Shown here piece by piece: positions 1 to 64,000 of a DNA stretch of 64,000 nucleotides. Source of the DNA: Trichlorobacter thiogenes (GTDB taxonomy: Bacteria; Desulfobacterota; Desulfuromonadia; Geobacterales; Pseudopelobacteraceae). Where the stretch lies: contig NZ_FUWR01000003.1 of NCBI RefSeq assembly GCF_900167465.1, forward strand, positions 1 to 64,000. The letters run 5' to 3'. The notes below the pieces were generated by a model. The model did not search any database, was not told where the DNA came from, and saw only the letters and a program-made list of their open reading frames with translations. The position numbers and the translations under genes are program-made. The number at the start of each line of letters is the position of its first letter. The first letter of the stretch is position 1.

Positions 1-236
1 CCTATCACCATCGAAACACTGTACTTCGGTGGAATACTCAACACCAGATGGATGTGGTCAGGCATGGCATGACCCTCGATAAGTTCAACTTCCTTCTGCC
101 GACATAACTGACGGATGATTTTGCCAACTTCTCCTCGAAGCCTGCCGTAAAGAACCTTCTTACGGTATTTCGGCACGATCACAACATGATATTTGCACTC
201 CCATTTTACATGGGCTAAACTTTGCCACTCTCGCAT
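1..236 (-). CDS. tnpA: IS200/IS605-family TnpA transposase, 5' part only
   Basis: The first 78 codons can be read on the minus strand from ATG at 236; the gene then runs off the left edge. The protein begins MREWQSLAHVKWECKYHVV and contains PDHIHLV, the H-x-H (HUH) metal-binding motif of Y1 single-strand DNA transposases of IS200/IS605 elements. The catalytic tyrosine lies outside the window. A strong ribosome site (AGGAGG) lies 7 bases before the ATG. The open frame and clean motif suggest the 5' part is intact; activity cannot be judged. The element's end lies upstream of the start, toward base 340. Confidence 0.88.
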   Translation of the reverse strand, partial: MREWQSLAHVKWECKYHVVIVPKYRKKVLYGRLRGEVGKIIRQLCRQKEVELIEGHAMPDHIHLVLSIPPKYSVSMVI

Positions 237-316
237 GGCAGTTCCTCCTGTTGATTGCCTTTAGGGGCTTTCCTCAGGAGGAACTATCGCTGGAACGGCA
301 GAGCCTTTTCAAGTCT

Positions 317-333
317 CACCGGCAGAGCCGGTG
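317..333. repeat. IS200/IS605 end hairpin
   Basis: A perfect 7-bp stem with a 3-base loop (CACCGGC-AGA-GCCGGTG) lies 80 bases upstream of the tnpA start. Subterminal imperfect or perfect hairpins are the recognition structures of TnpA in this family, so this probably marks the left end of the element. The element boundary is not defined; it may fall near 340. From there to 483 I see only AT-rich leader with no gene. Confidence 0.6.
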
Positions 334-483
334 GTTTACTGAAAACCTTCAATTAAAAACCTTAGAACAGGTTTAAAACCAACCCGCAGGATGTTTTGAA
401 CATTTTTTATCTGCCTGTTTTTCTTTTATCTCTCTGAGATCTTTTGCGGCAATTTGCTATTTTCGCTTGAAAGGAATCAATCC

Positions 484-1119
484 ATGCCATCGGTCTATGA
501 CCTGAAACCCAAATTCCAGAACCTGCTCCGTCCGTTGGTCAAGCTGCTGGCCCGCATCGGCGTCACCGCCAACATGGTCACCCTGGCTGCCATGCTGGGC
601 TCTATCGCCTATGGCATCTGGATCTACCAACCCTTTGCCACCCACGGCCCCAACCCGTATCCGTTCCTGTTTCTAGGGCTGTTCCTGTTTATCCGTATGG
701 CCTTGAATGCCATTGACGGCATGCTGGCCCGTGAACATCACCAGCAATCCTTGTTCGGGGCCTACCTGAATGAGGTGGGTGATGTGGTTTCCGATGCTGC
801 CCTCTACCTGCCTTTTCTGGATCTGATGGGGCATGGGATGGGCTGGGTGCTGATGATCGGCCTCTGCTGCCTGACCGAGTTTGTGGGGCTGCAGGGCAAG
901 ACCATTGGTGCTTCCCGCCGTTACGATGGCCCCTTTGGCAAGAGCGACCGGGCAGTCTTCTTTGGCGCACTGGGCCTTTTTACTGCCTGGGCGGTATTTG
1001 AAAACAAGCAGCAACTGCACGGCATTGTCATGAACTGGGCGATGCTGATCGCCAGCCTGCTGGCACTGATCACCATCATCAACCGGGTGCGCCGAGGAAT
1101 TCAGGAGGCACGGTCATGA
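484..1119 (+). CDS. ynbA: YnbA-like CDP-alcohol phosphatidyltransferase
   Basis: An integral membrane enzyme expected to swap CMP of a CDP-linked lipid for an alcohol. The 211-residue protein closely recalls E. coli YnbA (FIRMALNAIDGMLARE, then LNEVGDVVSDAALYLPF, and GPFGKSDRA). In the family motif D-x2-D-G-x2-A-R-x8-G-x3-D-x3-D the first and third aspartates are asparagine (N-A-I-D-G and G-A-Y-L-N). From memory, YnbA carries the same changes, so this appears to be a subfamily trait. I chose ATG 484 over 454 because AAAGGA precedes it and the YnbA resemblance starts there. The frame overlaps the next gene by 4 bp. The lipid product is unknown. Confidence 0.82.
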   Translation: MPSVYDLKPKFQNLLRPLVKLLARIGVTANMVTLAAMLGSIAYGIWIYQPFATHGPNPYPFLFLGLFLFIRMALNAIDGMLAREHHQQSLFGAYLNEVGDVVSDAALYLPFLDLMGHGMGWVLMIGLCCLTEFVGLQGKTIGASRRYDGPFGKSDRAVFFGALGLFTAWAVFENKQQLHGIVMNWAMLIASLLALITIINRVRRGIQEARS

Positions 1120-2051
1120 ACCTGCACCAGTGGATTGCCGGCTCCAGCTATAACACCCTGCCCCACGGTTTTCTGGTGCTGGGGCTGATGATTGGCGGCG
1201 CAGTGGTCGGTATGCTGGCTGGCCTGATGCTGAAGAGTAACGAGGTACTGATCCGCTCCCGCACCTGGCTGTTGATCATCGCCCTGTTCAGCCTGGGCAC
1301 CTGGCGACCCGGCTTTGCCCCCTGGCTGTTCGGCTTTATCAGTTTTCTGGCCCTGCGTGAGTTCATCACCCTGCTGGAGACCCGCCCGGCTGATCGAGGC
1401 GCCCTGTTCTGGCTGTTTCCTGCCATTATCATCCAATACTTCTGGGTGGGAATGCAGTGGTACGGCATGTTCATCATCTTTATCCCAGTCTGGCTGTTCC
1501 TGTTCATTCCGCTTAGGCTGGTGATTGCCGAAGAAACAGAAGGTTTTATCCGTTCTGCCGGGGTGATCAACTGGGTGGCGATGATGACCATCTTTTCCTT
1601 AAGCCATGTTGCCTATCTGATGCAACTGCCGGTGGTTGACGTAGGGCATGGCCTGGGCTATGTGCTATCGCTGGTGATCATGACCGCCCTGAATGATGTC
1701 TTTCAATTTATCTGGGGCAAACTGCTGGGTGGACCAAAGATCATCCCCAAAGTTAGCCCCGGCAAGACCTGGTCCGGCTTTCTGGGGGGAATGGGAACCA
1801 GCGCATTGTTGGCGGCCTTCCTGCTGCCGCTGCTTACCCCTTACAGCCATCTGGCCGGTGCCGGAGTCGGCGCACTGCTGGCCTGCTGCGGATTTATTGG
1901 CGATGTGGTGGAATCAGCAGTCAAGCGGGATATCGGTGTCAAAGATTCCGGCACCAGCCTGCCGGGACATGGCGGCATACTTGACCGGGTGGACAGCCTG
2001 ACCTACACTGCGCCGGTGTTTTTTCATCTGACCTGGTATCTGTTTCATTGA
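1116..2051 (+). CDS. ynbB: YnbB-like phosphatidate cytidylyltransferase (CdsA family)
   Basis: A CdsA-family membrane protein of 311 residues with about eight hydrophobic segments. The C-terminal signature of CDP-diglyceride synthases is present (SAVKRDIGVKDSGTSLPGHG followed by GILDRVDS), as is the upstream SPGKTWSGFLGG motif. It would activate phosphatidate with CTP to give CDP-diacylglycerol. Its start overlaps the ynbA-like stop (ATGA), so the two are translationally coupled and probably act in series: YnbB makes the CDP-lipid and YnbA uses it. This pairing matches the ynbAB pair of enterobacteria, whose final lipid is not established. Confidence 0.85.
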   Translation: MNLHQWIAGSSYNTLPHGFLVLGLMIGGAVVGMLAGLMLKSNEVLIRSRTWLLIIALFSLGTWRPGFAPWLFGFISFLALREFITLLETRPADRGALFWLFPAIIIQYFWVGMQWYGMFIIFIPVWLFLFIPLRLVIAEETEGFIRSAGVINWVAMMTIFSLSHVAYLMQLPVVDVGHGLGYVLSLVIMTALNDVFQFIWGKLLGGPKIIPKVSPGKTWSGFLGGMGTSALLAAFLLPLLTPYSHLAGAGVGALLACCGFIGDVVESAVKRDIGVKDSGTSLPGHGGILDRVDSLTYTAPVFFHLTWYLFH

Positions 2052-2077
2052 GGTCAACTTCAACTCAAGGCGAAATG

Positions 2078-2160
2078 CACCCCCCCTAACCCCTCCTGAA
2101 TCAGGAGGGGGATTTGCTCTTGTACTCCCCTCCTTAGACAAGGAGGGGGCGGGGGTGGTT
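2078..2160. repeat. Intergenic inverted repeat, CCCCTCC/GGAGGGG family
   Basis: Two hairpins are nested in an outer inverted repeat: CCCCTCCTGA/TCAGGAGGGG (2090-2110) and CCCCTCCTT/AAGGAGGGG (2127-2148). Runs of C at 2079-2093 face G runs at 2143-2158. The same sequence family recurs at 53403-53445. The repeat reaches to within 13 bases of the next gene's start. Confidence 0.75.
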
Positions 2161-2172
2161 AAAAAGGCATCC

Positions 2173-2829
2173 ATGGAAATGAGAAGCATGATATCCAAAC
2201 ACCTCATAATCTACGTTCTCAGCGCTGTCAGCCTTCTCTTCAGCAGCAACGCCCATGCCTACTGTTTTGAAGAGGCCGGGCAGCTGTACGGTATCAACCC
2301 GATGGTGCTGCGCTCCATTGCCGGGGTGGAATCGGGCAACAAGCCGGATGCCGTGGGTAAGAACACCAATGGCAGTTATGATGTGGGCCTGATGCAGATC
2401 AACACCATCTGGAAAAGCACCCTGGGGCAGGAACGCTGGAAGCATCTGGGGGATGCCTGCTACAACACCAAAACCGGGGCCTGGATTCTGGCAGCCTGCA
2501 TCAGCAAGTACGGCTACAACTGGCGGGCGGTTGGCTGCTACAACAGCCAGACACCGGAAAAGAGTGAGATCTACGCCAAGAAGGTCTTTGAAAAGCTGGA
2601 GCGGCTGAAAAACGGCAAGGAACCGCAACCTCTGGATAGCAAGGTTGAAGCGGCAATTGAGGCCCATATTTTGGAACTGGCGGCTGCGACACAGGAAGGA
2701 CGCAAGGTACCCAAGAAGAAAGTGCTGAAGTTTGTCCCCTATACGCGGCTACCCAAAGCAAAACTGCATCAACCACCGCCAGCACCTGCAGGTGAGCCGT
2801 CTGCACCGGTTCCGGTACCGTGGCAATGA
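2173..2829 (+). CDS. Small periplasmic lytic transglycosylase (SLT domain)
   Basis: A 218-residue protein with a signal peptide (about 1-30, ending SNAHA), then a lysozyme-like SLT domain. YCFEEAGQLYGINP is followed by VESG, holding the catalytic Glu, then GLMQIN, and an AWILAACISKYG-like helix. The fold resembles the IagB/TrbN group that cleaves peptidoglycan locally to let machines through. The C-terminal third (about 150-218) is Lys/Pro-rich and not conserved in my view. Start choice is uncertain between ATG 2173, 2179 and 2188; none has a strong ribosome site. It overlaps the following acyltransferase by 4 bp, so it is cotranscribed with lipid genes. Confidence 0.8.
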   Translation: MEMRSMISKHLIIYVLSAVSLLFSSNAHAYCFEEAGQLYGINPMVLRSIAGVESGNKPDAVGKNTNGSYDVGLMQINTIWKSTLGQERWKHLGDACYNTKTGAWILAACISKYGYNWRAVGCYNSQTPEKSEIYAKKVFEKLERLKNGKEPQPLDSKVEAAIEAHILELAAATQEGRKVPKKKVLKFVPYTRLPKAKLHQPPPAPAGEPSAPVPVPWQ

Positions 2830-3464
2830 AACGTCTGATCAGGATCATCTTTCTGGCCTGTTGTGTGCGACCGCTGGTGTCACTGTTGCTGGGACGCTGC
2901 ATCAAGGGGCGCGAGCATCTGCCGGTCAGTGGCCCGGCCATTATTGCAGCCAACCACAACAGCCATCTGGATATCCTCTACCTGATCGCCCTGATGCCGC
3001 TGAAGGCGCTGGCGCTGCTGCGGCCGGTGGCAGCAGCCGACTACTTCTGCAGCACGCCGATTACTTCATGGCTTTCCAGCACTTTCCTGGGGATTATTCC
3101 CCTGGAACGAAAACGGAGCAGCTTCCATGCTGATCCGCTGGCCGGGCCTGCAGCAGCGCTGGAGCAAGGTGAGATTGTGATCATCTTTCCTGAGGGGAGC
3201 CGGGGTAAACCAGAGGAGTTGGGCCAGATAAAGCCGGGGGTGGCCCATCTGGCAAAGCGGTTTCCCGCAGTGCCGGTGGTGCCGATCTTTATGCGTAACC
3301 TAGGCAAAAGCCTGCCACGGGGCAGCTTTGTACTGGTACCGTTTTGCGGCAAGGCAGCGGTTGCTGAACCGCGCTGTTTCAGCGGTGACACCAAGCTATT
3401 TACGGCTGAACTGGCAGCAACCATGCAGCAGTTGGAAGATCAGGTTGATGCTGCCTCTTCCTGA
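2826..3464 (+). CDS. 1-acyl-sn-glycerol-3-phosphate acyltransferase family (PlsC-like)
   Basis: A 212-residue acyltransferase. NHNSHLD carries the HX4D catalytic motif at about residue 43, PLERKR resembles block II, and FPEGSRG is the substrate-binding block III. An N-terminal hydrophobic stretch (LIRIIFLACCVRPLVSLLLG) anchors it to the inner membrane. The ATG overlaps the stop of the transglycosylase gene (ATGA). The position after CDP-lipid genes suggests that the operon remodels or makes a particular phospholipid. Its last 25 bases overlap the 3' end of the convergent regulator gene. Confidence 0.85.
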   Translation: MKRLIRIIFLACCVRPLVSLLLGRCIKGREHLPVSGPAIIAANHNSHLDILYLIALMPLKALALLRPVAAADYFCSTPITSWLSSTFLGIIPLERKRSSFHADPLAGPAAALEQGEIVIIFPEGSRGKPEELGQIKPGVAHLAKRFPAVPVVPIFMRNLGKSLPRGSFVLVPFCGKAAVAEPRCFSGDTKLFTAELAATMQQLEDQVDAASS

Positions 3465-4939
3465 GTTTCAGCCATGACATACTTCTTCACTGTTCTACGA
3501 TCCAGCCCGGTGCGCCGGGCCACCTCTTCATAGCTACCCAGGCGCTGGTACAACAGGCCACAGTAGCCTGCCAGCAGCCCCCGCGCATCCAGACTGCCCT
3601 GGCTGACACCGGCCACCAGCGCATCCTGCAGACCTCCGCCGCCAACAACCAGACGATCCCCTTCATAGCGACGGGTCAGCAACATCCTGCGCACCGCCTG
3701 CTCAAGTTCACGCACATTGCCGGGCCAGGCATAGTGCGGCCCCAGCGTGATGCGTAAGCCTTCACTGATCTCTGCGGCCATGGCGCTGCATTCATGTCCC
3801 AGCATCCGCTGCAGGATGTTTTTAACCAGGGCCGGTAGCTCGGAGGATTCTTCCTGCACCCGCTGCCTAAGCGGCGGCACAATGATCTGATCTGAACAGA
3901 GCCGGTAATAAAAATCATCCCGAAACTGCCCTTCCCGCCGCAGTTCATCCAGCGGGCGGTTGGTGGCAGCGATCACCCGACCATTAAAACGCAGCCGGTC
4001 ATGGCTGCCCACCGGCGCAAAGGTCCGTTCCTGCAGCACCTGCAACAGCTTGATCTGCACCGGTATTGAGACATCGCCGATCTCATCCAGAAAAATAGAA
4101 CCGTGGGCAGAGCAGCGGGTAAACACCCCTTCATGGTTATCAATGGCGCCGGTAAAGGCCCCTTTCCGATGGCCGAACAGCTCTGACTCCAGCAGCGATT
4201 CCGGGTACTGGGACAGGTTGCGGCTGATAAAGGTACGGGTAAAACTGTCCTTGAAACAGCCGGTTTTGTCATCAAACGGGATAAAGCCGGAGCGCCCGAT
4301 GGCAGCAGCGGCGGCCCCCTTGCCGGTACCGGTTTCACCCAGCAGCAGGGTGGAGAAATCCTCCATCCGATCCCAGAGCCGCTGATCATACAGATTGATA
4401 TCGCAGGTAAAGATGTTGTTCCAGAGCTGCAGCCGCAGGGTATGCATGGAGGGAGACAGCCCCACCAGGGCGGTGTCGATAAAATAAAAGGCCCGGCGGA
4501 TCTGGTAGAAGATCTCCAGGTAGCGCAGGCAGTCCGGCCTGCTGTAGCCCAGACGTTCCAGCTGATCCAGCACTTCACCAGCAAACGGCACCTTGATCGG
4601 CCGGTCGCCAGCCCGCTGCTGGTCAAGGATAAAGGCATCAAAGGGGGCGCGGTAACGGTGGTAGATATCAAACTGGAAGGCGGTCTGCAGCAGGCTGCGA
4701 TCTTCGCCACGATACAGCACCGGATCACCCTTGCCACTGCGGCGCAGACCTTCAAGCCGAGCCGTGACCCGGTCCACCACCAGATCAATCAGCTCATCCC
4801 GCGAGCAGCGCAGGTCATCACCAATAATCTGGCGGTCAAGGGCCTCCCGTTCCGGGCTGAACGGATTGGCAAAGGCGGCCAGGGCCACCGCACGGAAGAA
4901 ATCTCGGTCCACAGCTGTCAGGGTCAGGGGCTTGTTCAT
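3440..4939 (-). CDS. Sigma-54-dependent transcriptional activator, novel N-terminal domain
   Basis: A 499-residue bacterial enhancer-binding protein. Residues 1-190 form a domain I do not recognise: no response-regulator, PAS, GAF or CARF hallmarks are evident. The AAA+ domain has Walker A GETGTGKG (201-208), GAFTGA (260-265), Walker B IFLDEIGD, and the WPGNVRELEQA helix. The C-terminus carries a Fis-type helix-turn-helix (EEVARRTGLDRRTVKKYV). I chose ATG 4939 because the upstream extension is a hydrophobic out-of-family stretch. It faces the 5110-9627 operon, whose upstream region carries a sigma-54-like promoter and a dyad, so it probably controls that operon and itself. What it senses is unknown. 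Confidence 0.85.
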   Translation of the reverse strand: MNKPLTLTAVDRDFFRAVALAAFANPFSPEREALDRQIIGDDLRCSRDELIDLVVDRVTARLEGLRRSGKGDPVLYRGEDRSLLQTAFQFDIYHRYRAPFDAFILDQQRAGDRPIKVPFAGEVLDQLERLGYSRPDCLRYLEIFYQIRRAFYFIDTALVGLSPSMHTLRLQLWNNIFTCDINLYDQRLWDRMEDFSTLLLGETGTGKGAAAAAIGRSGFIPFDDKTGCFKDSFTRTFISRNLSQYPESLLESELFGHRKGAFTGAIDNHEGVFTRCSAHGSIFLDEIGDVSIPVQIKLLQVLQERTFAPVGSHDRLRFNGRVIAATNRPLDELRREGQFRDDFYYRLCSDQIIVPPLRQRVQEESSELPALVKNILQRMLGHECSAMAAEISEGLRITLGPHYAWPGNVRELEQAVRRMLLTRRYEGDRLVVGGGGLQDALVAGVSQGSLDARGLLAGYCGLLYQRLGSYEEVARRTGLDRRTVKKYVMAETQEEAAST

Positions 4940-4947
4940 GCACAGAA

Positions 4948-4964
4948 TGTACAGAGCCAGTACA
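4948..4964. promoter_or_regulatory. Candidate activator-binding dyad TGTAC-N7-GTACA
   Basis: A perfect 5+5 dyad lies 9 bases upstream of the activator's ATG and about 95 bp upstream of the sigma-54-like promoter at 5049. This is the usual distance for an enhancer site of such an activator, and it would also allow autoregulation. Inference only; one copy was seen. Confidence 0.4.
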
Positions 4965-5048
4965 ATCCATGTCAATACATTTGATTGCACTAACAACTTT
5001 CACCAACACAAACAGCTTATATTATTAGCAAATCAAATTATATCCAGC

Positions 5049-5064
5049 TTGGCACAATCCCTGT
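5049..5064 (+). promoter_or_regulatory. Sigma-54-like promoter for the DUF2339 operon
   Basis: TTGGCAC at 5049-5055 is a perfect -24 element, followed by a -12 element CTGT at 5061-5064 in place of TTGC. GG-to-G spacing is correct. It lies 46 bases before the first gene of the operon and next to a sigma-54 activator gene. The -12 mismatch lowers confidence. Confidence 0.42.
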
Positions 5065-5109
5065 AATTGGTTTTAGCAAAGCAGAAACGAACGCAGCAGG
5101 GAGGAAGTC

Positions 5110-5310
5110 ATGAAAAGCATCAATAAACGGATCTTTACCATCGTCCCGATTATCGCCTTTGCACTGACCATCGTGATCTCAAACGGTATTTTCCGCACCA
5201 TTGAGCATCGTCGCGCTGCAACAACAGGCCAGTCCCAGCCTGCTGATGAAACACTTAACGGCAGTTACAGCAACCTGATCAACACCTTTAACTCCAGCTC
5301 CACGAGGTAG
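5110..5310 (+). CDS. Small single-span membrane protein, unknown
   Basis: A 66-residue protein with one hydrophobic segment (about residues 9-28, FTIVPIIAFALTIVISNGIF) followed by a polar Ser/Thr/Asn-rich tail. I do not recognise a family. AGGGAGGAAGTC before the ATG is a strong ribosome site. It is the first gene of a run with a DUF2339 protein (3 bases later) and a YiiX-like hydrolase. The tight spacing argues that it is a real gene rather than leader sequence. Confidence 0.7.
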   Translation: MKSINKRIFTIVPIIAFALTIVISNGIFRTIEHRRAATTGQSQPADETLNGSYSNLINTFNSSSTR

Positions 5311-5313
5311 GCC

Positions 5314-8025
5314 ATGACACTCTTAAGTATCTGCATCGGTATCATTGCAGGCGGTATGCTGTTTCAGTTCCCCGGCGCAGTTTCAGGTGGGATCATCGGC
5401 TGGTTCTATTCCAGCCTGCAGCTGCTGCACAGCCGCCAGAACAAGCAGCAACAGGAGCTGGAGTGGCTGAGATCACGGTTGTCCACACATCTGCGGGGTG
5501 AACCTGAGCAAACAACGCCTGAGCCGGATCAGGCACCCAAGCCGGAACCTGCAGCCATGGTCACCCCAGTTCCGCTGGCGCGGCCAATGCCGACCCAACC
5601 GGCCTGGCAGCAGGAACAGGCAGCACCCAAAACCACCGTGGCCGCAACCGCTAAAAGCGAGCCTGCCTATACCTTCAGATACACCCCCGTGCCGGAAACC
5701 CTAGCCGAACCATCAGCGTTGGAAAACATTTTGAAGGCCATCTTTAACGGTGAAAACCTGCTGGTAAAACTGGGGGTATTGATCCTGTTTTGCGGCATCG
5801 CCTTTCTGGTCAAGTATGCAGCACAGCGTGGTATGTTTCCTCTTGAGTTGCGCCTGATGAGCGCTGCTGCCGGAGGCGTGGCCTTGCTGGCAACCGGCTG
5901 GAAGCTGCGCACCAAGCGGGCCGAGTATGCCCTGGCCCTGCAGGGTGGCGGCATCGGCATCCTCTATCTAGTCAGTTACGGGGCCTTCAGACTGTACGGG
6001 CTGATCCCTGCACTGCCTTCCTTCGGGTTGCTGGTGGCTATCTCCGGCCTGTGTGCTGCACTGGCACTGCTGCAAGAATCACGCACCATGGCACTGTTCG
6101 GTATTATCGGCGGCTTTGCGGCGCCGTTTCTGGCTTCGGTGGGAATCGGCGATCCGGCTTTGCTGTTCGGCTACTACACCGTGCTCAATCTTGTTGTGAT
6201 CGGCATCGCCTGGTTCCGTTCATGGCGTTCCCTCAACCTGACCGGTTTCATTGCCACCTTCCTGCTGAGTGGAATCTGGGGGACACATTACTACAAACCT
6301 GCCTATTTCAGTTCGGTTGAGCCGTTCCTGATCCTGTTCTTTCTGATCTACCTGGGGGTTGCCCTGCTGTTTGCACTCAGGCAACCGCCCGAGCTGCGCG
6401 GCATGCCTGATGCAACCATCATATTCGGTACACCGCTGGCTGCCTTTGCTCTGCAATCAGCACTGGTCAGCGATTTTCGCTACGGCATGGCCTGGAGCAG
6501 CTTGGTTGCCGGACTCTGCTACCTTGCCTGCTGCCGCCTGCTCTGGAACCGGGGCCTACAATTGCGCCCGCTGGCTGAATCGTTTCTGGCACTGGCAGGC
6601 ATACTGCTCACCCTGACCATACCACTGGCCTTTGATGGCCGCTGGACCTCCGCTGCCTGGGCACTGGAAGGGGCAACCATGGTCTGGCTGGGTTTCAGGA
6701 CAGAACGTCAACTGGTACGGGGCAGTGGCTACCTGCTGCAGCTTTTGTCCGGTCTTGCCTTTGCCTTTGGCGTGGCCCACACCAGCGGAAGCATGCCGCT
6801 ACTGAACAGCTTCTATCTGGGCTGCCTGCTGATCAGCCTGTCCGGCCTGTACAGTGCCTTTCTGCTGCATCGCCATACGCATCAGAGTCAGGAATGGGAA
6901 CAACCGCTGGAGTACCTGCTGATCGCCTGGGGACTCTGCTGGTGGTCCGGCGGTGCCCTGCGTGAGCTGGAACAGACAGTGGACAAAGAGTTCTTGTATG
7001 GTGCGATCCTGCTGTGCGCTGCTCTCTCAGCCCTGCTGATCCGCTTCGTAGCACGCAAGCTACAGTGGCAGAACTTTGGCTGGACCAGCCTGATTTTGCT
7101 AGCGCTGATGCCTGCAGCCGCAGTGGCTTGGTTCCCTGCTCATCCCCTGGCCCATGGCGGCTGGTTTGCCTGGCCGATCGCCTTTAGCGCAAGCTGGTGG
7201 TTGCTGTATTCCCATGACCAATTGCTGCCTGCCACGCTTAAACCATATCCCCATGCCCTGCTGGTCTGGCTGTTGGCACTGCTGGGCACCCTTGAGCTGG
7301 GTTGGCAGGTATCCTTTGCCATGCTGCAGCAGGGTAGCTGGCAGGAGATCAGCCAGGTGTTAATGCCGATCAGCCTGCTTGGGCTGCTGCAGATCGGCAA
7401 CAAAACCAACGTTTGGCCTTTTAGACAGGAGCGGATTACCTATCAGGGGATCATCGCCCTGCCGTTTGCGGTCTGGTCTCTGGGCTGGGTGGTGATCAGC
7501 TCCCTTATCTGCAGTGGCGACAGCAGTCCGCTACCCTGGCTGCCACTATTGAATCAGTTTGACCTGACCATCCTGGCTGCCATTGCCGTGTCAGCACTCT
7601 GGCTCCGCAGCCTGTATGCAGAACCTGCATTTCAGGAACTGCTGCATGAGCTGCAGCCTACGATCACTGCCGTCTTCAGCGCCGTTTGCTTTATCTGGCT
7701 AAACGGCATGCTGGCCCGCAGCCTGTATTACTGGGGAGAGGTGCCGTTCACGGCCCACGGCATGCTGCACTCACCCCTGGCCCAGGCATCCTTTTCCATC
7801 TTCTGGAGCCTTTTGGCACTGCTTGCCACCCTGTATGCGGTCCGCCACGGCCATCGCCTGATCTGGATCTGCGGGGCATCGCTCCTGGGGGTTGTGGTTG
7901 CCAAGCTGTTTATGGTAGATCTTGCAGGTCACGGTACTGTGGCCAGGATCGTATCATTTGTTGCCGTGGGACTGTTGCTGCTGGTAATCGGCTGGTTTGC
8001 ACCAGTACCTCCGAAACAGGAATAG
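5314..8025 (+). CDS. DUF2339 polytopic membrane protein
   Basis: A 903-residue protein of the DUF2339 family. An N-terminal Gly-rich membrane hairpin (ICIGIIAGGMLFQFPGAVSG) is followed by a Gln/Pro/Ala-rich cytoplasmic linker (about 35-125). After that come some two dozen hydrophobic helices, beginning with the conserved NLLVKLGVLILFCGIAFLVK stretch. LQGGGIGILYL and GGFAAPFL are typical of the family. Its biochemical role is not known. It lies 3 bases after the small membrane protein and 30 bases before the YiiX-like gene, which suggests one envelope function under the divergent sigma-54 activator. Confidence 0.85.
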   Translation: MTLLSICIGIIAGGMLFQFPGAVSGGIIGWFYSSLQLLHSRQNKQQQELEWLRSRLSTHLRGEPEQTTPEPDQAPKPEPAAMVTPVPLARPMPTQPAWQQEQAAPKTTVAATAKSEPAYTFRYTPVPETLAEPSALENILKAIFNGENLLVKLGVLILFCGIAFLVKYAAQRGMFPLELRLMSAAAGGVALLATGWKLRTKRAEYALALQGGGIGILYLVSYGAFRLYGLIPALPSFGLLVAISGLCAALALLQESRTMALFGIIGGFAAPFLASVGIGDPALLFGYYTVLNLVVIGIAWFRSWRSLNLTGFIATFLLSGIWGTHYYKPAYFSSVEPFLILFFLIYLGVALLFALRQPPELRGMPDATIIFGTPLAAFALQSALVSDFRYGMAWSSLVAGLCYLACCRLLWNRGLQLRPLAESFLALAGILLTLTIPLAFDGRWTSAAWALEGATMVWLGFRTERQLVRGSGYLLQLLSGLAFAFGVAHTSGSMPLLNSFYLGCLLISLSGLYSAFLLHRHTHQSQEWEQPLEYLLIAWGLCWWSGGALRELEQTVDKEFLYGAILLCAALSALLIRFVARKLQWQNFGWTSLILLALMPAAAVAWFPAHPLAHGGWFAWPIAFSASWWLLYSHDQLLPATLKPYPHALLVWLLALLGTLELGWQVSFAMLQQGSWQEISQVLMPISLLGLLQIGNKTNVWPFRQERITYQGIIALPFAVWSLGWVVISSLICSGDSSPLPWLPLLNQFDLTILAAIAVSALWLRSLYAEPAFQELLHELQPTITAVFSAVCFIWLNGMLARSLYYWGEVPFTAHGMLHSPLAQASFSIFWSLLALLATLYAVRHGHRLIWICGASLLGVVVAKLFMVDLAGHGTVARIVSFVAVGLLLLVIGWFAPVPPKQE

Positions 8026-8055
8026 CCCCGATCATCCATCACAAGGGAGAAGATC

Positions 8056-9627
8056 ATGTCGTCATTGTTCAAAAAAGCCCTGCACCTGATACTGGTTGGT
8101 CTGCTGTGTATCACTACACAACAGGCCCAGGCAGCACCGACTGATGAAGTGCAAGAGCAGCTTTCCTCATCATCAACCACAGCGCTGCCGGGCAAATGCC
8201 GTAACCATCTGCTGAAGGCCCATGGTGTTACCCGACAGCAGGTGGATGCAGGGTTACAGCAGGAACTGGCCCATTTTCGCACCCTGGCAGAGCAGGCCTT
8301 GATGCTGCGGGCCGAGACCATTTCAGTGGGCAGGCGGATCAAGACCCAGCTGGAGCAGAAAAAGCCGCTGTCCGGCGACGATCTGGAGATCATGAATATC
8401 GGCATTACTGAACATCTGAAGCTGCGCAAGGAGCTGATGGAGGTTGCTGAATCCCACGAATGCTGGCTGGATGGAACCGAGCAGGAGTGGATTGCCCGGG
8501 GCGTATCCCCGGAAGCGCGTCTGAACGGGGTGATGATGTCGCTCTCATCCGCCTTCTTGTTGTACGACAACTACCTGCTGGCGGTTTCGCTGTTTGAGGG
8601 GGATGCCAAGCTGCGCCGTCTACTGAATGAGGCCGATCCCGGCTACGCGGTCAAGAGCGCCGCCCTTGCCAAGGTGACCCTTTCCTACAACTCCATCAAC
8701 AACCGCAGCCGGGCCCGCAGGGCGATCAAATTCTATGAGCGTGAGGCAAAGCGGTTTAATCAATCGGTGGATGCCAACCCGGAGACCGCCTACATCAATC
8801 TGCTGATCAAGCAGAGCCCTTCCTACTCCATGGTGCGGACCTGGTCACCGTTCTATGTGGTGGGCCGCAAAGTCGGCTTTCTGGGCGGTGTGACCGAGGA
8901 CACCCTTTCCGGGCTGGAGCGCCACGGCATCAGCCTGTTCAGCATGGTTTTTGGTAATGCGGTGGGGCTGGTGGAGACCCGCAAGGGCAAGCTGTACCGC
9001 AAACAACCGATCCGGGAGCAGCTGACAGGAACCCTGCAGGCAGGTGATGTACTGCTGGAAAAAACCCCCTTCCGACTGACTGACAAACTGATCCCCGGCT
9101 ACTGGGGCCACGCAGCGGTCTGGATCGGCACAGAAAAGGAGTTGCGGGAGCTGGGCATCTGGGACAATCCGCTGGTCAAGCGTTACCATGATCAGATTCA
9201 CCAGGGACGCGGCGTGGTTGAGGCGCTGCGCTCCGGGGTTGAGATGAACCCGCTGGATCAGTTTATGAATATTGACAGTGTGGGGGTCCTACGCAAACAG
9301 AACATCAGCAGGGATGACCGGGTCAGGGTTATCCTGCAGTCTCTGCGGCAGGTGGGTAAGCCGTATGATTTCAATTTTGATGTGGAATCAAAGGAGCGGG
9401 TCTACTGTTCAAAGCTGGTCTACCTGACCTACAGCGGCGTGGAATGGCCCACCAAGAAGTCACTGGGCCGCACCACCTTTACCCCGGATGATGTGGCTAA
9501 CCGCGCCCTGGCCGGTGATTTCAGGCTGGTACTGTTTTACCACAACGGCAAGCAGGTACAGCAGGCACCGCTGGAGCGGATGGCAAGCCTGATGGAGCAA
9601 CAGGTCCAGGCGTCTGCAGCGCGCTAA
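8056..9627 (+). CDS. YiiX-like permuted NlpC/P60 (papain-like) hydrolase, exported
   Basis: A 523-residue protein with a signal peptide (about 1-27, ending QAQAA). Residues 30-310 are largely helical and unrecognised. The C-terminal domain begins GDVLLEK (about 330) and holds WGHAAVWIG, with the likely catalytic His352, then VYCSKLVYL with likely catalytic Cys451. This is the circularly permuted order of YiiX/YebB-type amidases. Such enzymes act on peptide or lipid amide/thioester bonds; the substrate here is unknown. AAGGGAGA precedes the ATG. It closes the operon; a bidirectional hairpin follows. Confidence 0.8.
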   Translation: MSSLFKKALHLILVGLLCITTQQAQAAPTDEVQEQLSSSSTTALPGKCRNHLLKAHGVTRQQVDAGLQQELAHFRTLAEQALMLRAETISVGRRIKTQLEQKKPLSGDDLEIMNIGITEHLKLRKELMEVAESHECWLDGTEQEWIARGVSPEARLNGVMMSLSSAFLLYDNYLLAVSLFEGDAKLRRLLNEADPGYAVKSAALAKVTLSYNSINNRSRARRAIKFYEREAKRFNQSVDANPETAYINLLIKQSPSYSMVRTWSPFYVVGRKVGFLGGVTEDTLSGLERHGISLFSMVFGNAVGLVETRKGKLYRKQPIREQLTGTLQAGDVLLEKTPFRLTDKLIPGYWGHAAVWIGTEKELRELGIWDNPLVKRYHDQIHQGRGVVEALRSGVEMNPLDQFMNIDSVGVLRKQNISRDDRVRVILQSLRQVGKPYDFNFDVESKERVYCSKLVYLTYSGVEWPTKKSLGRTTFTPDDVANRALAGDFRLVLFYHNGKQVQQAPLERMASLMEQQVQASAAR

Positions 9628-9652
9628 GGTTTCTGCCTGATAGTTTTAACAC

Positions 9653-9690
9653 CACAAACAGCATCCAGTGAACATTGGATGCTGTTTGTG
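9653..9690. terminator. Bidirectional hairpin between convergent genes
   Basis: A perfect 15-bp stem with an 8-base loop (CACAAACAGCATCCA and its complement) lies 26 bases after the YiiX-like stop and 26 bases after the stop of the convergent zinc-ribbon gene. There is no long T run on the plus strand, so it may act mainly as a 3'-end stabiliser or a weak terminator. Confidence 0.6.
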
Positions 9691-9715
9691 CGTAAAGCCT
9701 CTTACAAGTATGGCG

Positions 9716-9892
9716 TTACGCTGAGGTATGTTCAATTTCAAAAGATGCTGCTGGAGGAACTGCGCCTTTAAAGAAATCAAAGCTCTTTTTACATTTGGGA
9801 CAGTGAGCCTTCACCGGCTGATCCGGCAATTGGCTATCCAGAACTTCACGACTGAAGGAACAATGAGGGCACGATACACGAATCATAGCCAT
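9716..9892 (-). CDS. Short zinc-ribbon protein (MJ0042-type)
   Basis: A 58-residue protein below the usual gene-calling length. It starts MAMIRVSCPHCSFSREV and has a second pair CPKCKKSF, so it holds two C-x2-C knuckles 20 residues apart (Cys8/11 and Cys31/34). This is the layout of MJ0042/FYDLN zinc-ribbon domains. A strong ribosome site (GAGGAGG) precedes the ATG by 5 bases. The stop is TAA at 9716. No neighbour suggests a partner. The remaining gap to 10153 shows no further gene. Confidence 0.75.
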   Translation of the reverse strand: MAMIRVSCPHCSFSREVLDSQLPDQPVKAHCPKCKKSFDFFKGAVPPAASFEIEHTSA

Positions 9893-10153
9893 GGGAAACC
9901 TCCTCAGAACATACGTTCATTGGTGCTGTATTCCCTCTGCAAGATACGTGGCAATCATACACAAATCTGAATTAATCACACAACATCAATAGTTTAGCAG
10001 CAACAAGAATCATTCCCTGCAGCTCAAAAACACAACAAGCTGACAAAAACCGTCATCCAGACATGCACTCACTGCGTAGCAGGATTCCCAAGACAAGCAG
10101 AAAAGTTCTGGTATACTGAGCAGCACTTACTTACCAATGATCAGGAGGTCTCT

Positions 10154-11812
10154 ATGTCATTACGTCACCTGTTTATGCTGTTTTGCACCTGCCTTTGCCC
10201 AGGTATAGCACTGGCCGCGCCACCGACACGTATACCGGCCCAGGCCACAATCAGCGCGGTTACGGTTTATCAAGACCGGGCCCAGGTTACCCGCAGCGTA
10301 ACCGTCCCATTGAAGCCGGGCAGCCAGATCATTGCGGTTGAAGGATTACCGGTGCTGCTGCAGGACGATTCAGTGCGGGTTGATGCCAAAGGGACGGCAC
10401 GGGCCACCATTACCGGTATTGAGGTCAAGCGCAGCTTTCTGACCCAGACCGCAGACAAGCGGATCAAGGAGATTGAGGCTGAACTGAAACAGCTGGAACG
10501 CAAGCTGGGTGGTCTTGATGCCAGAAAGGCCGGACTGGCTGCCCAGAAGGGTTTTGTTGACTCGATCAAGGTGGCCTGGGGTGAGCGGATCTCGCAGCAA
10601 TTGGCCGTTGGTAAGCCGACCACCACTGAACTGAACGAAGCGATGGGGTTTGTGGGCAGCAATACCGTTAAGGTTGAAGATCAGCAGCGTGATATTGAGC
10701 AGGAAAAGCAGGCCATCAAAGAGCAGATGGATGCCCTGAAACGGAAGAAACAAGAGGCCACCGGTTCCTACCGCAAGGAAAGCAAGACCGTTGAAGTGGC
10801 GGTGGAGACTGCCAAAGAAGGCAAACTGACTCTGGACCTGTCCGGCGTGGTCAACCAGGCCACCTGGGAGCCCAGCTACGATGTACGCCTTGCCCTGGAT
10901 GGCACCAGTGCTGAACTGACCTATCGCGCTCAGGTCCGTCAGCAGACCGGCGAAGACTGGAACAATGTACCGTTGACCCTTTCCACAGCCCGCCCGGCCA
11001 GCGGCGGCGCTCCTCCTACCCTCTATCCCTGGCGGATTTCCTTCTACCGTCCCATGCCGATGGCCATGCCTGCTGCTGCACCGATGAGGAGCTATAAAAA
11101 GGCAGCAATGCCGGTGATGGCTGAAAGCACAAAAGCTGATATGGCAATGGAGGAAGAAGAACCCGCACCTGCAGCCTTCCAGACCGCCCAGGCAGCTGCA
11201 GAAGGCACCTCAATCGCCTTCAAGATTCCAAAACCGGTGGACATCCCCTCTGACAACACCCGTCACAGCACCGTGATTGCGCTGGAAAAACTGCCGGTCA
11301 GTACTGAATATGGCACCGTACCCAAGCTGTCACCGGTTGCCTACCTGACCGCCGAGCTGGTCAACAAGGCTGGCTGGCCGCTGATGCCCGGCACCGTTAA
11401 GATCTTCAGCGGTAACACCTTTGTGGGTAGTGCTGATATGAAGCAGGTGGCCTCGGGCGAGAAATTCACCCTCCCCTTTGGCAGTGATGATCAGATTACG
11501 GTCAAGCGGGAAGAGTTAAAGCAGCATAAAGAGGCAGGCATGTTCGGCAAAAACCGGATGGGCTACCGTTCAACGGTCACTGTCACCAACTTCCGCAAAG
11601 AGGCCCAGACAATCAGCGTCAAGGATCAACTGCCGCTAGCGGGCGACAGCGAGATCAAGATCAGCCTGGAAGAGGCCACCCTGCAGCCGACCGAGAAAAA
11701 AGATGATGGCACACTGATCTGGAAGATGAAACTGGCAGCGGGTGAAAAGAAGGTGTTTAGTTACGAGATCGTGGTAGAGTACCCCAAGGACCGGGAAGTG
11801 ACGGGACTGTAA
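10154..11812 (+). CDS. MuiA-family protein (DUF4140/DUF4139)
   Basis: A 552-residue exported protein, signal peptide about 1-22 (ALAA). The N-terminal DUF4140 region (about 30-130: AVTVYQDRAQVTRSVTVPL) is followed by a coiled coil (about 100-210) and the DUF4139 beta domain (from about 235, ATWEPSYDVRLAL). A Met/Ala/Pro/Glu-rich insert of about 70 residues (290-360) splits the two halves. The family is named from 'mucoidy inhibitor A', but the activity is not established. AGGAGG precedes the ATG. It stands alone; the downstream gene is convergent and separated by an inverted repeat. Confidence 0.82.
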   Translation: MSLRHLFMLFCTCLCPGIALAAPPTRIPAQATISAVTVYQDRAQVTRSVTVPLKPGSQIIAVEGLPVLLQDDSVRVDAKGTARATITGIEVKRSFLTQTADKRIKEIEAELKQLERKLGGLDARKAGLAAQKGFVDSIKVAWGERISQQLAVGKPTTTELNEAMGFVGSNTVKVEDQQRDIEQEKQAIKEQMDALKRKKQEATGSYRKESKTVEVAVETAKEGKLTLDLSGVVNQATWEPSYDVRLALDGTSAELTYRAQVRQQTGEDWNNVPLTLSTARPASGGAPPTLYPWRISFYRPMPMAMPAAAPMRSYKKAAMPVMAESTKADMAMEEEEPAPAAFQTAQAAAEGTSIAFKIPKPVDIPSDNTRHSTVIALEKLPVSTEYGTVPKLSPVAYLTAELVNKAGWPLMPGTVKIFSGNTFVGSADMKQVASGEKFTLPFGSDDQITVKREELKQHKEAGMFGKNRMGYRSTVTVTNFRKEAQTISVKDQLPLAGDSEIKISLEEATLQPTEKKDDGTLIWKMKLAAGEKKVFSYEIVVEYPKDREVTGL

Positions 11813-11826
11813 CAACAAAAATCCTT

Positions 11827-11923
11827 TTTAACGCAGAGTAACAAGAGAGAGCCGCAGAGTTGCAGAGATATGGTACTGGTTACAACAGACAAAATCTCTG
11901 CCACTCTGCGGCTCTGCGTTAAA
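11827..11923. repeat. Long intergenic inverted repeat, CGCAGAG family
   Basis: Outer arms TTTAACGCAGAG (11827-11838) and CTCTGCGTTAAA (11912-11923) match perfectly. Inner arms 11851-11869 and 11894-11912 pair with one mismatch. Related copies lie at 29165-29290 and 42675-42756. It sits between convergent genes and could end transcription in both directions. Confidence 0.78.
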
Positions 11924-11943
11924 GGTTTTAACCTACTACTTGA

Positions 11944-13119
11944 TCAAACCACCTGCAACACCACGCACTTGAGGTATTCAGATTCAGGGAAGTTCAGCAA
12001 GACAGGATGATCCGGGGACTGTGAACAGGCCCTCACCAGCCGCACCTCACGCTTGGCCTGACGGGCAGAGGTGGCCAGCATCTCTCGGAACGGTTCCCGT
12101 CCCATATGGTAGGAGCATGAACAGCTGATCAGATACCCGCCCGGCTCCAGCAGTTCCAGGGCACGGCGGTTGATGGTGATGTATCCTTTGGTGGCCTCGG
12201 CCAGGTTCTTGCGGTTTTTAACAAAGGCAGGTGGGTCCATCACCACCACGCCAAAGCTGCGCCCTTCCAGCTTCAGAGAGCGCAGCCGATCAAAGGCATC
12301 GCACTCCTCAAAGCTGACCCGATCAGACAGGCCGTTTAAGGCAGCATTCCTGCCTGCCAGGGCAACGGCACGTTCAGAGATATCCAGACCCAACACAGAT
12401 CTGGCCCCAAAGAAACCGGCATGGGCAGCCCAACTGCCGCTGTAGCAGAAACAGTCCAGCACATCCTTGTATTTAGAGATTCCCTGCAGCAGCAGATGGT
12501 TTTCCTTCTGATCCAGAAAACCGCCGGTCTTCTGGCCATTACGCAGATCCACCTCAAAGGTCAGGCCGTTTTCCTGCATCAGAACAGCATCCGGGATGCT
12601 CCCCTGCAGCAGCTCCACCTCTTCTGTCATCCCCTCCATGGTGCGCACCGCCACATCATTACGGGCAATAATCCCCTTGGGAGACAACAGACGCTGCAGC
12701 GCCTCCAGGATCAGGCCACGCCGCCGGTCCATACCGGCAGACAGCAGCTGCAACGAGAGGTAATCGCCATACTTGTCCACCACCAGACCGGGCAGAAAAT
12801 CAGACTCACCATAGATCAACCGGAAGGTCTCCAGCTGGGGGTAGAGGCTGCGACGATGGGCCAGGGCAGCGGCAATCCGCTCTTCAAAGAAACCGACCGA
12901 GTCAATATCCTCCTGCTTCCGGGAAAGCAGACGTACTGCAATCAGCGAATGGGCATTATGGTAGCCGGTGCCGATAAAATTACCGCTGACATCAAACAGT
13001 TCACAGGCAGCGCCCGGTTCTGAGGCATCTTCTATCCGGCCGATCTCGTTACTGAACACCCAGGGATGTCCACCTTTGATCCGACGGTCTTCGTTCTTTT
13101 TCAGGCTGATTCTTGTCAC
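11944..13119 (-). CDS. rlmI: Class I rRNA large-subunit methyltransferase, RlmI type
   Basis: A 391-residue protein, close to the length of E. coli RlmI, which makes m5C1962 in 23S rRNA. An N-terminal PUA domain (about 1-75, with KGGHPWVFSNEI) is followed by the central DFLPGLVVDKYGDYLSLQ region. A Rossmann methyltransferase domain comes next (VLDCFCYSGSWAAHAG as SAM motif I, VVMDPPAFVKNRK as motif IV, and LISCSCSYHM with the Cys of m5C enzymes). It overlaps the upstream YkgJ-like gene by 4 bp. Assignment to RlmI rather than a paralogue is by overall layout. Confidence 0.82.
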   Translation of the reverse strand: MTRISLKKNEDRRIKGGHPWVFSNEIGRIEDASEPGAACELFDVSGNFIGTGYHNAHSLIAVRLLSRKQEDIDSVGFFEERIAAALAHRRSLYPQLETFRLIYGESDFLPGLVVDKYGDYLSLQLLSAGMDRRRGLILEALQRLLSPKGIIARNDVAVRTMEGMTEEVELLQGSIPDAVLMQENGLTFEVDLRNGQKTGGFLDQKENHLLLQGISKYKDVLDCFCYSGSWAAHAGFFGARSVLGLDISERAVALAGRNAALNGLSDRVSFEECDAFDRLRSLKLEGRSFGVVVMDPPAFVKNRKNLAEATKGYITINRRALELLEPGGYLISCSCSYHMGREPFREMLATSARQAKREVRLVRACSQSPDHPVLLNFPESEYLKCVVLQVV

Positions 13120-13637
13120 GGCAACATTTCTCCAAGGGAGGCAAGGGGGATGCGATCCGGCAGTTTGATGCCGAACTCGCGTAGATACAGCACATTGACC
13201 GAGACCAGCAACGCATTAAGCCGCTCCAGATCAATCAGGGCGCCACCCGGTATCCGCTCCATCCCTTTGCAGTTAAGCGGGCAGACATCCACCCGGCGGC
13301 CCGCTTCCTCAGTGATCAGGATCGGCAGTCCATGGGTGCGACAGATAATCGGGCGGGCCTGGTACAACAGACAACAATCGTTAAGAAGGAGCGGACAACG
13401 ATCCCCATCCAGGGGGTTGGACAACTGGTGCTTCAGCTGCTGATACTGCTCCGGCGGCAACTGTCCGGCAGCCTCAATCAGCGCCGCTGCCTCCACCGGA
13501 AAGACCGAGATACTGATGCAGCAGGAGGAACAACCGGCATGACAGGTGAGGGCATCACCCAGTAGTGTGGTGATACCCTCACAAAGTTGATCCACCTTGT
13601 CCAGCAGGCGGTGATAGTTTTCCAGCGGTTGTGACAT
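13116..13637 (-). CDS. YkgJ-family cysteine-cluster protein
   Basis: A 173-residue protein with the zinc/iron-chelating cysteine set of the YkgJ/CxxCxxCC family: CHAGCSSCC at about residues 33-41, then CPLLLNDCCLLYQARPIICR. Such proteins are thought to bind a metal ion or Fe-S cluster; no reaction is assigned. It shares an operon with the downstream methyltransferase (4-bp overlap) and lies 3 bases after the upstream quinone oxidoreductase gene. Confidence 0.8.
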   Translation of the reverse strand: MSQPLENYHRLLDKVDQLCEGITTLLGDALTCHAGCSSCCISISVFPVEAAALIEAAGQLPPEQYQQLKHQLSNPLDGDRCPLLLNDCCLLYQARPIICRTHGLPILITEEAGRRVDVCPLNCKGMERIPGGALIDLERLNALLVSVNVLYLREFGIKLPDRIPLASLGEMLP

Positions 13638-13640
13638 CAG

Positions 13641-14627
13641 TTACTGGATCTTCAGCACGATCTTGCCGAAATGTTTATCCTCTTCCATCATCCGGTGCGC
13701 CTCAACCACTTCATCAATTGAGAAGACCTTCTCAATGATCGGCACAATGGTACGATCAGCAAACTTGGGCAGGGCCGTCTTGGTGAATTCAGCCACAATA
13801 CCGGCCTTATCCTTGACCGGACGGGAACGCAGGACAGAACCGATGATCTGCTGACGCTTGACCATCATCAGTGCCAGGTTCAGCTCTGCCTTGATACCGC
13901 TGATAATACCGATGATCACCAGACGTCCGGCATAGCCCAGCGAAGCCATATTGGGGGCCAGGTACTTGGCACCGACATGGTCCAGGATCACATCCACACC
14001 CTTCTTGTTGGTGAACTCCTTGACTGCCTCAGAGAAATCAGGGGTGGTGGTGAAGTCAACCACCAGATCAACCCCCATCGCCTTGACCCGCTCAATCTTG
14101 CTGGGGTGGGAGGTGACAATGAGCTTGGTCTCCGGCACCAGCGCCTTGCAGAGCTGCACACCGGCCATGTTGACCCCGCCGCCGCCGCCATGGATGATAG
14201 CGGTGTTCTTGTCCTTCAGGCCACCGATCATAAACAGGTTGGAAAAGGCGGTGATGTAGGATTCACAGACGCAGGCAGCCTCTTCAAAGGACATGGACTC
14301 CGGGATCGGCATCAGGTGGCTGGCATAGGCCACGGCATACTCGGCACAGGCACCGCCGCCCACCAGCGACATGACCCGCTGACCCACCTGCCAGCCCTCA
14401 ACACCGGCACCAAGCTCTTCAATGGTACCTGCCACCTCAAGACCAAGGATTTCAGAATCGCCGGGAGGTGGTGGATATTTGCCTTCACGCTGCACCAGAT
14501 CAGGACGATTGATAGTGGTAGCAATCACCTTGACCAACACCTGGCCTTCAGCAGGGGTTGGCTTTGCAGCCTCACCCACCTTCAATACCTCCACGCCCCC
14601 AAAACCCTCCATCAATACAGCCTTCAT
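13641..14627 (-). CDS. NAD(P)H:quinone oxidoreductase, PIG3/zinc-less MDR family
   Basis: A 328-residue medium-chain dehydrogenase/reductase. It has the GroES-like N-terminal half (TTINRPDLVQREGKYPPPPG) and a nucleotide-binding Rossmann half (AIIHGGGGGVNMAGVQLCKA). It lacks the structural-zinc cysteine cluster, as in quinone oxidoreductases. LGLEVAGTIEELGAGV is the usual dimer-core motif. I chose ATG 14627 (MKAVLMEGFGGVEVL), which gives the family length; an upstream extension of 157 codons is an antisense shadow of surE. Likely role: NADPH-dependent reduction of quinones or unsaturated carbonyls. Confidence 0.85.
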   Translation of the reverse strand: MKAVLMEGFGGVEVLKVGEAAKPTPAEGQVLVKVIATTINRPDLVQREGKYPPPPGDSEILGLEVAGTIEELGAGVEGWQVGQRVMSLVGGGACAEYAVAYASHLMPIPESMSFEEAACVCESYITAFSNLFMIGGLKDKNTAIIHGGGGGVNMAGVQLCKALVPETKLIVTSHPSKIERVKAMGVDLVVDFTTTPDFSEAVKEFTNKKGVDVILDHVGAKYLAPNMASLGYAGRLVIIGIISGIKAELNLALMMVKRQQIIGSVLRSRPVKDKAGIVAEFTKTALPKFADRTIVPIIEKVFSIDEVVEAHRMMEEDKHFGKIVLKIQ

Positions 14628-14796
14628 AGGACCCCCTCCCAAATGAGATAGTGTTTGAAAAATGCGAGGGGCTAATCTACCTGCTTGGACCGCTTTTGTA
14701 AACCGAAAACCACCCATGAACCCTTGATTTAAGGGCTTTTTTCTGCCATAAACGGGCCGCAGCAAACAACCAAACCAAGACTTGGATGGTACAGCA

Positions 14797-15543
14797 ATGA
14801 ATATTCTGGTCACCAACGACGACGGCATCGGAGCAGCGGGCATCAAGGCCCTGGCTGAAGCACTGACAGAACTGGGCACGGTGACGGTAGTGGCCCCGGA
14901 CCGCGAACGGAGCGCTGCCGGACATTCCCTGACCCTGCACTCCCCCTTGCGGGTCTTTGAACTGCGTGACCGCTGGTTTGCCGTGGATGGCACCCCCACT
15001 GATTGCGTTAATATGGGCATCCACAGCCTGCTTGAAGCGCCGCCTGATCTGGTGGTTTCAGGGATTAACCACGGCGGTAACATGGGGGATGACATCACCT
15101 ACTCCGGCACCGTTGCCGCTGCCATGGAGGCCAACCTGATGGGCATACCGGCCCTGGCGGTATCGCTGGCCACCTTTGGCCCCACCGAACATTTCCCTGA
15201 TGCAGCCAAAGTAGCGGTTCAGGTGGCACGAATGTTGATCCAACAAGGCCTGCCCGCTGACACCTTCCTGAACCTGAATGTCCCTAACCTGCCTTTTTCA
15301 GAAATTAAAGCACCGCTGATCACCCGCCAGGGCAAACGCTCATTTGTGGGCAAGATCGTGGACAAGACCGACCCCAGAGGTCGTAAATACTACTGGATCG
15401 GCAGTGAAGAACCCAGTTTTCTGGATGATGAAGGAACTGACTTCAATGCGGTTGGCAAGGGGCATTCCTCCCTCACCCCACTGCATCTGGACCTGACCAA
15501 CCACCGTGCCATGGAAGCCCTGAAGCAATGGCAGATTGCCTGA
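14797..15543 (+). CDS. surE: 5'/3'-nucleotidase SurE
   Basis: A 248-residue SurE nucleotidase that removes phosphate from nucleoside monophosphates. MNILVTNDDGIGAAGIKAL carries the Asp-Asp metal pair. APDRERSAAGHSLT, VDGTPTDCVNMG and VSGINHGGNMGDDITYSGTV are the other conserved blocks. ATG 14797 is chosen over 14782 because the family starts at MNILV. It opens the surE-pcm-rpoS run, a conserved stationary-phase arrangement. In the divergent 170-bp gap upstream, a small CCCTT-GATTT-AAGGG hairpin followed by CTTTTTT (about 14724-14745) could be a leader attenuator. Confidence 0.93.
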   Translation: MNILVTNDDGIGAAGIKALAEALTELGTVTVVAPDRERSAAGHSLTLHSPLRVFELRDRWFAVDGTPTDCVNMGIHSLLEAPPDLVVSGINHGGNMGDDITYSGTVAAAMEANLMGIPALAVSLATFGPTEHFPDAAKVAVQVARMLIQQGLPADTFLNLNVPNLPFSEIKAPLITRQGKRSFVGKIVDKTDPRGRKYYWIGSEEPSFLDDEGTDFNAVGKGHSSLTPLHLDLTNHRAMEALKQWQIA

Positions 15544-15607
15544 TGCTGGACAACCGCGGCCTACTCTGGTATCGTGCCGCCGTTAATCTTCCGTAGGGGA
15601 GCCTGTC

Positions 15608-16261
15608 TTGGTAAATTTTGAAATCGCCCGCAAACGAATGGTACAGGAACAGCTCGTTGGTCGCGGCATTACCACCCCTCGTCTTCTTGACGTCTTTCAG
15701 AAGGTCCCCCGCCACCTGTTTGTGCAGGAGGCCATGGCGGTACAGGCCTACAGTGACGGCCCTTTGCCGATCGGCGAAAAACAGACCATCTCACAACCCT
15801 ATATTGTCGCCTTGATGACCGACCTGCTGGAACTGACCAGTAAGGATCATGTGCTTGAAATCGGCACCGGTTCAGGCTATCAGACCGCCATTCTTGCCAG
15901 CCTGGTCAGGCGGGTCTGGACCATTGAGCGGATTCGCCCCCTGGCCATGCAGGCCAGAAAAGTACTCGACACCCTGCACCTGCTGAACGTCAACATCAAG
16001 GTGGGTGACGGCACCCTGGGCTGGCCGGAAGAAGGCCCCTTTGACGCCATACTGGTCACTGCCGGCGCCCCTGCAATCCCTGAAACACTGGCCGCCCAGC
16101 TGGTGCCGGGAGGCCGGCTGGTCATACCGGTTGGTGATGAAGCAAACCAGACCCTGCTTCGGATTCGTAAGGCAGCAGATGGAACCCTGTCACAGGAAAC
16201 CGGTATCGGCTGCCGTTTTGTCCCCCTGATTGGCCAGCAGGGCTGGCAGCTCAACAGTTGA
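15608..16261 (+). CDS. pcm: Protein-L-isoaspartate O-methyltransferase
   Basis: A 217-residue SAM-dependent repair enzyme that methylates isoaspartyl residues in aged proteins. It has [12 protein letters not shown], the SAM motif [37 protein letters not shown] and [12 protein letters not shown]. The start is TTG at 15608, with GGGGAG upstream and no nearer ATG before conserved sequence. It lies 64 bases after surE and 9 bases before rpoS. Confidence 0.92.
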
Positions 16262-16270
16262 GGAGGTTTC

Positions 16271-17233
16271 ATGTCTCTTGATACACCCCACCAGGAACCG
16301 TTTTTGGATACACCAGGCCTGGATGATGATCAGGAACCACCGGTTGACTTTGTTGCTGCCATTGAAGCAGAGGAAGGCACGACACTGGAAGTTGATGATC
16401 TACCGGCCCTGGTAGAGCAGATTCCCCTTGATGACCCGGTCAAGATCTACCTGCGGGATATCCAGCGCACCCCGCTGCTGAATGCAGAAGAAGAGAAGGC
16501 GTTGGCCCGCAAGGTTGAGCAGGGAGATCGTGCTGCCCGCAATAAGATGATTGAAGCCAACCTGCGGTTGGTGGTTAAAATTGCCAAGCGTTACCTGAAT
16601 CGCGGGCTACCGTTTCTTGATCTGATTGAGGAAGGCAACCTTGGCCTGATGAAGGCAGTGGAACGGTTTTCCCTTGAAAAGGAGTGTCGTTTTTCAACCT
16701 ATGCGACCTGGTGGATCCGTCAATCAATCGAACGGGCTCTGGTCAACCAATCAAGAACCATCAGGCTCCCGGTCCACGTGTCTGACGATATAAGTCGCAT
16801 GCTCAAGGTATCCCGTCAGCTTTCACAAGAACTGCACAGAGAACCATCAGTTCAGGAACTTGCTGAAACCATGCAGATCAAACCGATGCATGTCCGCAGG
16901 CTGATGATTCTACTCAAGCGCACCTGCTCCATCGACACCCCCATCGGCGACGGCAATGACTTCTTTCTGGTGGACACCATAGAAGATTCATCTGCGGTAT
17001 CACCATCAGAACTACTTGAAAACATCAACCGTTATGAACTCATTGCAGAACATTTTGACAAGCTCAGTGAAAGTGAGAAAACCATTCTGGGACTTCGCTT
17101 CGGTCTTGATGATCAAGACCCTCAGACCCTGGACACCATTGGCCAGAGTTTTGGCGTCACCCGTGAAAGAATCCGTCAGATAGAAGCAAAATCCCTTGAA
17201 AAGCTGAAAAACTTTACAAAAAACAGCCATTAA
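16271..17233 (+). CDS. rpoS: RNA polymerase sigma factor RpoS
   Basis: A 320-residue group 2 sigma-70 factor. Region 1.2 is [16 protein letters not shown], region 2 contains [34 protein letters not shown] and [16 protein letters not shown], region 3 follows, and region 4.2 is [19 protein letters not shown]. The genetic position after surE-pcm matches rpoS of gammaproteobacteria, but without nlpD. In Geobacter, RpoS governs stationary phase and oxygen tolerance; regulation here is inferred. AGGAGG lies 5 bases before the ATG. Confidence 0.93.
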
Positions 17234-17255
17234 CTTGCGCCAGGAGAATTACCCC

Positions 17256-17771
17256 ATGGAAGACCTGAAACTCACCATTCGCGACATCCCTGATTTCCCG
17301 AAAAAAGGGATCATCTTTAAAGACATTACCACCCTGCTACAGGATGCAAAATCATTCGCTCGTATGATTGACACGATAGCCAACCGCTACATTGGCCAGC
17401 GGATTGAAAAGGTAGTAGGCGTTGAAGCGCGGGGGTTCCTGATCGGCGCAGCCCTGGCCTACCGGCTGGGTGCAGGCGTTGTACTGGTCCGCAAACCGGG
17501 CAAATTACCGTCCGAAACCTTCAGCAAGACCTATGACCTGGAGTATGGCACCGATACCCTTGAAATGCACAAGGATGCTATCAAGCCAGGCGAGAAAATC
17601 CTGATTGCCGATGACCTGCTGGCAACCGGCGGCACCATGGCAGCTGTCGTGGATATGGTGCAACAGCTGGGTGGGGATATTGCTGAATGCTGCTTTATGG
17701 CAGAGCTACTGTTTCTTGATGGTCGCAAGAAATTGCCGGAAGGAAAGGTTTACTCTCTGCTACAATTCTGA
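17256..17771 (+). CDS. apt: Adenine phosphoribosyltransferase
   Basis: A 171-residue purine-salvage enzyme converting adenine and PRPP to [23 protein letters not shown] is the family N-terminus, [12 protein letters not shown] and [10 protein letters not shown] are conserved, and [14 protein letters not shown] is the PRPP-binding loop. ATG 17256 follows CAGGAG at good distance; the in-frame ATG at 17235 does not. It is 22 bases after rpoS and 21 before a tRNA gene, so the three may be cotranscribed. Confidence 0.93.
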
Positions 17772-17792
17772 TAAAAGAATTGTCCGTTTTAT

Positions 17793-17869
17793 GTCCCCGT
17801 AGCTCAGCTGGATAGAGCACTTCCCTCCTAAGGAAGGGGCCGGACGTTCGAATCGTCTCGGGGACGCCA
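17793..17869 (+). tRNA. tRNA-Arg (anticodon CCT)
   Basis: A 77-base cloverleaf with acceptor stem GTCCCCG/CGGGGAC, D-arm GCTCAGCTGGATAGAGC, anticodon arm CTTCC-CTCCTAA-GGAAG (anticodon CCT, reading AGG), T-arm with GTTCGAATC, discriminator G and an encoded CCA at 17867-17869. It follows apt closely and is ended by a strong hairpin. tRNA genes often serve as integration sites, but no integrase or duplicated 3' end was seen downstream. Confidence 0.95.
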
Positions 17870-17877
17870 AATTTTAC

Positions 17878-17914
17878 GAGGGTCACTTTTCATTCGGAAA
17901 AGTGACCCTCTTTT
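17878..17914 (+). terminator. Rho-independent terminator after tRNA-Arg
   Basis: A perfect 14-bp stem (GAGGGTCACTTTTC/GAAAAGTGACCCTC) with a 5-base loop is followed by TTTT. It lies 8 bases after the tRNA 3' end and should end the surE-to-tRNA transcription unit. Confidence 0.9.
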
Positions 17915-17980
17915 GTTGCGGTAAGCCAGTGCGACTCTACGTTAGTCTTCTGCACGCATCTTCCCGGGGGTAATCAGTAC

Positions 17981-19252
17981 ATGCAGCCTGTATTCGGTAT
18001 CGATTTTGGTACCACCAATTCAGCACTATCAGTCTATCAAAACGGCACGGTTAAGGTTGTCGCTGTTGACGGCAATGACCGGGCCGGAGAACTGATGCGC
18101 TCAGTGCTCTATTTTAACGAAGAAAATGAGATTTTCGCCGGAAACGAAGCGGTGCGACAGTATGTTGGTGACGGGGCTGCCGGGCGTTTTATGCAGTCAA
18201 TCAAAACATTTCTGCCCAACACCAGTTTCGATAGTACCGAGATCTTTGGGAAACGTTACGGCATCGATGACCTGGTGGCGATAATTCTCAGGCAGATCAA
18301 GGCACGGGGTGAGGCGTATCTGGGCTGCCCTGTTGATAGTGTAGTGCTGGGACGTCCGGTTGTCTTTTCAACCGATGCAACTAAGGATGCCGTAGCTGAG
18401 CAGCGCCTGGAAAAGGCTGCCCGCAAGGCCGGATTTAAACAGATCTGGTTCCAGTACGAACCGGTGGCAGCAGCACTGGCCTTTGAAGAGTCATTACAGG
18501 CCGGGCAGGAACGGATCGTATTTATTGGCGATTTCGGTGGAGGGACATCGGACTTCTCGGTAATACGGGTCAAAGGTGGCGCCTTTGGCCGCTCTAATCG
18601 TCGCAGTGACGTACTCTCACTGGGCGGTGTCTATGTGGCTGGAGACAAGTTTGATTCACAGATTATGTGGGACAAGGTTGCGCACTATTTTGGGCGGACC
18701 GCCCGCTATAAAACGCTGGGCAAGGATGACTGGATCACGGTGCCCCGCAGCATTATCTACACCCTCTGTCAATGGCACCGTATCCCGCTTTTACGGGCGC
18801 GAAAGACCAGAGAGCATATCCGGGTAATCAAAGGCAGCACCGATGACCGACAGGCGATCCAGAACCTAGAAAATATTATTGACGACAACTTTGGCTTTTT
18901 CCTGTTTCAGGCGATAGAAGGTACCAAGTGTACACTTTCCGACCTAGAACAGGCCACTATCAGCTTTACCGAGCGAGATCTGTGTATCAGCGAGGAGATT
19001 GGCAAGCTGGAGTTTGAGACCATCAATCAGGATAACTTTCAGCAGATCGCAGATTGTATTGATGATGTGGTGGCACGATCCGGGCTGTTACCAACCCAAA
19101 TAGATTCAGTCTTTCTTACCGGAGGCACCTCCCGTATCCCCTATATCCAGTCCCTGTTCGCCCAGCGTTTTGGCAGAGAGAAGCTGGAAAGCAGGGATGC
19201 CTTTACCAGCGTTGTCCATGGACTTGGCTCCAGCGTGCCGTTGTTTTTCTGA
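17981..19252 (+). CDS. Hsp70-family protein, YegD-like
   Basis: A 423-residue actin-fold ATPase resembling E. coli YegD. Phosphate 1 loop FGIDFGTTNSALSV lies near the N-terminus, phosphate 2 is IGDFGGGTSDFSV, and the adenosine loop is FLTGGTSRIPYIQ. The C-terminal peptide-binding domain of DnaK is absent, as in YegD. The client or function is unknown. GGGGGT lies upstream of the ATG. It stands alone between the tRNA terminator and a DUF4197 gene. Confidence 0.85.
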   Translation: MQPVFGIDFGTTNSALSVYQNGTVKVVAVDGNDRAGELMRSVLYFNEENEIFAGNEAVRQYVGDGAAGRFMQSIKTFLPNTSFDSTEIFGKRYGIDDLVAIILRQIKARGEAYLGCPVDSVVLGRPVVFSTDATKDAVAEQRLEKAARKAGFKQIWFQYEPVAAALAFEESLQAGQERIVFIGDFGGGTSDFSVIRVKGGAFGRSNRRSDVLSLGGVYVAGDKFDSQIMWDKVAHYFGRTARYKTLGKDDWITVPRSIIYTLCQWHRIPLLRARKTREHIRVIKGSTDDRQAIQNLENIIDDNFGFFLFQAIEGTKCTLSDLEQATISFTERDLCISEEIGKLEFETINQDNFQQIADCIDDVVARSGLLPTQIDSVFLTGGTSRIPYIQSLFAQRFGREKLESRDAFTSVVHGLGSSVPLFF

Positions 19253-19326
19253 AAGATCACTTGCAGATATCGGCAAATGATTCATACTTGCATGCAACTA
19301 CTCTGCACCACAGATGGAGGTTGTCC

Positions 19327-20061
19327 ATGAAACGCACACCCTGTCTCATTTTCATTGCCCTGTTCGTACTGCAGGCCCCCTGTCAGGCCGGCTTTCTGGA
19401 CAGCCTTTCCCAAGAGATCCTGCCACCATCAAAACAGCAGAGTAGCCTTGATACCAACGTTGTCGTCAAAGGGCTTAAGGAAGCGTTGGCCACCGGCACT
19501 GAAAAGGCTGTGGCAGCGGTTTCACGGCCCGATGGCTACTTCCGCAACCAGCTGATCAAGATCCTCCTGCCGCGTAAAATCCAGCAGGTGGCAGACGTGG
19601 CAGCCCAGATCGGCTTTCAGCAACAGGTTGATACGTTTGTCCTGAGCATGAACCGGGCTGCAGAGAAGGCAGCACCGCAGGCAGCCCGCTATTTTGGCAA
19701 TGCCATTCGTCAGATGACGGTTGAGGATGCCAAACAGATTCTGAATGGTGGTGATACGGCTGCCACTACTTTTTTTGAGAAAAAGACCCGCGCACAACTG
19801 TTTGAGGCGTTTAAGCCAAGTGTTACCACAGCAATGAACCAGGTAGGCACTGCCCGGGCCTACAAGGAACTGATTGGCAAGTACGAAGCCACACCTCTGG
19901 CAGCCTTTTCAGGCAAACCTTCCCTTGACCTTGATGAGTATGTCACCAACAAGGCCCTGGACGGCCTGTTTCTGATGGTGGCAGAAGAGGAAAAGAAGAT
20001 CAGAAAAGACCCGGCAGCCCGAACCACCGACCTGCTGCGCAAGGTCTTTGGCGGAAAATAG
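19327..20061 (+). CDS. DUF4197 exported protein
   Basis: A 244-residue protein with a signal peptide (about 1-22, ending PCQAG), then a mainly helical DUF4197 domain (GFLDSLSQEI, KGLKEALATGTEKAVAAVS, YFRNQLIKILLP, MTVEDAKQILNGGDTAATTFF). The function of the family is unknown; it is periplasmic by prediction. ATG 19327 has AGATGGAGG upstream and starts the signal peptide, so the longer reading from 19261 is unlikely. Confidence 0.85.
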   Translation: MKRTPCLIFIALFVLQAPCQAGFLDSLSQEILPPSKQQSSLDTNVVVKGLKEALATGTEKAVAAVSRPDGYFRNQLIKILLPRKIQQVADVAAQIGFQQQVDTFVLSMNRAAEKAAPQAARYFGNAIRQMTVEDAKQILNGGDTAATTFFEKKTRAQLFEAFKPSVTTAMNQVGTARAYKELIGKYEATPLAAFSGKPSLDLDEYVTNKALDGLFLMVAEEEKKIRKDPAARTTDLLRKVFGGK

Positions 20062-20130
20062 CTCCTGCCACAATCTCAAACCAGATTCATGCTTGACCTG
20101 CAATGGTAGTCATTTGGTAACCTCTGTTCC

Positions 20131-21417
20131 ATGGACAGGGTTATCCTTCATATCGATATGAATGCATTTTTCGCCTCGGTGGAACAGCAGGCAAATCCTG
20201 ACCTGCGGGGCAAACCGGTTGCGGTTGTCGGCTCGGGCCATCGCACAGTCATCACCACCTCCTCCTACGAAGCCCGCAGCTTTGGCGTCAAGACCGGCAT
20301 GGCCATCTGGGAGGGAAAACGGGCCTGTCCTGAACTGATCATCGTGGTTGGGGACAATAAAAAGTACACCGACGCCTCCCGACAGATCATTGCCATGATG
20401 CGGCAGTACACCCCACTGGTGGAGGTATTTTCCATTGATGAGGCCTTTCTCGATGTAACCCATTCCTACGCCCTGTTTGGCACTGCTGAAACCATCGCCC
20501 ATCAGCTGAAAACACGGATCAGGGATGAGCTGGGGCTGACCTGCTCTGTCGGCATTGCCCCGAACAAGCTGCTGGCCAAGCTGGCCAGCGATATGCAAAA
20601 GCCGGATGGTTTAACCGTAATAGCGCCGGATCGGATCAAGGAGGTGCTGGAGTCGGTTACCATCGGCGATCTCTGCGGCATCGGCAGGAAGCTGGAACGT
20701 CAGCTAAACCTGCTGGGGATCAAAAAATGTGGACAGTTGGGACGTTTTCCGGCAGATATTCTCAGCAGGAAATTCGGTATCATCGGCCCCAGACTCAGAC
20801 AGATGGGGCAAGGGATCGACAACAGCCCGGTGGTAGCGACTGAAGGTGATGAGCAGGTCAAGAGTATCGGCCACTCCATGACGCTGGGTAAGGATATTGA
20901 CACACGACAAGAGATCCTGCGCTATCTGCTGCAACTATCAGAGATGGTGGGCAGACGGGCGCGGCGCTACGGTGTTACCGGACGAACCGTCAGCATCTAC
21001 GTACGCTTTGCCGACTTTTTTACCAACATCCAGAAGCAGACTACTCTCAACAGCCACATCAACCAGAGTGGCGCGATCTACAAGACAGCAGTCCGACTAT
21101 TGGATGGCATGGAGATCAGCCAACCGGTCAGGCTGTTGGGGGTCTGCCTAAGCAATCTGGAATATCAGGAACAGCAACCGTCCCTGTTTGCGGAGGAACG
21201 GAGGCAAGAGCAGCTGGCCAGGGCGATGGATGCGGTCAATGATCGCTTTGGTGATTTCAAGGTCACCTTTGGCAGTATGCTGGATACTGAAGAAAAGGGA
21301 TCACACGTTATTTCACCGGCCTGGCGACCTGAGGGGATCAGGAGCATGGGGCTAGCCGCTTCACAAAGCTGCACCATTCGCACTCCGGCTTGTTGCAGCC
21401 GACATGAAACTCTTTAG
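20131..21417 (+). CDS. dinB: DNA polymerase IV
   Basis: A 428-residue Y-family translesion polymerase. ILHIDMNAFFASVEQ has the first catalytic Asp, VFSIDEAFLDVT holds the Asp-Glu pair, and TCSVGIAPNKLLAKLASDMQ is the conserved palm motif. QPSLF near residue 353 is a likely sliding-clamp-binding peptide. The protein runs on for about 70 residues past this point. Its last 80 bases overlap the convergent helicase gene, which suggests the C-terminal tail was acquired by loss of an earlier stop. Confidence 0.92.
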   Translation: MDRVILHIDMNAFFASVEQQANPDLRGKPVAVVGSGHRTVITTSSYEARSFGVKTGMAIWEGKRACPELIIVVGDNKKYTDASRQIIAMMRQYTPLVEVFSIDEAFLDVTHSYALFGTAETIAHQLKTRIRDELGLTCSVGIAPNKLLAKLASDMQKPDGLTVIAPDRIKEVLESVTIGDLCGIGRKLERQLNLLGIKKCGQLGRFPADILSRKFGIIGPRLRQMGQGIDNSPVVATEGDEQVKSIGHSMTLGKDIDTRQEILRYLLQLSEMVGRRARRYGVTGRTVSIYVRFADFFTNIQKQTTLNSHINQSGAIYKTAVRLLDGMEISQPVRLLGVCLSNLEYQEQQPSLFAEERRQEQLARAMDAVNDRFGDFKVTFGSMLDTEEKGSHVISPAWRPEGIRSMGLAASQSCTIRTPACCSRHETL

Positions 21418-24400
21418 CCTGAATCTTTGCATAGACCTCTTTGATCTGCTGTCTGACCTGCGCCACCTCATCATCAGAGACCTCAAAACGGGCGCTTTTG
21501 TACTCGCCAGTATCCTTCTCCGGCTCCACAAACTCAAAGCGGGCAGCTGACATGATCCAGTTACGGCGCGGTTCATGTTCCACCAGAATCCGGTAGAACA
21601 CCGCCTGACGCCAGTAATCACCGCCCAACAGGTCATCATCGCTCGGTTCCTTACCTTCTGCCAGCGCCTTTTCCACCTTCTCAGGATCAGGGGGATTCAG
21701 CTTCTTGCGGGCCTTAACCGGATTGCCGGTCTTGTAGTCCACCACCGTGACATGGCTGCCGGAGAACTCCAGCATATCCAGCTTGCCGTTCAACGGAACA
21801 CCATCCATCAGGATGTTGCGGAAGGGGTATTCCACCAGCGCATCATGTTTCCAGCTTCGATGGTGGGCCTCATGGAAACCGGGCAGGATCGCCTCGCCGT
21901 ACTCCAGTCTGCGCCGAAACTCTGCCGGGGTAAAGCCTGCCTCATGCTTCTGCATAAACCAGCGGAAGTCATCCACAAAGGTGGCAACACCGGGGAACCG
22001 CCGGGCCGGGTCGTTCTTCATCTTGCGGAAGATCTGCTCCAGGGCATGGTGGACGCCTGAACCAAAGGTCAGGGCTGCACTCATCGGGGCCGGTACCCGT
22101 AGCAGGGTATTGAAATAGAAGGAGACCGGACAGCGCAGGTAGCTGTTCAGGTGGGTCACACTTAACGAATATTTCTGCAGCAGGCTATCCACAAAACTGT
22201 CATCAACAAAAGAGCTTGGCAGCCGTGCCGGGGCAGCCTGCAGCACGCTGCTGCCAAAGGCCAGCAGTTCTTCATCGGCCAGAACCACCTGCTGCAGGCC
22301 AGCCACGCCACCTTCGGCCAACTCTGCCACGAAGCGGCTCTTTTCCAGTTCTTTTTCCTTGTTGTCCCGCTCCGGCCAGGAGACCAGCAACTGTTTGCGC
22401 GCCCTGGTCATGGCCACATAAAACAGCCGCCGGGATTCCTCCTCTTCACTGCCTGCCGGGCCGGACCAGACCGTGGGGGGCAGCTTATAGGTCCGGTTAC
22501 GGGAGGCGCTGTCCCAGACGCTGCGGGTACAGCCCAGCATGAAGACGTAGTCAAACTGAAGCCCCTTGGAACCGTGGGCGGTCAGAAAGTTGACCCCGGC
22601 ACCGGTATAGCTCAACTTTTCCACCGGCAGCGAGATCCCCTGCTGCTGCATATCAGCCAGCATGGCCAGCAGCTCTGATAAAGACATGGTCACCTTGGCG
22701 GTCTCTTCCCGCACAAAGTCAAACAGGGTATTCAGCAGCTCAAGGTGCCAGACCCGTTCATGGGCTGACAGTGCCTGGGCCAGAATCCCCAGCCGGGTAA
22801 TGACATGGTGCAGCAGTTCCTGCAGGGTCATGGTGGCCGCATCCCGCAGCAGCTCTTCAACCGTCTCCCCTGCCCGGCGCAGATGCAGGTCATCGCTGGC
22901 AGGAAACAGCCCCTGCTGTCCCCTGTCCATCCCCCGGACTGGTAACTGTTCCCGCCAGTAACAGGGCTTCTTCTCAGTCCGCTGTCGGGCTATTTCAACT
23001 GACAGACGGGCCAGAGCCAGAGGGGGCACCTCAAACCAGGCTTCATGCAGGATCTCAAACAGCAGCCGTTCACCAGAATGGGGCCGCTCAAGCTCGGCAG
23101 CCAGATAGCGCAGGACCGTCAAGAGCTTGAGAATTAAGGGCTCCTGCAGGATATCAGCCCTGCGACGGGTCTGCACCGCCACCCCGCGACTGGTCAGAAA
23201 GCGGATGATCTCGTCCGACTGGCTATGGTTGCGGTAGATCACGGCGATCTGCTCCGGCAACACCCCCTGATCCAACAGCGCGGCGATCCGGTTGGCCACT
23301 GCCACGGTTTCATGGGCTGTGGTGGCATACCCCACCAGTTCCGGCGGCTCAGGCAGCGTGGCCACTTCAGGGTTCATGGCAACCAGCTGTTTGTCGCTGC
23401 TCAGGCGCTCCAGGTTACGGCTGATCAGACCGGCGGCACCATCCAGAATCAGTTGGGATGAACGGTGGTTGTCAGTCAGGGTGACAGTAGCAAGTGATTC
23501 CTGATAGCGGGCAGCAAAGCGGCGGATGTTTTCAACGCTGGCCCCCTGAAAACGGAAGATGGATTGATCATCATCCCCCACCACAAACAGGTTGGGGGCA
23601 TCCCAGTAATCAGCCAGTTGCAGCAGCAGCTCAAACTGGGAACCGCTGGTATCCTGAAACTCATCCACCAGCAGGTAGAGGTAGCGTTCCTGATAGGTGG
23701 CCAGCAGGTCGCTGCTCTGCTTAAAGGCGGCAATGCACCAGAGGATCATATCGGCAAAGTCGTAACGCCCCCGCTCCTGCAACAACCGCTGGTAGTCGTC
23801 AAAACTGGCAGCGGCAGCCTTGACCTGCTCCAGCTTACGCAGCTCCTCCCGCAGTTTGCGCTCGTTCAGATCCCCCTTTTTGTAGACCGTGCCATCCGGT
23901 CCTTTGGTCTGACGCTTATAGAGAAATTCAGGACTATCCGCCAGGGTTGCGGCATAGGCATCCACCCGCTCTGCCAGCCAGGCACTGCTCCAGTCCTCTT
24001 TCTTCATGATCTCGTAGAGGGCCAGCAGGCGATCAGCCTCAAAATGCAGGTCGCCGGTGGAGCGGGTTAAGGGATGATCATGGGGAAAGGCATCGATAAT
24101 CTCCCGCACATAGCGGAACTGTTCCAACTCGGAAATGGTGGTCAGGTTACGCAGACCGAAGTGATCGGCCTGCTCCTGGATCACCAGATTACAGAAGGCA
24201 TGGAAGGTGAAGATATCCACCCGGTAGGCGTTGGGGCCGATGAACTGCAGCAGCCGCGAGCGCATGGCCACCGTACCGGCATCGGTGTAGGTCAGACAGA
24301 GGATATTCTCCGGCAGGGCATCGGTGGTCAGCAAAATATTGGCGATCCGGGCTGCCAGGATCTCGGTCTTGCCGGTGCCGGGACCGGCAATTACCAGCAC

Positions 24401-24487
24401 CGGACCTTCAACCGTGTCCACCGCCCTGCGCTGGGCCTGGTTCAGCCGCTGATAGACCGCCTTAAAATCAGTTGTCAGTTTGTTCAT
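21338..24487 (-). CDS. UvrD/Rep-type helicase fused to a PD-(D/E)XK nuclease
   Basis: A 1049-residue superfamily 1A helicase. Motif I is AGPGTGKTEIL (about 34-44), motif II is LVDEFQDT, motif III GDDDQSIFRFQGA, and LTAHGSKGLQFDYVF with RRLFYVAMTRARKQL are motifs V and VI. The C-terminal 250 residues are a RecB-like nuclease (LDMLEFSGSHVTVVDYKTGNP) ending with CNKPECEWC. With an earlier cysteine (YLRCPVSF), these could bind an iron-sulfur cluster as in AddB. It resembles Geobacter AdnA/PcrA-like repair enzymes, probably in double-strand-break processing. No partner subunit is adjacent. Confidence 0.86.
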   Translation of the reverse strand: MNKLTTDFKAVYQRLNQAQRRAVDTVEGPVLVIAGPGTGKTEILAARIANILLTTDALPENILCLTYTDAGTVAMRSRLLQFIGPNAYRVDIFTFHAFCNLVIQEQADHFGLRNLTTISELEQFRYVREIIDAFPHDHPLTRSTGDLHFEADRLLALYEIMKKEDWSSAWLAERVDAYAATLADSPEFLYKRQTKGPDGTVYKKGDLNERKLREELRKLEQVKAAAASFDDYQRLLQERGRYDFADMILWCIAAFKQSSDLLATYQERYLYLLVDEFQDTSGSQFELLLQLADYWDAPNLFVVGDDDQSIFRFQGASVENIRRFAARYQESLATVTLTDNHRSSQLILDGAAGLISRNLERLSSDKQLVAMNPEVATLPEPPELVGYATTAHETVAVANRIAALLDQGVLPEQIAVIYRNHSQSDEIIRFLTSRGVAVQTRRRADILQEPLILKLLTVLRYLAAELERPHSGERLLFEILHEAWFEVPPLALARLSVEIARQRTEKKPCYWREQLPVRGMDRGQQGLFPASDDLHLRRAGETVEELLRDAATMTLQELLHHVITRLGILAQALSAHERVWHLELLNTLFDFVREETAKVTMSLSELLAMLADMQQQGISLPVEKLSYTGAGVNFLTAHGSKGLQFDYVFMLGCTRSVWDSASRNRTYKLPPTVWSGPAGSEEEESRRLFYVAMTRARKQLLVSWPERDNKEKELEKSRFVAELAEGGVAGLQQVVLADEELLAFGSSVLQAAPARLPSSFVDDSFVDSLLQKYSLSVTHLNSYLRCPVSFYFNTLLRVPAPMSAALTFGSGVHHALEQIFRKMKNDPARRFPGVATFVDDFRWFMQKHEAGFTPAEFRRRLEYGEAILPGFHEAHHRSWKHDALVEYPFRNILMDGVPLNGKLDMLEFSGSHVTVVDYKTGNPVKARKKLNPPDPEKVEKALAEGKEPSDDDLLGGDYWRQAVFYRILVEHEPRRNWIMSAARFEFVEPEKDTGEYKSARFEVSDDEVAQVRQQIKEVYAKIQAKEFHVGCNKPECEWCSFVKRLAPCS

Positions 24488-24533
24488 GGGGTTCCTTGCT
24501 GCTTACTGATAACTACCCTAGAAAAAACATTTG

Positions 24534-24637
24534 CCACAGAGGTCACAGAGTTCTCAGAGGAAAAACAAGAAGATATAACAAACGACCTGTTTCCTTTTTG
24601 GTGATGCACTAAAAAAATCTTGTATTTCTCTGTGACT
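24534..24637. repeat. Intergenic inverted repeat, CACAGAG family
   Basis: GCCACAGAGGTCACAGAG on the left faces TTTCTCTGTGACTAACTGCC on the right, imperfectly. It fills the gap between the helicase gene and the Fic gene. It is a diverged relative of the CGCAGAG repeats elsewhere in the window. Confidence 0.55.
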
Positions 24638-24654
24638 AACTGCCGTTTTAAGGA

Positions 24655-25365
24655 CTACCGGTCAGCCTGTTTTTCAAGGTATTTACGGGATGATTCGGCA
24701 ACCAGTTCTAATAACGGAGCTTCTATCTCCTTTAAAAAACTGATCATCGCTGCCGGGTCACCTGATTCATAAAAAGCCAGCATAGTTTCATTAAACCGAA
24801 GGCGTTCTTTTGCCGGTACTGACAGCCAAGGCAGCCCTGCTGACAACCGGGCACCGTTCATCATCAGCTGACCGGTGCGTTTGTTACCGTCAAAAAAGAA
24901 CTGATTACGAGCCATGGTCAGAAACAGCAGCATCTCGCGATCCTCTGTACCGACCTGATAGCTGGCCAGCAGCTCTTCAAACAGCTTCTCCAACTCTTCA
25001 GCCGCAGGAGGCCGGTACTCAGTGCCGGAAATAAAAACCTGCGAATGACGGAATGCCCCTACTTCAAGGGCTTCGTTACGTGCAACAAGCCTGTTTATCT
25101 CCACGGCAGTCGCTTTTGAGACCAGAAGGCCCCCTGCTTCAACGCAGCTGAACAGGTAGTCAATGGCCTCCTTCAGACTGCGCACAATATCCTGTTCTTC
25201 CAGCCGCCTGCCACCAACGGTAATCCCTTCCAGCAGGGTCTGAATCTCAGGAAAGGTAAAGGGCAGATTCTCCTGCACAGAGAAGTTGTAGACAATTTCT
25301 TGAAGCTGTTTTTTTGCAAAGGCGATGCAGTAGCGCTTTTGAATTTCTATGGGTGTGGGTTGCAT
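24655..25365 (-). CDS. Fic-domain protein with altered catalytic motif
   Basis: A 236-residue Fic-fold protein. LLEGITVGGRRLEEQD, VGAFRHSQVFISGTEYRPP and the core QFFFDGNKRTGQLMMNG (155-171) fit the family. The canonical motif is HPFx(D/E)GNxRxxR; here the catalytic histidine is Gln155 and the proline is Phe156, while Asp159-Gly-Asn, Lys and Arg remain. The codon CAG is one base from His. Loss of the general base predicts no ordinary AMP transfer. No antitoxin gene lies beside it. It could be an inactive or repurposed binder; other Fic proteins with a similar change may exist. Confidence 0.8.
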   Translation of the reverse strand: MQPTPIEIQKRYCIAFAKKQLQEIVYNFSVQENLPFTFPEIQTLLEGITVGGRRLEEQDIVRSLKEAIDYLFSCVEAGGLLVSKATAVEINRLVARNEALEVGAFRHSQVFISGTEYRPPAAEELEKLFEELLASYQVGTEDREMLLFLTMARNQFFFDGNKRTGQLMMNGARLSAGLPWLSVPAKERLRFNETMLAFYESGDPAAMISFLKEIEAPLLELVAESSRKYLEKQADR

Positions 25366-25566
25366 GGTTTGGTCCTTTTAAGCAAATAATCACAGAAAGT
25401 CGGCAAGATATCGCACCATACCATGTTATTCAGTGCGGTCGAAAGTACTGATTTGAAGACCTGGTATCTTTCCGCAGCATTGACCTATCAGCTCCAGAAT
25501 GGTACTGAAAAGAGCCTACGCAACAATCCAAATCAGATTCAGATCATTAGGAACTACCGTACTGCC

Positions 25567-27660
25567 ATGACCTTTCAATTATCACGTCTTTTCACAACAT
25601 CCCTTGGTATCTGCATGCTCGCCGTTACCCTGACCTGTGCCGGTGCCGCAAACAGCAGCAATGAACAGCTCCGCAAAGCTTCCGGTCTGCTGCGTAACAA
25701 TCAGAATCAGGAGGCACTGCAGGCGGCACTTGCTGCCCCGGCAGATGGCCCCCGCAATCTGGTGGCTGGCGAAGCTGCCCTGCGCCTGAAACGGTACGAT
25801 GAGGCGGTCCGCTACCTGGCAGATGCAGAACGCAGCTATCCGCTACTGGCTGATATTGCTGCCAGCCTGAAGGCCGATGCGCTGTATGGCCAGAAAAAGT
25901 ATCGTGAGGCTGCTGCAGCCAGCGCTGCTGCCAAACTTTCAGCAACACCGGCAATCAGCCGCAGGATGGAAAAACTGGCTGCCGATGCACTGTTTGCAGC
26001 AGGGGATCTGAAGGCCGCCCTGGCAGCCTACCGCCAGTTCACGGCTCGCCACAGCCTGGGCAAAGACTCGGTTGATGCACAGCTTCAAACTGCACTCTGT
26101 CAGGAGCAGTTGGGGGATCTGCCCCAGGCCATACAGGGCTACCGTAGCATCCACCTGCAGCACCCTGCCGCTTCCGCAGCACCCAAGGCGCTTGAGCAGT
26201 TAAAGTCGCTGGAGAAGAAAGGGCGAAAAGAGGCAACCAGCTTTACGGCTGAAGAACAGTTCCAGCGGGGCTTGCTGCTGCTGGCAAACAATCAGCCCAA
26301 TGCAGCTGCCTGGGCCTTTGCCGGTATCCCGCGCACCAACCTGTCCGATGAACTGCTGGCCAGAATCGAGCTTAAATCAGGACAGGCCGCCATTAAACAG
26401 CGCCACTACTCCCTTGCCGAGCCGTTTCTGAAACGGGCACTAACCTCAAAAACACAAAGCACCCGTGATGAGGCCCGTTTGATGCTGGCCCGCCTTGAAG
26501 AAAGGCAGGGGGCTTCTGACAAGGCACTGGCCCGCCTGTTGTCCCTGGCATCAGAACGGGGAATATTGGCTGACGATGCCCTGTTGGAGGCGGCGTTGAT
26601 CAACAAGCATAATGGTCGTTTCAACGATGCCGCCCAGATTCTGCAACGACTGATCAAAGAGTTTCCCGCATCTGACCTGAAACCACGCGCCGGATGGGAA
26701 CTGGCCTGGGGGCAGTATCTTGCAGGCAATCTCTCAGCTGCCGAGGAGAGCCTGCAGCGTCTTTTCAAAGATAACGTCTATCGTGAACGGGCCTTGTATT
26801 GGCATGCCCGCACCAAAGAAAAGCAGAACAAACCATCTGAGGCCGAGCGCAGCTACAAACAGTTGCTGAATGATTTCCCCTATGGTTTTTACGCTGCCTG
26901 GCACCGCCTGCATACCAACAAACCAACGGGCTGGATGCCGTTACCCAACGGGATTCCTGAGCCGCCGTTCCCCGATGGAAGCCAACGGATTCAGGAGCTG
27001 GCATCCCTGGGAATGCTGGAAGAAGCCAGGACAGAGCTGGCTGCCTTCAAGCTGAAAAACACTGATAAAACTGCAGCCCCCGGACTTTCCCGTCTGCAGC
27101 AGCTGGCTGGTGACCTGCATGGTTCAATCATGACCTTTCACCAGAATCGGCCTGCCATTGTTGATCGCAGCAACCTGGCGTTCTGGGCGTTGGGCTATCC
27201 CCGTCCCTATGCAGAACAGTTCAGCCGTCACAGTGTAACAAACGGGCTTTCCGAGGCGCTGGTACTGTCCCTTGCCAAGGCAGAAAGCAGCTTCCGGGCC
27301 GATGTCAAGTCCCATGCTGGCGCCATTGGCCTGATGCAGATGATGCCGGCAACGGCCCGCATGACCGCTGGCGTAAAACCTAAAAATTTCAACCCGCTGA
27401 CGCTGACCAACCCTGAGTACAATATCCGGCTGGGCACCAAGCATCTGCGTGAACTGCTGAACCAGTACCACCAGGACACGGTCTACACCCTGGCGGCCTA
27501 CAATGCCGGGGCCGGAGCAGTCAACCGCTGGCGCAAATCCTTTGGCGAACTGCCACGGGATGAGTTTGTAGAAAACATCCCCTACCAGGAAACCCGCGAT
27601 TACGTTAAAAAGATTGTTGGTTACATGGGCGTTTACCGTTCCCTATACCGGATCCAATAG
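25567..27660 (+). CDS. slt: Soluble lytic transglycosylase, Slt70-like
   Basis: A 697-residue periplasmic muramidase-like enzyme forming 1,6-anhydro ends in peptidoglycan. A signal peptide (about 1-29) is followed by a long superhelix of tetratricopeptide-like repeats (about 35-520). The C-terminal SLT domain has AKAESSFRADVKSHAGAIGL with catalytic Glu, LMQMMPATARMTA, and LAAYNAGAGAVNRW. ATG 25567 starts the signal peptide; the extension to 25423 has no signal features. It is followed 15 bases later by a deacetylase gene, suggesting joint action on cell-wall glycans. Confidence 0.88.
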   Translation: MTFQLSRLFTTSLGICMLAVTLTCAGAANSSNEQLRKASGLLRNNQNQEALQAALAAPADGPRNLVAGEAALRLKRYDEAVRYLADAERSYPLLADIAASLKADALYGQKKYREAAAASAAAKLSATPAISRRMEKLAADALFAAGDLKAALAAYRQFTARHSLGKDSVDAQLQTALCQEQLGDLPQAIQGYRSIHLQHPAASAAPKALEQLKSLEKKGRKEATSFTAEEQFQRGLLLLANNQPNAAAWAFAGIPRTNLSDELLARIELKSGQAAIKQRHYSLAEPFLKRALTSKTQSTRDEARLMLARLEERQGASDKALARLLSLASERGILADDALLEAALINKHNGRFNDAAQILQRLIKEFPASDLKPRAGWELAWGQYLAGNLSAAEESLQRLFKDNVYRERALYWHARTKEKQNKPSEAERSYKQLLNDFPYGFYAAWHRLHTNKPTGWMPLPNGIPEPPFPDGSQRIQELASLGMLEEARTELAAFKLKNTDKTAAPGLSRLQQLAGDLHGSIMTFHQNRPAIVDRSNLAFWALGYPRPYAEQFSRHSVTNGLSEALVLSLAKAESSFRADVKSHAGAIGLMQMMPATARMTAGVKPKNFNPLTLTNPEYNIRLGTKHLRELLNQYHQDTVYTLAAYNAGAGAVNRWRKSFGELPRDEFVENIPYQETRDYVKKIVGYMGVYRSLYRIQ

Positions 27661-27675
27661 CAGGAGGAGGAACAG

Positions 27676-28467
27676 ATGACCAAACTAGCCCTGTTCAGCA
27701 TCGTGCTGTTGCTTTTGATATCGACCCTGAGCCAGGCCGGTCCGGCAGAATCAATGCAACAGTTGACCGAGCGGATTGCAGCCGGATTCAAGACCGCCAA
27801 GCCGACCCAATGGGGTGAAAACGTGCCCGGCGTGCGCACCCGGCTTGCCACCTCAGACAAGGTGCTGGCCCTGACCCTGGATGCCTGCGGTTCCCCCAAG
27901 GGTAAAGGGGTTGATCAGAAGCTGATTGATTTTCTGGCACAGCAGCAGATTCCTGCCACGCTCTTCATCAATGCCCGCTGGATTGATGCCAACCCGGAGC
28001 TGTTTAAGCAGCTGGCAAACAACCCGCTGTTTGAGATTGCCAACCACGGTATGTGGCACAAACCGGCCTCAGTCAATGGCCGATCCATCTACGGTATAGC
28101 AGGCACAAAAGATGCATCTGAACTGGTACAGGAAATAGAGCTGAACGCCCGCAAGATTGAAGGACTGACCGGCAAGCGCCCACGCTTCTACCGTTCCGGC
28201 ACCGCCTATTACGATGAATTTGCCGTGCAGGTTTCACAGGCATTGGGACATGACGTAATCGGATTTTCTGTGCTGGGTGATGCCGGTGCCAGCTACAGCG
28301 CAGCCCAGGTCAAGACCGCCCTGCTGACCTCTAAACCAGGCGATATCATCATCGCCCATATGAACCACCCGGAGGCAGGTACCGGCGCAGGGATTATCGC
28401 CGCCATGCCGGAGCTGAAGAAGCGTGGCTTCAAATTTGTCAAACTGTCGGACTACCCGATGAAGTAG
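27676..28467 (+). CDS. Polysaccharide deacetylase (NodB domain), exported
   Basis: A 263-residue protein with a signal peptide (about 1-22). The NodB fold shows motif 1 as LALTLDAC, with one Asp rather than Asp-Asp, motif 2 as NHGMWH (H-x3-H type), RFYRSGTAYYDE as motif 3, and IIIAHMNHP as motif 5. It should remove acetyl groups from a cell-surface or wall glycan. The single-Asp motif 1 occurs in some active members. AGGAGGAGG precedes the ATG. It lies in a run with slt and a glutamine amidotransferase gene. Confidence 0.82.
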   Translation: MTKLALFSIVLLLLISTLSQAGPAESMQQLTERIAAGFKTAKPTQWGENVPGVRTRLATSDKVLALTLDACGSPKGKGVDQKLIDFLAQQQIPATLFINARWIDANPELFKQLANNPLFEIANHGMWHKPASVNGRSIYGIAGTKDASELVQEIELNARKIEGLTGKRPRFYRSGTAYYDEFAVQVSQALGHDVIGFSVLGDAGASYSAAQVKTALLTSKPGDIIIAHMNHPEAGTGAGIIAAMPELKKRGFKFVKLSDYPMK

Positions 28468-28473
28468 GTGTCA

Positions 28474-29157
28474 ATGCTCCATATCATCCAAAACGATCCA
28501 GAGGTCCCACCCGGTAACCTTGCTGAAAACCTGGTTGATCTGGGAGTACCCTTCCAGCTCCACCAGATCTACCGTGGTGAGGCGCTGCCCAGCCCGGCTG
28601 CTATGACTGCCCTGATTGTGCTGGGGGGCGCCATGGGAGCCAATGACGATGATCGTTTCCCCTTCCTTTCACCGCTTAGACAGTTGATCCGCAGCTGTCT
28701 TGAACAGGAGATCCCCTATCTGGGGATCTGTCTGGGCGGACAGCTGCTGGCAGCAGCTTCCGGCAGTCCGGTGGTTTCCTGTCGCTGGGAAGAATTGGGC
28801 ACCCTGCAGGTCAGCCTGACGCACAAAGGGGAGGCAGACCCGCTCTTCCACGGCATCCCCTCCCCCTTTAGCACCTTCCAATGGCACCATGACAGCTTTG
28901 ATCTACCAGACCGTGCCGTACTGCTGGCATCATCACCCGCCTGCCCCCACCAGGCCTTCAGGCTCGGCAGCAACGCCTGGGGTTTGCAGTTTCACCCGGA
29001 GGTAGATGAGCAGATTATTCGCACCTGGGCCGCCTGGGACCCGGCCACCGCCTGCCGTACCGAACTGCTGGTGGCTGACTTTCAGGCTGCACACAGCGGG
29101 TATCAACAGACTGCCAAACGGATGCTGCAGAACTTCCTGCAGACAATTCAATCCTAA
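28474..29157 (+). CDS. Class I glutamine amidotransferase-like protein
   Basis: A 227-residue GATase1 domain protein. The nucleophile is in GICLGGQLLA, the His-Glu pair in LQFHPEVDE, and the oxyanion Gly region is VLGGAMGAND. It has no synthetase domain, so the acceptor is unknown; similar stand-alone proteins include GMP-synthase-like amidotransferases and peptidases. ATG 28474 is 6 bases after the deacetylase stop; GTG 28468 is also possible. Confidence 0.82.
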   Translation: MLHIIQNDPEVPPGNLAENLVDLGVPFQLHQIYRGEALPSPAAMTALIVLGGAMGANDDDRFPFLSPLRQLIRSCLEQEIPYLGICLGGQLLAAASGSPVVSCRWEELGTLQVSLTHKGEADPLFHGIPSPFSTFQWHHDSFDLPDRAVLLASSPACPHQAFRLGSNAWGLQFHPEVDEQIIRTWAAWDPATACRTELLVADFQAAHSGYQQTAKRMLQNFLQTIQS

Positions 29158-29164
29158 AAACTTC

Positions 29165-29290
29165 TCACGCGGAGACGCAGAGACGCGAAGAACAAAATCA
29201 GGCAATTATTTGTATTTTTAATCAGCCGGGCTATTCCTTACCATTAGGTAACCACCTGATTTTCTCCGCGAGCTTCGCGGCTCCGCGTGA
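29165..29290. repeat. Long intergenic inverted repeat, CGCGGAG/CGCAGAG family
   Basis: TCACGCGGAG (29165-29174) and CTCCGCGTGA (29281-29290) are perfect outer arms. GACGCAGAGACGCGAAG inside is partly matched by CGAGCTTCGCGGC. It separates two convergent genes. Confidence 0.75.
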
Positions 29291-29316
29291 AAAATTGCCG
29301 TTTTCAGACTAAATAA

Positions 29317-32300
29317 CTACGCTGCCCCGCCTAATCTCTTCACCACTGCCAGAATCTGATCAGCCGGCACCGGACGGGAATGGATAAAGCCCTGAATATA
29401 GGTACAGCCGATCTGCTGGAGAATCTCCAGCTGTTCCTGCTCTTCCACCCCTTCTGCAACGGTCTTCATATCCAGGTTGGTGGCAAGACTTACCACTGAC
29501 TGCGCAATGGCCCGATCTCCTGAATTATGGGCCAGATCCCTGACAAAGGAGCGGTCTATCTTGAGGATCGTCACCGGGAAGTTCTTCAGATAGCTTAAGG
29601 ATGAGTAGCCGGTTCCGAAATCATCAATGGATATCCCGCAGCCCAATGAACGGAGCTGTTCCAACACCCGTACCGCATCATCAGGTTTATCCACCAGAGC
29701 GCTTTCAGTCAGCTCAAGCTCCAGATTTTCCGGTTGAATACCGGTTTCATCAATCAGCGCAGCAATCCGCTCAATCAAGGCCGGTGACTTAAACTGTACC
29801 GCAGAAAGGTTAACCGCCATGCTCAGCTGAATACCCTGCTGCTGCCATAGCAGCTGTTGCTGACAGGCAGTACGCAGCACCCACTCGCCAATCGGGATAA
29901 TCTGACGGGTCTCTTCAGCCAACGGGATAAAACGCATTGGTGAGACCATCCCGAACTCCGGGCTGTTCCAACGCAGCAGCGCCTCCACACCAATCACCTG
30001 ACCAGTTGCCACACTTACCTTGGGTTGGTAGTGCAGCTCCAGCTCTCCTCGATCAAGTATATGCCGCAAGCCATGCTCCATGGCGATCCGGTCGCGGAAA
30101 CTGTTATTAAGTTCTTCCGAAAAGAAGCGGAAGGTATTTTTCCCCTCGGCCTTGGCATGGTACAGCGCGATATCGGCATGTTTGCCCAGCACCTTGGCAT
30201 CAGCACCATCTTTGGGATACATCGCAATACCGACACTGGAGGTCACCACCACCTCACGCCCTTCCAGCTGCATCGGCTCTGCTGCAACGTCAACCAGTTT
30301 CTGTGCTATCGGCACCACGTCCTGATCATGGCGGATATCATGCAATATCACGGCAAATTCATCCCCGCCCAACCGGCAGACAACATCATCATCCCGCAGG
30401 GTCTTCGTAAAACGGCTGGCCATCTCACGCAACAGTTTGTCGCCTGCCGGATGCCCCATGCTGTCATTGATATGCTTGAAGCTATCCAGATCAAGATAGA
30501 GCAGTGCGGCGCCAATTGCCTGACGACGGCTGCGTCGCAGGGCAAGATCAAGACGGTCCTGCAGCATGCGACGATTGGGAAGATCGGTCAGCGGATCATA
30601 GTAGGCCAGACGTTCAATGGTGGCCTCAGCGTTTTTGCGCTCGTTGATATCCTCCACATTGGCAATAAAGTGGGTTATCTCGCCATCTTCATTATGCAAC
30701 GGGCTGATGGAGGCGATGGACCAGTAGACCTCGCCATTCCGACGGCGGTTGAGCAGTTCCCCCCGCCATTCCTCGCCTGAAAGAATTGTCCTCCAGAGAT
30801 TGTCGAACACCTCACGGGGGGTTACGTCGGACTTGAGAATACGCGGATTCTTGCCGATCGCCTCCTCAGGGGTATAACCGGTCAGCTGGGTAAATTTTTT
30901 GTTAACATATTCAATCGCACCATGCACGTCAGTGATCAGCACCGCGCTGGCACTGTTTTCAATCCCATGGGTCAGTTTACGCAGAAAATCTTCACTCTTT
31001 TTACGCTCGGTAATATCCCGGATTGATTCAATCGCACCGACCCGCTGCCCGGCAGCATCATAGAGCGGCACCCCGGTAGCCCAAACGTATGCCCCTTTAC
31101 CACCATGCAGGGCCGGGCAAAAGGTTTCGGCATCCAGGATCTCACCGGTGCGTCGTACCTGCGTGTATTTGGCGGCAAGTTGCTCATCATCCATATCCAG
31201 AAGATCAAGCAGCTGGTTTCGACGTTCTCCGTAAAAGGGAATGGTGTATTCATGATCCCCCTTGCCGACCATATCTTCCTTGGAAACGCCGGTCATCTTT
31301 TCCATGGCGCGGTTCCAGATCACCACTTTTTTGTCATTATCGATAACAAAGGCAGCATCAGGAAGAAAATCAATAATATCTCTTAGTTGCTGCTTGGTAC
31401 TCAACAAGGCCTGCTCTGCATCAAGCGCCAGATGCAGCTGTTCCCGCTGAAACCGTTGAAAACCGGCCAAGGCACCTATTGCAATCAGCGCGATAACGCC
31501 AAAGGTAATCCCCTGACTTATCGCATGAGACCGCCACCCCCTGAATATGGCCGCACTGTTTCGTCCAGTAGCTACTACCAATGCTTTATCCATGTTCAGC
31601 CCGGCCGGCTGAATTGAATAAATAGCCATCAATCGCTTCTCGCCGGTCGCATAGACCGTTCCGCTCAGGACATTTTCGCGTTTGCCGCTGGTGATATGAC
31701 GGGTAAAGAAGGACCCGGACTTTGCAAGATTCAAGCCCTGCTGCCCTGGTCGATCCGGCACCATCAGAAACTGAATCCCATCGCCATGGGCAAGTGACGA
31801 CCACATGTCAGGACTGTAGTTAATTGAACCAAGCAGGGTTTTGAAGTACTCAGGGTCAAGGGTTGTAGCGACAATACCGTTAAAACGTCCACCGGCATCA
31901 CGCATAACCCGCACAAGATTCATACCCCAGACGCCCGAGCTGGTTTTAAAGGGATGAGTAACAAACAAGACATCAGGATCAGGATTCTTTATGGCCGTTT
32001 GAAAACAGTCCTCCCTGCTTAGATCAGAGCCGATCAACAACTTTCTGTTTGAGTGCCTGACAATACCGGTTCGATCAACCGTAAAGACGGTTCGTACCCC
32101 TGCAATCCCATGAGCCTCAAACTCCAGCTCCTTGTTACGAACCACATCTCCCCACGTATCAGGAGGACTGTTCCGTAATTCATCGCGGATATGCTGCATC
32201 AATTGAGCGGTTCCCTGCAACTGAGCGCTCAGGTTTGCATTCACTACCCGTACCTGAGTCAACAGCCGCTGCTGTTCACCAGTCAGGACATCGGTATAGA

Positions 32301-32391
32301 TTTTATACAGGTTATGGACAATAGAGCCTGCAAGCAGCAGCAACACCAGCAGCAGCACCCCCCACTGTCCAAGAAACTTGTCCCGATTCAT
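29317..32391 (-). CDS. Membrane sensor with Cache-like, PAS-PAS, GGDEF and EAL domains
   Basis: A 1024-residue cyclic-di-GMP signalling protein. TM1 (about 6-28) and TM2 (about 290-312) bracket a periplasmic dCACHE-like domain. Two PAS domains follow (LRDIIDFLPDAAFVIDNDKK and GIENSASAVLITDVHGAIEY). The GGDEF domain has an intact RLGGDEFAV, so it may make c-di-GMP. The EAL domain has GVEALLRW, DDFGTGYSSLSYL and AEGVE, so it may also degrade it. I chose ATG 32391, in front of TM1 with AGGG upstream, over 32499. The ligand is unknown. Confidence 0.88.
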   Translation of the reverse strand: MNRDKFLGQWGVLLLVLLLLAGSIVHNLYKIYTDVLTGEQQRLLTQVRVVNANLSAQLQGTAQLMQHIRDELRNSPPDTWGDVVRNKELEFEAHGIAGVRTVFTVDRTGIVRHSNRKLLIGSDLSREDCFQTAIKNPDPDVLFVTHPFKTSSGVWGMNLVRVMRDAGGRFNGIVATTLDPEYFKTLLGSINYSPDMWSSLAHGDGIQFLMVPDRPGQQGLNLAKSGSFFTRHITSGKRENVLSGTVYATGEKRLMAIYSIQPAGLNMDKALVVATGRNSAAIFRGWRSHAISQGITFGVIALIAIGALAGFQRFQREQLHLALDAEQALLSTKQQLRDIIDFLPDAAFVIDNDKKVVIWNRAMEKMTGVSKEDMVGKGDHEYTIPFYGERRNQLLDLLDMDDEQLAAKYTQVRRTGEILDAETFCPALHGGKGAYVWATGVPLYDAAGQRVGAIESIRDITERKKSEDFLRKLTHGIENSASAVLITDVHGAIEYVNKKFTQLTGYTPEEAIGKNPRILKSDVTPREVFDNLWRTILSGEEWRGELLNRRRNGEVYWSIASISPLHNEDGEITHFIANVEDINERKNAEATIERLAYYDPLTDLPNRRMLQDRLDLALRRSRRQAIGAALLYLDLDSFKHINDSMGHPAGDKLLREMASRFTKTLRDDDVVCRLGGDEFAVILHDIRHDQDVVPIAQKLVDVAAEPMQLEGREVVVTSSVGIAMYPKDGADAKVLGKHADIALYHAKAEGKNTFRFFSEELNNSFRDRIAMEHGLRHILDRGELELHYQPKVSVATGQVIGVEALLRWNSPEFGMVSPMRFIPLAEETRQIIPIGEWVLRTACQQQLLWQQQGIQLSMAVNLSAVQFKSPALIERIAALIDETGIQPENLELELTESALVDKPDDAVRVLEQLRSLGCGISIDDFGTGYSSLSYLKNFPVTILKIDRSFVRDLAHNSGDRAIAQSVVSLATNLDMKTVAEGVEEQEQLEILQQIGCTYIQGFIHSRPVPADQILAVVKRLGGAA

Positions 32392-32556
32392 GCGCACCCT
32401 GTTAACTCCTCGCATAGTGTCATCATTTACCCGAACCACCACGTCCTGCAGCACGAAGCATTTACAGCTAAATCTATAGGGTAAATACCCTAGTTCCATA
32501 AAATGTCAACCACTATGGACAAATAAGACAATTTTAATCCGAATATAGATACAAAT

Positions 32557-32588
32557 AGAGGGCTGCACCGGTTAAGGAACAGCCCTCT
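32557..32588 (-). terminator. Hairpin after the octaheme cytochrome gene
   Basis: A 9-bp stem AGAGGGCTG/CAGCCCTCT with a 14-base loop lies 28 bases after the minus-strand stop. ATTTGTAT follows on the minus strand, so the T run is weak. Confidence 0.6.
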
Positions 32589-32615
32589 GCGTGCTGTGGA
32601 TCCAGCGTAAAAGAG

Positions 32616-34241
32616 CTACTTTTTAGGTTCTTCCTTCTTGTTTGCCACTGCCAGGGCATCATTCAGGATCTTGACCCCGGCCTTGGAGGCGGCAATGGAA
32701 CCGGTCAGGGTTTCACGGGCCAGTGACGGATTATGGAAACCGTCAGAGTTCTCAGCGGTCCAGTACTCCCACAACACATGGGCTTCTTCATGCTTGGCCC
32801 GGGCCTGATCCAGCACTGCAGGGGCAACACCGGCACGGGAGGCCACCAGATAGGTGTCGATCAGCTGACCCAGCCAGTACTCTGCCTTGCGCATCTTGCC
32901 TTTGGTGTAGTTACGGATGGTGTCGATCTGCCACTTGGCCTTCTCAACACTGGAATCTTTATGGCAGCTGATGCAGGACTCTTTGGCCATATTGATCGGC
33001 TTGACCACACCGTGGGTGGAGTACGGCTTACCGTCTTTCCCCTTCAGCTTGGGCATATGGCACTGATGACACTGCACACCGGCCTTGTCATGGACTGAAC
33101 CGGCATAGGTCTCTGTCTCGGGGTGTTGCAGTTTGATCAGACGGGCACCGGTTATTGCATGCTTGAAGTCAAAGAAATCAAGCTGCTTGTAGTGGGCCAG
33201 GATCTCCTTGGCATTCTTGAGCGGGAAGTGGTTGGTGCGGTCTGAGGCAAAGGTCACCGGCTTACCATCGCTCCACTGGGTACCGGGGTTACAGTTGTAC
33301 TCAACATGACACTGGGCACACATCATGCGAGAATCGGTCTTTTCCATCACGCCGATCTTGCGGAAACCGTCACGGAAGGAGACTACCTTCAGGTCTGTCT
33401 TGCCGTTTTTGGCAAAGATATTCTTGGCCGGATCCTTGTCAATGGCGGCAATCAAGGCATCACGGATCACGCGGGGCTGGGTGCCGTGGGGGTCGTGGCA
33501 CTCGATACAGCCGACCGGGTTGTGGACATCCTTCATAACATCATTCACATTGGAGGTACGGTCAAACTTGCCCCCCTTCTCACCCAGATACTTCCACTTC
33601 AGGATCAGGTCAGAGGTCTTGCACTGGATACAGGTCGGATTACCGGCCATGGCGGTCTCGGTCAGTTTGGCGCTGGCCCCTTTATCCTCCAGCACATCCC
33701 AAGTCTTACCGACCTTGTCATAGTTCTTCCAGCCACCTTTAAACTGGTAACGTCCGCCCTGGAAACGATCCACCGCAAACTGGTCAACCACCATAAAGGC
33801 ATGGCCGCGGGGCTCGGCATGCTCAAAGGTAAAGCCGTGACCTGCCAGCAGCTTGTCCTGCATTGGCGAACGGCCGGTTGGCACCCCTTTTTCCTTACGG
33901 GAGCCGCCATCAGGATAGTGCGGGGTAAAGAAGCTCTGATACTGATTCTTGTGACAGGAACCACAGACCGCCGGGTCCAGCTTGGTCACCGGCCTGGTGT
34001 CTGGGCCGGGGTTGGCCAGGTGCTCCTTGGTCTTGTCGTGACAGACCGAACAGGCCAGTGCGGCATGTTTGGATGCCTCTTTAAGCGCCTTTACCTCACT
34101 GTGGCACATGTAGCACTGCTCACGCCCATCATTGGCAGGCTTGGCTGCCGGTTTGGCCTTGGGGGCTGCCAGCGAAGGGATCGCCAGCAGGGCGCCAAGC
34201 CCGACAATAGTTGCTGCAACTGCCAGTCTCTGTTTCAGCAT
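32616..34241 (-). CDS. Octaheme cytochrome c nitrite reductase (ONR/TvNiR type)
   Basis: A 541-residue exported cytochrome, signal peptide about 1-25 (SLAA). Eight heme motifs occur at Cys43, 64, 93, 204, 245, 308, 391 and 423. Seven are CxxCH and the fourth is CIQCK with Lys208, the order of octaheme nitrite reductases. Arg145, Tyr315 and His373 match the catalytic set. Tyr315-x-Cys317 (EYNC) matches the Tyr-Cys crosslink pair known in Thioalkalivibrio ONR. Glu314, Lys370 and Gln372 keep the NrfA calcium ligands. It should reduce nitrite, and perhaps hydroxylamine, to ammonium in the periplasm. A NapF-like ferredoxin gene precedes it by 34 bases. Confidence 0.9.
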   Translation of the reverse strand: MLKQRLAVAATIVGLGALLAIPSLAAPKAKPAAKPANDGREQCYMCHSEVKALKEASKHAALACSVCHDKTKEHLANPGPDTRPVTKLDPAVCGSCHKNQYQSFFTPHYPDGGSRKEKGVPTGRSPMQDKLLAGHGFTFEHAEPRGHAFMVVDQFAVDRFQGGRYQFKGGWKNYDKVGKTWDVLEDKGASAKLTETAMAGNPTCIQCKTSDLILKWKYLGEKGGKFDRTSNVNDVMKDVHNPVGCIECHDPHGTQPRVIRDALIAAIDKDPAKNIFAKNGKTDLKVVSFRDGFRKIGVMEKTDSRMMCAQCHVEYNCNPGTQWSDGKPVTFASDRTNHFPLKNAKEILAHYKQLDFFDFKHAITGARLIKLQHPETETYAGSVHDKAGVQCHQCHMPKLKGKDGKPYSTHGVVKPINMAKESCISCHKDSSVEKAKWQIDTIRNYTKGKMRKAEYWLGQLIDTYLVASRAGVAPAVLDQARAKHEEAHVLWEYWTAENSDGFHNPSLARETLTGSIAASKAGVKILNDALAVANKKEEPKK

Positions 34242-34275
34242 ACCGTATTCTCCTCTCTTCTGGATGTTGGTGAAA

Positions 34276-34638
34276 CTATTCGCCTGAACTCACTTCAGCG
34301 CGTATCCGCAGCGTAATCGCCTTGGGGGTAACCGGACAGACATACAGACAGCTAGCGCAGCCGGTGCAGCGGGTTGCATCAATCCTGATCCCCTCCCCCA
34401 TCACCACCACAATTGCCTGCTGTTCACATTTTTCAACACAACTGAAACAGCCGCAGTTGCGGGCCAGGCAACGCTCATTGCGCGGCACTGCCACCATCGG
34501 CTGATCTCCGTAGGGTAGCTCAGAAGACTCTTCAGCTGCTTCCACGTTCGGCTGCTGCACCATGCCGGATGCCTTCAGTAGTGTATCACCCAACGAAAAC
34601 AGGCCTTTTCTGAAAAACTCCTTCCGTGAAAGCGTCAC
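34276..34638 (-). CDS. NapF-like 4Fe-4S ferredoxin
   Basis: A 120-residue protein. The N-terminus TLSRKEFFRKGLFSLGDT is like the NapF leader. Cysteine sets CLARNCGCFSCVEKC and CTGCASCLYVCP could bind two [4Fe-4S] clusters. The start is chosen at GTG 34638, preceded by GGGAAGGA; GTG 34662 is an alternative. It is upstream of the octaheme nitrite reductase and should pass electrons to it or help its assembly, but cellular location is uncertain. Confidence 0.78.
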   Translation of the reverse strand: MTLSRKEFFRKGLFSLGDTLLKASGMVQQPNVEAAEESSELPYGDQPMVAVPRNERCLARNCGCFSCVEKCEQQAIVVVMGEGIRIDATRCTGCASCLYVCPVTPKAITLRIRAEVSSGE

Positions 34639-34751
34639 CTCACACCATCCTTCCCTATTCACTCACCCTGCCCGCTGCCTGTTGCGGGGTAGCATTGCAA
34701 GATGCAGGCAAAGCTGATGTATGCATCTTACAGATAAGCTTGTACCGCGTG

Positions 34752-34767
34752 TTTGACCAAAGTCAAA
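34752..34767. promoter_or_regulatory. CRP/FNR-type dyad TTTGAC-N4-GTCAAA
   Basis: A perfect 16-bp palindrome lies 114 bases upstream of the ferredoxin-octaheme operon and 44 bases upstream of the -35 box of the divergent peroxiredoxin gene. A second perfect copy of the TTGAC-N4-GTCAA core lies at 35892 and a near match at 52015. Confidence 0.6.
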
Positions 34768-34810
34768 TTCGTTTTAAACTACTGTTTTAATATATACAAA
34801 TTACCAAATG

Positions 34811-34839
34811 TTGACTTTTTCACTGTATAGTGTATACAG
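34811..34839 (+). promoter_or_regulatory. Sigma-70-type promoter with overlapping operator dyad
   Basis: TTGACT (34811-34816) and TATACA (34833-34838) are spaced by 16 bases. The perfect dyad CTGTATA-GTG-TATACAG (34823-34839) covers the -10 box, which suggests repression. The 17-bp length differs by one base from the enterobacterial LexA box, so LexA is unlikely. It drives the peroxiredoxin-rubrerythrin pair. Confidence 0.58.
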
Positions 34840-34877
34840 CTTTGTATCCGTATATTTATCAGGAGCAGACACACACT

Positions 34878-35351
34878 ATGACCTTAATTGACCGGAAAGC
34901 TCCGACCTTTGATCTTGAAGGGAGCGATGGCAAACGCCACCGTCTTGAAGACTACTCCGGGCAACGGCTGCTGCTTTTTTTCTATCCCCGAGACAACACA
35001 CCCGGCTGCACCAAGGAAGCTGTTGGTTTCCGTGATCTGAAACCGGAATTTGAAAAGCTTGGCTTTGCCGTGCTGGGTGTCAGCAAAGATTCACTGGTCT
35101 CCCACCAGCGGTTCATCGACAACCATGAGCTGAATATGGTACTGCTGTCTGATCCTGATGCCAGCGTCATGAAGGCCTACCATGCCTATGGCGAGAAGAC
35201 GATGTACGGCAAAACCATATCCGGCGTCATTCGTTCAACGGTCCTGATCTGTGCCGATGGCATCATACGCAAGCACTGGACCAAGGTTGCCAAGGCAGAT
35301 CAACACCCATCACAGGTTCTCGAATATATTAAAAATTTTCACTGCGAATAG
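34878..35351 (+). CDS. bcp: Thioredoxin-dependent peroxiredoxin, Bcp/PrxQ family
   Basis: A 157-residue peroxide reductase. The peroxidatic Cys is in YPRDNTPGCTKEA. The PrxQ resolving Cys five residues later is replaced by Val (CTKEAV), so the enzyme is probably of 1-Cys type or uses another Cys (LICADG or the terminal HCE). ATG 34878 is preceded by AGGAG at 12 bases. It is followed 9 bases later by a rubrerythrin-like gene; together they form an oxidative-stress operon. Confidence 0.9.
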   Translation: MTLIDRKAPTFDLEGSDGKRHRLEDYSGQRLLLFFYPRDNTPGCTKEAVGFRDLKPEFEKLGFAVLGVSKDSLVSHQRFIDNHELNMVLLSDPDASVMKAYHAYGEKTMYGKTISGVIRSTVLICADGIIRKHWTKVAKADQHPSQVLEYIKNFHCE

Positions 35352-35360
35352 GAGGATGTA

Positions 35361-35813
35361 ATGAGCTTTATTTCCCTGAAAGAGGTTGTAGATTTTGCCA
35401 TTGAGCAGGAAGAAGGGGCTTACCAGCGCTACAAGCGGGCAGCAGAACTAACCGAAAGTCCTGCAGCACGCAAGATGTTTGAAGAACTGGCCCAGGAAGA
35501 AGCCACCCACAAAGAGGTCTTTTCCAAAGTGGACCCGGACAAGATTGAAGAAGTAAACGTCTGCAAAATACCAGAAGCAACCATCGGTAAATACCTGAAA
35601 GAAGTACCGTTCAGACCAGATATGGGCTATCAGGAGATCCTGACCTTTGCCCTGAAGGCAGAAGAAAATGCCTACCAGCTCTACAAGGCTGCCGCCGGCA
35701 TGACCGAAGACCCCAGATTACAGAAAACCCTGTTGACCTTTGCTGAAGTTGAACTGGGCCACCGCCGTAAGATTGAGGCACTGTACGAAGAAAAGGTACT
35801 GACAGAAGGGTAA
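35361..35813 (+). CDS. Rubrerythrin-like ferritin-family di-iron protein
   Basis: A 150-residue four-helix-bundle protein with duplicated di-iron halves: EEGAYQRYKRA with EEATHKEVF, then EENAYQLYKAA with EVELGHRRKIE. Each half supplies Glu and ExxH ligands. The C-terminal rubredoxin domain of true rubrerythrin is absent. It likely reduces peroxide or stores iron, together with the Bcp peroxiredoxin upstream. AGGAGG precedes the ATG. Confidence 0.88.
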   Translation: MSFISLKEVVDFAIEQEEGAYQRYKRAAELTESPAARKMFEELAQEEATHKEVFSKVDPDKIEEVNVCKIPEATIGKYLKEVPFRPDMGYQEILTFALKAEENAYQLYKAAAGMTEDPRLQKTLLTFAEVELGHRRKIEALYEEKVLTEG

Positions 35814-35840
35814 TCAACTTATCCTTTCTCCGGTTTCACA

Positions 35841-35871
35841 AGCGCCACGGCTTTGCCATGGCGCTTTTTTT
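35841..35871 (+). terminator. Rho-independent terminator
   Basis: AGCGCCACGGC-TTT-GCCATGGCGCT, with one mismatch, is followed by six or more T. It lies 28 bases after the rubrerythrin-like stop. Confidence 0.88.
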
Positions 35872-35891
35872 GTGCATTACGAATCACTTTG

Positions 35892-35909
35892 ATTTGACTT
35901 CCGTCAAAT
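35892..35909. promoter_or_regulatory. CRP/FNR-type dyad ATTTGAC-N4-GTCAAAT
   Basis: A perfect 18-bp palindrome lies 64 bases upstream of the chemoreceptor ATG, in a position suitable for activation. It shares its core with 34752 and resembles, from memory, sites of HcpR/DNR-type regulators of nitrogen-oxide metabolism. Confidence 0.62.
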
Positions 35910-35972
35910 CCCTGCAACAAATAGATTGCTAGAGTGCAATGGAAGAAAACCTGGTTAAGAAAAGGGGAACGC

Positions 35973-37961
35973 ATGTTTAAAAACCTGAAAATAGCACCGA
36001 AGCTATTATTGCTCCTGATTATCCCCATTATCGGCATGGCATTTTTTGCAGCTAGAATCCTGATGGACAATCTGTCCACCCTTAACAATATGCAGACCAC
36101 CCGAGCACTGGTGGCTGTCTCGGTTGCATCCGGCAACCTGATTCATGAATTACAGAAAGAACGGGGCCTCACCTCTGGTTTTCTTGCGTCAAAAGGCGCA
36201 AAAAACGGCGATGAACTACAGAAGCAGCGTCTGGTAGTGGATGGTATAGCAAGCAAAATGCAGGAAACCGTTGCTGCCCAGGCAGGCAAAACCGAGGCCA
36301 TTAAAAAGGCACTGGATGCGGTTGCAGAAAAGATCAGTAAGTTGAAGGAGACCCGTTCAGCAATAGACAGTCAGTCTCTTGATGCGAAAGCCGCTCTTGG
36401 CTACTACACCGGTCTGATCAGTAACTGCCTCGAAATCGGTTTTGCCGTAGTGGGCAAGGCAGGTGAACCGGAAACCTCACTGGCAGCCTTCGGTTATGTC
36501 GCCTTTCAGGGAGCCAAAGAGTCAACCGGTCAACTGCGCGCCACGATCAACGGCGTACTTTCGGCCGACACGTGTGATCTGGCCACCACGCAGCGGATAT
36601 CACGAATTGCGGCAAGTGAACAAAACCGGATGAGCAACTTTGATCGCTATGCTGATCCAGCTGTAGTCAAGGAATACAAGGAGATAGCCCAGAAGGAAAC
36701 CGCCTTTCAGAAGACAACTGAAATGCTCCAGACGATTTTGGACAAGGGGATTGGCAACGGTTTTGGTATACCAGCTGAGACATGGTTCAGTACCATTACC
36801 ACCAAGATCAACCATCAAAAGACTATTGAAGACAAGTTGGCAGCCAGCCTGATCAAACTAAGCGAAACAAAAGCATTCGCCGCCAAACGGGATGTCAGCC
36901 TTAGCATTTTGCTTACGACAATACTGGCAGCAGTGACCATTCTGTTTGGAATTGTTATTATGAAAAGCATTACCAGTCCGCTTCAGTCACTGGTACTGAT
37001 GCTGAAAGATATTGCCGAAGGTGAAGGAGATCTGACCAAACGCCTGCCGGAAGGCAGCAAAGATGAGACCGGCGAGGTTGCCTACTGGTTTAACCGCTTT
37101 ATTAACAATATCCACTCTATTATCTCCCAAGCATCAACTACGACGGTACAGGTGGCCACCGCCTCAAGCCAGCTGAATAGTACTGCCGAGCAGATTGCTA
37201 CCGCTGCAGAAGAGGTCGCTGCACAATCAGCGACCGTGGCTACGGCCAGCGAAGAGATGTCTGCCACCTCAAATGATATTTCCCGCAACTGTACACTTGC
37301 ATCAGATGTCGCAAACCGAGCCAGTGAGATGGCCCATGGTGGAGCCAGCGTGGTACAGGAAACTATCTCCGGCATGCAAAACATAGCTGACAAGGTACGG
37401 GAATCAGCCCATACCGTTGAAGCACTGGGAGCCCGATCAGACCAGATCGGAGCGATTGTAGGCACCATTGAGGATATTGCTGACCAGACCAACCTGCTGG
37501 CCCTGAACGCAGCTATTGAGGCAGCCCGGGCCGGTGAGATGGGGCGTGGCTTTGCGGTGGTTGCTGACGAAGTACGGGCACTGGCGGAACGGACCACCCG
37601 CGCTACCCGCGAAATCGGCGAGATGATCAAGGCGATCCAACAGGAAACCGGTGGTGCTGTGGCCTCCATGGAACAGGGAGTTAAAGAAGTAGAGAAAGGG
37701 ATGGACAGTTCACGACGTTCCGGTGACGCGCTGCAGCAGATCCTGGAAGGGATCAACGAAGTAACCATGCAGGTACATCAGATTGCCACAGCTGCGGAAG
37801 AGCAGACTGCAGTGACCGGTGAGATCTCCAACAACATCCATCAGATTACCGATGTGGTCCAGCAGACCGCTAATGGAGCCCACCAAACAGCCGGGGCAGC
37901 CTCGGAACTGTCTAACCTGGCAAAGAGCCTTGAAAACCTGGTAGGTCGGTTTAAACTGTAA
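35973..37961 (+). CDS. Methyl-accepting chemotaxis protein with NIT sensor domain
   Basis: A 662-residue chemoreceptor. TM1 (about 9-28) and TM2 (about 312-332) enclose a periplasmic all-helical domain. Its start ([20 protein letters not shown]) has the LQKERG signature of the NIT domain, proposed to sense nitrate and nitrite. A HAMP domain and a signalling domain follow ([20 protein letters not shown] and [20 protein letters not shown]). Location between two nitrite reductase loci supports nitrate/nitrite taxis. AGGGGAACGC precedes ATG 35973. A PAS protein and a sigma-54 activator follow. Confidence 0.88.
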
Positions 37962-38005
37962 CAGCTGAAACCCTTTTGGGCAGATTTCAGGGGGGGTGAC
38001 CGTCT

Positions 38006-38437
38006 ATGCTCAACATTAACCAGCAGCTGCAGCAGGCAGCCGACGAATCGCAAGACGCAATCCTGATCGCAGACCTTGCAGGGATCATCCGCTACTGGAA
38101 CGCCGGTGCGGAACGGATTCTGGGCTACTCGGCTGCAGAGGCGGTCGGGCAATCGCTGGACCTGTTCATCCCGGAAAAGCTGCGTGGCCGGCACTGGGAT
38201 GGGTATCACCGGGTGATGGCCAGCGGCGAGACTAAATACAAGACCGGCCTGCTTTCATCACCCGGCATCCGCAAGGACGGCAGTCAGGTCTCACTGGAGT
38301 TCAGCATGGTGCTGCTGAAAGATGAACAGGGCGTTATGCAGGGCTGCGCCTCGATCATGCGTGATGTGACCGAACGCTGGCTGAAAGAGAAGGAGCTGAA
38401 GCAGCGGCTGGCTGCCTGTGAGGCTGCTCAATCATGA
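38006..38437 (+). CDS. Stand-alone PAS domain protein
   Basis: A 143-residue single PAS/PAC protein (DAILIADLAGIIRYWNAGAE, then LGYSAAEAVGQSLDLFIPE, and IMRDVTERW). It has no output domain, so it may act on the adjacent chemoreceptor or activator. Several PAS proteins of this length and pattern bind heme or flavin; cofactor residues cannot be proven by eye. GGGGGGTGA precedes the ATG, 44 bases after the chemoreceptor stop. Confidence 0.82.
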   Translation: MLNINQQLQQAADESQDAILIADLAGIIRYWNAGAERILGYSAAEAVGQSLDLFIPEKLRGRHWDGYHRVMASGETKYKTGLLSSPGIRKDGSQVSLEFSMVLLKDEQGVMQGCASIMRDVTERWLKEKELKQRLAACEAAQS

Positions 38438-38462
38438 TATGCAGCTATCATCACAATAGCAA

Positions 38463-38480
38463 TGTTACGTTCTTGTAACA
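38463..38480. promoter_or_regulatory. Dyad TGTTAC-N6-GTAACA at activator start
   Basis: A perfect 18-bp palindrome ends 8 bases before the activator's ATG. The same GTTAC-N6-GTAAC core recurs at 39896-39911, upstream of napD. Binding of the activator here would repress its own synthesis. Confidence 0.58.
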
Positions 38481-38488
38481 CTATACCC

Positions 38489-39880
38489 ATGAACAATCTA
38501 TCAGGCATCGGCCAGCATATTCTGGAAAACATGGTTGACGGCATCATTTTTGCCGATGCCAATGACTGTATCAGCTTTGTTAACCCCGCCGCTGAAAAGA
38601 TCAGAGGGATCAAGGCCCATAACTTCATCGGCCGTACCATCCTTTCAATTCATTCCCCCACGACATCCAAACGGATAAAAGTCTTACTTGAAAAAATGCG
38701 GGACGGCTCCCTTAAGCAGGCCCGACGGGTAATTGAAGTAAAAGGACGCTATTTTGAAAACAGCTACTACCCGGTAACTGGCCCTGATGGCACATACCTG
38801 GGAACGCTGATGATCAGCCGTGATATTACCGACCATCAACAGTTACAGAATGAAAACCTGTCTCTGAAGCAAAGGATGGCCTGCGCCAGTTTCAGCGGAT
38901 TTATCAGCATCAGCGCAAGCATGCTGCCGGTATTTCAGACCATTGGTGCGGTTGCCGGTCTTGAATCAACGGTGCTTATTTCCGGTGAAAGTGGTACCGG
39001 CAAGGAGCTGGTTGCTGCAGCCATTCATCGAAACAGCCCTCGCAAGGAACGTCCGATGGTTACCGTTAACTGTGCGGCCCTGCCGGAACATCTGGTTGAA
39101 TCAGAACTGTTCGGCTACCAGCGGGGGGCCTTTACCGGTGCAATCAGCAATCACCGTGGAAAATTTGAACAGGCAGACCGCAGCACCATCTTTCTGGATG
39201 AGGTAGGTGACCTGCCGCTGAATGCCCAGGCCAAACTGCTTCGGGTGCTACAGGAAAGAACCGTGAGTCGCCTGGGGAGCGAAAAAGATATTCCGATAGA
39301 TGTGCGGATCATTGCAGCAACCAATCGCAACCTGAAGCAAATGGTGGAAGACGGGCTGTTTCGGGAAGACTTGTACTATCGCCTGCATGTCATCCTGCTG
39401 GCGGTTCCGCCGCTGCGGGAACGACGCGAAGATATCCTGCCGATGGCTGAATATTTTGTGAAAAAATTCAGTGACCGGATGGAGCGTCCTTTGCTCAGTA
39501 TTTGTGAGTCTACCAGGGCGGTCCTGCTTTCCTACGAGTATCCCGGTAACGTCCGCGAGCTGGAGCATGCTATTGAGCGGGCTGTGGCGCTCTGCCCTGG
39601 CGACTGCATCTCACCGGCAGATCTGCCTGATCAGTTTGTGGCGGCCAGGAGTGCCGGTGGCCCAGACTGGCAGAATCCCTTGGCAGCTCGCCCCTCTCAG
39701 CAGTACCTGCCAGATGATGTTGACCCGCCTACACTGGCCAATGCCCGTGAAGAGTCTGAGCGACGATTGATTCTGGATGCGCTGACTCGAACCGGTGGCC
39801 GCAAGGCTGAAGCAGCAAAACTCCTTAATATCTCGCGCAAGACCCTCTGGGAAAAGATGAAGCTCGTTAACCAGTCGTAA
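38489..39880 (+). CDS. PAS-domain sigma-54 activator of the nap-nrf operon (inferred)
   Basis: A 463-residue enhancer-binding protein. A PAS domain (about 5-120, MVDGIIFADANDCISFVNPA) precedes the AAA+ domain, with Walker A GESGTGKE, ESELFGYQRGAFTGA, Walker B IFLDEVGD and YPGNVRELEHAIERA. The Fis-type helix-turn-helix is at the C-terminus (GRKAEAAKLLNISRKTLWEK). ATG 38489 starts the PAS domain; 38462 would place the dyad inside the gene. Neither start has a clear ribosome site. It lies directly upstream of napD and shares a dyad with the napD upstream region, so it most likely governs nitrate/nitrite respiration. Confidence 0.85.
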   Translation: MNNLSGIGQHILENMVDGIIFADANDCISFVNPAAEKIRGIKAHNFIGRTILSIHSPTTSKRIKVLLEKMRDGSLKQARRVIEVKGRYFENSYYPVTGPDGTYLGTLMISRDITDHQQLQNENLSLKQRMACASFSGFISISASMLPVFQTIGAVAGLESTVLISGESGTGKELVAAAIHRNSPRKERPMVTVNCAALPEHLVESELFGYQRGAFTGAISNHRGKFEQADRSTIFLDEVGDLPLNAQAKLLRVLQERTVSRLGSEKDIPIDVRIIAATNRNLKQMVEDGLFREDLYYRLHVILLAVPPLRERREDILPMAEYFVKKFSDRMERPLLSICESTRAVLLSYEYPGNVRELEHAIERAVALCPGDCISPADLPDQFVAARSAGGPDWQNPLAARPSQQYLPDDVDPPTLANAREESERRLILDALTRTGGRKAEAAKLLNISRKTLWEKMKLVNQS

Positions 39881-39895
39881 CGTTTTTATCTGAAC

Positions 39896-39911
39896 GTTAC
39901 CTGCAGGTAAC
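39896..39911. promoter_or_regulatory. Enhancer-like dyad GTTAC-N6-GTAAC
   Basis: A perfect palindrome with one more matching base on each side (CGTTAC/GTAACG). It lies about 95 bp upstream of the sigma-54-like promoter of napD, the usual position for an activator site. A third half-site pair, GTAACG (39877) with CGTTAC (39895), overlaps it. Confidence 0.58.
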
Positions 39912-39996
39912 GCAAATCCACCCCCACCATCCCTCTCATCAGCAAAAACACAAATAAAAACGAATGACATTAGAGCCTTACACGCCTTGCTCATCC

Positions 39997-40012
39997 TTGG
40001 CACGTCTTCTGT
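39997..40012 (+). promoter_or_regulatory. Sigma-54-like promoter of napD
   Basis: TTGGCACG (39997-40004) is a perfect -24 element; the -12 element is CTGT (40009-40012) instead of TTGC. Predicted start near 40024, giving an 80-base leader. The same -12 variant occurs at 5061, which suggests a tolerated local form. Confidence 0.5.
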
Positions 40013-40102
40013 ATAAGCATCCAGATAATCTGTTGACTGTCCTTGGGCGCAGGGAGCCAGTACCGCCCTACAACCGTATCCGTACAAGACCATGAGGTGA
40101 GT

Positions 40103-40372
40103 ATGCCGATTTCAGGGGTGGTAGTAAGTTGCAGACCAGGCAGGGAAGCCGAGGTTGCGGAGCAGGCCAGGCTTGTGCCTGGCGTAGAGGTTCATGGGAC
40201 ATTGCCCAATGGGCAGCTGGTTGCCGTGATTGAGGCGGCCTCTGTACATACCGAAGTGGACCTTGCCTCGCAACTGGAACAGCTTGACGGGGTCATTAGT
40301 GTGCAGGTGGCGTACCATAATTTTGAAGATGTCGTCCAACAAGGAGGCGCAGATGGAACTGACGAGGCGTGA
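40103..40372 (+). CDS. napD: NapD, chaperone for NapA
   Basis: An 89-residue NapD-family protein (PISGVVVSCRPGREAEVAEQ and GVEVHGTLPNGQLVAVIEA). NapD binds the twin-arginine signal of NapA to hold export until cofactors are inserted. ATG 40103 starts the conserved PISGVVV segment. Its end overlaps napA by 20 bp, so the chaperone and its client are made together. It is the first gene of the nap-nrf operon. Confidence 0.9.
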   Translation: MPISGVVVSCRPGREAEVAEQARLVPGVEVHGTLPNGQLVAVIEAASVHTEVDLASQLEQLDGVISVQVAYHNFEDVVQQGGADGTDEA

Positions 40373-42665
40373 TTTCCTGAAGGCCAGTGCGGCAGCAGCC
40401 GCCTTTGCCGCAGCCGGGGCTCCGGGGCTTGCCCCCCGTTTGGCTTCTGCTGCCGATGACAAAGGGATCAAGTGGGGTAAGGCCCCCTGTCGGTATTGCG
40501 GCGTTGGCTGCTGCGTGCTGGTGGGTGTCAAGGACGGCAAGATCGTTGCCACCAAGGGCGATCCGGCCGGCCCAGTCAACAAGGGACTCAACTGTATCAA
40601 GGGCTACTTTCTCTCCAAGGCGCTCTACGGCAAAGACCGCCTGACCCATCCATTGATCCGTAAAGGCAACAAGATGGTCAAGGCCAGCTGGGATGAAGCA
40701 CTTAACCTGATTGCCTCAAAGTACAAGGAAGCGATCGCCAAGACCGGACCTGATTCAGTTGCCATCTATGGTTCTGGTCAATGGACCGTGTTTGAAGGCT
40801 ACACGGCATCCAAGCTGTTCAAGGGAGGGATCGGCACCAACAATATTGAACCAAACGCCCGGCTCTGCATGGCCTCCGCCGTGGCCGGTTTTATGAGTAC
40901 CTTCAACTCCGATGAGCCGATGGGCTGCTACGATGATCTTGATCTTGGTGACACCTACATCCTGTGGGGCGCCAACATGGCAGAGGCCCACCCGGTCCTC
41001 TTCTCCCGTCTGATCGACAACAAGCTAAAGAACAAAAAAGTAAAAATTATCGACATAGCTACCCGCAAAACCCGTACTACCCAGATGGCCGATGAGTACA
41101 TCCCGATGTATCCCCAGGGAGATCTGGCCGCAGTGAATGCCATTATCCATGTCATCCTGCGGGACAAGCTCTACGATGAGGCCTTTGTCAAACAGCACGT
41201 CAACTTCAAACGAGGCACAGAAAATCAGCCCTACGGCCTGAAAGACAAAGAAAACGCAAAAGAAGAACCCAAACCACTTACCTTTGACGAATACAAAACC
41301 CTGATGAAGCCGATGACCCCGGAATGGGCTGAAAAGCTGTCCGGCATTCCAGCTAAAAAAATTGAACAGCTGGCCCATATCTATGGCGACAAATCCCGCA
41401 AGGTTAATTCGCTCTGGACCATGGGGGTTAATCAGCATGTCCGTGGGACCTGGGTTAACAACCTGATCTATAACATCCACCTGTTGACCGGCAAGATCTG
41501 CAAGCCGGGCGAGAACCCGCTCTCCTTGACCGGACAGCCTTCTGCCTGCGGCACCGCCCGTGAAGTAGGCACCTTTTCCCACCGCCTGCCAGCTGACATG
41601 GTGGTGATGAACGAGGCGCACCGCAAGAAAACTGCCGAGATCTGGGGGATTGACCCTAAGAAGATCTCGCCAAAACCAGGCCTGCATACGGTTGAGATGT
41701 TCCGCGCCATTGACCGGGGGGAATTGAAGTGCATCTGGATTCAATGCACCAACCCGTTCCAGTCCATGCCCAACCTTTCCCGCTACCGCAAGGCGGCCCA
41801 GGCCCGCAAGGCATTCATTGTGGTCTCTGACATCTATCCAACCAAATCCACTGAAGTTGCTGATGTAATCCTGCCTTCAGCCAGCTGGGTCGAGAAGGAG
41901 GGCGTCTTTGGCAACACTGAACGCCGTACCCAGCAGTGGTTCAAGATGGTGGAACCACCTGGCGAGGCCAAGGAAGATACCTGGCAGCTGATTGAATTTG
42001 CCAAGCGGATTGGCCACGGCGGACTGTTCCCCTACAGCCAGAAGAATTTTTACAAAGAGATGTGGGAAGAGTACCGCAAATTCACGGTCGGCACCGGCAA
42101 AGACCTTGCCCCCTATGAGACCTATTTCAAGGTTCGTGGCCTGCGTTGGCCGGTCAAGAGCAATGGCCAGGAAACCCGCTGGCGTTACACTGAAGTAGAT
42201 GATCGCTACGTCAAAAAGGGAGAAGGGGTGAAGTTTTACAAGGGTGTAGGTGGCAAGGCCAACGTCTGGTTCCGCCCCTACGAGCCACCAGCAGAGAGCC
42301 CGGACAAAGAGTACCCGTTCTGGTACTGCACCGGTCGGCTACTGGAACATTGGCATACCGCCACCATGACTGGACGGGTGCCGGAACTGCGTCGGGCCAT
42401 GCCAGGGGCAACCCTTGAGATCCACCCGGAAGATGCCGCCCGTTTAGGGATCAAAAACCGCGACAAAGTCAAGGTAAGTTCCCGCCGTGGTTCCCTTGTA
42501 CTTACCGCCGAGATTAATGGCCGTGGCAAGCCGGAAAAAGGCAACGTCTTTACCACCTTCTTTGACGAAACCAAGTTGATCAATGACCTCTGTATTGATG
42601 CCTTTGATCCGATCTCCAAAGAACCGGACTTCAAGAAATGCGCGGTTAAAATCGAGAAAGCGTAA
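40353..42665 (+). CDS. napA: Periplasmic nitrate reductase catalytic subunit
   Basis: A 770-residue molybdoenzyme reducing nitrate to nitrite. The Tat signal is TRRDFLKAS. A [4Fe-4S] cluster is bound by Cys46, Cys49, Cys53 and Cys81 (CRYCGVGC ... NCIKG). Cys172 (NARLCMAS) is the likely molybdenum ligand. The C-terminal cap domain carries GRLLEHWHTATMTGRVPEL. AAGGAGG precedes ATG 40353. The length is shorter than E. coli NapA (about 828), closer to monomeric NapA of Desulfovibrio, consistent with the lack of a full-size NapB here. Confidence 0.94.
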   Translation: MELTRRDFLKASAAAAAFAAAGAPGLAPRLASAADDKGIKWGKAPCRYCGVGCCVLVGVKDGKIVATKGDPAGPVNKGLNCIKGYFLSKALYGKDRLTHPLIRKGNKMVKASWDEALNLIASKYKEAIAKTGPDSVAIYGSGQWTVFEGYTASKLFKGGIGTNNIEPNARLCMASAVAGFMSTFNSDEPMGCYDDLDLGDTYILWGANMAEAHPVLFSRLIDNKLKNKKVKIIDIATRKTRTTQMADEYIPMYPQGDLAAVNAIIHVILRDKLYDEAFVKQHVNFKRGTENQPYGLKDKENAKEEPKPLTFDEYKTLMKPMTPEWAEKLSGIPAKKIEQLAHIYGDKSRKVNSLWTMGVNQHVRGTWVNNLIYNIHLLTGKICKPGENPLSLTGQPSACGTAREVGTFSHRLPADMVVMNEAHRKKTAEIWGIDPKKISPKPGLHTVEMFRAIDRGELKCIWIQCTNPFQSMPNLSRYRKAAQARKAFIVVSDIYPTKSTEVADVILPSASWVEKEGVFGNTERRTQQWFKMVEPPGEAKEDTWQLIEFAKRIGHGGLFPYSQKNFYKEMWEEYRKFTVGTGKDLAPYETYFKVRGLRWPVKSNGQETRWRYTEVDDRYVKKGEGVKFYKGVGGKANVWFRPYEPPAESPDKEYPFWYCTGRLLEHWHTATMTGRVPELRRAMPGATLEIHPEDAARLGIKNRDKVKVSSRRGSLVLTAEINGRGKPEKGNVFTTFFDETKLINDLCIDAFDPISKEPDFKKCAVKIEKA

Positions 42666-42674
42666 TGCATTTTC

Positions 42675-42756
42675 AACGCAAAGACGCAGAGGCGCAAAGA
42701 AAATTAAATAAATACGGTTTTCAGCTGTTCTCTCTGCATCTCTGTGTCTCTGCGTT
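42675..42756. repeat. Long inverted repeat inside the nap operon
   Basis: AACGCAAAGACGCAGAG (from 42675) pairs with CTCTGTGTCTCTGCGTT (to 42756), with mismatches. It fills the 106-bp gap between napA and napG. A transcript would form a long hairpin, which could protect the napA message or lower downstream expression. Confidence 0.75.
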
Positions 42757-42771
42757 AAGAAAGTATTTTGT

Positions 42772-43434
42772 ATGCATTCTGACTCAAAAAATTCCGGCAT
42801 CAGCCGCCGCCTGTTTCTGAAGGGCAGCATCCTTACGCCGTTGGCCCTGGCGCTGGGTGGTGCCGCCATCTCGGCGGTGTATCTCCGCCCGGCTCAGGCA
42901 CGGGGCTTCTATCTTCGCCCTCCGGGAGCAATTCAGGAAACCCGCTTTCTGGCAGCCTGTGTCAAATGCGGCAAGTGCGCTCAGGCCTGCCCCTACAAAT
43001 CAATCATCATGGCTGGGGGTGAGGCCGGTGTCGGAATCGGAACCCCCCACATCATCCCACGGGAGACCCCCTGTTACCTCTGTACTGACCTGCCCTGCGT
43101 CAAGGCCTGCCCAAGCGGGGCGCTGGATAAACGGCTGACCGAGGTGGAAAAAATACAGATGGGGACAGCCGTCATTGTTGATCGTGAAGGATGCCTCTCA
43201 ATTCGGGGGCTGCGCTGTGAGGTCTGCTACCGTCAGTGCCCGTTGATAGACAAGGCGATCACCATTGAGCCGCGCCACAACACCCGCACAGGTGAGCACA
43301 CAATTATGGAGCCGGTGATCCACAAGGATAAATGTGTCGGCTGTGGCATCTGTGAAAAGGTCTGTGTGCGGGAAACTCCCGTCATTGCGGTGCAAAAACG
43401 GATACAGGAACAGAAAGATTCCTATGAATTTTAA
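42772..43434 (+). CDS. napG: NapG, ferredoxin-type quinol dehydrogenase component
   Basis: A 220-residue exported ferredoxin with a Tat signal (SRRLFLKGS). Four cysteine sets could bind four [4Fe-4S] clusters: CVKCGKCAQAC, CYLCTDLPCVKAC, CLSIRGLRCEVCYRQC and CVGCGICEKVC. With membrane protein NapH it moves electrons from quinol toward NapA. The end overlaps napH by 11 bp. The ATG follows the inverted repeat directly and has no strong ribosome site. Confidence 0.92.
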   Translation: MHSDSKNSGISRRLFLKGSILTPLALALGGAAISAVYLRPAQARGFYLRPPGAIQETRFLAACVKCGKCAQACPYKSIIMAGGEAGVGIGTPHIIPRETPCYLCTDLPCVKACPSGALDKRLTEVEKIQMGTAVIVDREGCLSIRGLRCEVCYRQCPLIDKAITIEPRHNTRTGEHTIMEPVIHKDKCVGCGICEKVCVRETPVIAVQKRIQEQKDSYEF

Positions 43435-44242
43435 GCGCTGGACCATAGCCCGTCATACGGTGCAGCTGCTGATGATTGCCCTGCTGGCCTCCCCCTTGGC
43501 CGGTCTGGCAATCTTCAGGGGCAACCTGGCAGCTGCAGAGCTGCTGGGATTGCCTCTTGCTGATCCACTGGCTTTTTTACAGGCGACCCTGGGTGGACTG
43601 GTCTTTGTCGTTTCCTATCTACTCAGTACTCTGGCCGTGGTCGCTTTTTATTTCCTGCTGGGTGGACGAACATTCTGCGGCTGGGTCTGCCCGGTGGGGC
43701 TGATTACGGAACTTGCTGACAAGCTGCGCAAAAAACTGGGAACCGGGGCTACGGTTCTGCCCCTAAACCTCAATCGCTGGAGCTTACTGCTGGTGCTGGC
43801 AGTGGTGACCATCACCGGTATTCCGCTTTTTGAGGTGGTCTCTCCCATCGGGATCATCAACCGGGCAGTTGTCTTCGGTTCGCTCCTGCCCCTGCTGTTG
43901 GTGGCAGCCATCCTGCTGACAGAGCTGCTGGTTGCCCGGCGGGTTTGGTGCCGTTCACTCTGCCCTTTGGGAGGATTCTATAGTCTGCTAGCAGGAGCAA
44001 GCCCGCTACGGATCGGATTTATTGCTGAACGCTGTACGCACTGCAACGACTGCCTCAAGGTCTGTCCGGTGGAAGAGGTGCTGCAACCCTCGTTGGAACT
44101 GAATCAACCCCAGGTGGCTGCTGGAGACTGCACTCGCTGCATGGCCTGTCTTGATGCTTGTCCGTCAAAGGCGCTCACTATTTCCGTTGGTTATCACTCA
44201 CGTTCAAAAGACACAACAGACCCCCACAAAGGAGGCCGATGA
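43424..44242 (+). CDS. napH: NapH, membrane quinol dehydrogenase component
   Basis: A 272-residue membrane protein with about four or five helices. Two C-x3-CP motifs occur in loops (CGWVCPVG and CRSLCPLGG), typical of NapH/NosR relatives. The C-terminus has two [4Fe-4S] sets (CTHCNDCLKVCP and CTRCMACLDACP). ATG 43424 lies inside napG and gives the family N-terminus; earlier frames do not. Its stop overlaps a possible ATG of the next gene. It should oxidise menaquinol and pass electrons to NapG. Confidence 0.92.
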   Translation: MNFKRWTIARHTVQLLMIALLASPLAGLAIFRGNLAAAELLGLPLADPLAFLQATLGGLVFVVSYLLSTLAVVAFYFLLGGRTFCGWVCPVGLITELADKLRKKLGTGATVLPLNLNRWSLLLVLAVVTITGIPLFEVVSPIGIINRAVVFGSLLPLLLVAAILLTELLVARRVWCRSLCPLGGFYSLLAGASPLRIGFIAERCTHCNDCLKVCPVEEVLQPSLELNQPQVAAGDCTRCMACLDACPSKALTISVGYHSRSKDTTDPHKGGR

Positions 44243-44547
44243 TGAAACGCTTTGCACAGCTTGTATCCCTGATTTTCTGCTTGCTGCTGCTGGTTTTAAC
44301 CCCTGTCTATGCCGATGATCAGCCTGAGCCCAATCTGGCTGCCGATGCAGTGAAGGCGGAAAAGCATCCACCGGTTATACCTCACGGTGTGCAGGATGAT
44401 GCCGATGGGGCTACCTGCAATGGCTGCCATACCGGCAGCCTGAAGATGGCACCCCACCCTGATCGACTGAACTGCACCCAGTGCCACGTACCGGGTGAGG
44501 TTAAAAAGGCGGTTAAAAAGGGGAGTAAAAAAGGGAACAAAAAGTAA
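44242..44547 (+). CDS. Short diheme cytochrome c, NapB-like
   Basis: A 101-residue exported protein with a signal peptide (about 1-25, VYADD) and two CxxCH motifs (CNGCH and CTQCH). HPPVIPHGVQD and NCTQCHVPG match the corresponding NapB segments, but the part between the hemes is much shorter than in NapB and the tail is Lys-rich (KKAVKKGSKKGNKK). ATG 44242 is set 6 bases after GGAGG. It is probably the electron acceptor for NapGH and donor to NapA; the reduced size makes direct NapB function unproven. Confidence 0.82.
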   Translation: MKRFAQLVSLIFCLLLLVLTPVYADDQPEPNLAADAVKAEKHPPVIPHGVQDDADGATCNGCHTGSLKMAPHPDRLNCTQCHVPGEVKKAVKKGSKKGNKK

Positions 44548-44652
44548 CCGACCGATCAGGCTGAGCTGTTTTAAAGCTGCTGAGTATCCATCGAGACCAC
44601 TAGATTGGTGTTTCGACATATCATTTTAACAAGTAAGAGGGGGGGTGAAGGG

Positions 44653-45117
44653 ATGGGATCTTTTTTAAGTGGTAAACGACTGCAAATTGCTGTCATTGCC
44701 GCTATCTGCGCAGTGTTGTTTGGTGTTTTCCTGTTGTTGGGTCCACCACAACTGCTGGCAAAGTCTGAATCTCCGGACTTTTGTGCCAGCTGCCATGTCA
44801 TGGAAGCCCAGCACACTGCGTTCATGCACTCCGGTGCACACCGGCGCAACAAATGTGTTGATTGCCACCTGCCCAACGATGGCATTGCCATGCACTACAT
44901 CTGGAAATCCATCGACGGCATGAAAGACGTACTGTTCTTCTACTCCGGCAAGGTTCCGGAGAAGATCACGCTGTCTGAGCATGGCGCCAAGGTGGTCAAG
45001 GCCAACTGCATCAGATGCCACAGCACACTGGTGTCACAGATGGATACCTCGCGTGACTGCTGGAAATGTCACCGCCGTATAACCCACACCGGTGTCGGCA
45101 GTATAGAGACCAACTAA
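44653..45117 (+). CDS. nrfH: NrfH, tetraheme quinol dehydrogenase (NapC/NirT family)
   Basis: A 154-residue membrane-anchored cytochrome. One N-terminal helix (about 9-30) is followed by four CxxCH motifs (CASCH, CVDCH, CIRCH, CWKCH), with CASCHVME like the Met-ligated first heme of NrfH. It oxidises menaquinol and supplies NrfA. As no NapC gene is present, it may also feed NapA. ATG 44653 follows a G-rich ribosome site; the frame upstream is not conserved. It lies 30 bases before nrfA. Confidence 0.92.
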   Translation: MGSFLSGKRLQIAVIAAICAVLFGVFLLLGPPQLLAKSESPDFCASCHVMEAQHTAFMHSGAHRRNKCVDCHLPNDGIAMHYIWKSIDGMKDVLFFYSGKVPEKITLSEHGAKVVKANCIRCHSTLVSQMDTSRDCWKCHRRITHTGVGSIETN

Positions 45118-45147
45118 CCCACCCACAACCACCCAGGAGGATTGAGT

Positions 45148-46602
45148 ATGAGAATAAGAATGAAACTGCTTGCAACCCTCATGGCAGCTGCCCTGTGCGG
45201 CTTCATGACAACCGCCTGCGCACCACCCAAGGCTGAAAAGGCAACAATCGCCCCGATTCCTGATGGCACGATTGATCCTGCTGTCTGGGGTAAAAACTAC
45301 CCTGAAGAGTACGAGACCTGGAAGAAAACTGCCGAAGCCACTCCGGAAGGTAAGAGTAAATACAAAAAAGGCAACGACGGCGGCAAGGTCTATGACAAGC
45401 TGTCCGAATATCCCTTTATCGCCCTGCTGTTTAACGGTTGGGGCTTTGGTATCGAGTACAACGAGCCACGCGGCCACGTTCACATGATGAAGGACCAGAA
45501 AGAGATCGACCCTTCACGCCTGAAGGGTGGCGGGGCCTGCCTGACCTGTAAAACCCCCTATGCACCGCAACTGGCCCAGAAGCAGGGCGTTACCTACTTC
45601 TCACAGTCCTATGCCGATGCGGTCAATCAGATCCCCAAAGAGCATCAGGAGATGGGCGTCGCCTGTATCGACTGCCACAACAACAAAGATATGAGCCTGA
45701 AGATCTCCCGTGGCTTTACCCTGTCCAAGGCCCTGGACAAAATGGGAGTCGATCAGACCAAGCTGACCAACCAGGACAAGCGCTCCCTGGTCTGTGCCCA
45801 GTGCCACGTCACCTACACCATCCCCAAAGATGCCAACATGAAGTCACAGGATGTCTTCTTCCCCTGGGATGAAAGCAAATGGGGCAAGATCAGCATTGAA
45901 AACATCATCAAGAAGATGCGCAGCGACAAGTCCTACGGAGAGTGGACCCAGGCCGTAACCGGTTTCAAGATGGCCTACATCCGTCACCCTGAGTTTGAGA
46001 TGTATTCCAACCAGAGCGTACACTGGATGGCTGGTGTTTCCTGTGCAGACTGCCACATGCCGTACACCAAGGTGGGCAGCAAGAAGATCTCTGACCACCG
46101 GATCATGAGCCCGCTCAAGAACGACTTTAAAGGCTGCAAGCAGTGCCACAGTGAAACCTCTGAATGGTTGAAGAATCAGGTTATTACCATTCAGGACCGT
46201 GCTGCATCCCAGTACATCCGCTCCGGCTATGCCCTGGCCACCGTTGCCAAGCTGTTTGAACTGACCCACAAGCAGCAGGCAGCAGGCAAGCAGGTAGATC
46301 AGAAACTGTACGACCAAGCCAAGTTCTACTACGAAGAAGGTTTCTATCGTAACCTGTTCTTTGGCGCCGAGAACTCCATCGGTTTCCACAATCCGACCGA
46401 AGCGATGCGTATCCTTGGTGATGCAACCATGTTTGCCGGCAAGGCCGACGGTCTGTTGCGCCAGGCACTGACCAAGGCCGGTGTGGATGTGCCGGTGAAG
46501 ATTGATCTGGAGCTGGCCAAGTACACCAACAACCGTGGAGCCAAGAAGCTGATGTTCAAGCCTGAGCAGGAGTTGAAAGACCCCTACGGCGAAATGAAGT
46601 AA
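45148..46602 (+). CDS. nrfA: Pentaheme ammonia-forming nitrite reductase
   Basis: A 484-residue enzyme reducing nitrite to ammonium with six electrons. The hemes are at Cys131 (CLTCK, Lys135 axial ligand), 173, 216, 299 and 330. Arg108, Tyr223 and His280 fit the active site. The calcium ligands of classical NrfA are missing: Glu is Thr222 (CHVTY), and the K-x-Q is Tyr277-Ile-Arg279. This matches the arginine-containing subclass described for Geobacter lovleyi NrfA. The N-terminus ends TTACAPP, possibly a lipoprotein site. ATG 45148 has AGGAGG at good spacing; TTG 45142 is too close. Confidence 0.95.
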   Translation: MRIRMKLLATLMAAALCGFMTTACAPPKAEKATIAPIPDGTIDPAVWGKNYPEEYETWKKTAEATPEGKSKYKKGNDGGKVYDKLSEYPFIALLFNGWGFGIEYNEPRGHVHMMKDQKEIDPSRLKGGGACLTCKTPYAPQLAQKQGVTYFSQSYADAVNQIPKEHQEMGVACIDCHNNKDMSLKISRGFTLSKALDKMGVDQTKLTNQDKRSLVCAQCHVTYTIPKDANMKSQDVFFPWDESKWGKISIENIIKKMRSDKSYGEWTQAVTGFKMAYIRHPEFEMYSNQSVHWMAGVSCADCHMPYTKVGSKKISDHRIMSPLKNDFKGCKQCHSETSEWLKNQVITIQDRAASQYIRSGYALATVAKLFELTHKQQAAGKQVDQKLYDQAKFYYEEGFYRNLFFGAENSIGFHNPTEAMRILGDATMFAGKADGLLRQALTKAGVDVPVKIDLELAKYTNNRGAKKLMFKPEQELKDPYGEMK

Positions 46603-46649
46603 TTTTTGAAGTAGCTCAGGGTAGCGTAAGCAACAACACTAACCTGAAA

Positions 46650-46683
46650 CAACGGGCTGCCGGATGATTCCGGCAGCCCGTTG
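46650..46683. terminator. Bidirectional terminator after nrfA
   Basis: A perfect 15-bp stem (CAACGGGCTGCCGGA and its complement) with a TGAT loop lies 47 bases after nrfA and 39 bases after the convergent PilZ gene's stop. T run is short on both strands. Confidence 0.78.
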
Positions 46684-46722
46684 TACTATGGCATCATAAA
46701 GCGAAAAGACAATCACACCAGA

Positions 46723-47433
46723 CTAAGACACGATCTCCTTAACCTCCCGAATAATCTCAACCTGCCGCTGAAAGACATACTGTGAGATCTGACGTTCAAG
46801 CAGCTTTTCCGGGTTGATGGCAAACCGGTAGCTGTAGGGAGAACGATCCCCGTTAATAGTGACCAACGTTGCTGGAATACTGATTGGGATAGGTTGACCG
46901 GTTTCAGGGCTTAGCAGGGTAAACTGCGCCGTGGTTTCTACACCTGTTTCCAGCGGGCAGGTATAGTCAATCACGACACCAAAGCCGGACAGAGAGAGAT
47001 CAGTTAATCTCCCTTCAACAACTCCTTGGGATGAGGTAATCGCCACATTCACCGGAGCATCCACCTCTACCCTGACAAAGCTCCGGCGCTCTGCCATGAT
47101 CTCTACGTAGGAAAATTTCACAAAGGTTGCGGCCCTTTTCCTGACATTGACATACTGGGCCTGGGCAAACAGGTCATGTTTAAAAAGTGGACTGCGAATA
47201 AAGGTGGAGCGGGCCTGTTCAATGGTAAAGGCCTGCATTTCCTGCACATCCAGATCAACAACACCCCTGCTGATGGAGGCGATGGTTGCCGGATAGGAAA
47301 GCGGAATCCCCTTGTAATAATTGATCAGTTTAAGGGGTTTCTTGATATTTGCCTCCAGAATGGCAAGGATCTCAACCTGATCATCATCAAAATTTTTCTG
47401 AATGCGAGTGCTAAAGAGGTCAGTACTGGTCAT
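46723..47433 (-). CDS. PilZ domain protein (YcgR-like)
   Basis: A 236-residue c-di-GMP effector candidate. The N-terminal half (about 1-110, with LINYYKGIPLSYPATIASIS) resembles the YcgR-N fold. The PilZ domain carries ERRSFVRV (RxxxR) and DLSLSGFGV (D/N-x-S-x2-G), the c-di-GMP-binding elements. It probably adjusts motility or surface traits. It could respond to the GGDEF-EAL protein at 29317. The HDOD gene upstream is separated by 59 bases. Confidence 0.86.
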   Translation of the reverse strand: MTSTDLFSTRIQKNFDDDQVEILAILEANIKKPLKLINYYKGIPLSYPATIASISRGVVDLDVQEMQAFTIEQARSTFIRSPLFKHDLFAQAQYVNVRKRAATFVKFSYVEIMAERRSFVRVEVDAPVNVAITSSQGVVEGRLTDLSLSGFGVVIDYTCPLETGVETTAQFTLLSPETGQPIPISIPATLVTINGDRSPYSYRFAINPEKLLERQISQYVFQRQVEIIREVKEIVS

Positions 47434-47492
47434 GAGATACCTATTACCGGAGTGTGCTGTTTATCATAGTCTCTAGCAGGGTAAAAGAGCTG

Positions 47493-48314
47493 CTAGGCGC
47501 AGGCGGCCTGCATGTCTGCTTCAAGCGTCATCAGGGCATTTTCATCAATGTGTAACGCCAGAATTTCTGAGTTCGCATCCGACGGCTGAACCAGCCGTGG
47601 ATAGAGGTTCAGGTTGTATTGCATACTATTGAAATTAACCAGCCGGACTATGGCCAGCAGCGTATCAGAGGCATCAAAGATATCTGCATGATGGTGGGCT
47701 GCGATAGCACAGTACACGGGAGGGATATCCCAGTGATTCATGATGCGGACCCCTTGCTCCACATGCATATCTGAAAACACATCCAACAGGGTCTCAAGAT
47801 CAAGATCCAGTTCGATCTCCCGGGCTTGCCAGATCCGCTCCATCGCCTTAAGCAGGTAGAGCTTGCCGATATCATGCAGCAGGCCGGCCAGATAGGCCTG
47901 ATCTGCCAGTTCACGATGACCACTGCTGATGGCAAGAGAGCGGCAGCCCAGCGCGCAGGCGTGGGAGTGCAGCCAGAGATCACGCATGACCGCATTTACT
48001 ATGGAAAGCTCTGAGGTATGCAGAGCGGCCTGCGAGGCTGCCATTGCCAGGCTGGTGATCTGCTTGCTCCCCAGACGATTGACGGCATCCTTAATGGTTT
48101 CAGAGCGGGTACGTCCCACGTAGGCCGATGAATTGGCCATCCTGAGCACCTGAATGGCAAGCGCCTGGTCCTTCTGGATAATTTCAGTAACCCGATCAAT
48201 CTCTACGGTGGGGTCAGTCAACAACTGGAGCAGTTCCAGAGCAACCGGATTAAATACCGGTAGTTCAATCGGCTGCAGGCAGATCTGGTAGCGAAGATCA
48301 AGTGAGAATCCCAT
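47493..48314 (-). CDS. HDOD domain protein
   Basis: A 273-residue HDOD-domain signalling protein: ELPVFNPVALELLQLL, QKDQALAIQVLRMANSSAY, AVNRLGSKQITSLAM, then AGLLHDIGKLYLL and IAAHHH. It retains the HD pair, unlike many HDOD proteins, but hydrolase activity is not established for the family. ATG 48314 has AAGGGGATAGAT upstream; the reading from 48404 adds an unrelated segment. Confidence 0.84.
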   Translation of the reverse strand: MGFSLDLRYQICLQPIELPVFNPVALELLQLLTDPTVEIDRVTEIIQKDQALAIQVLRMANSSAYVGRTRSETIKDAVNRLGSKQITSLAMAASQAALHTSELSIVNAVMRDLWLHSHACALGCRSLAISSGHRELADQAYLAGLLHDIGKLYLLKAMERIWQAREIELDLDLETLLDVFSDMHVEQGVRIMNHWDIPPVYCAIAAHHHADIFDASDTLLAIVRLVNFNSMQYNLNLYPRLVQPSDANSEILALHIDENALMTLEADMQAACA

Positions 48315-48521
48315 ATCTATCCCCTTAGGAAGACCTGCAGCCAGACAGATTGGCCACACGATCCCGAAACAACAGTGCCTGATAAACTCAGATATTATAA
48401 CCACTTTAAACTAGTTTAATTGAATCAAAACATATCATTACACTATTATCCCACGTAATGTGAACTAAATATGCCCTGTTGTTTCAGATTACCTGAAACT
48501 GTTGGTAACCACAGGACAAAA

Positions 48522-48559
48522 AAAAACGGGCAGCCCCCTTGCTGGAGCTGCCCGTTTTT
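48522..48559 (-). terminator. Terminator after the zinc-ribbon operon
   Basis: AAAAACGGGCAGC (48522-48534) pairs perfectly with GCTGCCCGTTTTT (48547-48559). The minus-strand copy ends in a T run 22 bases after the zinc-ribbon gene. The rest of 48315-48521 is AT-rich, contains likely promoter sequence for the HDOD gene and no gene. Confidence 0.9.
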
Positions 48560-48580
48560 ACTGAAAATCAGATAGGTATA

Positions 48581-48823
48581 TCAATACCCTATCCCGGCTG
48601 CCTGTATACTGGCTGGATCACTGGCATGGCAGGGGGTAACCCCATAGACCATACCGCATTCTGGGCAACGATCTTCCATGGTCTTCATCAGGAAGGTTGT
48701 GCCGCATCCTTCGCAGACCAGCCGGGTCTCAACCGGCATAGCCATTGCGCTGTATCCCATCATCCGCAGCTTATCAACCACTCCTGCTCCACCACCAAAA
48801 CTTCCATCACATCCCTGATGCAT
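48581..48823 (-). CDS. Small zinc-ribbon protein, unknown
   Basis: An 80-residue protein with one zinc ribbon: CEGCGTTF (Cys37/40) and CPECGMVYG. A Gly-rich N-terminus (GCDGSFGGGAG) and a tail with no known motif flank it. No family name is evident. AAAGGAG precedes the ATG, 23 bases after the ABC ATPase stop, so it is the last gene of the substrate-binding/GTPase/ATPase set. A metal-carrier or assembly role is possible but only inferred from company. Confidence 0.75.
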   Translation of the reverse strand: MHQGCDGSFGGGAGVVDKLRMMGYSAMAMPVETRLVCEGCGTTFLMKTMEDRCPECGMVYGVTPCHASDPASIQAAGIGY

Positions 48824-48846
48824 GTTCGTATCTCCTTTTCTCTGTT

Positions 48847-49851
48847 TTATAGTTCCTCTAATGTTTCCCCAAACCTGATCCTGTTGCGCAGGGCCAGCAG
48901 GGTATTATCCAGCTCTTCCAGTCTGGATAGATTCTTCCGTTCAGCGTCGCTTGATGCAATGATCTTGGCAATGCCGCCGTTTTTGATCACCAGTCGTTTG
49001 TCCCCCATCAGCGCCAGAATCGGGTCATGGGTGGCCATCAGGATAATCTTTTCCTGCTTCACCAGCAGTTCCAGTGCCTTTTTACGATCAATACCGGCGT
49101 TCTCAATCTCATCAATCAGCACAATCGGTGATTTGCTCAAAATCGCCATGTCAGCAATCATCAGGGCACGGGACTGACCGCCGCTTAAGGAGGTAACCGG
49201 TGTATCCGGTTTAAACTGCTCACCGGCCAGCTGATTGGCCTGTTCCAGAATCCGTGCCACCTTTTCTTCCGGGTCAGGCACCAGACGGCTTTCCGCATGC
49301 ATCCGCACAAACTCCTCAGCGGTCAGGTCCATTACAAAGTTCATGTTCTGGGAGAGCTGGGCCACCAGTTTATGCTCGGTTGAAAAGCGCCATTTATTGT
49401 CCGGCACACCGCCATTGATCAGGATCTTGCGTTTGGTGGGGGTATCCCCCTGAGCCACCCACTCAATATCCGCCAACAGGCGACTCTTGCCGGAACCGGT
49501 GGGACCGACAATACAGATCACTTCACCCGGCTTCAGCGTCAGCTCCAGCTGTTCAGCACTACCGGTCTTATCAAAACCACCGATAATGGTCAGTGATTCC
49601 ACCTTTTCAGCAGCCTCATCCAGGGCCAGCATACCGGCCATAAAATCATGCAGGCTCTGTTGCAGCTGTTCCTGACTGATCCCCAGATCAAGCAGATGAT
49701 CCGGGTCAAGCCTGTCCAGATACTGTTGCAGGGTCTGCTCTGTGGCCTGTAGCTGCAGGCCGAATGAGCCGAAGAAATCCTCCAACCAGGGATAGTCGGC
49801 CAGCAACTGCTTTAAGGGCTGTAATACTAGATCTTGGTAGTGCATGGTCAA
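48847..49851 (-). CDS. Soluble ABC ATPase with N-terminal helical module
   Basis: A 334-residue ABC-type ATPase: Walker A GPTGSGKS (116-123), signature LSGGQSRA, Walker B IVLIDEIENAG, and switch His in MATHD. No membrane partner is encoded nearby. Residues 1-80 (YPWLEDFFGSFGLQL, then TLQQYLDRL, and GISQEQLQQSL) resemble the DUF1858/ScdA-N helical module without cysteines. A similar module starts the substrate-binding protein of the same set. The gene overlaps the GTPase gene by 4 bp. Function unknown; a soluble assembly or trafficking ATPase is more likely than a transporter. Confidence 0.82.
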   Translation of the reverse strand: MTMHYQDLVLQPLKQLLADYPWLEDFFGSFGLQLQATEQTLQQYLDRLDPDHLLDLGISQEQLQQSLHDFMAGMLALDEAAEKVESLTIIGGFDKTGSAEQLELTLKPGEVICIVGPTGSGKSRLLADIEWVAQGDTPTKRKILINGGVPDNKWRFSTEHKLVAQLSQNMNFVMDLTAEEFVRMHAESRLVPDPEEKVARILEQANQLAGEQFKPDTPVTSLSGGQSRALMIADMAILSKSPIVLIDEIENAGIDRKKALELLVKQEKIILMATHDPILALMGDKRLVIKNGGIAKIIASSDAERKNLSRLEELDNTLLALRNRIRFGETLEEL

Positions 49852-50531
49852 GACTCCATCTTTCTGACGTTTCCTGTCTGATATTCATCACCGATCCTTG
49901 TTTCACCAAGACAGTAGGAGCAGAGCGCTGACGGCATGGAGAAGCGCAGCCGCATCCCTTTCAGGGTCTCAATATCCGAGGCCTCTTCAAACAGAGAGGT
50001 CAGTTCAAAGGCCCCCTGGCCGGTAATACCGTTGATGTTCATGATCACGGCACCGGGGTTGACCTGCTTGACCCGTGAGGCAAACACCTCCCGCTCGGCC
50101 TGGGAGACGATATCTCCCTTGGTGATCACCACGATATCGGCTGATTTCAGCATCGGCCCGATCTTACGGGGGGTGTTGATGCCGCTTAAGTTATCAATCA
50201 CGCAGACCGCTGTAATATCCTTGATATGGGGAGAACAACGGTTGCAGAGACCGGCTGATTCGCTGATCAGAAAATCGCAATCGTTCTCCACCCCCCAGCT
50301 GACGCAGGCCTCGATATTACTGACAAAGTAGTGGTCCGGACACTGGGAGCCAGAAAGCCCCTTCTTGACCAGCACCCCTTTCTTGGCGTAGCTCAGGTCA
50401 TCTTCCGTCATCAGGCAGTCATACTTGACTACCCCGATCTTTTTCTGTTTGGCCTGTAGCGCCTCAATCACCCTCAGAATTACGGAAGTCTTGCCTGATG
50501 ATGGTGGGCCGGATACGGTTAGAAAGTGCAT
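49848..50531 (-). CDS. HypB/CobW-like GTPase
   Basis: A 227-residue P-loop GTPase of the SIMIBI type. The P-loop is GPPSSGKT (8-15). KKIGVVKYDCL, FLISESAGLCNRCSPHI with a C-x2-C, VCVIDNLSGI, and ITKGD (the base-specificity motif in place of NKxD) follow the HypB/UreG/CobW pattern. A second C-x2-C (CSYC) is near the C-terminus. Such enzymes load metal or cofactor into enzymes. No hydrogenase, urease or B12 gene is nearby, so the client is unknown. The ABC ATPase gene overlaps by 4 bp. Confidence 0.78.
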   Translation of the reverse strand: MHFLTVSGPPSSGKTSVILRVIEALQAKQKKIGVVKYDCLMTEDDLSYAKKGVLVKKGLSGSQCPDHYFVSNIEACVSWGVENDCDFLISESAGLCNRCSPHIKDITAVCVIDNLSGINTPRKIGPMLKSADIVVITKGDIVSQAEREVFASRVKQVNPGAVIMNINGITGQGAFELTSLFEEASDIETLKGMRLRFSMPSALCSYCLGETRIGDEYQTGNVRKMES

Positions 50532-50568
50532 GGTTGTTCTCCTTGTACTTCAAAAATCAAAGGCAATG

Positions 50569-50705
50569 GCACGCGGATGACGCTGATCTTGGCGGATTAA
50601 CGCGGATAAAGAAGGTTTTTGGAATTGATCCTTGTCTTTATCTGCTTTCTTTATTGTATGTTTAAAAATCTGTGTAAATCAGCTCAATCCGCGTTATCCG
50701 CGTGC
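50569..50705. repeat. Long intergenic inverted repeat, CGCGGAT family
   Basis: GCACGCGGAT at 50569-50578 and GATTAACGCGGAT at 50595-50607 face AATCCGCGTTATCCGCGTGC at 50686-50705; CTGATCTTGGC/AAATCAGC pair inside. It fills the gap between the substrate-binding gene and the GTPase gene. Confidence 0.72.
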
Positions 50706-50726
50706 TATCATCATGGCCTTTTATCA

Positions 50727-51959
50727 TTAATCTGCATTCATCGCTTCTTCAAACAGCCCTACCGTGTACCTGATTTGAGCTGCGATATCATGGCTGTAGA
50801 GGTAGTCCCAGCCAACCCACTGCCAGGGGTGCTGCTCCGGCAGCTGGTTCTCCACCTCGGGGTTCAGAGCCGGGAACAACCCACGGTTGGTCAGGGTATC
50901 TCCCACCTCTTTACTGCACAGGAAGTCTGCAATCGGCTGCAACTTAGCCTGTTTATCAGCCTTGGCCAGCATAAAGATCGGGCTGATGATGGCGCCGTCT
51001 TCCGGCCAGACGATCTCCAGACTCTTGACCATGCCAGCCATCCGGCTGAAGAAGTAAGGGATGATGGTGACCGGTGGTTTTTCCTCTGCCACCCGCTGGG
51101 CATTCTTGATCATCTGGGCCGGGTGCATCGATTTCAGCATGCACCGTCCCAGCTTCCTGACCCCCTCATCACCATACATCTTGTGAATGGTGAGCAGGAT
51201 CGCGTTGAACAGGTCAAAATCCCCCACCGGCAGGGCCACCTTCTGCTCAAATTCCGGTTTGAGGATATCTGCCCAGGTACGGGGCACCGGCAGGTCACCA
51301 AGTTCATCATGGTTGACCATGAAGGCAGACGGCACCACTGAAATCAGGCCATAGTGGCCTTTGGGGTCCTTCAGCTCAAGTCCGTCAAAGCTGCGGTTGA
51401 TTGCGTCGCCGGTCAGGTCGGCAAAGACTCCCTGCTCCTTGAACTTGCCGATGGTGGCCGGATCAAAGAAGGTTTCAAAACCGGCTGAGACAAAGATGTC
51501 CGGCAGTTGGTCAGCGGCGGTAACCGTCTGGATATGCTCGTCCATCCAGGCCGAGCCGAGCGAGGCTGCCTCAAACTTGTAGCTGACCGTAACACCGCTC
51601 TCCCTGGTGTACTGTTCGATAAAGCGGTCAAATCCTTCCAGAAGCGGCAGCCGTACCGGGCAGGGCAGCAGGCCGGAGATGCTGATCTCGCTCTGCTCCT
51701 GCTGGGTCTGCTTCATGGTGACATCCACCTGGTTATGCTTTTCATCAACCTTCTGCTGCAGCAGCCCTAAAAAATTATCCAGATCATAGTTCTTGGTCAG
51801 GGCTGCCCGCTCCAGCTTCAGAAAACCACCAACACCGGCCAGCACCTTGGGGTCCTTCAAGTTCTCAAACCCGTTGGCCACCAGCACCTCCAATGTTTCC
51901 GGGTGCTGCTCCAGCAGTTCTTTTATGGTCATATCCTTCTGTATCCGATGTGCGCTCAT
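50727..51959 (-). CDS. Cytoplasmic substrate-binding-like protein with DUF1858-like N-terminus
   Basis: A 410-residue protein without signal peptide. Residues 9-72 (MTIKELLEQHPETLEVLVAN, then LKLERAAL and YDLDNFLGLLQQK) fit DUF1858. The rest (about 90-410) is a periplasmic-binding-protein fold of the AfuA/PotD type (LPDIFVSAGFETFF, PSAFMVNHDELGDLPVPRTW, FMLAKADKQAKLQPIADFL). A binding protein kept in the cytoplasm with no permease gene is unusual. GAGGAGGACGCC precedes the ATG. The upstream region shared with ndh contains a CRP/FNR-like dyad. Confidence 0.82.
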   Translation of the reverse strand: MSAHRIQKDMTIKELLEQHPETLEVLVANGFENLKDPKVLAGVGGFLKLERAALTKNYDLDNFLGLLQQKVDEKHNQVDVTMKQTQQEQSEISISGLLPCPVRLPLLEGFDRFIEQYTRESGVTVSYKFEAASLGSAWMDEHIQTVTAADQLPDIFVSAGFETFFDPATIGKFKEQGVFADLTGDAINRSFDGLELKDPKGHYGLISVVPSAFMVNHDELGDLPVPRTWADILKPEFEQKVALPVGDFDLFNAILLTIHKMYGDEGVRKLGRCMLKSMHPAQMIKNAQRVAEEKPPVTIIPYFFSRMAGMVKSLEIVWPEDGAIISPIFMLAKADKQAKLQPIADFLCSKEVGDTLTNRGLFPALNPEVENQLPEQHPWQWVGWDYLYSHDIAAQIRYTVGLFEEAMNAD

Positions 51960-52014
51960 GGCGTCCTCCTCGTTTAATCTGGTATCACCATAACCGGATC
52001 AATCTTCTTGCACA

Positions 52015-52028
52015 TTGACTTGTATCAA
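52015..52028. promoter_or_regulatory. CRP/FNR-like dyad TTGAC-N4-ATCAA
   Basis: One base off a perfect TTGAC-N4-GTCAA or TTGAT-N4-ATCAA palindrome. It lies 55 bases upstream of the substrate-binding gene and 94 bases upstream of the divergent NADH dehydrogenase gene. Confidence 0.42.
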
Positions 52029-52122
52029 AAAAACGCAAAAGAGACCAATACTGTCTCTTTTAATACTTGCCTGACCGGTACGATATGGTACAAGGAGTTG
52101 ACCAACGAAAGGACTTTTTTCT

Positions 52123-53379
52123 ATGCATACAAAACGGGTAGTTGTCATCGGTATGGGATTTGGCGGCGTCCGGGCAGCCCGAGCTCTGGCAGGCAGCGGA
52201 CTTGACGTGCTGCTGATTGACCGCAACAACTATCACCTGTTTCAGCCCCTGCTCTATCAGGTGGCCAGCGCCGGTCTTGAACAGGAATCAATTGCCTATT
52301 CCATCCGCGCCATGGCCCGGCAATGGCCCAATGTCCGCTTCCACCTCACGGAAGTAACCGGCGTGGATTTTGATGCCAGAGAGGTGCAGACCACCAGCGG
52401 CCCGGTGGGTTATGACTATCTGATTATCGGCGCTGGCAGTGCCACTAATTTCTTCGGCCTCACCACGGTGCAGCAGTACGCCTATGACCTGAAGGAGCTT
52501 GAGGATGCGGAGGTACTGCGTAATCAGATCCTGAACTGCTTTGAGCAGGCGGTGACAGAACCGGACCCGGCCCGCAAACGGGCCTTGATGACCTTTGTGA
52601 TTGTGGGTGGCGGACCAACCGGCGTTGAATTTGCCGGTGCCTTGATTGAGCTGGTTACCTATGTCCTGGCCAAAGACTATCCTGAGCTGGGCATCCATAC
52701 CGCCCGGGTGGTGCTGGTGGAGGCCACCGACCGCCTGTTGGCAGCCATGCCCCAGGAGCTGGGGATGTATACCCTGCAGAAGCTGCGTAGTATGTGTGTT
52801 GAGGTACTGCTGAATGCCCAGGTGGTTGATGCGGATAACACGCGGGTGGTGCTGCACGATGGCGCGGTGATTCCAGCCCATACGCTGATCTGGTCAGCCG
52901 GTGTCAAGGCAGCGCCGCTAGCTGCAACCCTGCAAACAGCCCATGCCGGTGGTGGCCGTATTCCGGTGCAGCCTGACCTGACCCTGGCCGATCACCCGGA
53001 GGTGTATGTGGTGGGTGACATGGCCTGGCTGGAACAGGAAGGCAAGATCCTGCCGATGGTGGCTCCAGTGGCGATGCAGATGGGGGCCTATGCCGGTGCG
53101 GCTGTTCTGGCCAGAGAACAGGGAGAAACACCCGAACCGTTCTGTTACCACGACAAGGGCAGCATGGCCACCATTGGCCGTAATACCGCTGTTGCCACCG
53201 CCTTTGGACTAAACCTGAAGGGTTACCCGGCCTGGCTGGCCTGGCTGCTGCTGCATGTCTACTACCTGATCGGTTTCCGCAACCGGATTGTGGTACTGTT
53301 GAACTGGGTCTGGTACTACTGGTTCCATGAACGGCAAGTACGCTTAATTACCAGACGTAAGGCATCTGATTCACTTTAG
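52123..53379 (+). CDS. ndh: Type II NADH dehydrogenase
   Basis: A 418-residue FAD enzyme passing electrons from NADH to quinone without proton pumping. FAD-binding VVVIGMGFGGVRAARAL is at the N-terminus, the NADH-binding FVIVGGGPTGVEFAGAL is central, and VYVVGDMAWLEQEGK is the second FAD motif. The C-terminus (WLAWLLLHVYYLIGFRNR and VLLNWVWYYWF) forms the membrane anchor. CAAGGAG lies upstream. It faces the substrate-binding operon. Confidence 0.9.
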   Translation: MHTKRVVVIGMGFGGVRAARALAGSGLDVLLIDRNNYHLFQPLLYQVASAGLEQESIAYSIRAMARQWPNVRFHLTEVTGVDFDAREVQTTSGPVGYDYLIIGAGSATNFFGLTTVQQYAYDLKELEDAEVLRNQILNCFEQAVTEPDPARKRALMTFVIVGGGPTGVEFAGALIELVTYVLAKDYPELGIHTARVVLVEATDRLLAAMPQELGMYTLQKLRSMCVEVLLNAQVVDADNTRVVLHDGAVIPAHTLIWSAGVKAAPLAATLQTAHAGGGRIPVQPDLTLADHPEVYVVGDMAWLEQEGKILPMVAPVAMQMGAYAGAAVLAREQGETPEPFCYHDKGSMATIGRNTAVATAFGLNLKGYPAWLAWLLLHVYYLIGFRNRIVVLLNWVWYYWFHERQVRLITRRKASDSL

Positions 53380-53402
53380 CGATGAAATGGGCACTAAACC
53401 CA

Positions 53403-53445
53403 ACCACCCCTGGCCCCTCCTATTTTAGGAGGGGCCAGGGGTGGT
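53403..53445. repeat. Perfect 20-bp hairpin, CCCCTCC family
   Basis: ACCACCCCTGGCCCCTCCTA and its exact complement are separated by TTT. It lies between convergent ndh and the purine permease gene and belongs to the same family as 2078-2160. It could end transcription from both sides. Confidence 0.85.
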
Positions 53446-53481
53446 AAGGTGTCAGCTTGAACGCGGCCTGGAATAAGTAGG

Positions 53482-54783
53482 CTACCCTTTCGGCATGAAG
53501 ACAAAAAAGGTCAGCGAAAGTGCCGCCAGCACCCACATACCGCCGGAGACCTCACGGGCCCGGCCGGTGCAGAGCTTGATCAGGGGATAAGAAAACAGGC
53601 CGACGGTCATCCCGACACCAATATTGAAGGTAAAGATCATCAGCGAGATGGTCAGGAAGGCTGGCATCAGCTCGGTAAGGTCATCAAAGTCCAGCCGGGT
53701 AACTGACTGGATCATCAGGGCGCCGATTACCACCAGGGCAATACCGGCGGCATAGCCGGGCACCATGGTAAAGAGCGGTGCAAAAAAGAGCGAAAGACCA
53801 AACAGCACTGCCACCACCAGCGCAGTAAAACCGGTGCGGCCTCCGGCGGCAATGCCGGCAGCTGATTCGATGTAGGCCCCGGTGGTGGTGGTTCCCAAAA
53901 GCGGCGCAAGGGTCGTTGCCACCGCATCGGCCAGCATCGGCCGCTCAATCTCCGGCAGGTTGCCGTTTGCATCCAGCAGATCAGCCCGCATGGAAAGGCC
54001 GATCAAGGTGCCGATGGTATCAAGAAAGGCCATCATAAAGATCACCAGCACCACCGGAAAGACACCGGGCTGCAGGGTTCCGGCAATATCAAGCTTCAGG
54101 AAAATCGGCTCAAGCGAGGGAGGCAGGCTGACCAGCGAGGTCGGCAGCTTTGTAAGCCCCAGCAGAACAGAACCGGTGGTTGTTGCCACAATGCCGTACA
54201 GCAGTGCTCCGTTTACTTTCCTTGCCATCAGCACCACGGTTAGCAAAAACCCGCCCGCAGCCAGCAGCACCGAACTCTGAGCAATATTGCCCAGCCTTAC
54301 CGGCGCACCAGCCACTCCCAGCACCACCAGCCCGGTTTCATTCAGGCCGATAAAGGTCAGAAACAATCCGATCCCCACCGCGAAGGAGGCCTTGAGCGAG
54401 ATCGGGATTGACTCAGCCAGCCATGAACGCACCTTGAGAAGCGTTAACAGGATAAAGACCAGACCGGCCCAGAAGACCGCCCCCAGGGCAATCTGCCAGG
54501 AATAACCCATCCCCTTCACCACCACAAAGGCGATAAAGGCGTTTTCTCCCATGTAGGGGGCAATGGCAAAGGGCCGCTTGGCCCAGAAGGCCATCATCAG
54601 ACAGCCGATCATTGCAGCCAGAATGGTGGCGGTGACCTGGGCATCTTTGGGAATTCCGGCAACAGCAAGAATGGAAGGGTTGACCACCATGATATAGGCC
54701 ATGGTCAGAAAGGTGGTGAGACCGGCCAGGGTCTCCTGGCGGTAAGAGGTGTTGTGATGATCAAACTCGAAGAAGAGCTTCAT
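53482..54783 (-). CDS. NCS2-family purine permease (AzgA-like)
   Basis: A 433-residue transporter with 12-14 hydrophobic segments. The N-terminus (TSYRQETLAGLTTFLTMAYI and VVNPSILAVAG) and TTTGAYIESAAGIAAGGRTG are hallmarks of the adenine/guanine/hypoxanthine permeases. GENAFIAF is the conserved TM3 segment. It lies 3 bases after hpt, so uptake of hypoxanthine or guanine is coupled to their salvage. Confidence 0.88.
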   Translation of the reverse strand: MKLFFEFDHHNTSYRQETLAGLTTFLTMAYIMVVNPSILAVAGIPKDAQVTATILAAMIGCLMMAFWAKRPFAIAPYMGENAFIAFVVVKGMGYSWQIALGAVFWAGLVFILLTLLKVRSWLAESIPISLKASFAVGIGLFLTFIGLNETGLVVLGVAGAPVRLGNIAQSSVLLAAGGFLLTVVLMARKVNGALLYGIVATTTGSVLLGLTKLPTSLVSLPPSLEPIFLKLDIAGTLQPGVFPVVLVIFMMAFLDTIGTLIGLSMRADLLDANGNLPEIERPMLADAVATTLAPLLGTTTTGAYIESAAGIAAGGRTGFTALVVAVLFGLSLFFAPLFTMVPGYAAGIALVVIGALMIQSVTRLDFDDLTELMPAFLTISLMIFTFNIGVGMTVGLFSYPLIKLCTGRAREVSGGMWVLAALSLTFFVFMPKG

Positions 54784-54786
54784 ATC

Positions 54787-55338
54787 CTAGAGCCCCTTGA
54801 CGGCGTAAACACCCGGCGCATTCCGCCACATATTTTCATAATCCAGACCATACCCGAACACAAAGCGATCCGGCAGTTCCAGACCGGTGAAATCGGCGCA
54901 ATAGCCCGGCATGACTTTACGTTCATGCTGCTTGTTCACCAGCACGGCGGTCAGCACCTTTTTGGCACCACGGGCAAGGCATTCATCAGCCAGCGCCTTG
55001 AGCGTGACCCCTTCATCCAGAATATCATCCACCAACAGTACCGTACGACCTTCAACATCTGCATGAAACAGAGCCTTCCATTCCAGATCGCCGCCACTGG
55101 TTTGATGGCCATAGCGGGTGGCATGCAGGTAGCCAAGTTCAAGTGGAAAGGTGAGCCGGGTTAGAAGCTGGCCGGTGACAATCAAACCGCCGTTCATGAT
55201 GCAGAAGACCATCGGATTCTTTTTGCCGATACTGGCCGTAATTGCATCGGCCATCCGGTCAAGAGCCGCCTCAACCGCTGTCCGGTCAGCCAGACAATCA
55301 GCCTCCTCAAGCACCTTTAACGCCTGATCATACTGCAT
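54787..55338 (-). CDS. hpt: Hypoxanthine-guanine phosphoribosyltransferase
   Basis: A 183-residue salvage enzyme making IMP or GMP from the base and PRPP. VFCIMNGGLIVTGQLL and VLLVDDILDEGVTLKAL (the PRPP loop) identify it, and FVFGYGLDYENMWRN is the family C-terminal motif. It overlaps prmC by 11 bp and precedes the purine permease gene by 3 bases. Confidence 0.9.
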   Translation of the reverse strand: MQYDQALKVLEEADCLADRTAVEAALDRMADAITASIGKKNPMVFCIMNGGLIVTGQLLTRLTFPLELGYLHATRYGHQTSGGDLEWKALFHADVEGRTVLLVDDILDEGVTLKALADECLARGAKKVLTAVLVNKQHERKVMPGYCADFTGLELPDRFVFGYGLDYENMWRNAPGVYAVKGL

Positions 55339-56188
55339 GCCATTGTCCTCCCACGACCCTGATAATACCGGCGCTGTCCGGTACGGTTACGATAGCACCA
55401 AATCCGGCATCTGCAAGCAGTCCTGCCAGATCTTTGTCCTGACCTGCCCCTATCTCAAACAGCAGCCAGCCGCCGGGTTCCAGGTAGCCTGGAGCCTCTG
55501 AGACAAGCGCCCGATAGGCATCAAGGCCATCAACACCACCATCAAGGGCAAGACGGGGCTCAAAATCACGCACCTCTGGCTGGAGGGTGTCCAGATCAGC
55601 ACGGGTAATGTAAGGGGGATTTGAGACAATCAGATCGAAACGTCGACCGGTAACCGGCTGGAAAAACGAGCCCAGCAGAAACTCTACCGCTGCATTATTC
55701 CGTTCAGCATTGAGTCGGGCAATGGCCAGTGCATCAGAGGAGAGGTCTACGGCGGTGATCTGCGCCTGGGGCAGACGATGGGCCAGTGAGATAGCAATAC
55801 AGCCGGAACCGGTGCCGATATCCAGCACCGTGCGGGCCTGGGGGGCCTGCCGGACCGCTTCTTCCAGCAGGGTTTCAGTATCATAGCGGGGGATCAGGAC
55901 ATCTTTGGTAACAACAAACTCACGTCCGTCAAACTCCTGGTTGCCCAGGATATGCTGCAGCGGTTCACGCTTACCACGGCGGGCCACCATGCTGCGGTAA
56001 GCGGCCAGTTCACCATCCTGCAGCGGCTTGTCAAAGTTCAGGTAGAGCCCGATCCGGTCCAGACCGGTGGCCTCACACAGCAGCCACTCTGCCTCACGGC
56101 GGGCATTCTCCACCCCTTTTTCGGTCAGGTAACCGACCGTCCAGGTCAGGACCTTAAGGGTGGTCCAGGTCTCTGCCTCAGTAGACAT
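55328..56188 (-). CDS. prmC: Release factor glutamine N5-methyltransferase
   Basis: A 286-residue enzyme methylating the GGQ glutamine of release factors. The N-terminal helical domain (about 1-85) is followed by a Rossmann domain with VLDIGTGSGCIAISLA (SAM motif I) and LIVSNPPYITRADL (NPPY motif). It lies 7 bases downstream of prfA, its substrate, as in many bacteria. Confidence 0.93.
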   Translation of the reverse strand: MSTEAETWTTLKVLTWTVGYLTEKGVENARREAEWLLCEATGLDRIGLYLNFDKPLQDGELAAYRSMVARRGKREPLQHILGNQEFDGREFVVTKDVLIPRYDTETLLEEAVRQAPQARTVLDIGTGSGCIAISLAHRLPQAQITAVDLSSDALAIARLNAERNNAAVEFLLGSFFQPVTGRRFDLIVSNPPYITRADLDTLQPEVRDFEPRLALDGGVDGLDAYRALVSEAPGYLEPGGWLLFEIGAGQDKDLAGLLADAGFGAIVTVPDSAGIIRVVGGQWHAV

Positions 56189-56195
56189 GGGGGAG

Positions 56196-57269
56196 TTATG
56201 CTCCCTCTGATTGAGCCTTCAGTGCTTCCATCTGGTAGAAGGTACGCAGGGCATCGGTGATCTCTTCAATATCACCGGCCATGATGGAATCCAGCCGATA
56301 GAGGGTCAGGCCGATCCGGTGATCGGTCATCCTGCCCTGGGGGAAGTTGTAGGTACGAATCCGCTCTGAGCGGTCACCAGAACCAACCTGCTGTTTACGG
56401 TCTGCCGCCATTTTGGAATTCTGCTCCTGCAGGATGTTGTCCAGAATGCGGGTTTTCAGGACCTTCATCGCCTTGGCCCGGTTCTTGATCTGGCTACGTT
56501 CTTCCTGACAGGCCACCACGGTGCCGGTGGGGATATGGGTAATCCGCACCGCGGAATCGGTGGTGTTAACGTGCTGGCCACCGGCGCCGGAGGAGCGGTA
56601 GACGTCGATCTTCAGGTCATCCGGCCTGATATCAATATCAACATCCTCAGCCTCAGCCATAATCGCCACGGTACAGGCAGAGGTATGAATCCTGCCCTGG
56701 GCCTCGGTTTCAGGCACCCGTTGAACTCGGTGGGTACCGGATTCATACTTGAGCTTGGCAAAGACATCCTGCCCCTCAATGGAGGCGATCACCTCTTTGT
56801 AGCCGCCCCGCTCTGACTCGGAACAGGAGAGCATCTCCACCTTCCAGCGGTTTTTCTCGGCAAAGCGGGAATACATCCGAAACAGGTCGCCACTGAACAG
56901 GGCCGATTCGTCGCCACCGGTTCCGGCCCGGATTTCCAGAATAACGTCACGGGAATCGTTGGGGTCCTTGGGCAACAGCAGGATCTTGATCTCTGCATCA
57001 AGGCGCTCTTTTTCCTGGCTAAGACGGCTGATCTCTTCTTCAGCCATCTCCTTCATCTCAGGATCAGCCAACAGTTCCTGATTCTCTTCCAGCTCTTCCA
57101 GCACCTTCTTATAGCGACGGAACGCCTCAATCAAAGGGGACAGATCAGCATGCTCGCGGGAGAGCTTGCGGAACTCCGGCTGGTTGGCAATTACGGTCGG
57201 GTCAGACAGTAATGACTCCAGTTCCTGAAAACGGATCTCTAAATCCTGTATTTTGTCAAACATGCTCAA
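56196..57269 (-). CDS. prfA: Peptide chain release factor 1
   Basis: A 357-residue class I release factor for UAA and [21 protein letters not shown] holds the GGQ motif, preceded by [14 protein letters not shown] and [12 protein letters not shown] coiled-coil N-terminal domain occupies about residues 5-100. It follows DUF1385 by 6 bases and precedes prmC by 7, forming a translation operon. Confidence 0.94.
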
Positions 57270-57275
57270 GGTTCC

Positions 57276-58199
57276 TCACACTACTAATCTGTCATCGGCA
57301 TAACCGCCGTTCTCATCTAAAGCTTCTTTGACGGACCGGATCGCCACTTCAATCTGGTCATCATCCGGCTCACGGGTGGTCAGGCGTTGCAACGCCAGTC
57401 CAGGGGTAATCACCAGCTTCACCAGCGGATTCTGATCGTTCTTGGCGCTCCACTTCAGAAACTCATAGGAGATACCGGCAATCAGCGGCAACAGCACCAC
57501 CCGCGACAACGCCTTGTAGACAAAGGGCCAGGCCTTGGGGATCAGAGAAAACACGCCGATACTGACCAGCATCACAATCAGCAGAAAGCTGGTGCCACAG
57601 CGGGGATGCAGACGGCTGAAGCTTTTCACCCGTTCAATCGTCAGCTCTGCGCCTGCTTCAAAGGCAAAAATAGTTTTATGTTCAGCACCGTGGTACTGAA
57701 AGACCCGCTGGATATCCTTCATCCGGGCAATGGACCAGATGTAGATCAGAAAGACGATCACCCGGATCACGCCATCCACCAGGTTAAAGATCACATTATG
57801 GTCACCGATAATCGGTACCAACAGCTTGGTCAGATACAGGGGCAGAAAGAAAAACAGGGCGATACCAAAGCCAAAGGCCACTGCCATGGTGCCGGCCAAG
57901 GCCCAGGAGGTCAGCTCCTCTTTCTTGCTTTCACCGTTCTCGTCAACCTCTTCCTCAAGCGCCTCATTGGCGGAAAAGTTCAGCGCCTTGATCCCCAGGA
58001 TCAGCGAGGTAAACAGGGCAACCGCTCCACGCAGAATCGGCAGTTTCACAATCGGATACCGTTCTGAGAGGGGAGGCATCTGCTCCCGTTTGACCACGAT
58101 CTCGCCGTTGGGACGTCTGACCGCAATGGCCATGGCCCGGGGGGCACGCATCATCACCCCTTCAAGTATGGCCTGACCACCGATATTGATTTTTTCCAT
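57276..58199 (-). CDS. DUF1385 membrane protein
   Basis: A 307-residue protein with about four hydrophobic segments. NIGGQAILEGVMMRAPRAMA is the DUF1385 hallmark, followed by LPILRGAVALF and YHGAEHKTIFAFEAG, then HPRCGTSFLLIV. These polar residues are strictly kept across the family, but the activity is unknown. The position before prfA is common in Firmicutes and Geobacter; thyX ends immediately upstream (adjacent bases). Confidence 0.88.
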   Translation of the reverse strand: MEKINIGGQAILEGVMMRAPRAMAIAVRRPNGEIVVKREQMPPLSERYPIVKLPILRGAVALFTSLILGIKALNFSANEALEEEVDENGESKKEELTSWALAGTMAVAFGFGIALFFFLPLYLTKLLVPIIGDHNVIFNLVDGVIRVIVFLIYIWSIARMKDIQRVFQYHGAEHKTIFAFEAGAELTIERVKSFSRLHPRCGTSFLLIVMLVSIGVFSLIPKAWPFVYKALSRVVLLPLIAGISYEFLKWSAKNDQNPLVKLVITPGLALQRLTTREPDDDQIEVAIRSVKEALDENGGYADDRLVV

Positions 58200-58892
58200 T
58201 TAGCTAAGACTCCTGAACTGCTTACGCACCTGGGCCGTACGGCCACAGCAGAATTCACCTTCCGGGCAGGGGCCGGCAACACAGCCGGGACCTGCATCAC
58301 GAAAAATGGTGGGGGCGGCTTGTTTGGCCAGTTTGAGCATCCCCACCGCCATGCTCCTGATCTCCCACTGGGCACGCATGCAGCAGCGTAGCTTGAAGAA
58401 ATGCAGCAGTTCACGGGCATTCATGGTGATGATAACCTTGGTCTCAGTGGCATTGGGCAGCAGGTAACGGGCATCCTCAGGCTGCACCCCCATCTCCACC
58501 AGTTGTTTATAGGCCTGATGCACCACCCCGACCGTGAAGTCAAAGATCCGCTTTGCCTCTTCGTTGGAATCAATCGAGGGGGGAACCACCGCATCAAAGC
58601 GCTCAACATGGGAGACATAACGCTGGGATTGCTGGGAATAGGAGGCCACCCGGTGACGCACCAGCTGGTGGGAGGTGACCCGCGAGATCCCCTCAACCCC
58701 GAAGGTAAAGGAGGCATGTTCCAGCACCGAGTGGTGGCCAAGGGACATGATCTTGTCGATAAACTGGCGGATATCACCGCTACCGATCTTTTCCTTCAGC
58801 TCATCAAGGCCGGTGGGTGAATAACAGAGGCGTGCTGCCAGAGCAACGGTACGCTCAGGTTCAGGGGTATGATGTAATAGCTCTATATTCAT
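58200..58892 (-). CDS. thyX: FAD-dependent thymidylate synthase
   Basis: A 230-residue ThyX, making dTMP from dUMP with methylene-tetrahydrofolate, FAD and NADPH. The signature RHRVASYSQQSQRY is present, with GHHSVLEHASFTFGVEG. CMRAQWEIR near the C-terminus is also typical. ATG 58892 follows GAGGG; the reading from 58913 is less likely. The tail has several cysteines (CVAGPCPEGEFCCG), an extension whose role is unclear. Confidence 0.92.
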   Translation of the reverse strand: MNIELLHHTPEPERTVALAARLCYSPTGLDELKEKIGSGDIRQFIDKIMSLGHHSVLEHASFTFGVEGISRVTSHQLVRHRVASYSQQSQRYVSHVERFDAVVPPSIDSNEEAKRIFDFTVGVVHQAYKQLVEMGVQPEDARYLLPNATETKVIITMNARELLHFFKLRCCMRAQWEIRSMAVGMLKLAKQAAPTIFRDAGPGCVAGPCPEGEFCCGRTAQVRKQFRSLS

Positions 58893-58911
58893 AAAACCCT
58901 CGTATAGATAC

Positions 58912-58946
58912 AAAAAGAGGGCTGTACCTGTGACGGCACGCCCCCT
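58912..58946 (-). terminator. Possible weak terminator between rpmE and thyX
   Basis: GGGGGCGTGCC and GGTACAGCCCTC pair imperfectly around a 6-base loop and are followed by TTTTT on the minus strand. It starts 22 bases after rpmE. Mismatches allow readthrough into thyX. Confidence 0.45.
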
Positions 58947-58967
58947 TCAAGATTCTCCACCAAAAAG

Positions 58968-59168
58968 CTAAGCCTGGCCGTAACGCTTCTTGAACCGCTC
59001 AACACGACCAGCAGTGTCAACCAACTTCTGCTTGCCAGTGAAGAAAGGATGGCATGCAGAACAAATCTCGGTAAAGATTTCCTTGCGGGTGGAACGGGTC
59101 TGAAAGCTGTTGCCACAGGCACATTTAACGGTCACTTCGTTGTACATCGGGTGAATTCCTTCTTTCAT
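58968..59168 (-). CDS. rpmE: 50S ribosomal protein L31, zinc type
   Basis: A 66-residue ribosomal protein with the zinc-binding C+ form: CACGNSF and [13 protein letters not shown]. The zinc-free paralogue is not present in the window. AGGAGGTAGCAG upstream of the ATG is a strong ribosome site. It lies 111 bases downstream of rho, a common order. Confidence 0.94.
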
Positions 59169-59279
59169 CTGCTACCTCCTGATAATTGCAGCTCGTTTAA
59201 TAAAGCTGTGTATTGGCGAAATTGTAGGATATCGGATTTACACAAAAAACATCAAGCACTTTTTTGAATAATCTACGGA

Positions 59280-60527
59280 CTACTTGTTCATGGAATCGAG
59301 GAAATCCTGATTGCCCTTGGTCTCAGACAATTTATCCAGCAAAAATTCCATGGCATCCACCACGTTCATCGGATGCAGGATCTTACGCAGGATCCAGATC
59401 CGGTTCAAAGAAATCCGCTCAATCAGCAGTTCTTCCTTACGGGTGCCGGACTTATTGATATCAATGGCCGGGAAGGTACGCTTTTCCACCAGACGGCGAT
59501 CCAGGTGGACTTCCATGTTACCGGTGCCCTTGAACTCCTCAAAGATCACCTCATCCATCTTGCTGCCGGTATCCACCAGGGCAGTGGCGATGATGGTCAA
59601 CGAACCGCCTTCTTCAATGTTACGGGCCGCGCCAAAGAACCGCTTCGGTTTCTGCAGGGCATTGGCATCCACACCACCGGTCAGGATCTTGCCGGATGGC
59701 GGCAGAACAGTATTGTAGGCACGGGCCAGACGGGTAATGGAGTCCAGCAGAATCACAACATCCTTTTTGTGCTCCACCAGCCGCTTGGCCTTCTCAATTA
59801 CCATCTCCGCCACCTGTACGTGACGGGTAGCCGGTTCGTCAAAGGTAGAAGAGACCACTTCACCATTAACTGAACGCTGCATGTCGGTTACTTCTTCAGG
59901 CCGTTCGTCAATCAGCAGGACAATCAGGTACACCTCAGGGTGATTGGCTGCAATCGAGTTGGCGATATTCTGGATCAGCATGGTCTTGCCGGTCCGGGGC
60001 GGAGCCACGATCAGGCCACGTTGTCCCTTGCCGATTGGCGAAACCAGTTCCATGACCCGCATGCCATAGTTGTCCGGGGCCGTCTCCAGCTTGAGTTTTT
60101 CTTCTGGATAGAGCGGGGTCAGGTTATCAAAGAGGGTCTTGTCACGGCCGGCCTCTGGTGTCTCAAAATTGATCAGCTCCACCTTCAGCAAGGCAAAGTA
60201 ACGTTCACCTTCCTTGGGCGGACGGATCTGACCGGAGACCGTATCACCGGTACGCAGGTTAAAACGCCGGATCTGGCTGGGAGATACATAGATATCATCG
60301 GGACCCGGCAGGTAGTTATAGTCTGGTGCCCGCAGGAAGCCGAAACCATCCTGCAGAATTTCCAGAACACCCTCGCCATAGATCGAGCCGTTTTGTTCAG
60401 TCTGGGCATTCAGGATGGCAAAGATCAGATCCTGCTTACGCAGGCCTGAGGCACCTTCAATACTCAGGTCACGGGCAATACCATTCAGTTCGCTGATTTT
60501 TTTGTTTTTCAAGTCCTGGAGGTTCAC
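59280..60527 (-). CDS. rho: Transcription termination factor Rho
   Basis: A 415-residue RNA-dependent hexameric helicase. The N-terminal Rho-N and cold-shock-like RNA-binding domains include [20 protein letters not shown]. The ATPase has [14 protein letters not shown] (Walker A), [15 protein letters not shown] (Walker B) and the Q-loop region [11 protein letters not shown]. Its length matches the family. The leader upstream is C-rich and could allow Rho to limit its own synthesis. Confidence 0.95.
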
Positions 60528-60660
60528 GACAAGGATCTCCTGCTGGTGGGATACGACGTCATCAAGGAATGAGAGGACGGTGATGTTGGCATAGGGTTAC
60601 TGGGATATTCAGGCAATGGCAAAGGTTAAACTCACAAAAAACAGGGATAGTGTTGTATTC
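60528..60660 (-). promoter_or_regulatory. C-rich rho leader, possible Rho-utilisation region
   Basis: Read on the minus strand, about 130 bases before rho are rich in C and pyrimidine-C steps and poor in G (for example CCCAGTAACCCTATGCCAAC and CACCGTCCTCTCATTCCTTG). This composition is typical of rut sites, and autoregulation through a leader is known for E. coli rho. The remaining gap 60661-60850 holds no gene that I can see. Confidence 0.4.
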
Positions 60661-60850
60661 ACGTGGGGACTTTTGCCAGACGCAAAGCCCGGGTTTAACG
60701 GCTGTCGGGAAACTCTCTTTAGTTTGGAAATGAGCGTAGCGGGTGGTTGCAACTGAAGTTTAATCACGATAGCCACAACAACCAGAGGATGTCAACAGGA
60801 AAGTAACAGGGAAAAGTGGCCGATGAACAGCCACTTGCACTGATATCTGC

Positions 60851-60879
60851 TTGACCCCCTGTCAGCGAAAGGCTATAAA
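60851..60879 (+). promoter_or_regulatory. Sigma-70 promoter of the cysteine synthase gene
   Basis: TTGACC (60851-60856) and TATAAA (60874-60879) with a 17-base spacer. Predicted start near 60886, 57 bases before the ATG. Confidence 0.65.
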
Positions 60880-60942
60880 AACAAATTCAATCAACAAACC
60901 ACACCATTAAAATTCACTATTTATTTCAGGCAGGTACCTTTG

Positions 60943-61860
60943 ATGCTCGGACAACCACTTCTTGATGCTATCGGCAACACCCCCCTGATTCAGATCACTG
61001 CAATCAATCCCAACCCCCATGTTCGTATTCTTGCCAAACTGGAAGGAAACAACCCCGGCGGCTCCATCAAGGACCGGCCAGCACGTCAGATGATCCTGGC
61101 AGCGGAGGCGTCCGGTGAGCTGACTGCAGATAAGATTATACTTGAGCCAACCTCCGGCAACACCGGCATCGCCCTGGCCATGATTGCCGCAGCCCGTGGC
61201 TACCGAATCAAACTGGCCATGCCCGCCTGCGTCAGCGTTGAACGTCGCAGCATCCTTGAGGCCTATGGGGCCGAGATCGTGCTTTCACCAGGCTGCGAGA
61301 AGACCGACGGCGCCATCCGCCTGGCCCACAAGATTTATGGGGAAGAGCCGGGGCGTTACTACATGCCCAACCAGTACGATAACCCCAACAACCCGTTGGC
61401 CCATGAACTGACCACCGGGCCTGAAATCCTGGCCCAGACCGGTGGCAACCTGACCCATTTTGTGGCCGGCATGGGTACCGGCGGCACCTTGATGGGAACC
61501 GCGGCCTGTCTTCGCAAGCACGCCCCAACAGTGCAGATCATCGGGGTCGAACCAAATCTTGGGCATGCCATCCAGGGCCTGAAGAATATGAAAGAGGCGA
61601 TTGTCCCGGCCATCTACCACGAAGAACAACTGCACCGGAAGATCGTGATTGATGACGAGACCGCCTTTGAAACCTCCCGGCAACTGGCCTCCCATGAAGG
61701 GATCTTCTGCGGCATGTCCGGCGGGGCCGCCATGGCTGGCGCCTTTAAACTGGCACAAGAACTCGAAAACGGCACCATTGTGGTGATTATTCCTGACCGT
61801 GGGGATCGCTACCTGAGTACCAATCTATTCAAGTCCATGTGCGCAAACTGTCCACCGTAG
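60943..61860 (+). CDS. cysM: Cysteine synthase (CysM/CysK family)
   Basis: A 305-residue PLP enzyme forming cysteine from O-acetylserine (or O-phosphoserine) and sulfide or thiosulfate. GNTPLIQI, PGGSIKDRPA (PLP-binding Lys), EPTSGNTGIALAM and GTGGTLMGTA (phosphate loop) are present. The segment between Gly-rich loops and the overall length favour CysM over CysK, but this is not certain. The C-terminus has a C-x2-C (MCANCPP). ATG 60943 follows AGGCAGGT. Confidence 0.88.
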   Translation: MLGQPLLDAIGNTPLIQITAINPNPHVRILAKLEGNNPGGSIKDRPARQMILAAEASGELTADKIILEPTSGNTGIALAMIAAARGYRIKLAMPACVSVERRSILEAYGAEIVLSPGCEKTDGAIRLAHKIYGEEPGRYYMPNQYDNPNNPLAHELTTGPEILAQTGGNLTHFVAGMGTGGTLMGTAACLRKHAPTVQIIGVEPNLGHAIQGLKNMKEAIVPAIYHEEQLHRKIVIDDETAFETSRQLASHEGIFCGMSGGAAMAGAFKLAQELENGTIVVIIPDRGDRYLSTNLFKSMCANCPP

Positions 61861-61939
61861 TTCTTAGTTTCTTGACCGGCGCCCCTTGGCACTGGTATTT
61901 TATGCAACTTATTTCAATCCATCCTCACGGAGGTAGACC

Positions 61940-62815
<876 letters not shown>

Positions 62816-62818
62816 ACC

Positions 62819-64000
62819 ATGACCAGGGAACTGTTACTTGAAATTGGTGCTGAGGAGATCCCGGCCGGATTTGTCCCCAAGGCGCTTGCATCCATTGAAG
62901 AGATGATCCGCAAAGAGCTTGAGGCTGCCCGGCTCTGCTTTGATGCCATTACCACCATGGGAACACCGCGTCGCCTGACACTGCATATCAAAGGGCTGCC
63001 CACCATCCAGCCCGATGCCGAGCTGACCGCCATGGGACCGTCAAAGAAGGCGGCCTTTGATGCCGATGGCAAACCGACCAAGGCTGCTGAAGGATTTGCC
63101 CGCGGCCAGGGGGTGGATGTCTCAGCCCTGCAGATTATCAGCACTGACAAAGGCGAGTATCTGGCAGTTACCAAGCAGGAGGTTGGACGCCCGACCCATG
63201 AACTGCTGGCCGAGATCCTGCCCAGACTGGTGTCTGGCATACCGTTCAAAAAATCAATGCGCTGGGCCGATCTGGATGTCCGTTTTGCCCGCCCGATACA
63301 CTGGATTGTGGCCCTGTTTGATGGGGTCGTGGTGCCGTTCTCCTTTGGGCCGATCCAAAGCGGCAATATCTCCCGTGGCCACCGGTTTATGGCCAACACA
63401 ACCTTTCCGGTGCGTGACTTTGCCCACTATTTGGAAGAGTGTGAGCGTCACTTTGTGATTGTTGACCAGGAGCGCCGCAAAGAGATCATCCGCAAAGAGA
63501 CCCACCGGATTGCCAAGACCACCGGCGGTCACCTGCTGCCGGATGAATCTCTGCTGGAAGAGGTTACCTATCTGGTGGAGTACCCCAGTGCCATTATCGG
63601 CAGTATCCCGGCCGAGTTCCTGGTGGTGCCCAAAGAGGTGCTGATCACCTCCATGCGTTCCCACCAGCGTTACTTCTCGGTGGTGGATGAGAGCGGCAAG
63701 CTGCTGCCCTACTTCATTACCATCCCCAACACCCTGGCCGAAGATCCGTCCGTAGTGGTCAAGGGCAATGAGCGGGTGCTGCGGGCCCGTCTCTCCGATG
63801 CCCGCTTCTTCTTTGATGAAGACCACAAGGTTACGCTGGAGAGCCGGGTTGAATCGCTCAAAAGCGTGGTCTACCAGCAGAAGCTGGGCACTTCCTATGA
63901 AAAGATGGAGCGCTTCCGTGCCCTGGCTGAGCAGCTGGCCGAACAGCTCAACCCTGCTGTCAAGCAGCAGGCGGCACGGGCTGCCTTCCTCTGCAAGGCT
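62819..64000 (+). CDS. glyS: Glycyl-tRNA synthetase beta subunit, 5' part
   Basis: The first 394 residues of the beta subunit (usually about 690) before the window ends. TRELLLEIGAEEIPAGFVP is the standard N-terminus, with TPRRLTLHI, KSMRWADLDVRFARPIHWIV and RVLRARLSDARFFFDEDHK further on. The frame is open to the window edge. It binds tRNA and works with GlyQ. Confidence 0.95.
   Translation, partial: MTRELLLEIGAEEIPAGFVPKALASIEEMIRKELEAARLCFDAITTMGTPRRLTLHIKGLPTIQPDAELTAMGPSKKAAFDADGKPTKAAEGFARGQGVDVSALQIISTDKGEYLAVTKQEVGRPTHELLAEILPRLVSGIPFKKSMRWADLDVRFARPIHWIVALFDGVVVPFSFGPIQSGNISRGHRFMANTTFPVRDFAHYLEECERHFVIVDQERRKEIIRKETHRIAKTTGGHLLPDESLLEEVTYLVEYPSAIIGSIPAEFLVVPKEVLITSMRSHQRYFSVVDESGKLLPYFITIPNTLAEDPSVVVKGNERVLRARLSDARFFFDEDHKVTLESRVESLKSVVYQQKLGTSYEKMERFRALAEQLAEQLNPAVKQQAARAAFLCKA

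Follow-up and report, generated by a model that had tools for sequence, protein, structure and literature searches.

The most probable reading of this region (probability about 0.75) is that a relocated nap block now stands before nrfHA and makes up with it a nitrate-to-ammonium locus, in which electrons would pass from NapGH through NapB to NapA and from NrfH to NrfA, with the octaheme nitrite reductase (ONR) acting separately. The window, i.e., the whole stretch of 64,000 nucleotides analyzed here, comes from Trichlorobacter thiogenes. The order napD-napA-napG-napH-napB-nrfH-nrfA on a single strand, as proposed in the initial annotation, was borne out by open reading frames and family profile matches (Table 1), and the spacers flanking nrfH, read from the coordinates, are 105 and 30 bases as claimed. 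The overlaps described for the nap part were found for napD/napA, napG/napH and napH/napB, but between napA and napG there are 106 bp that hold a strong hairpin repeat; partial matches of 28–34 bp to this repeat occur at four other places of the genome. According to the accessible part of one source (PMC13223375), the operon type met here (D-A-G-H-B on one strand, without napC) is already known. For the nap-nrfHA arrangement, the only near case in the literature, as far as the accessible text goes, is the Oryzomonas paper (PMC11633192).

Table 1. Features of the nap-nrf region and its surroundings (window coordinates).
Feature	Position	Strand	Remarks
ONR	32616..34241	-	8 heme motifs incl. CXXCK
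NapF-like ferredoxin gene	34276..34638	-	open frame extends to 34662; GTG start set after T. lovleyi
TTGAC-N4-GTCAA palindrome	34753..34766	.	upstream of NapF-ONR; exact match
Chemoreceptor with NIT (nitrate/nitrite sensing) domain	35973..37961	+	PF08376 169 bits
PAS + sigma-54 activator + Fis-type HTH regulator	38462..39880	+	PF00158 236 bits, PF02954, PAS
Sigma-54-type promoter-like site TGGCACGTCTTCTGTA	39998..40013	+	105 nt before napD; 12 of 15
napD	40103..40372	+	chaperone; PF03927 84.2 bits, cut-off 28
napA	40353..42665	+	770 aa catalytic subunit; TIGR01706 1012.7 bits, cut-off 930.6
Hairpin repeat between napA and napG	42666..42771	.	106 bp; -37 kcal/mol, z -5.28
napG	42772..43434	+	polyferredoxin; TIGR00397 183.4 bits, cut-off 178.9
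napH	43424..44242	+	membrane ferredoxin; TIGR02163 238 bits, cut-off 213
napB, miniature diheme form	44242..44547	+	101 aa; PF03892 24.5 bits, cut-off 25.1
Rearrangement junction napB/nrfH (putative)	44550..44635	.	relatives' matches end 44549, resume about 44635
nrfH	44653..45117	+	tetraheme menaquinol dehydrogenase; TIGR03153 148.7 bits, cut-off 134.2
nrfA	45148..46602	+	pentaheme ammonia-forming nitrite reductase; PF02335 543 bits, cut-off 24.1
Strong hairpin after nrfA	46649..46684	.	-47.4 kcal/mol for 46600-46700, z -9.24

Forty-seven other genomes matched the short NapB, and the corresponding regions were fetched from 45 of them (all except G048 and G101); L075 and L076 contained no nap locus. 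In the 43 remaining loci, nap is followed by ONR in 27, by nrfHA in four and by neither within the fetched stretch in 12. The ONRs of L067, L071 and L072 (three of the 27) are merely 45–47% identical to that of the window, and the ONR of L034 is cut short. Four loci (L033, L059, L061 and L070), truncated at contig ends or interrupted by an insertion, enter this 43-locus count only, leaving 39 loci for the napGH table and the NapA tree. In the latter, the window forms a pair with T. lovleyi, a soil bacterium, within an ONR clade. The T. lovleyi genome (G126) reads regulator-napDAGHB-NapF-ONR, with nrfHA in opposite orientation about 10 kb from nap. Given this layout and the ONR behind nap in most relatives, the nap block would have moved, left ONR behind and come to abut nrfHA. 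Comparison with T. lovleyi and others shows that the block (regulator, promoter and napDAGHB, about 38.5–44.55 kb) has changed both its place and its orientation with respect to the flanking DNA, by two inversions or perhaps one transposition. The regulator moves with the nap block, its collinearity with T. lovleyi starting at 38517; the PAS gene before it (38006–38437) is also found elsewhere in T. lovleyi. Repeat-mediated recombination at the junctions was rejected, since only short imperfect repeats were found, including one 21-nt arm at 34657.

No match across the nap-nrfHA junction was found in 14 other genomes of the genus. The arrangement is thus known from one genome, a draft of 42 contigs, and the junctions might be assembly errors in a genome that really carries nap-NapF-ONR like T. 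lovleyi. We regard this as very improbable: it would need three separate junctions to be wrong, no N letters occur at the junctions, the repeats there are short and imperfect, the junction genes are intact, and genome completeness and contamination are 100 and 0.04, respectively. The nitrite reductase module behind nap can thus change by rearrangement, so that a nap gene is no guide to the ammonifying enzyme behind it, and such a natural swap is of use in asking by which route these enzymes receive electrons.

A second ammonifying nitrite reductase, overlooked previously, lies 6 kb upstream of nap on the opposite strand. This ONR (973 bits against PDB 8rv0) is the orthologue, at 98.5% identity, of the ONR after nap in T. 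lovleyi (L032); in the window it neither adjoins the end of nap nor shares its strand. The adjoining NapF-like gene is 80% identical to L032 8156–8509, which there overlaps the napB stop, and also gives a weak TIGR00402 match (20.7 of 102.2 bits); judging by this identity, it is the displaced former neighbor of napB. The corresponding module of T. ammonificans is reportedly named Nap-TaNiR. The Nap-ONR modules of T. ammonificans and T. lovleyi have the same napDAGHB and the same kind of short NapB, but carry ONR and NapF behind nap where the window has nrfHA. Between ONR and the nap block sits the NIT chemoreceptor gene. The window contains two exact copies of TTGAC-N4-GTCAA, which we take to be a Crp/FNR-type site, and four copies at up to one mismatch, against 1.8 expected; 10 of 100 shuffles also reach four. 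The new upstream region of ONR might derive from an old nrfH promoter, but the short palindrome is all that they have in common, and no more extended homology was found.

For the transcription of nap, a sigma-54-type site was found upstream of napD, scored against what we take to be the sigma-54 consensus. This score is reached in 4.7% of 1000 shuffles and is weak alone; however, the best upstream site scores at least 12 in all nine relatives with the regulator before napD (their regulator genes are 57–82% identical), compared with three of 28 other loci. On the strength of their layout, nap and nrf form one apparent operon, for which we propose sigma-54-dependent, probably nitrate-responsive transcription from napD through nrfA; the accessible part of one study reports that nitrate raises nap and ONR gene expression in T. 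lovleyi (PMC11972089). It is unlikely that nap and nrfHA are separate transcription units with an nrfHA promoter in the 105-bp spacer. The length of the spacer would accommodate a promoter, and nrfH has its own exact TTGAC-N4-GTCAA in three of the seven relatives with a readable upstream region, but this spacer lacks that palindrome, its plus strand has neither a sigma-70-like nor a terminator-like site, and its best sigma-54 score is 8 of 15. Moreover, homology to other nrfH upstream regions begins only at about 44635, at the ribosome site.

The encoded NrfA has one CXXCK and four CXXCH motifs. It exceeds the PF02335 cut-off and is close to PDB 6v0a, the solved G. lovleyi NrfA (1078 bits), to which the T. 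lovleyi (G126) protein aligns without mismatch; the NCBIfam cut-offs are not reached (216 of 595 for NF008339, 159 of 692 for TIGR03152). In a tree of 35 NrfAs (matches that came with the loci plus the nap-linked ones, two duplicates dropped), the NrfA of the window is nested among unlinked NrfAs of its genus, apart from the four nap-linked NrfAs of genera g5 and g3. The starred branches force two changes of nap linkage, for which two gains are simplest. The strong hairpin downstream of nrfA lacks a T-run and does not appear among the sites given by the terminator scan.

The absence of napC was confirmed beyond the locus: a whole-genome PF03264 search (E ≤ 0.001) gave a single match, this NrfH, so the napC homologue elsewhere that the initial annotation named as counter-evidence was not found; no match in the genome reached the NarG cut-off. 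NrfH has four CXXCH motifs, exceeds TIGR03153 and has a solved relative (2j7a). NapG reaches TIGR00397 and narrowly misses the stricter NF007012 (264.5 of 269), while NapH, with CX3CP and 4Fe-4S motifs, exceeds both TIGR02163 and NF007013; together they likely form a menaquinol dehydrogenase. Two routes had been suggested initially, namely NapGH through the small diheme to NapA, or NrfH as quinol oxidase for both reductases. The former is better supported, whereas the latter is only possible. In a search of 42 nap genomes covering the NapC/NrfH family only, four (G079, G080, G103 and G140) have napGH and the same short NapB with no match of this family, so a NapB of this kind can do without it. 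Such absence was found in none of 17 napGH-less genomes and in four of 25 others (23 with napGH and two with cut loci), a pattern that, as raw counts, is no more than suggestive. The dN/dS values of napG and napH are 0.06 and 0.17, against 0.06 and 0.16 for a control pair; both genes are under purifying selection like that pair, with no sign of relaxed selection on napGH.

In four relatives (three from genus g5, Oryzomonas japonica among them, and one from g3) napDA-B is followed by nrfHA and napGH is missing; in the g3 locus a NapF-like gene lies between nap and nrfHA. Oryzomonas is described as carrying napDAB and nrfAH clusters (PMC11633192, accessible text); in the fetched loci its NapA and NapB are short, nrfHA stands right behind and the cluster has no NapC. 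Unlike the window it has no napGH, its NrfHA is of another lineage, and a NapF-like gene follows nrfA in L047 and L050. By the same account (PMC11633192), Oryzomonas has Nap but lacks Nar; nitrate supports growth of O. rubra Red88 and is reduced by two other strains. The paper also reports that attempts to obtain mutants of its Geobacteraceae strains failed. In Shewanella, according to the available portion of PMC5114592, napDAGHB has the same order without NapC, NapB is about 16 kDa, and CymA, a quinol dehydrogenase of the NrfH family, serves NapB and, in place of NrfH, NrfA. These cases, together with the hairpin repeat and the poor ribosome site before napG, would fit NrfH as the common menaquinol dehydrogenase of NrfA and NapB/NapA, with NapGH auxiliary or being lost. 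We consider this rather improbable. It is opposed by the four napGH genomes without a NapC-family match and by the selection on napGH; further, all four napGH-less nrfHA relatives carry a longer NapC-family open frame (515–537 aa), so NrfH is not the sole candidate there, and a review, in the part accessible, considers it unlikely that NapC and NrfH can stand in for each other functionally (PMC12285233). By eye, no good ribosome site precedes napG after the repeat, so NapGH output may be low. More doubtful still is the idea that NrfH has repeatedly taken the place of NapGH and that this locus is caught midway, NrfH feeding both NrfA and the small NapB once nap stands before nrfHA, and napGH becoming dispensable as in the Oryzomonas and g3 loci; if true, nitrate and nitrite reduction would run on one quinol dehydrogenase and one promoter.

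We therefore favor two parallel branches, in which NapH and NapG would oxidize menaquinol and supply NapA with electrons for nitrate reduction to nitrite via the small diheme NapB, and NrfH would oxidize menaquinol for NrfA (nitrite to ammonium). Crossover from NrfH to NapB would be possible and is not required, and ONR would provide additional, separately controlled nitrite reduction. The clade offers natural tests: napGH occurs without the NapC/NrfH family, nrfHA occurs without napGH, and here both stand in one apparent operon.

The NapB-like protein agrees with its initial description (101 aa, short inter-heme segment, Lys-rich tail). Its two CXXCH motifs are 19 residues apart, compared with 18–24 in Geobacterales relatives and 40 in two solved NapBs (3ml1 and 1ogy); lacking the spacing of about 40, it is classed as a short variant. 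PPxIPH, both CXXCH motifs and an extra conserved His between them are present, and P43, H48, C59, C62, H63, H72, R75, C78, C81 and H82 are invariant in 23 aligned sequences (alignment A1). The conserved His residues would bind heme, and the short variant probably works like NapB; AlphaFold2 modeling of the protein by itself gave a result of low quality (pLDDT 65.9, pTM 0.32). Uniqueness of the short NapB to this locus was rejected: most Geobacterales relatives have this form, and of 141 genomes examined from the order, 48, its own included, gave matches (E ≤ 0.001), the weakest matches not being NapB. The Pfam cut-off is narrowly missed, and a six-frame PF03892 search (E ≤ 0.001) found neither this NapB in its own genome nor that of G125, so surveys relying on PF03892 may score such genomes as lacking NapB.

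NapD reaches 37.6 of 113 bits on the stricter NF007840. NapA had been called short and Desulfovibrio-like, which holds for length but not for similarity (867 bits against E. coli NapA, PDB 2nya; 635 against D. desulfuricans NapA, 2jio). The insert at about E. coli 540–589 is missing, as in all 41 NapA rows, window included. Short NapB and missing insert co-occur in this set, the lone comparison with a clearly longer NapB looked at in the phylum being G382, whose NapA is split over two frames. The D. desulfuricans operon, presumably napCMADGH, differs in having NapC and NapM and no NapB; its NapA is likewise short and without the insert, and carries Ser at a position that is Tyr in E. coli, C. 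necator, R. sphaeroides and the window. The accessible part of PMC13223375 lists napCMADGH as an operon type and calls Tyr at the Y85 position conserved in heterodimeric Nap; the NapA of the window keeps it.

The nap-nrfHA arrangement is real and somewhat unusual; it arose by local rearrangement of well-known parts and is not a new type of system. Family searches confirmed the order proposed by the initial annotation (napD, napA, napG, napH, a NapB-like diheme gene, nrfH and nrfA, all on the plus strand), and all seven genes start with ATG. The overlaps described for the nap part hold at the gene borders generally, but not between napA and napG, which lie 106 bp apart. This gap contains a hairpin (z = -5.28 against shuffles), and its sequence is partly matched at four further genomic sites. 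Strong hairpins can be folded there in three genomes (window, -37 kcal/mol; T. lovleyi locus L032, -47.7; relative locus L037, -63.4), the shuffle comparison covering the window and L032, and the gap measures 3-15 bp in 14 of 22 relatives. In a genome-wide search (3.57 Mb in 42 contigs; completeness 100), PF03264 returned one protein, the NrfH of this locus, in agreement with the proposed absence of napC, and two PF02335 genes were found, nrfA and that for an octaheme nitrite reductase (ONR). Because no NarG scored above its cut-off in this genome, Nap is the only respiratory nitrate reductase found in T. thiogenes.

The ONR gene and its NapF-like partner had been overlooked, although both are present in the window (32615-34641, minus). 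This stretch corresponds, with 90.7% identity over 2032 bp, to the DNA 3' of napB in the closest relative, G126, where a NapF-like ferredoxin and an eight-heme cytochrome are encoded. The NrfA of G126 aligns without mismatch over 481 residues to PDB 6v0a, the Geobacter lovleyi NrfA according to a passage of PMC12285233, which identifies G126 as T. lovleyi. The eight-heme protein of the window has one CXXCK and seven CXXCH motifs, and scores 973 bits against 8rv0, an octaheme nitrite reductase of solved structure. The ONR of another relative, G125, shows zero mismatches to 8rv0 over 495 residues, so we take G125 to be probably T. ammonificans. In PMC11972089, ONR is described as lying behind nap in T. 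lovleyi, and Nap and ONR as partners in T. ammonificans. Between ONR and nap, the window carries genes for a chemoreceptor with a NIT domain and for a stand-alone PAS protein; the matching PAS gene sits elsewhere in T. lovleyi. In G131 (UBA6169), the ONR gene is in two pieces, separated by ~12 kb that by eye resembles Mu-like phage.

In T. lovleyi, nrfHA (minus) is followed by ~7.6 kb of other genes, a peroxiredoxin-rubrerythrin pair (minus) and regulator-napDAGHB-NapF-ONR (plus). Read in that direction, the window has an inverted nap block between nrfHA and the PAS gene, and ONR directly after the peroxiredoxin pair. Homology to relatives stops on the napB side at 44549, two bases past the stop codon, and resumes on the nrfH side at ~44635, where the ribosome site lies; the intervening 86 bp have no match in the relatives compared or in the genus. 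Among 14 other genus genomes, nine matched one side of the junction, or both sides at separate places, and none matched across it. In T. lovleyi, nrfHA is preceded by a PF13447 multiheme gene with weak similarity to hydrazine dehydrogenase; this gene has no counterpart directly before nrfHA in the window.

Among 45 regions fetched from relatives, 43 were nap loci with short NapB, followed by ONR (27), nrfHA (4) or neither (12). Of the 39 uncut nap loci, 22 carried napGH, and none of the four with nrfHA behind nap did, leaving the window as the sole case of napGH with nrfHA among the loci examined. Nap-linked NrfAs fall at two places in the NrfA tree, which would most simply be read as two gains of the linkage. 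In two genomes of genus g5 (L047; L050, Oryzomonas japonica), a NapF-like gene lies 3' of nrfA, as if ONR had been replaced by nrfHA, or nrfHA inserted between napB and napF.

Positions of features in the window and in loci of relatives
Sequence	Feature	Position	Strand
Window	ONR	32616-34241	minus
Window	NapF-like ferredoxin	34276-34638	minus
Window	NIT-domain chemoreceptor	35973-37961	
Window	PAS protein	38006-38437	
Window	Regulator	38462-39880	plus
Window	Putative sigma-54-type promoter-like site, upstream of napD	39998-40013	
Window	napDAGHB	40103-44547	plus
Window	napA-napG gap	42666-42771	
Window	nrfH	44653-45117	plus
Window	nrfA	45148-46602	plus
L032	napA-napG gap	6294-6380	
L037	napA-napG gap	6950-7079	
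L047	NapF-like gene	10164-10721	
L050	NapF-like gene	5188-5568	
L060	Tandem four-heme short NapB	7984-8403	
L065	Tandem four-heme short NapB	7864-8325	
L142	Tandem four-heme short NapB	9653-10189	
L115 (T. lovleyi)	PF13447 multiheme gene	11394-12650	
L152 (G131)	ONR pieces	1039-1812, 13955-14863	

Ten positions are invariant in the NapB frame PPxIPH-CXXCH-His-CXXCH (23 aligned sequences), and the heme motifs are spaced by 18-24 residues in the clade versus 40 in 3ml1 and 1ogy. The Lys-rich tail noted earlier is present but general in relatives (43 sequences; median net charge +5, range -1 to +7, window +7). The Pfam NapB search gave no match at E<=0.001 in T. thiogenes and G125. A few genomes of the phylum outside the order matched the short-NapB profile (13 of 395 in total, three from the window's family, its own genome counted). 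Tandem four-heme versions occur in three loci, one belonging to a KSB1 bacterium whose NapA is 780 aa long. In NapA, the insert at about E. coli 540-589 is missing from all 41 rows, window included. A Tyr described as conserved in heterodimeric Nap, in the review PMC13223375, is kept in 40 of 40 rows with a letter there; the two further positions that this review lists as contacts with NapB are changed (E47 to Pro; S772 mostly to Thr, also in the window). Since this Tyr is kept in the clade, whereas D. desulfuricans NapA has Ser, the window Nap would be expected to form a NapAB pair rather than a monomeric NapA.

Regarding electron supply, four relatives (G079, G080, G103 and G140) have napGH and short NapB but no match to PF03264, the sole family searched for quinol oxidases. 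Each of the 17 nap genomes that lack napGH contains one or more PF03264 matches, often in open frames of about 510-570 aa, which we presume to be ImcH-like. Oryzomonas, according to parts of PMC11633192, has Nap and lacks Nar; nitrate supports growth of O. rubra Red88 and is reduced by O. japonica Red96 and O. sagensis Red100. From this distribution and the nitrate reduction in Oryzomonas, some relatives seem to manage with NapGH and no NapC-family protein, while a NapC-family protein probably serves Nap in others. The window locus has both; because selection on its napG and napH is normal, NapGH is taken as the main route to Nap.

The displaced NapF-ONR pair has an upstream region of ~170-190 bp holding an exact TTGAC-N4-GTCAA palindrome. 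This site also occurs before nrfH in 3 of 7 relatives with a readable region, but not before nrfH of the window. Palindromes with up to one mismatch are not significantly enriched in the window (4 vs 1.8 expected). A single nap-nrf transcript is likely, judging from the napB-nrfH spacer, in which the site scan found no plus-strand terminator-like or sigma-70-like site and whose fold is not better than shuffles (z = 0.29), and from a strong hairpin 3' of nrfA (z = -9.24), which lacks a T-run and is absent from the terminator scan list. The candidate sigma-54-type site of the window (39998-40013) scores 12 of 15 against the sigma-54 consensus, and upstream sites reach at least this score in all nine relatives that share the PAS/sigma-54 regulator immediately 5' of napD, and in 3 of 28 other loci.
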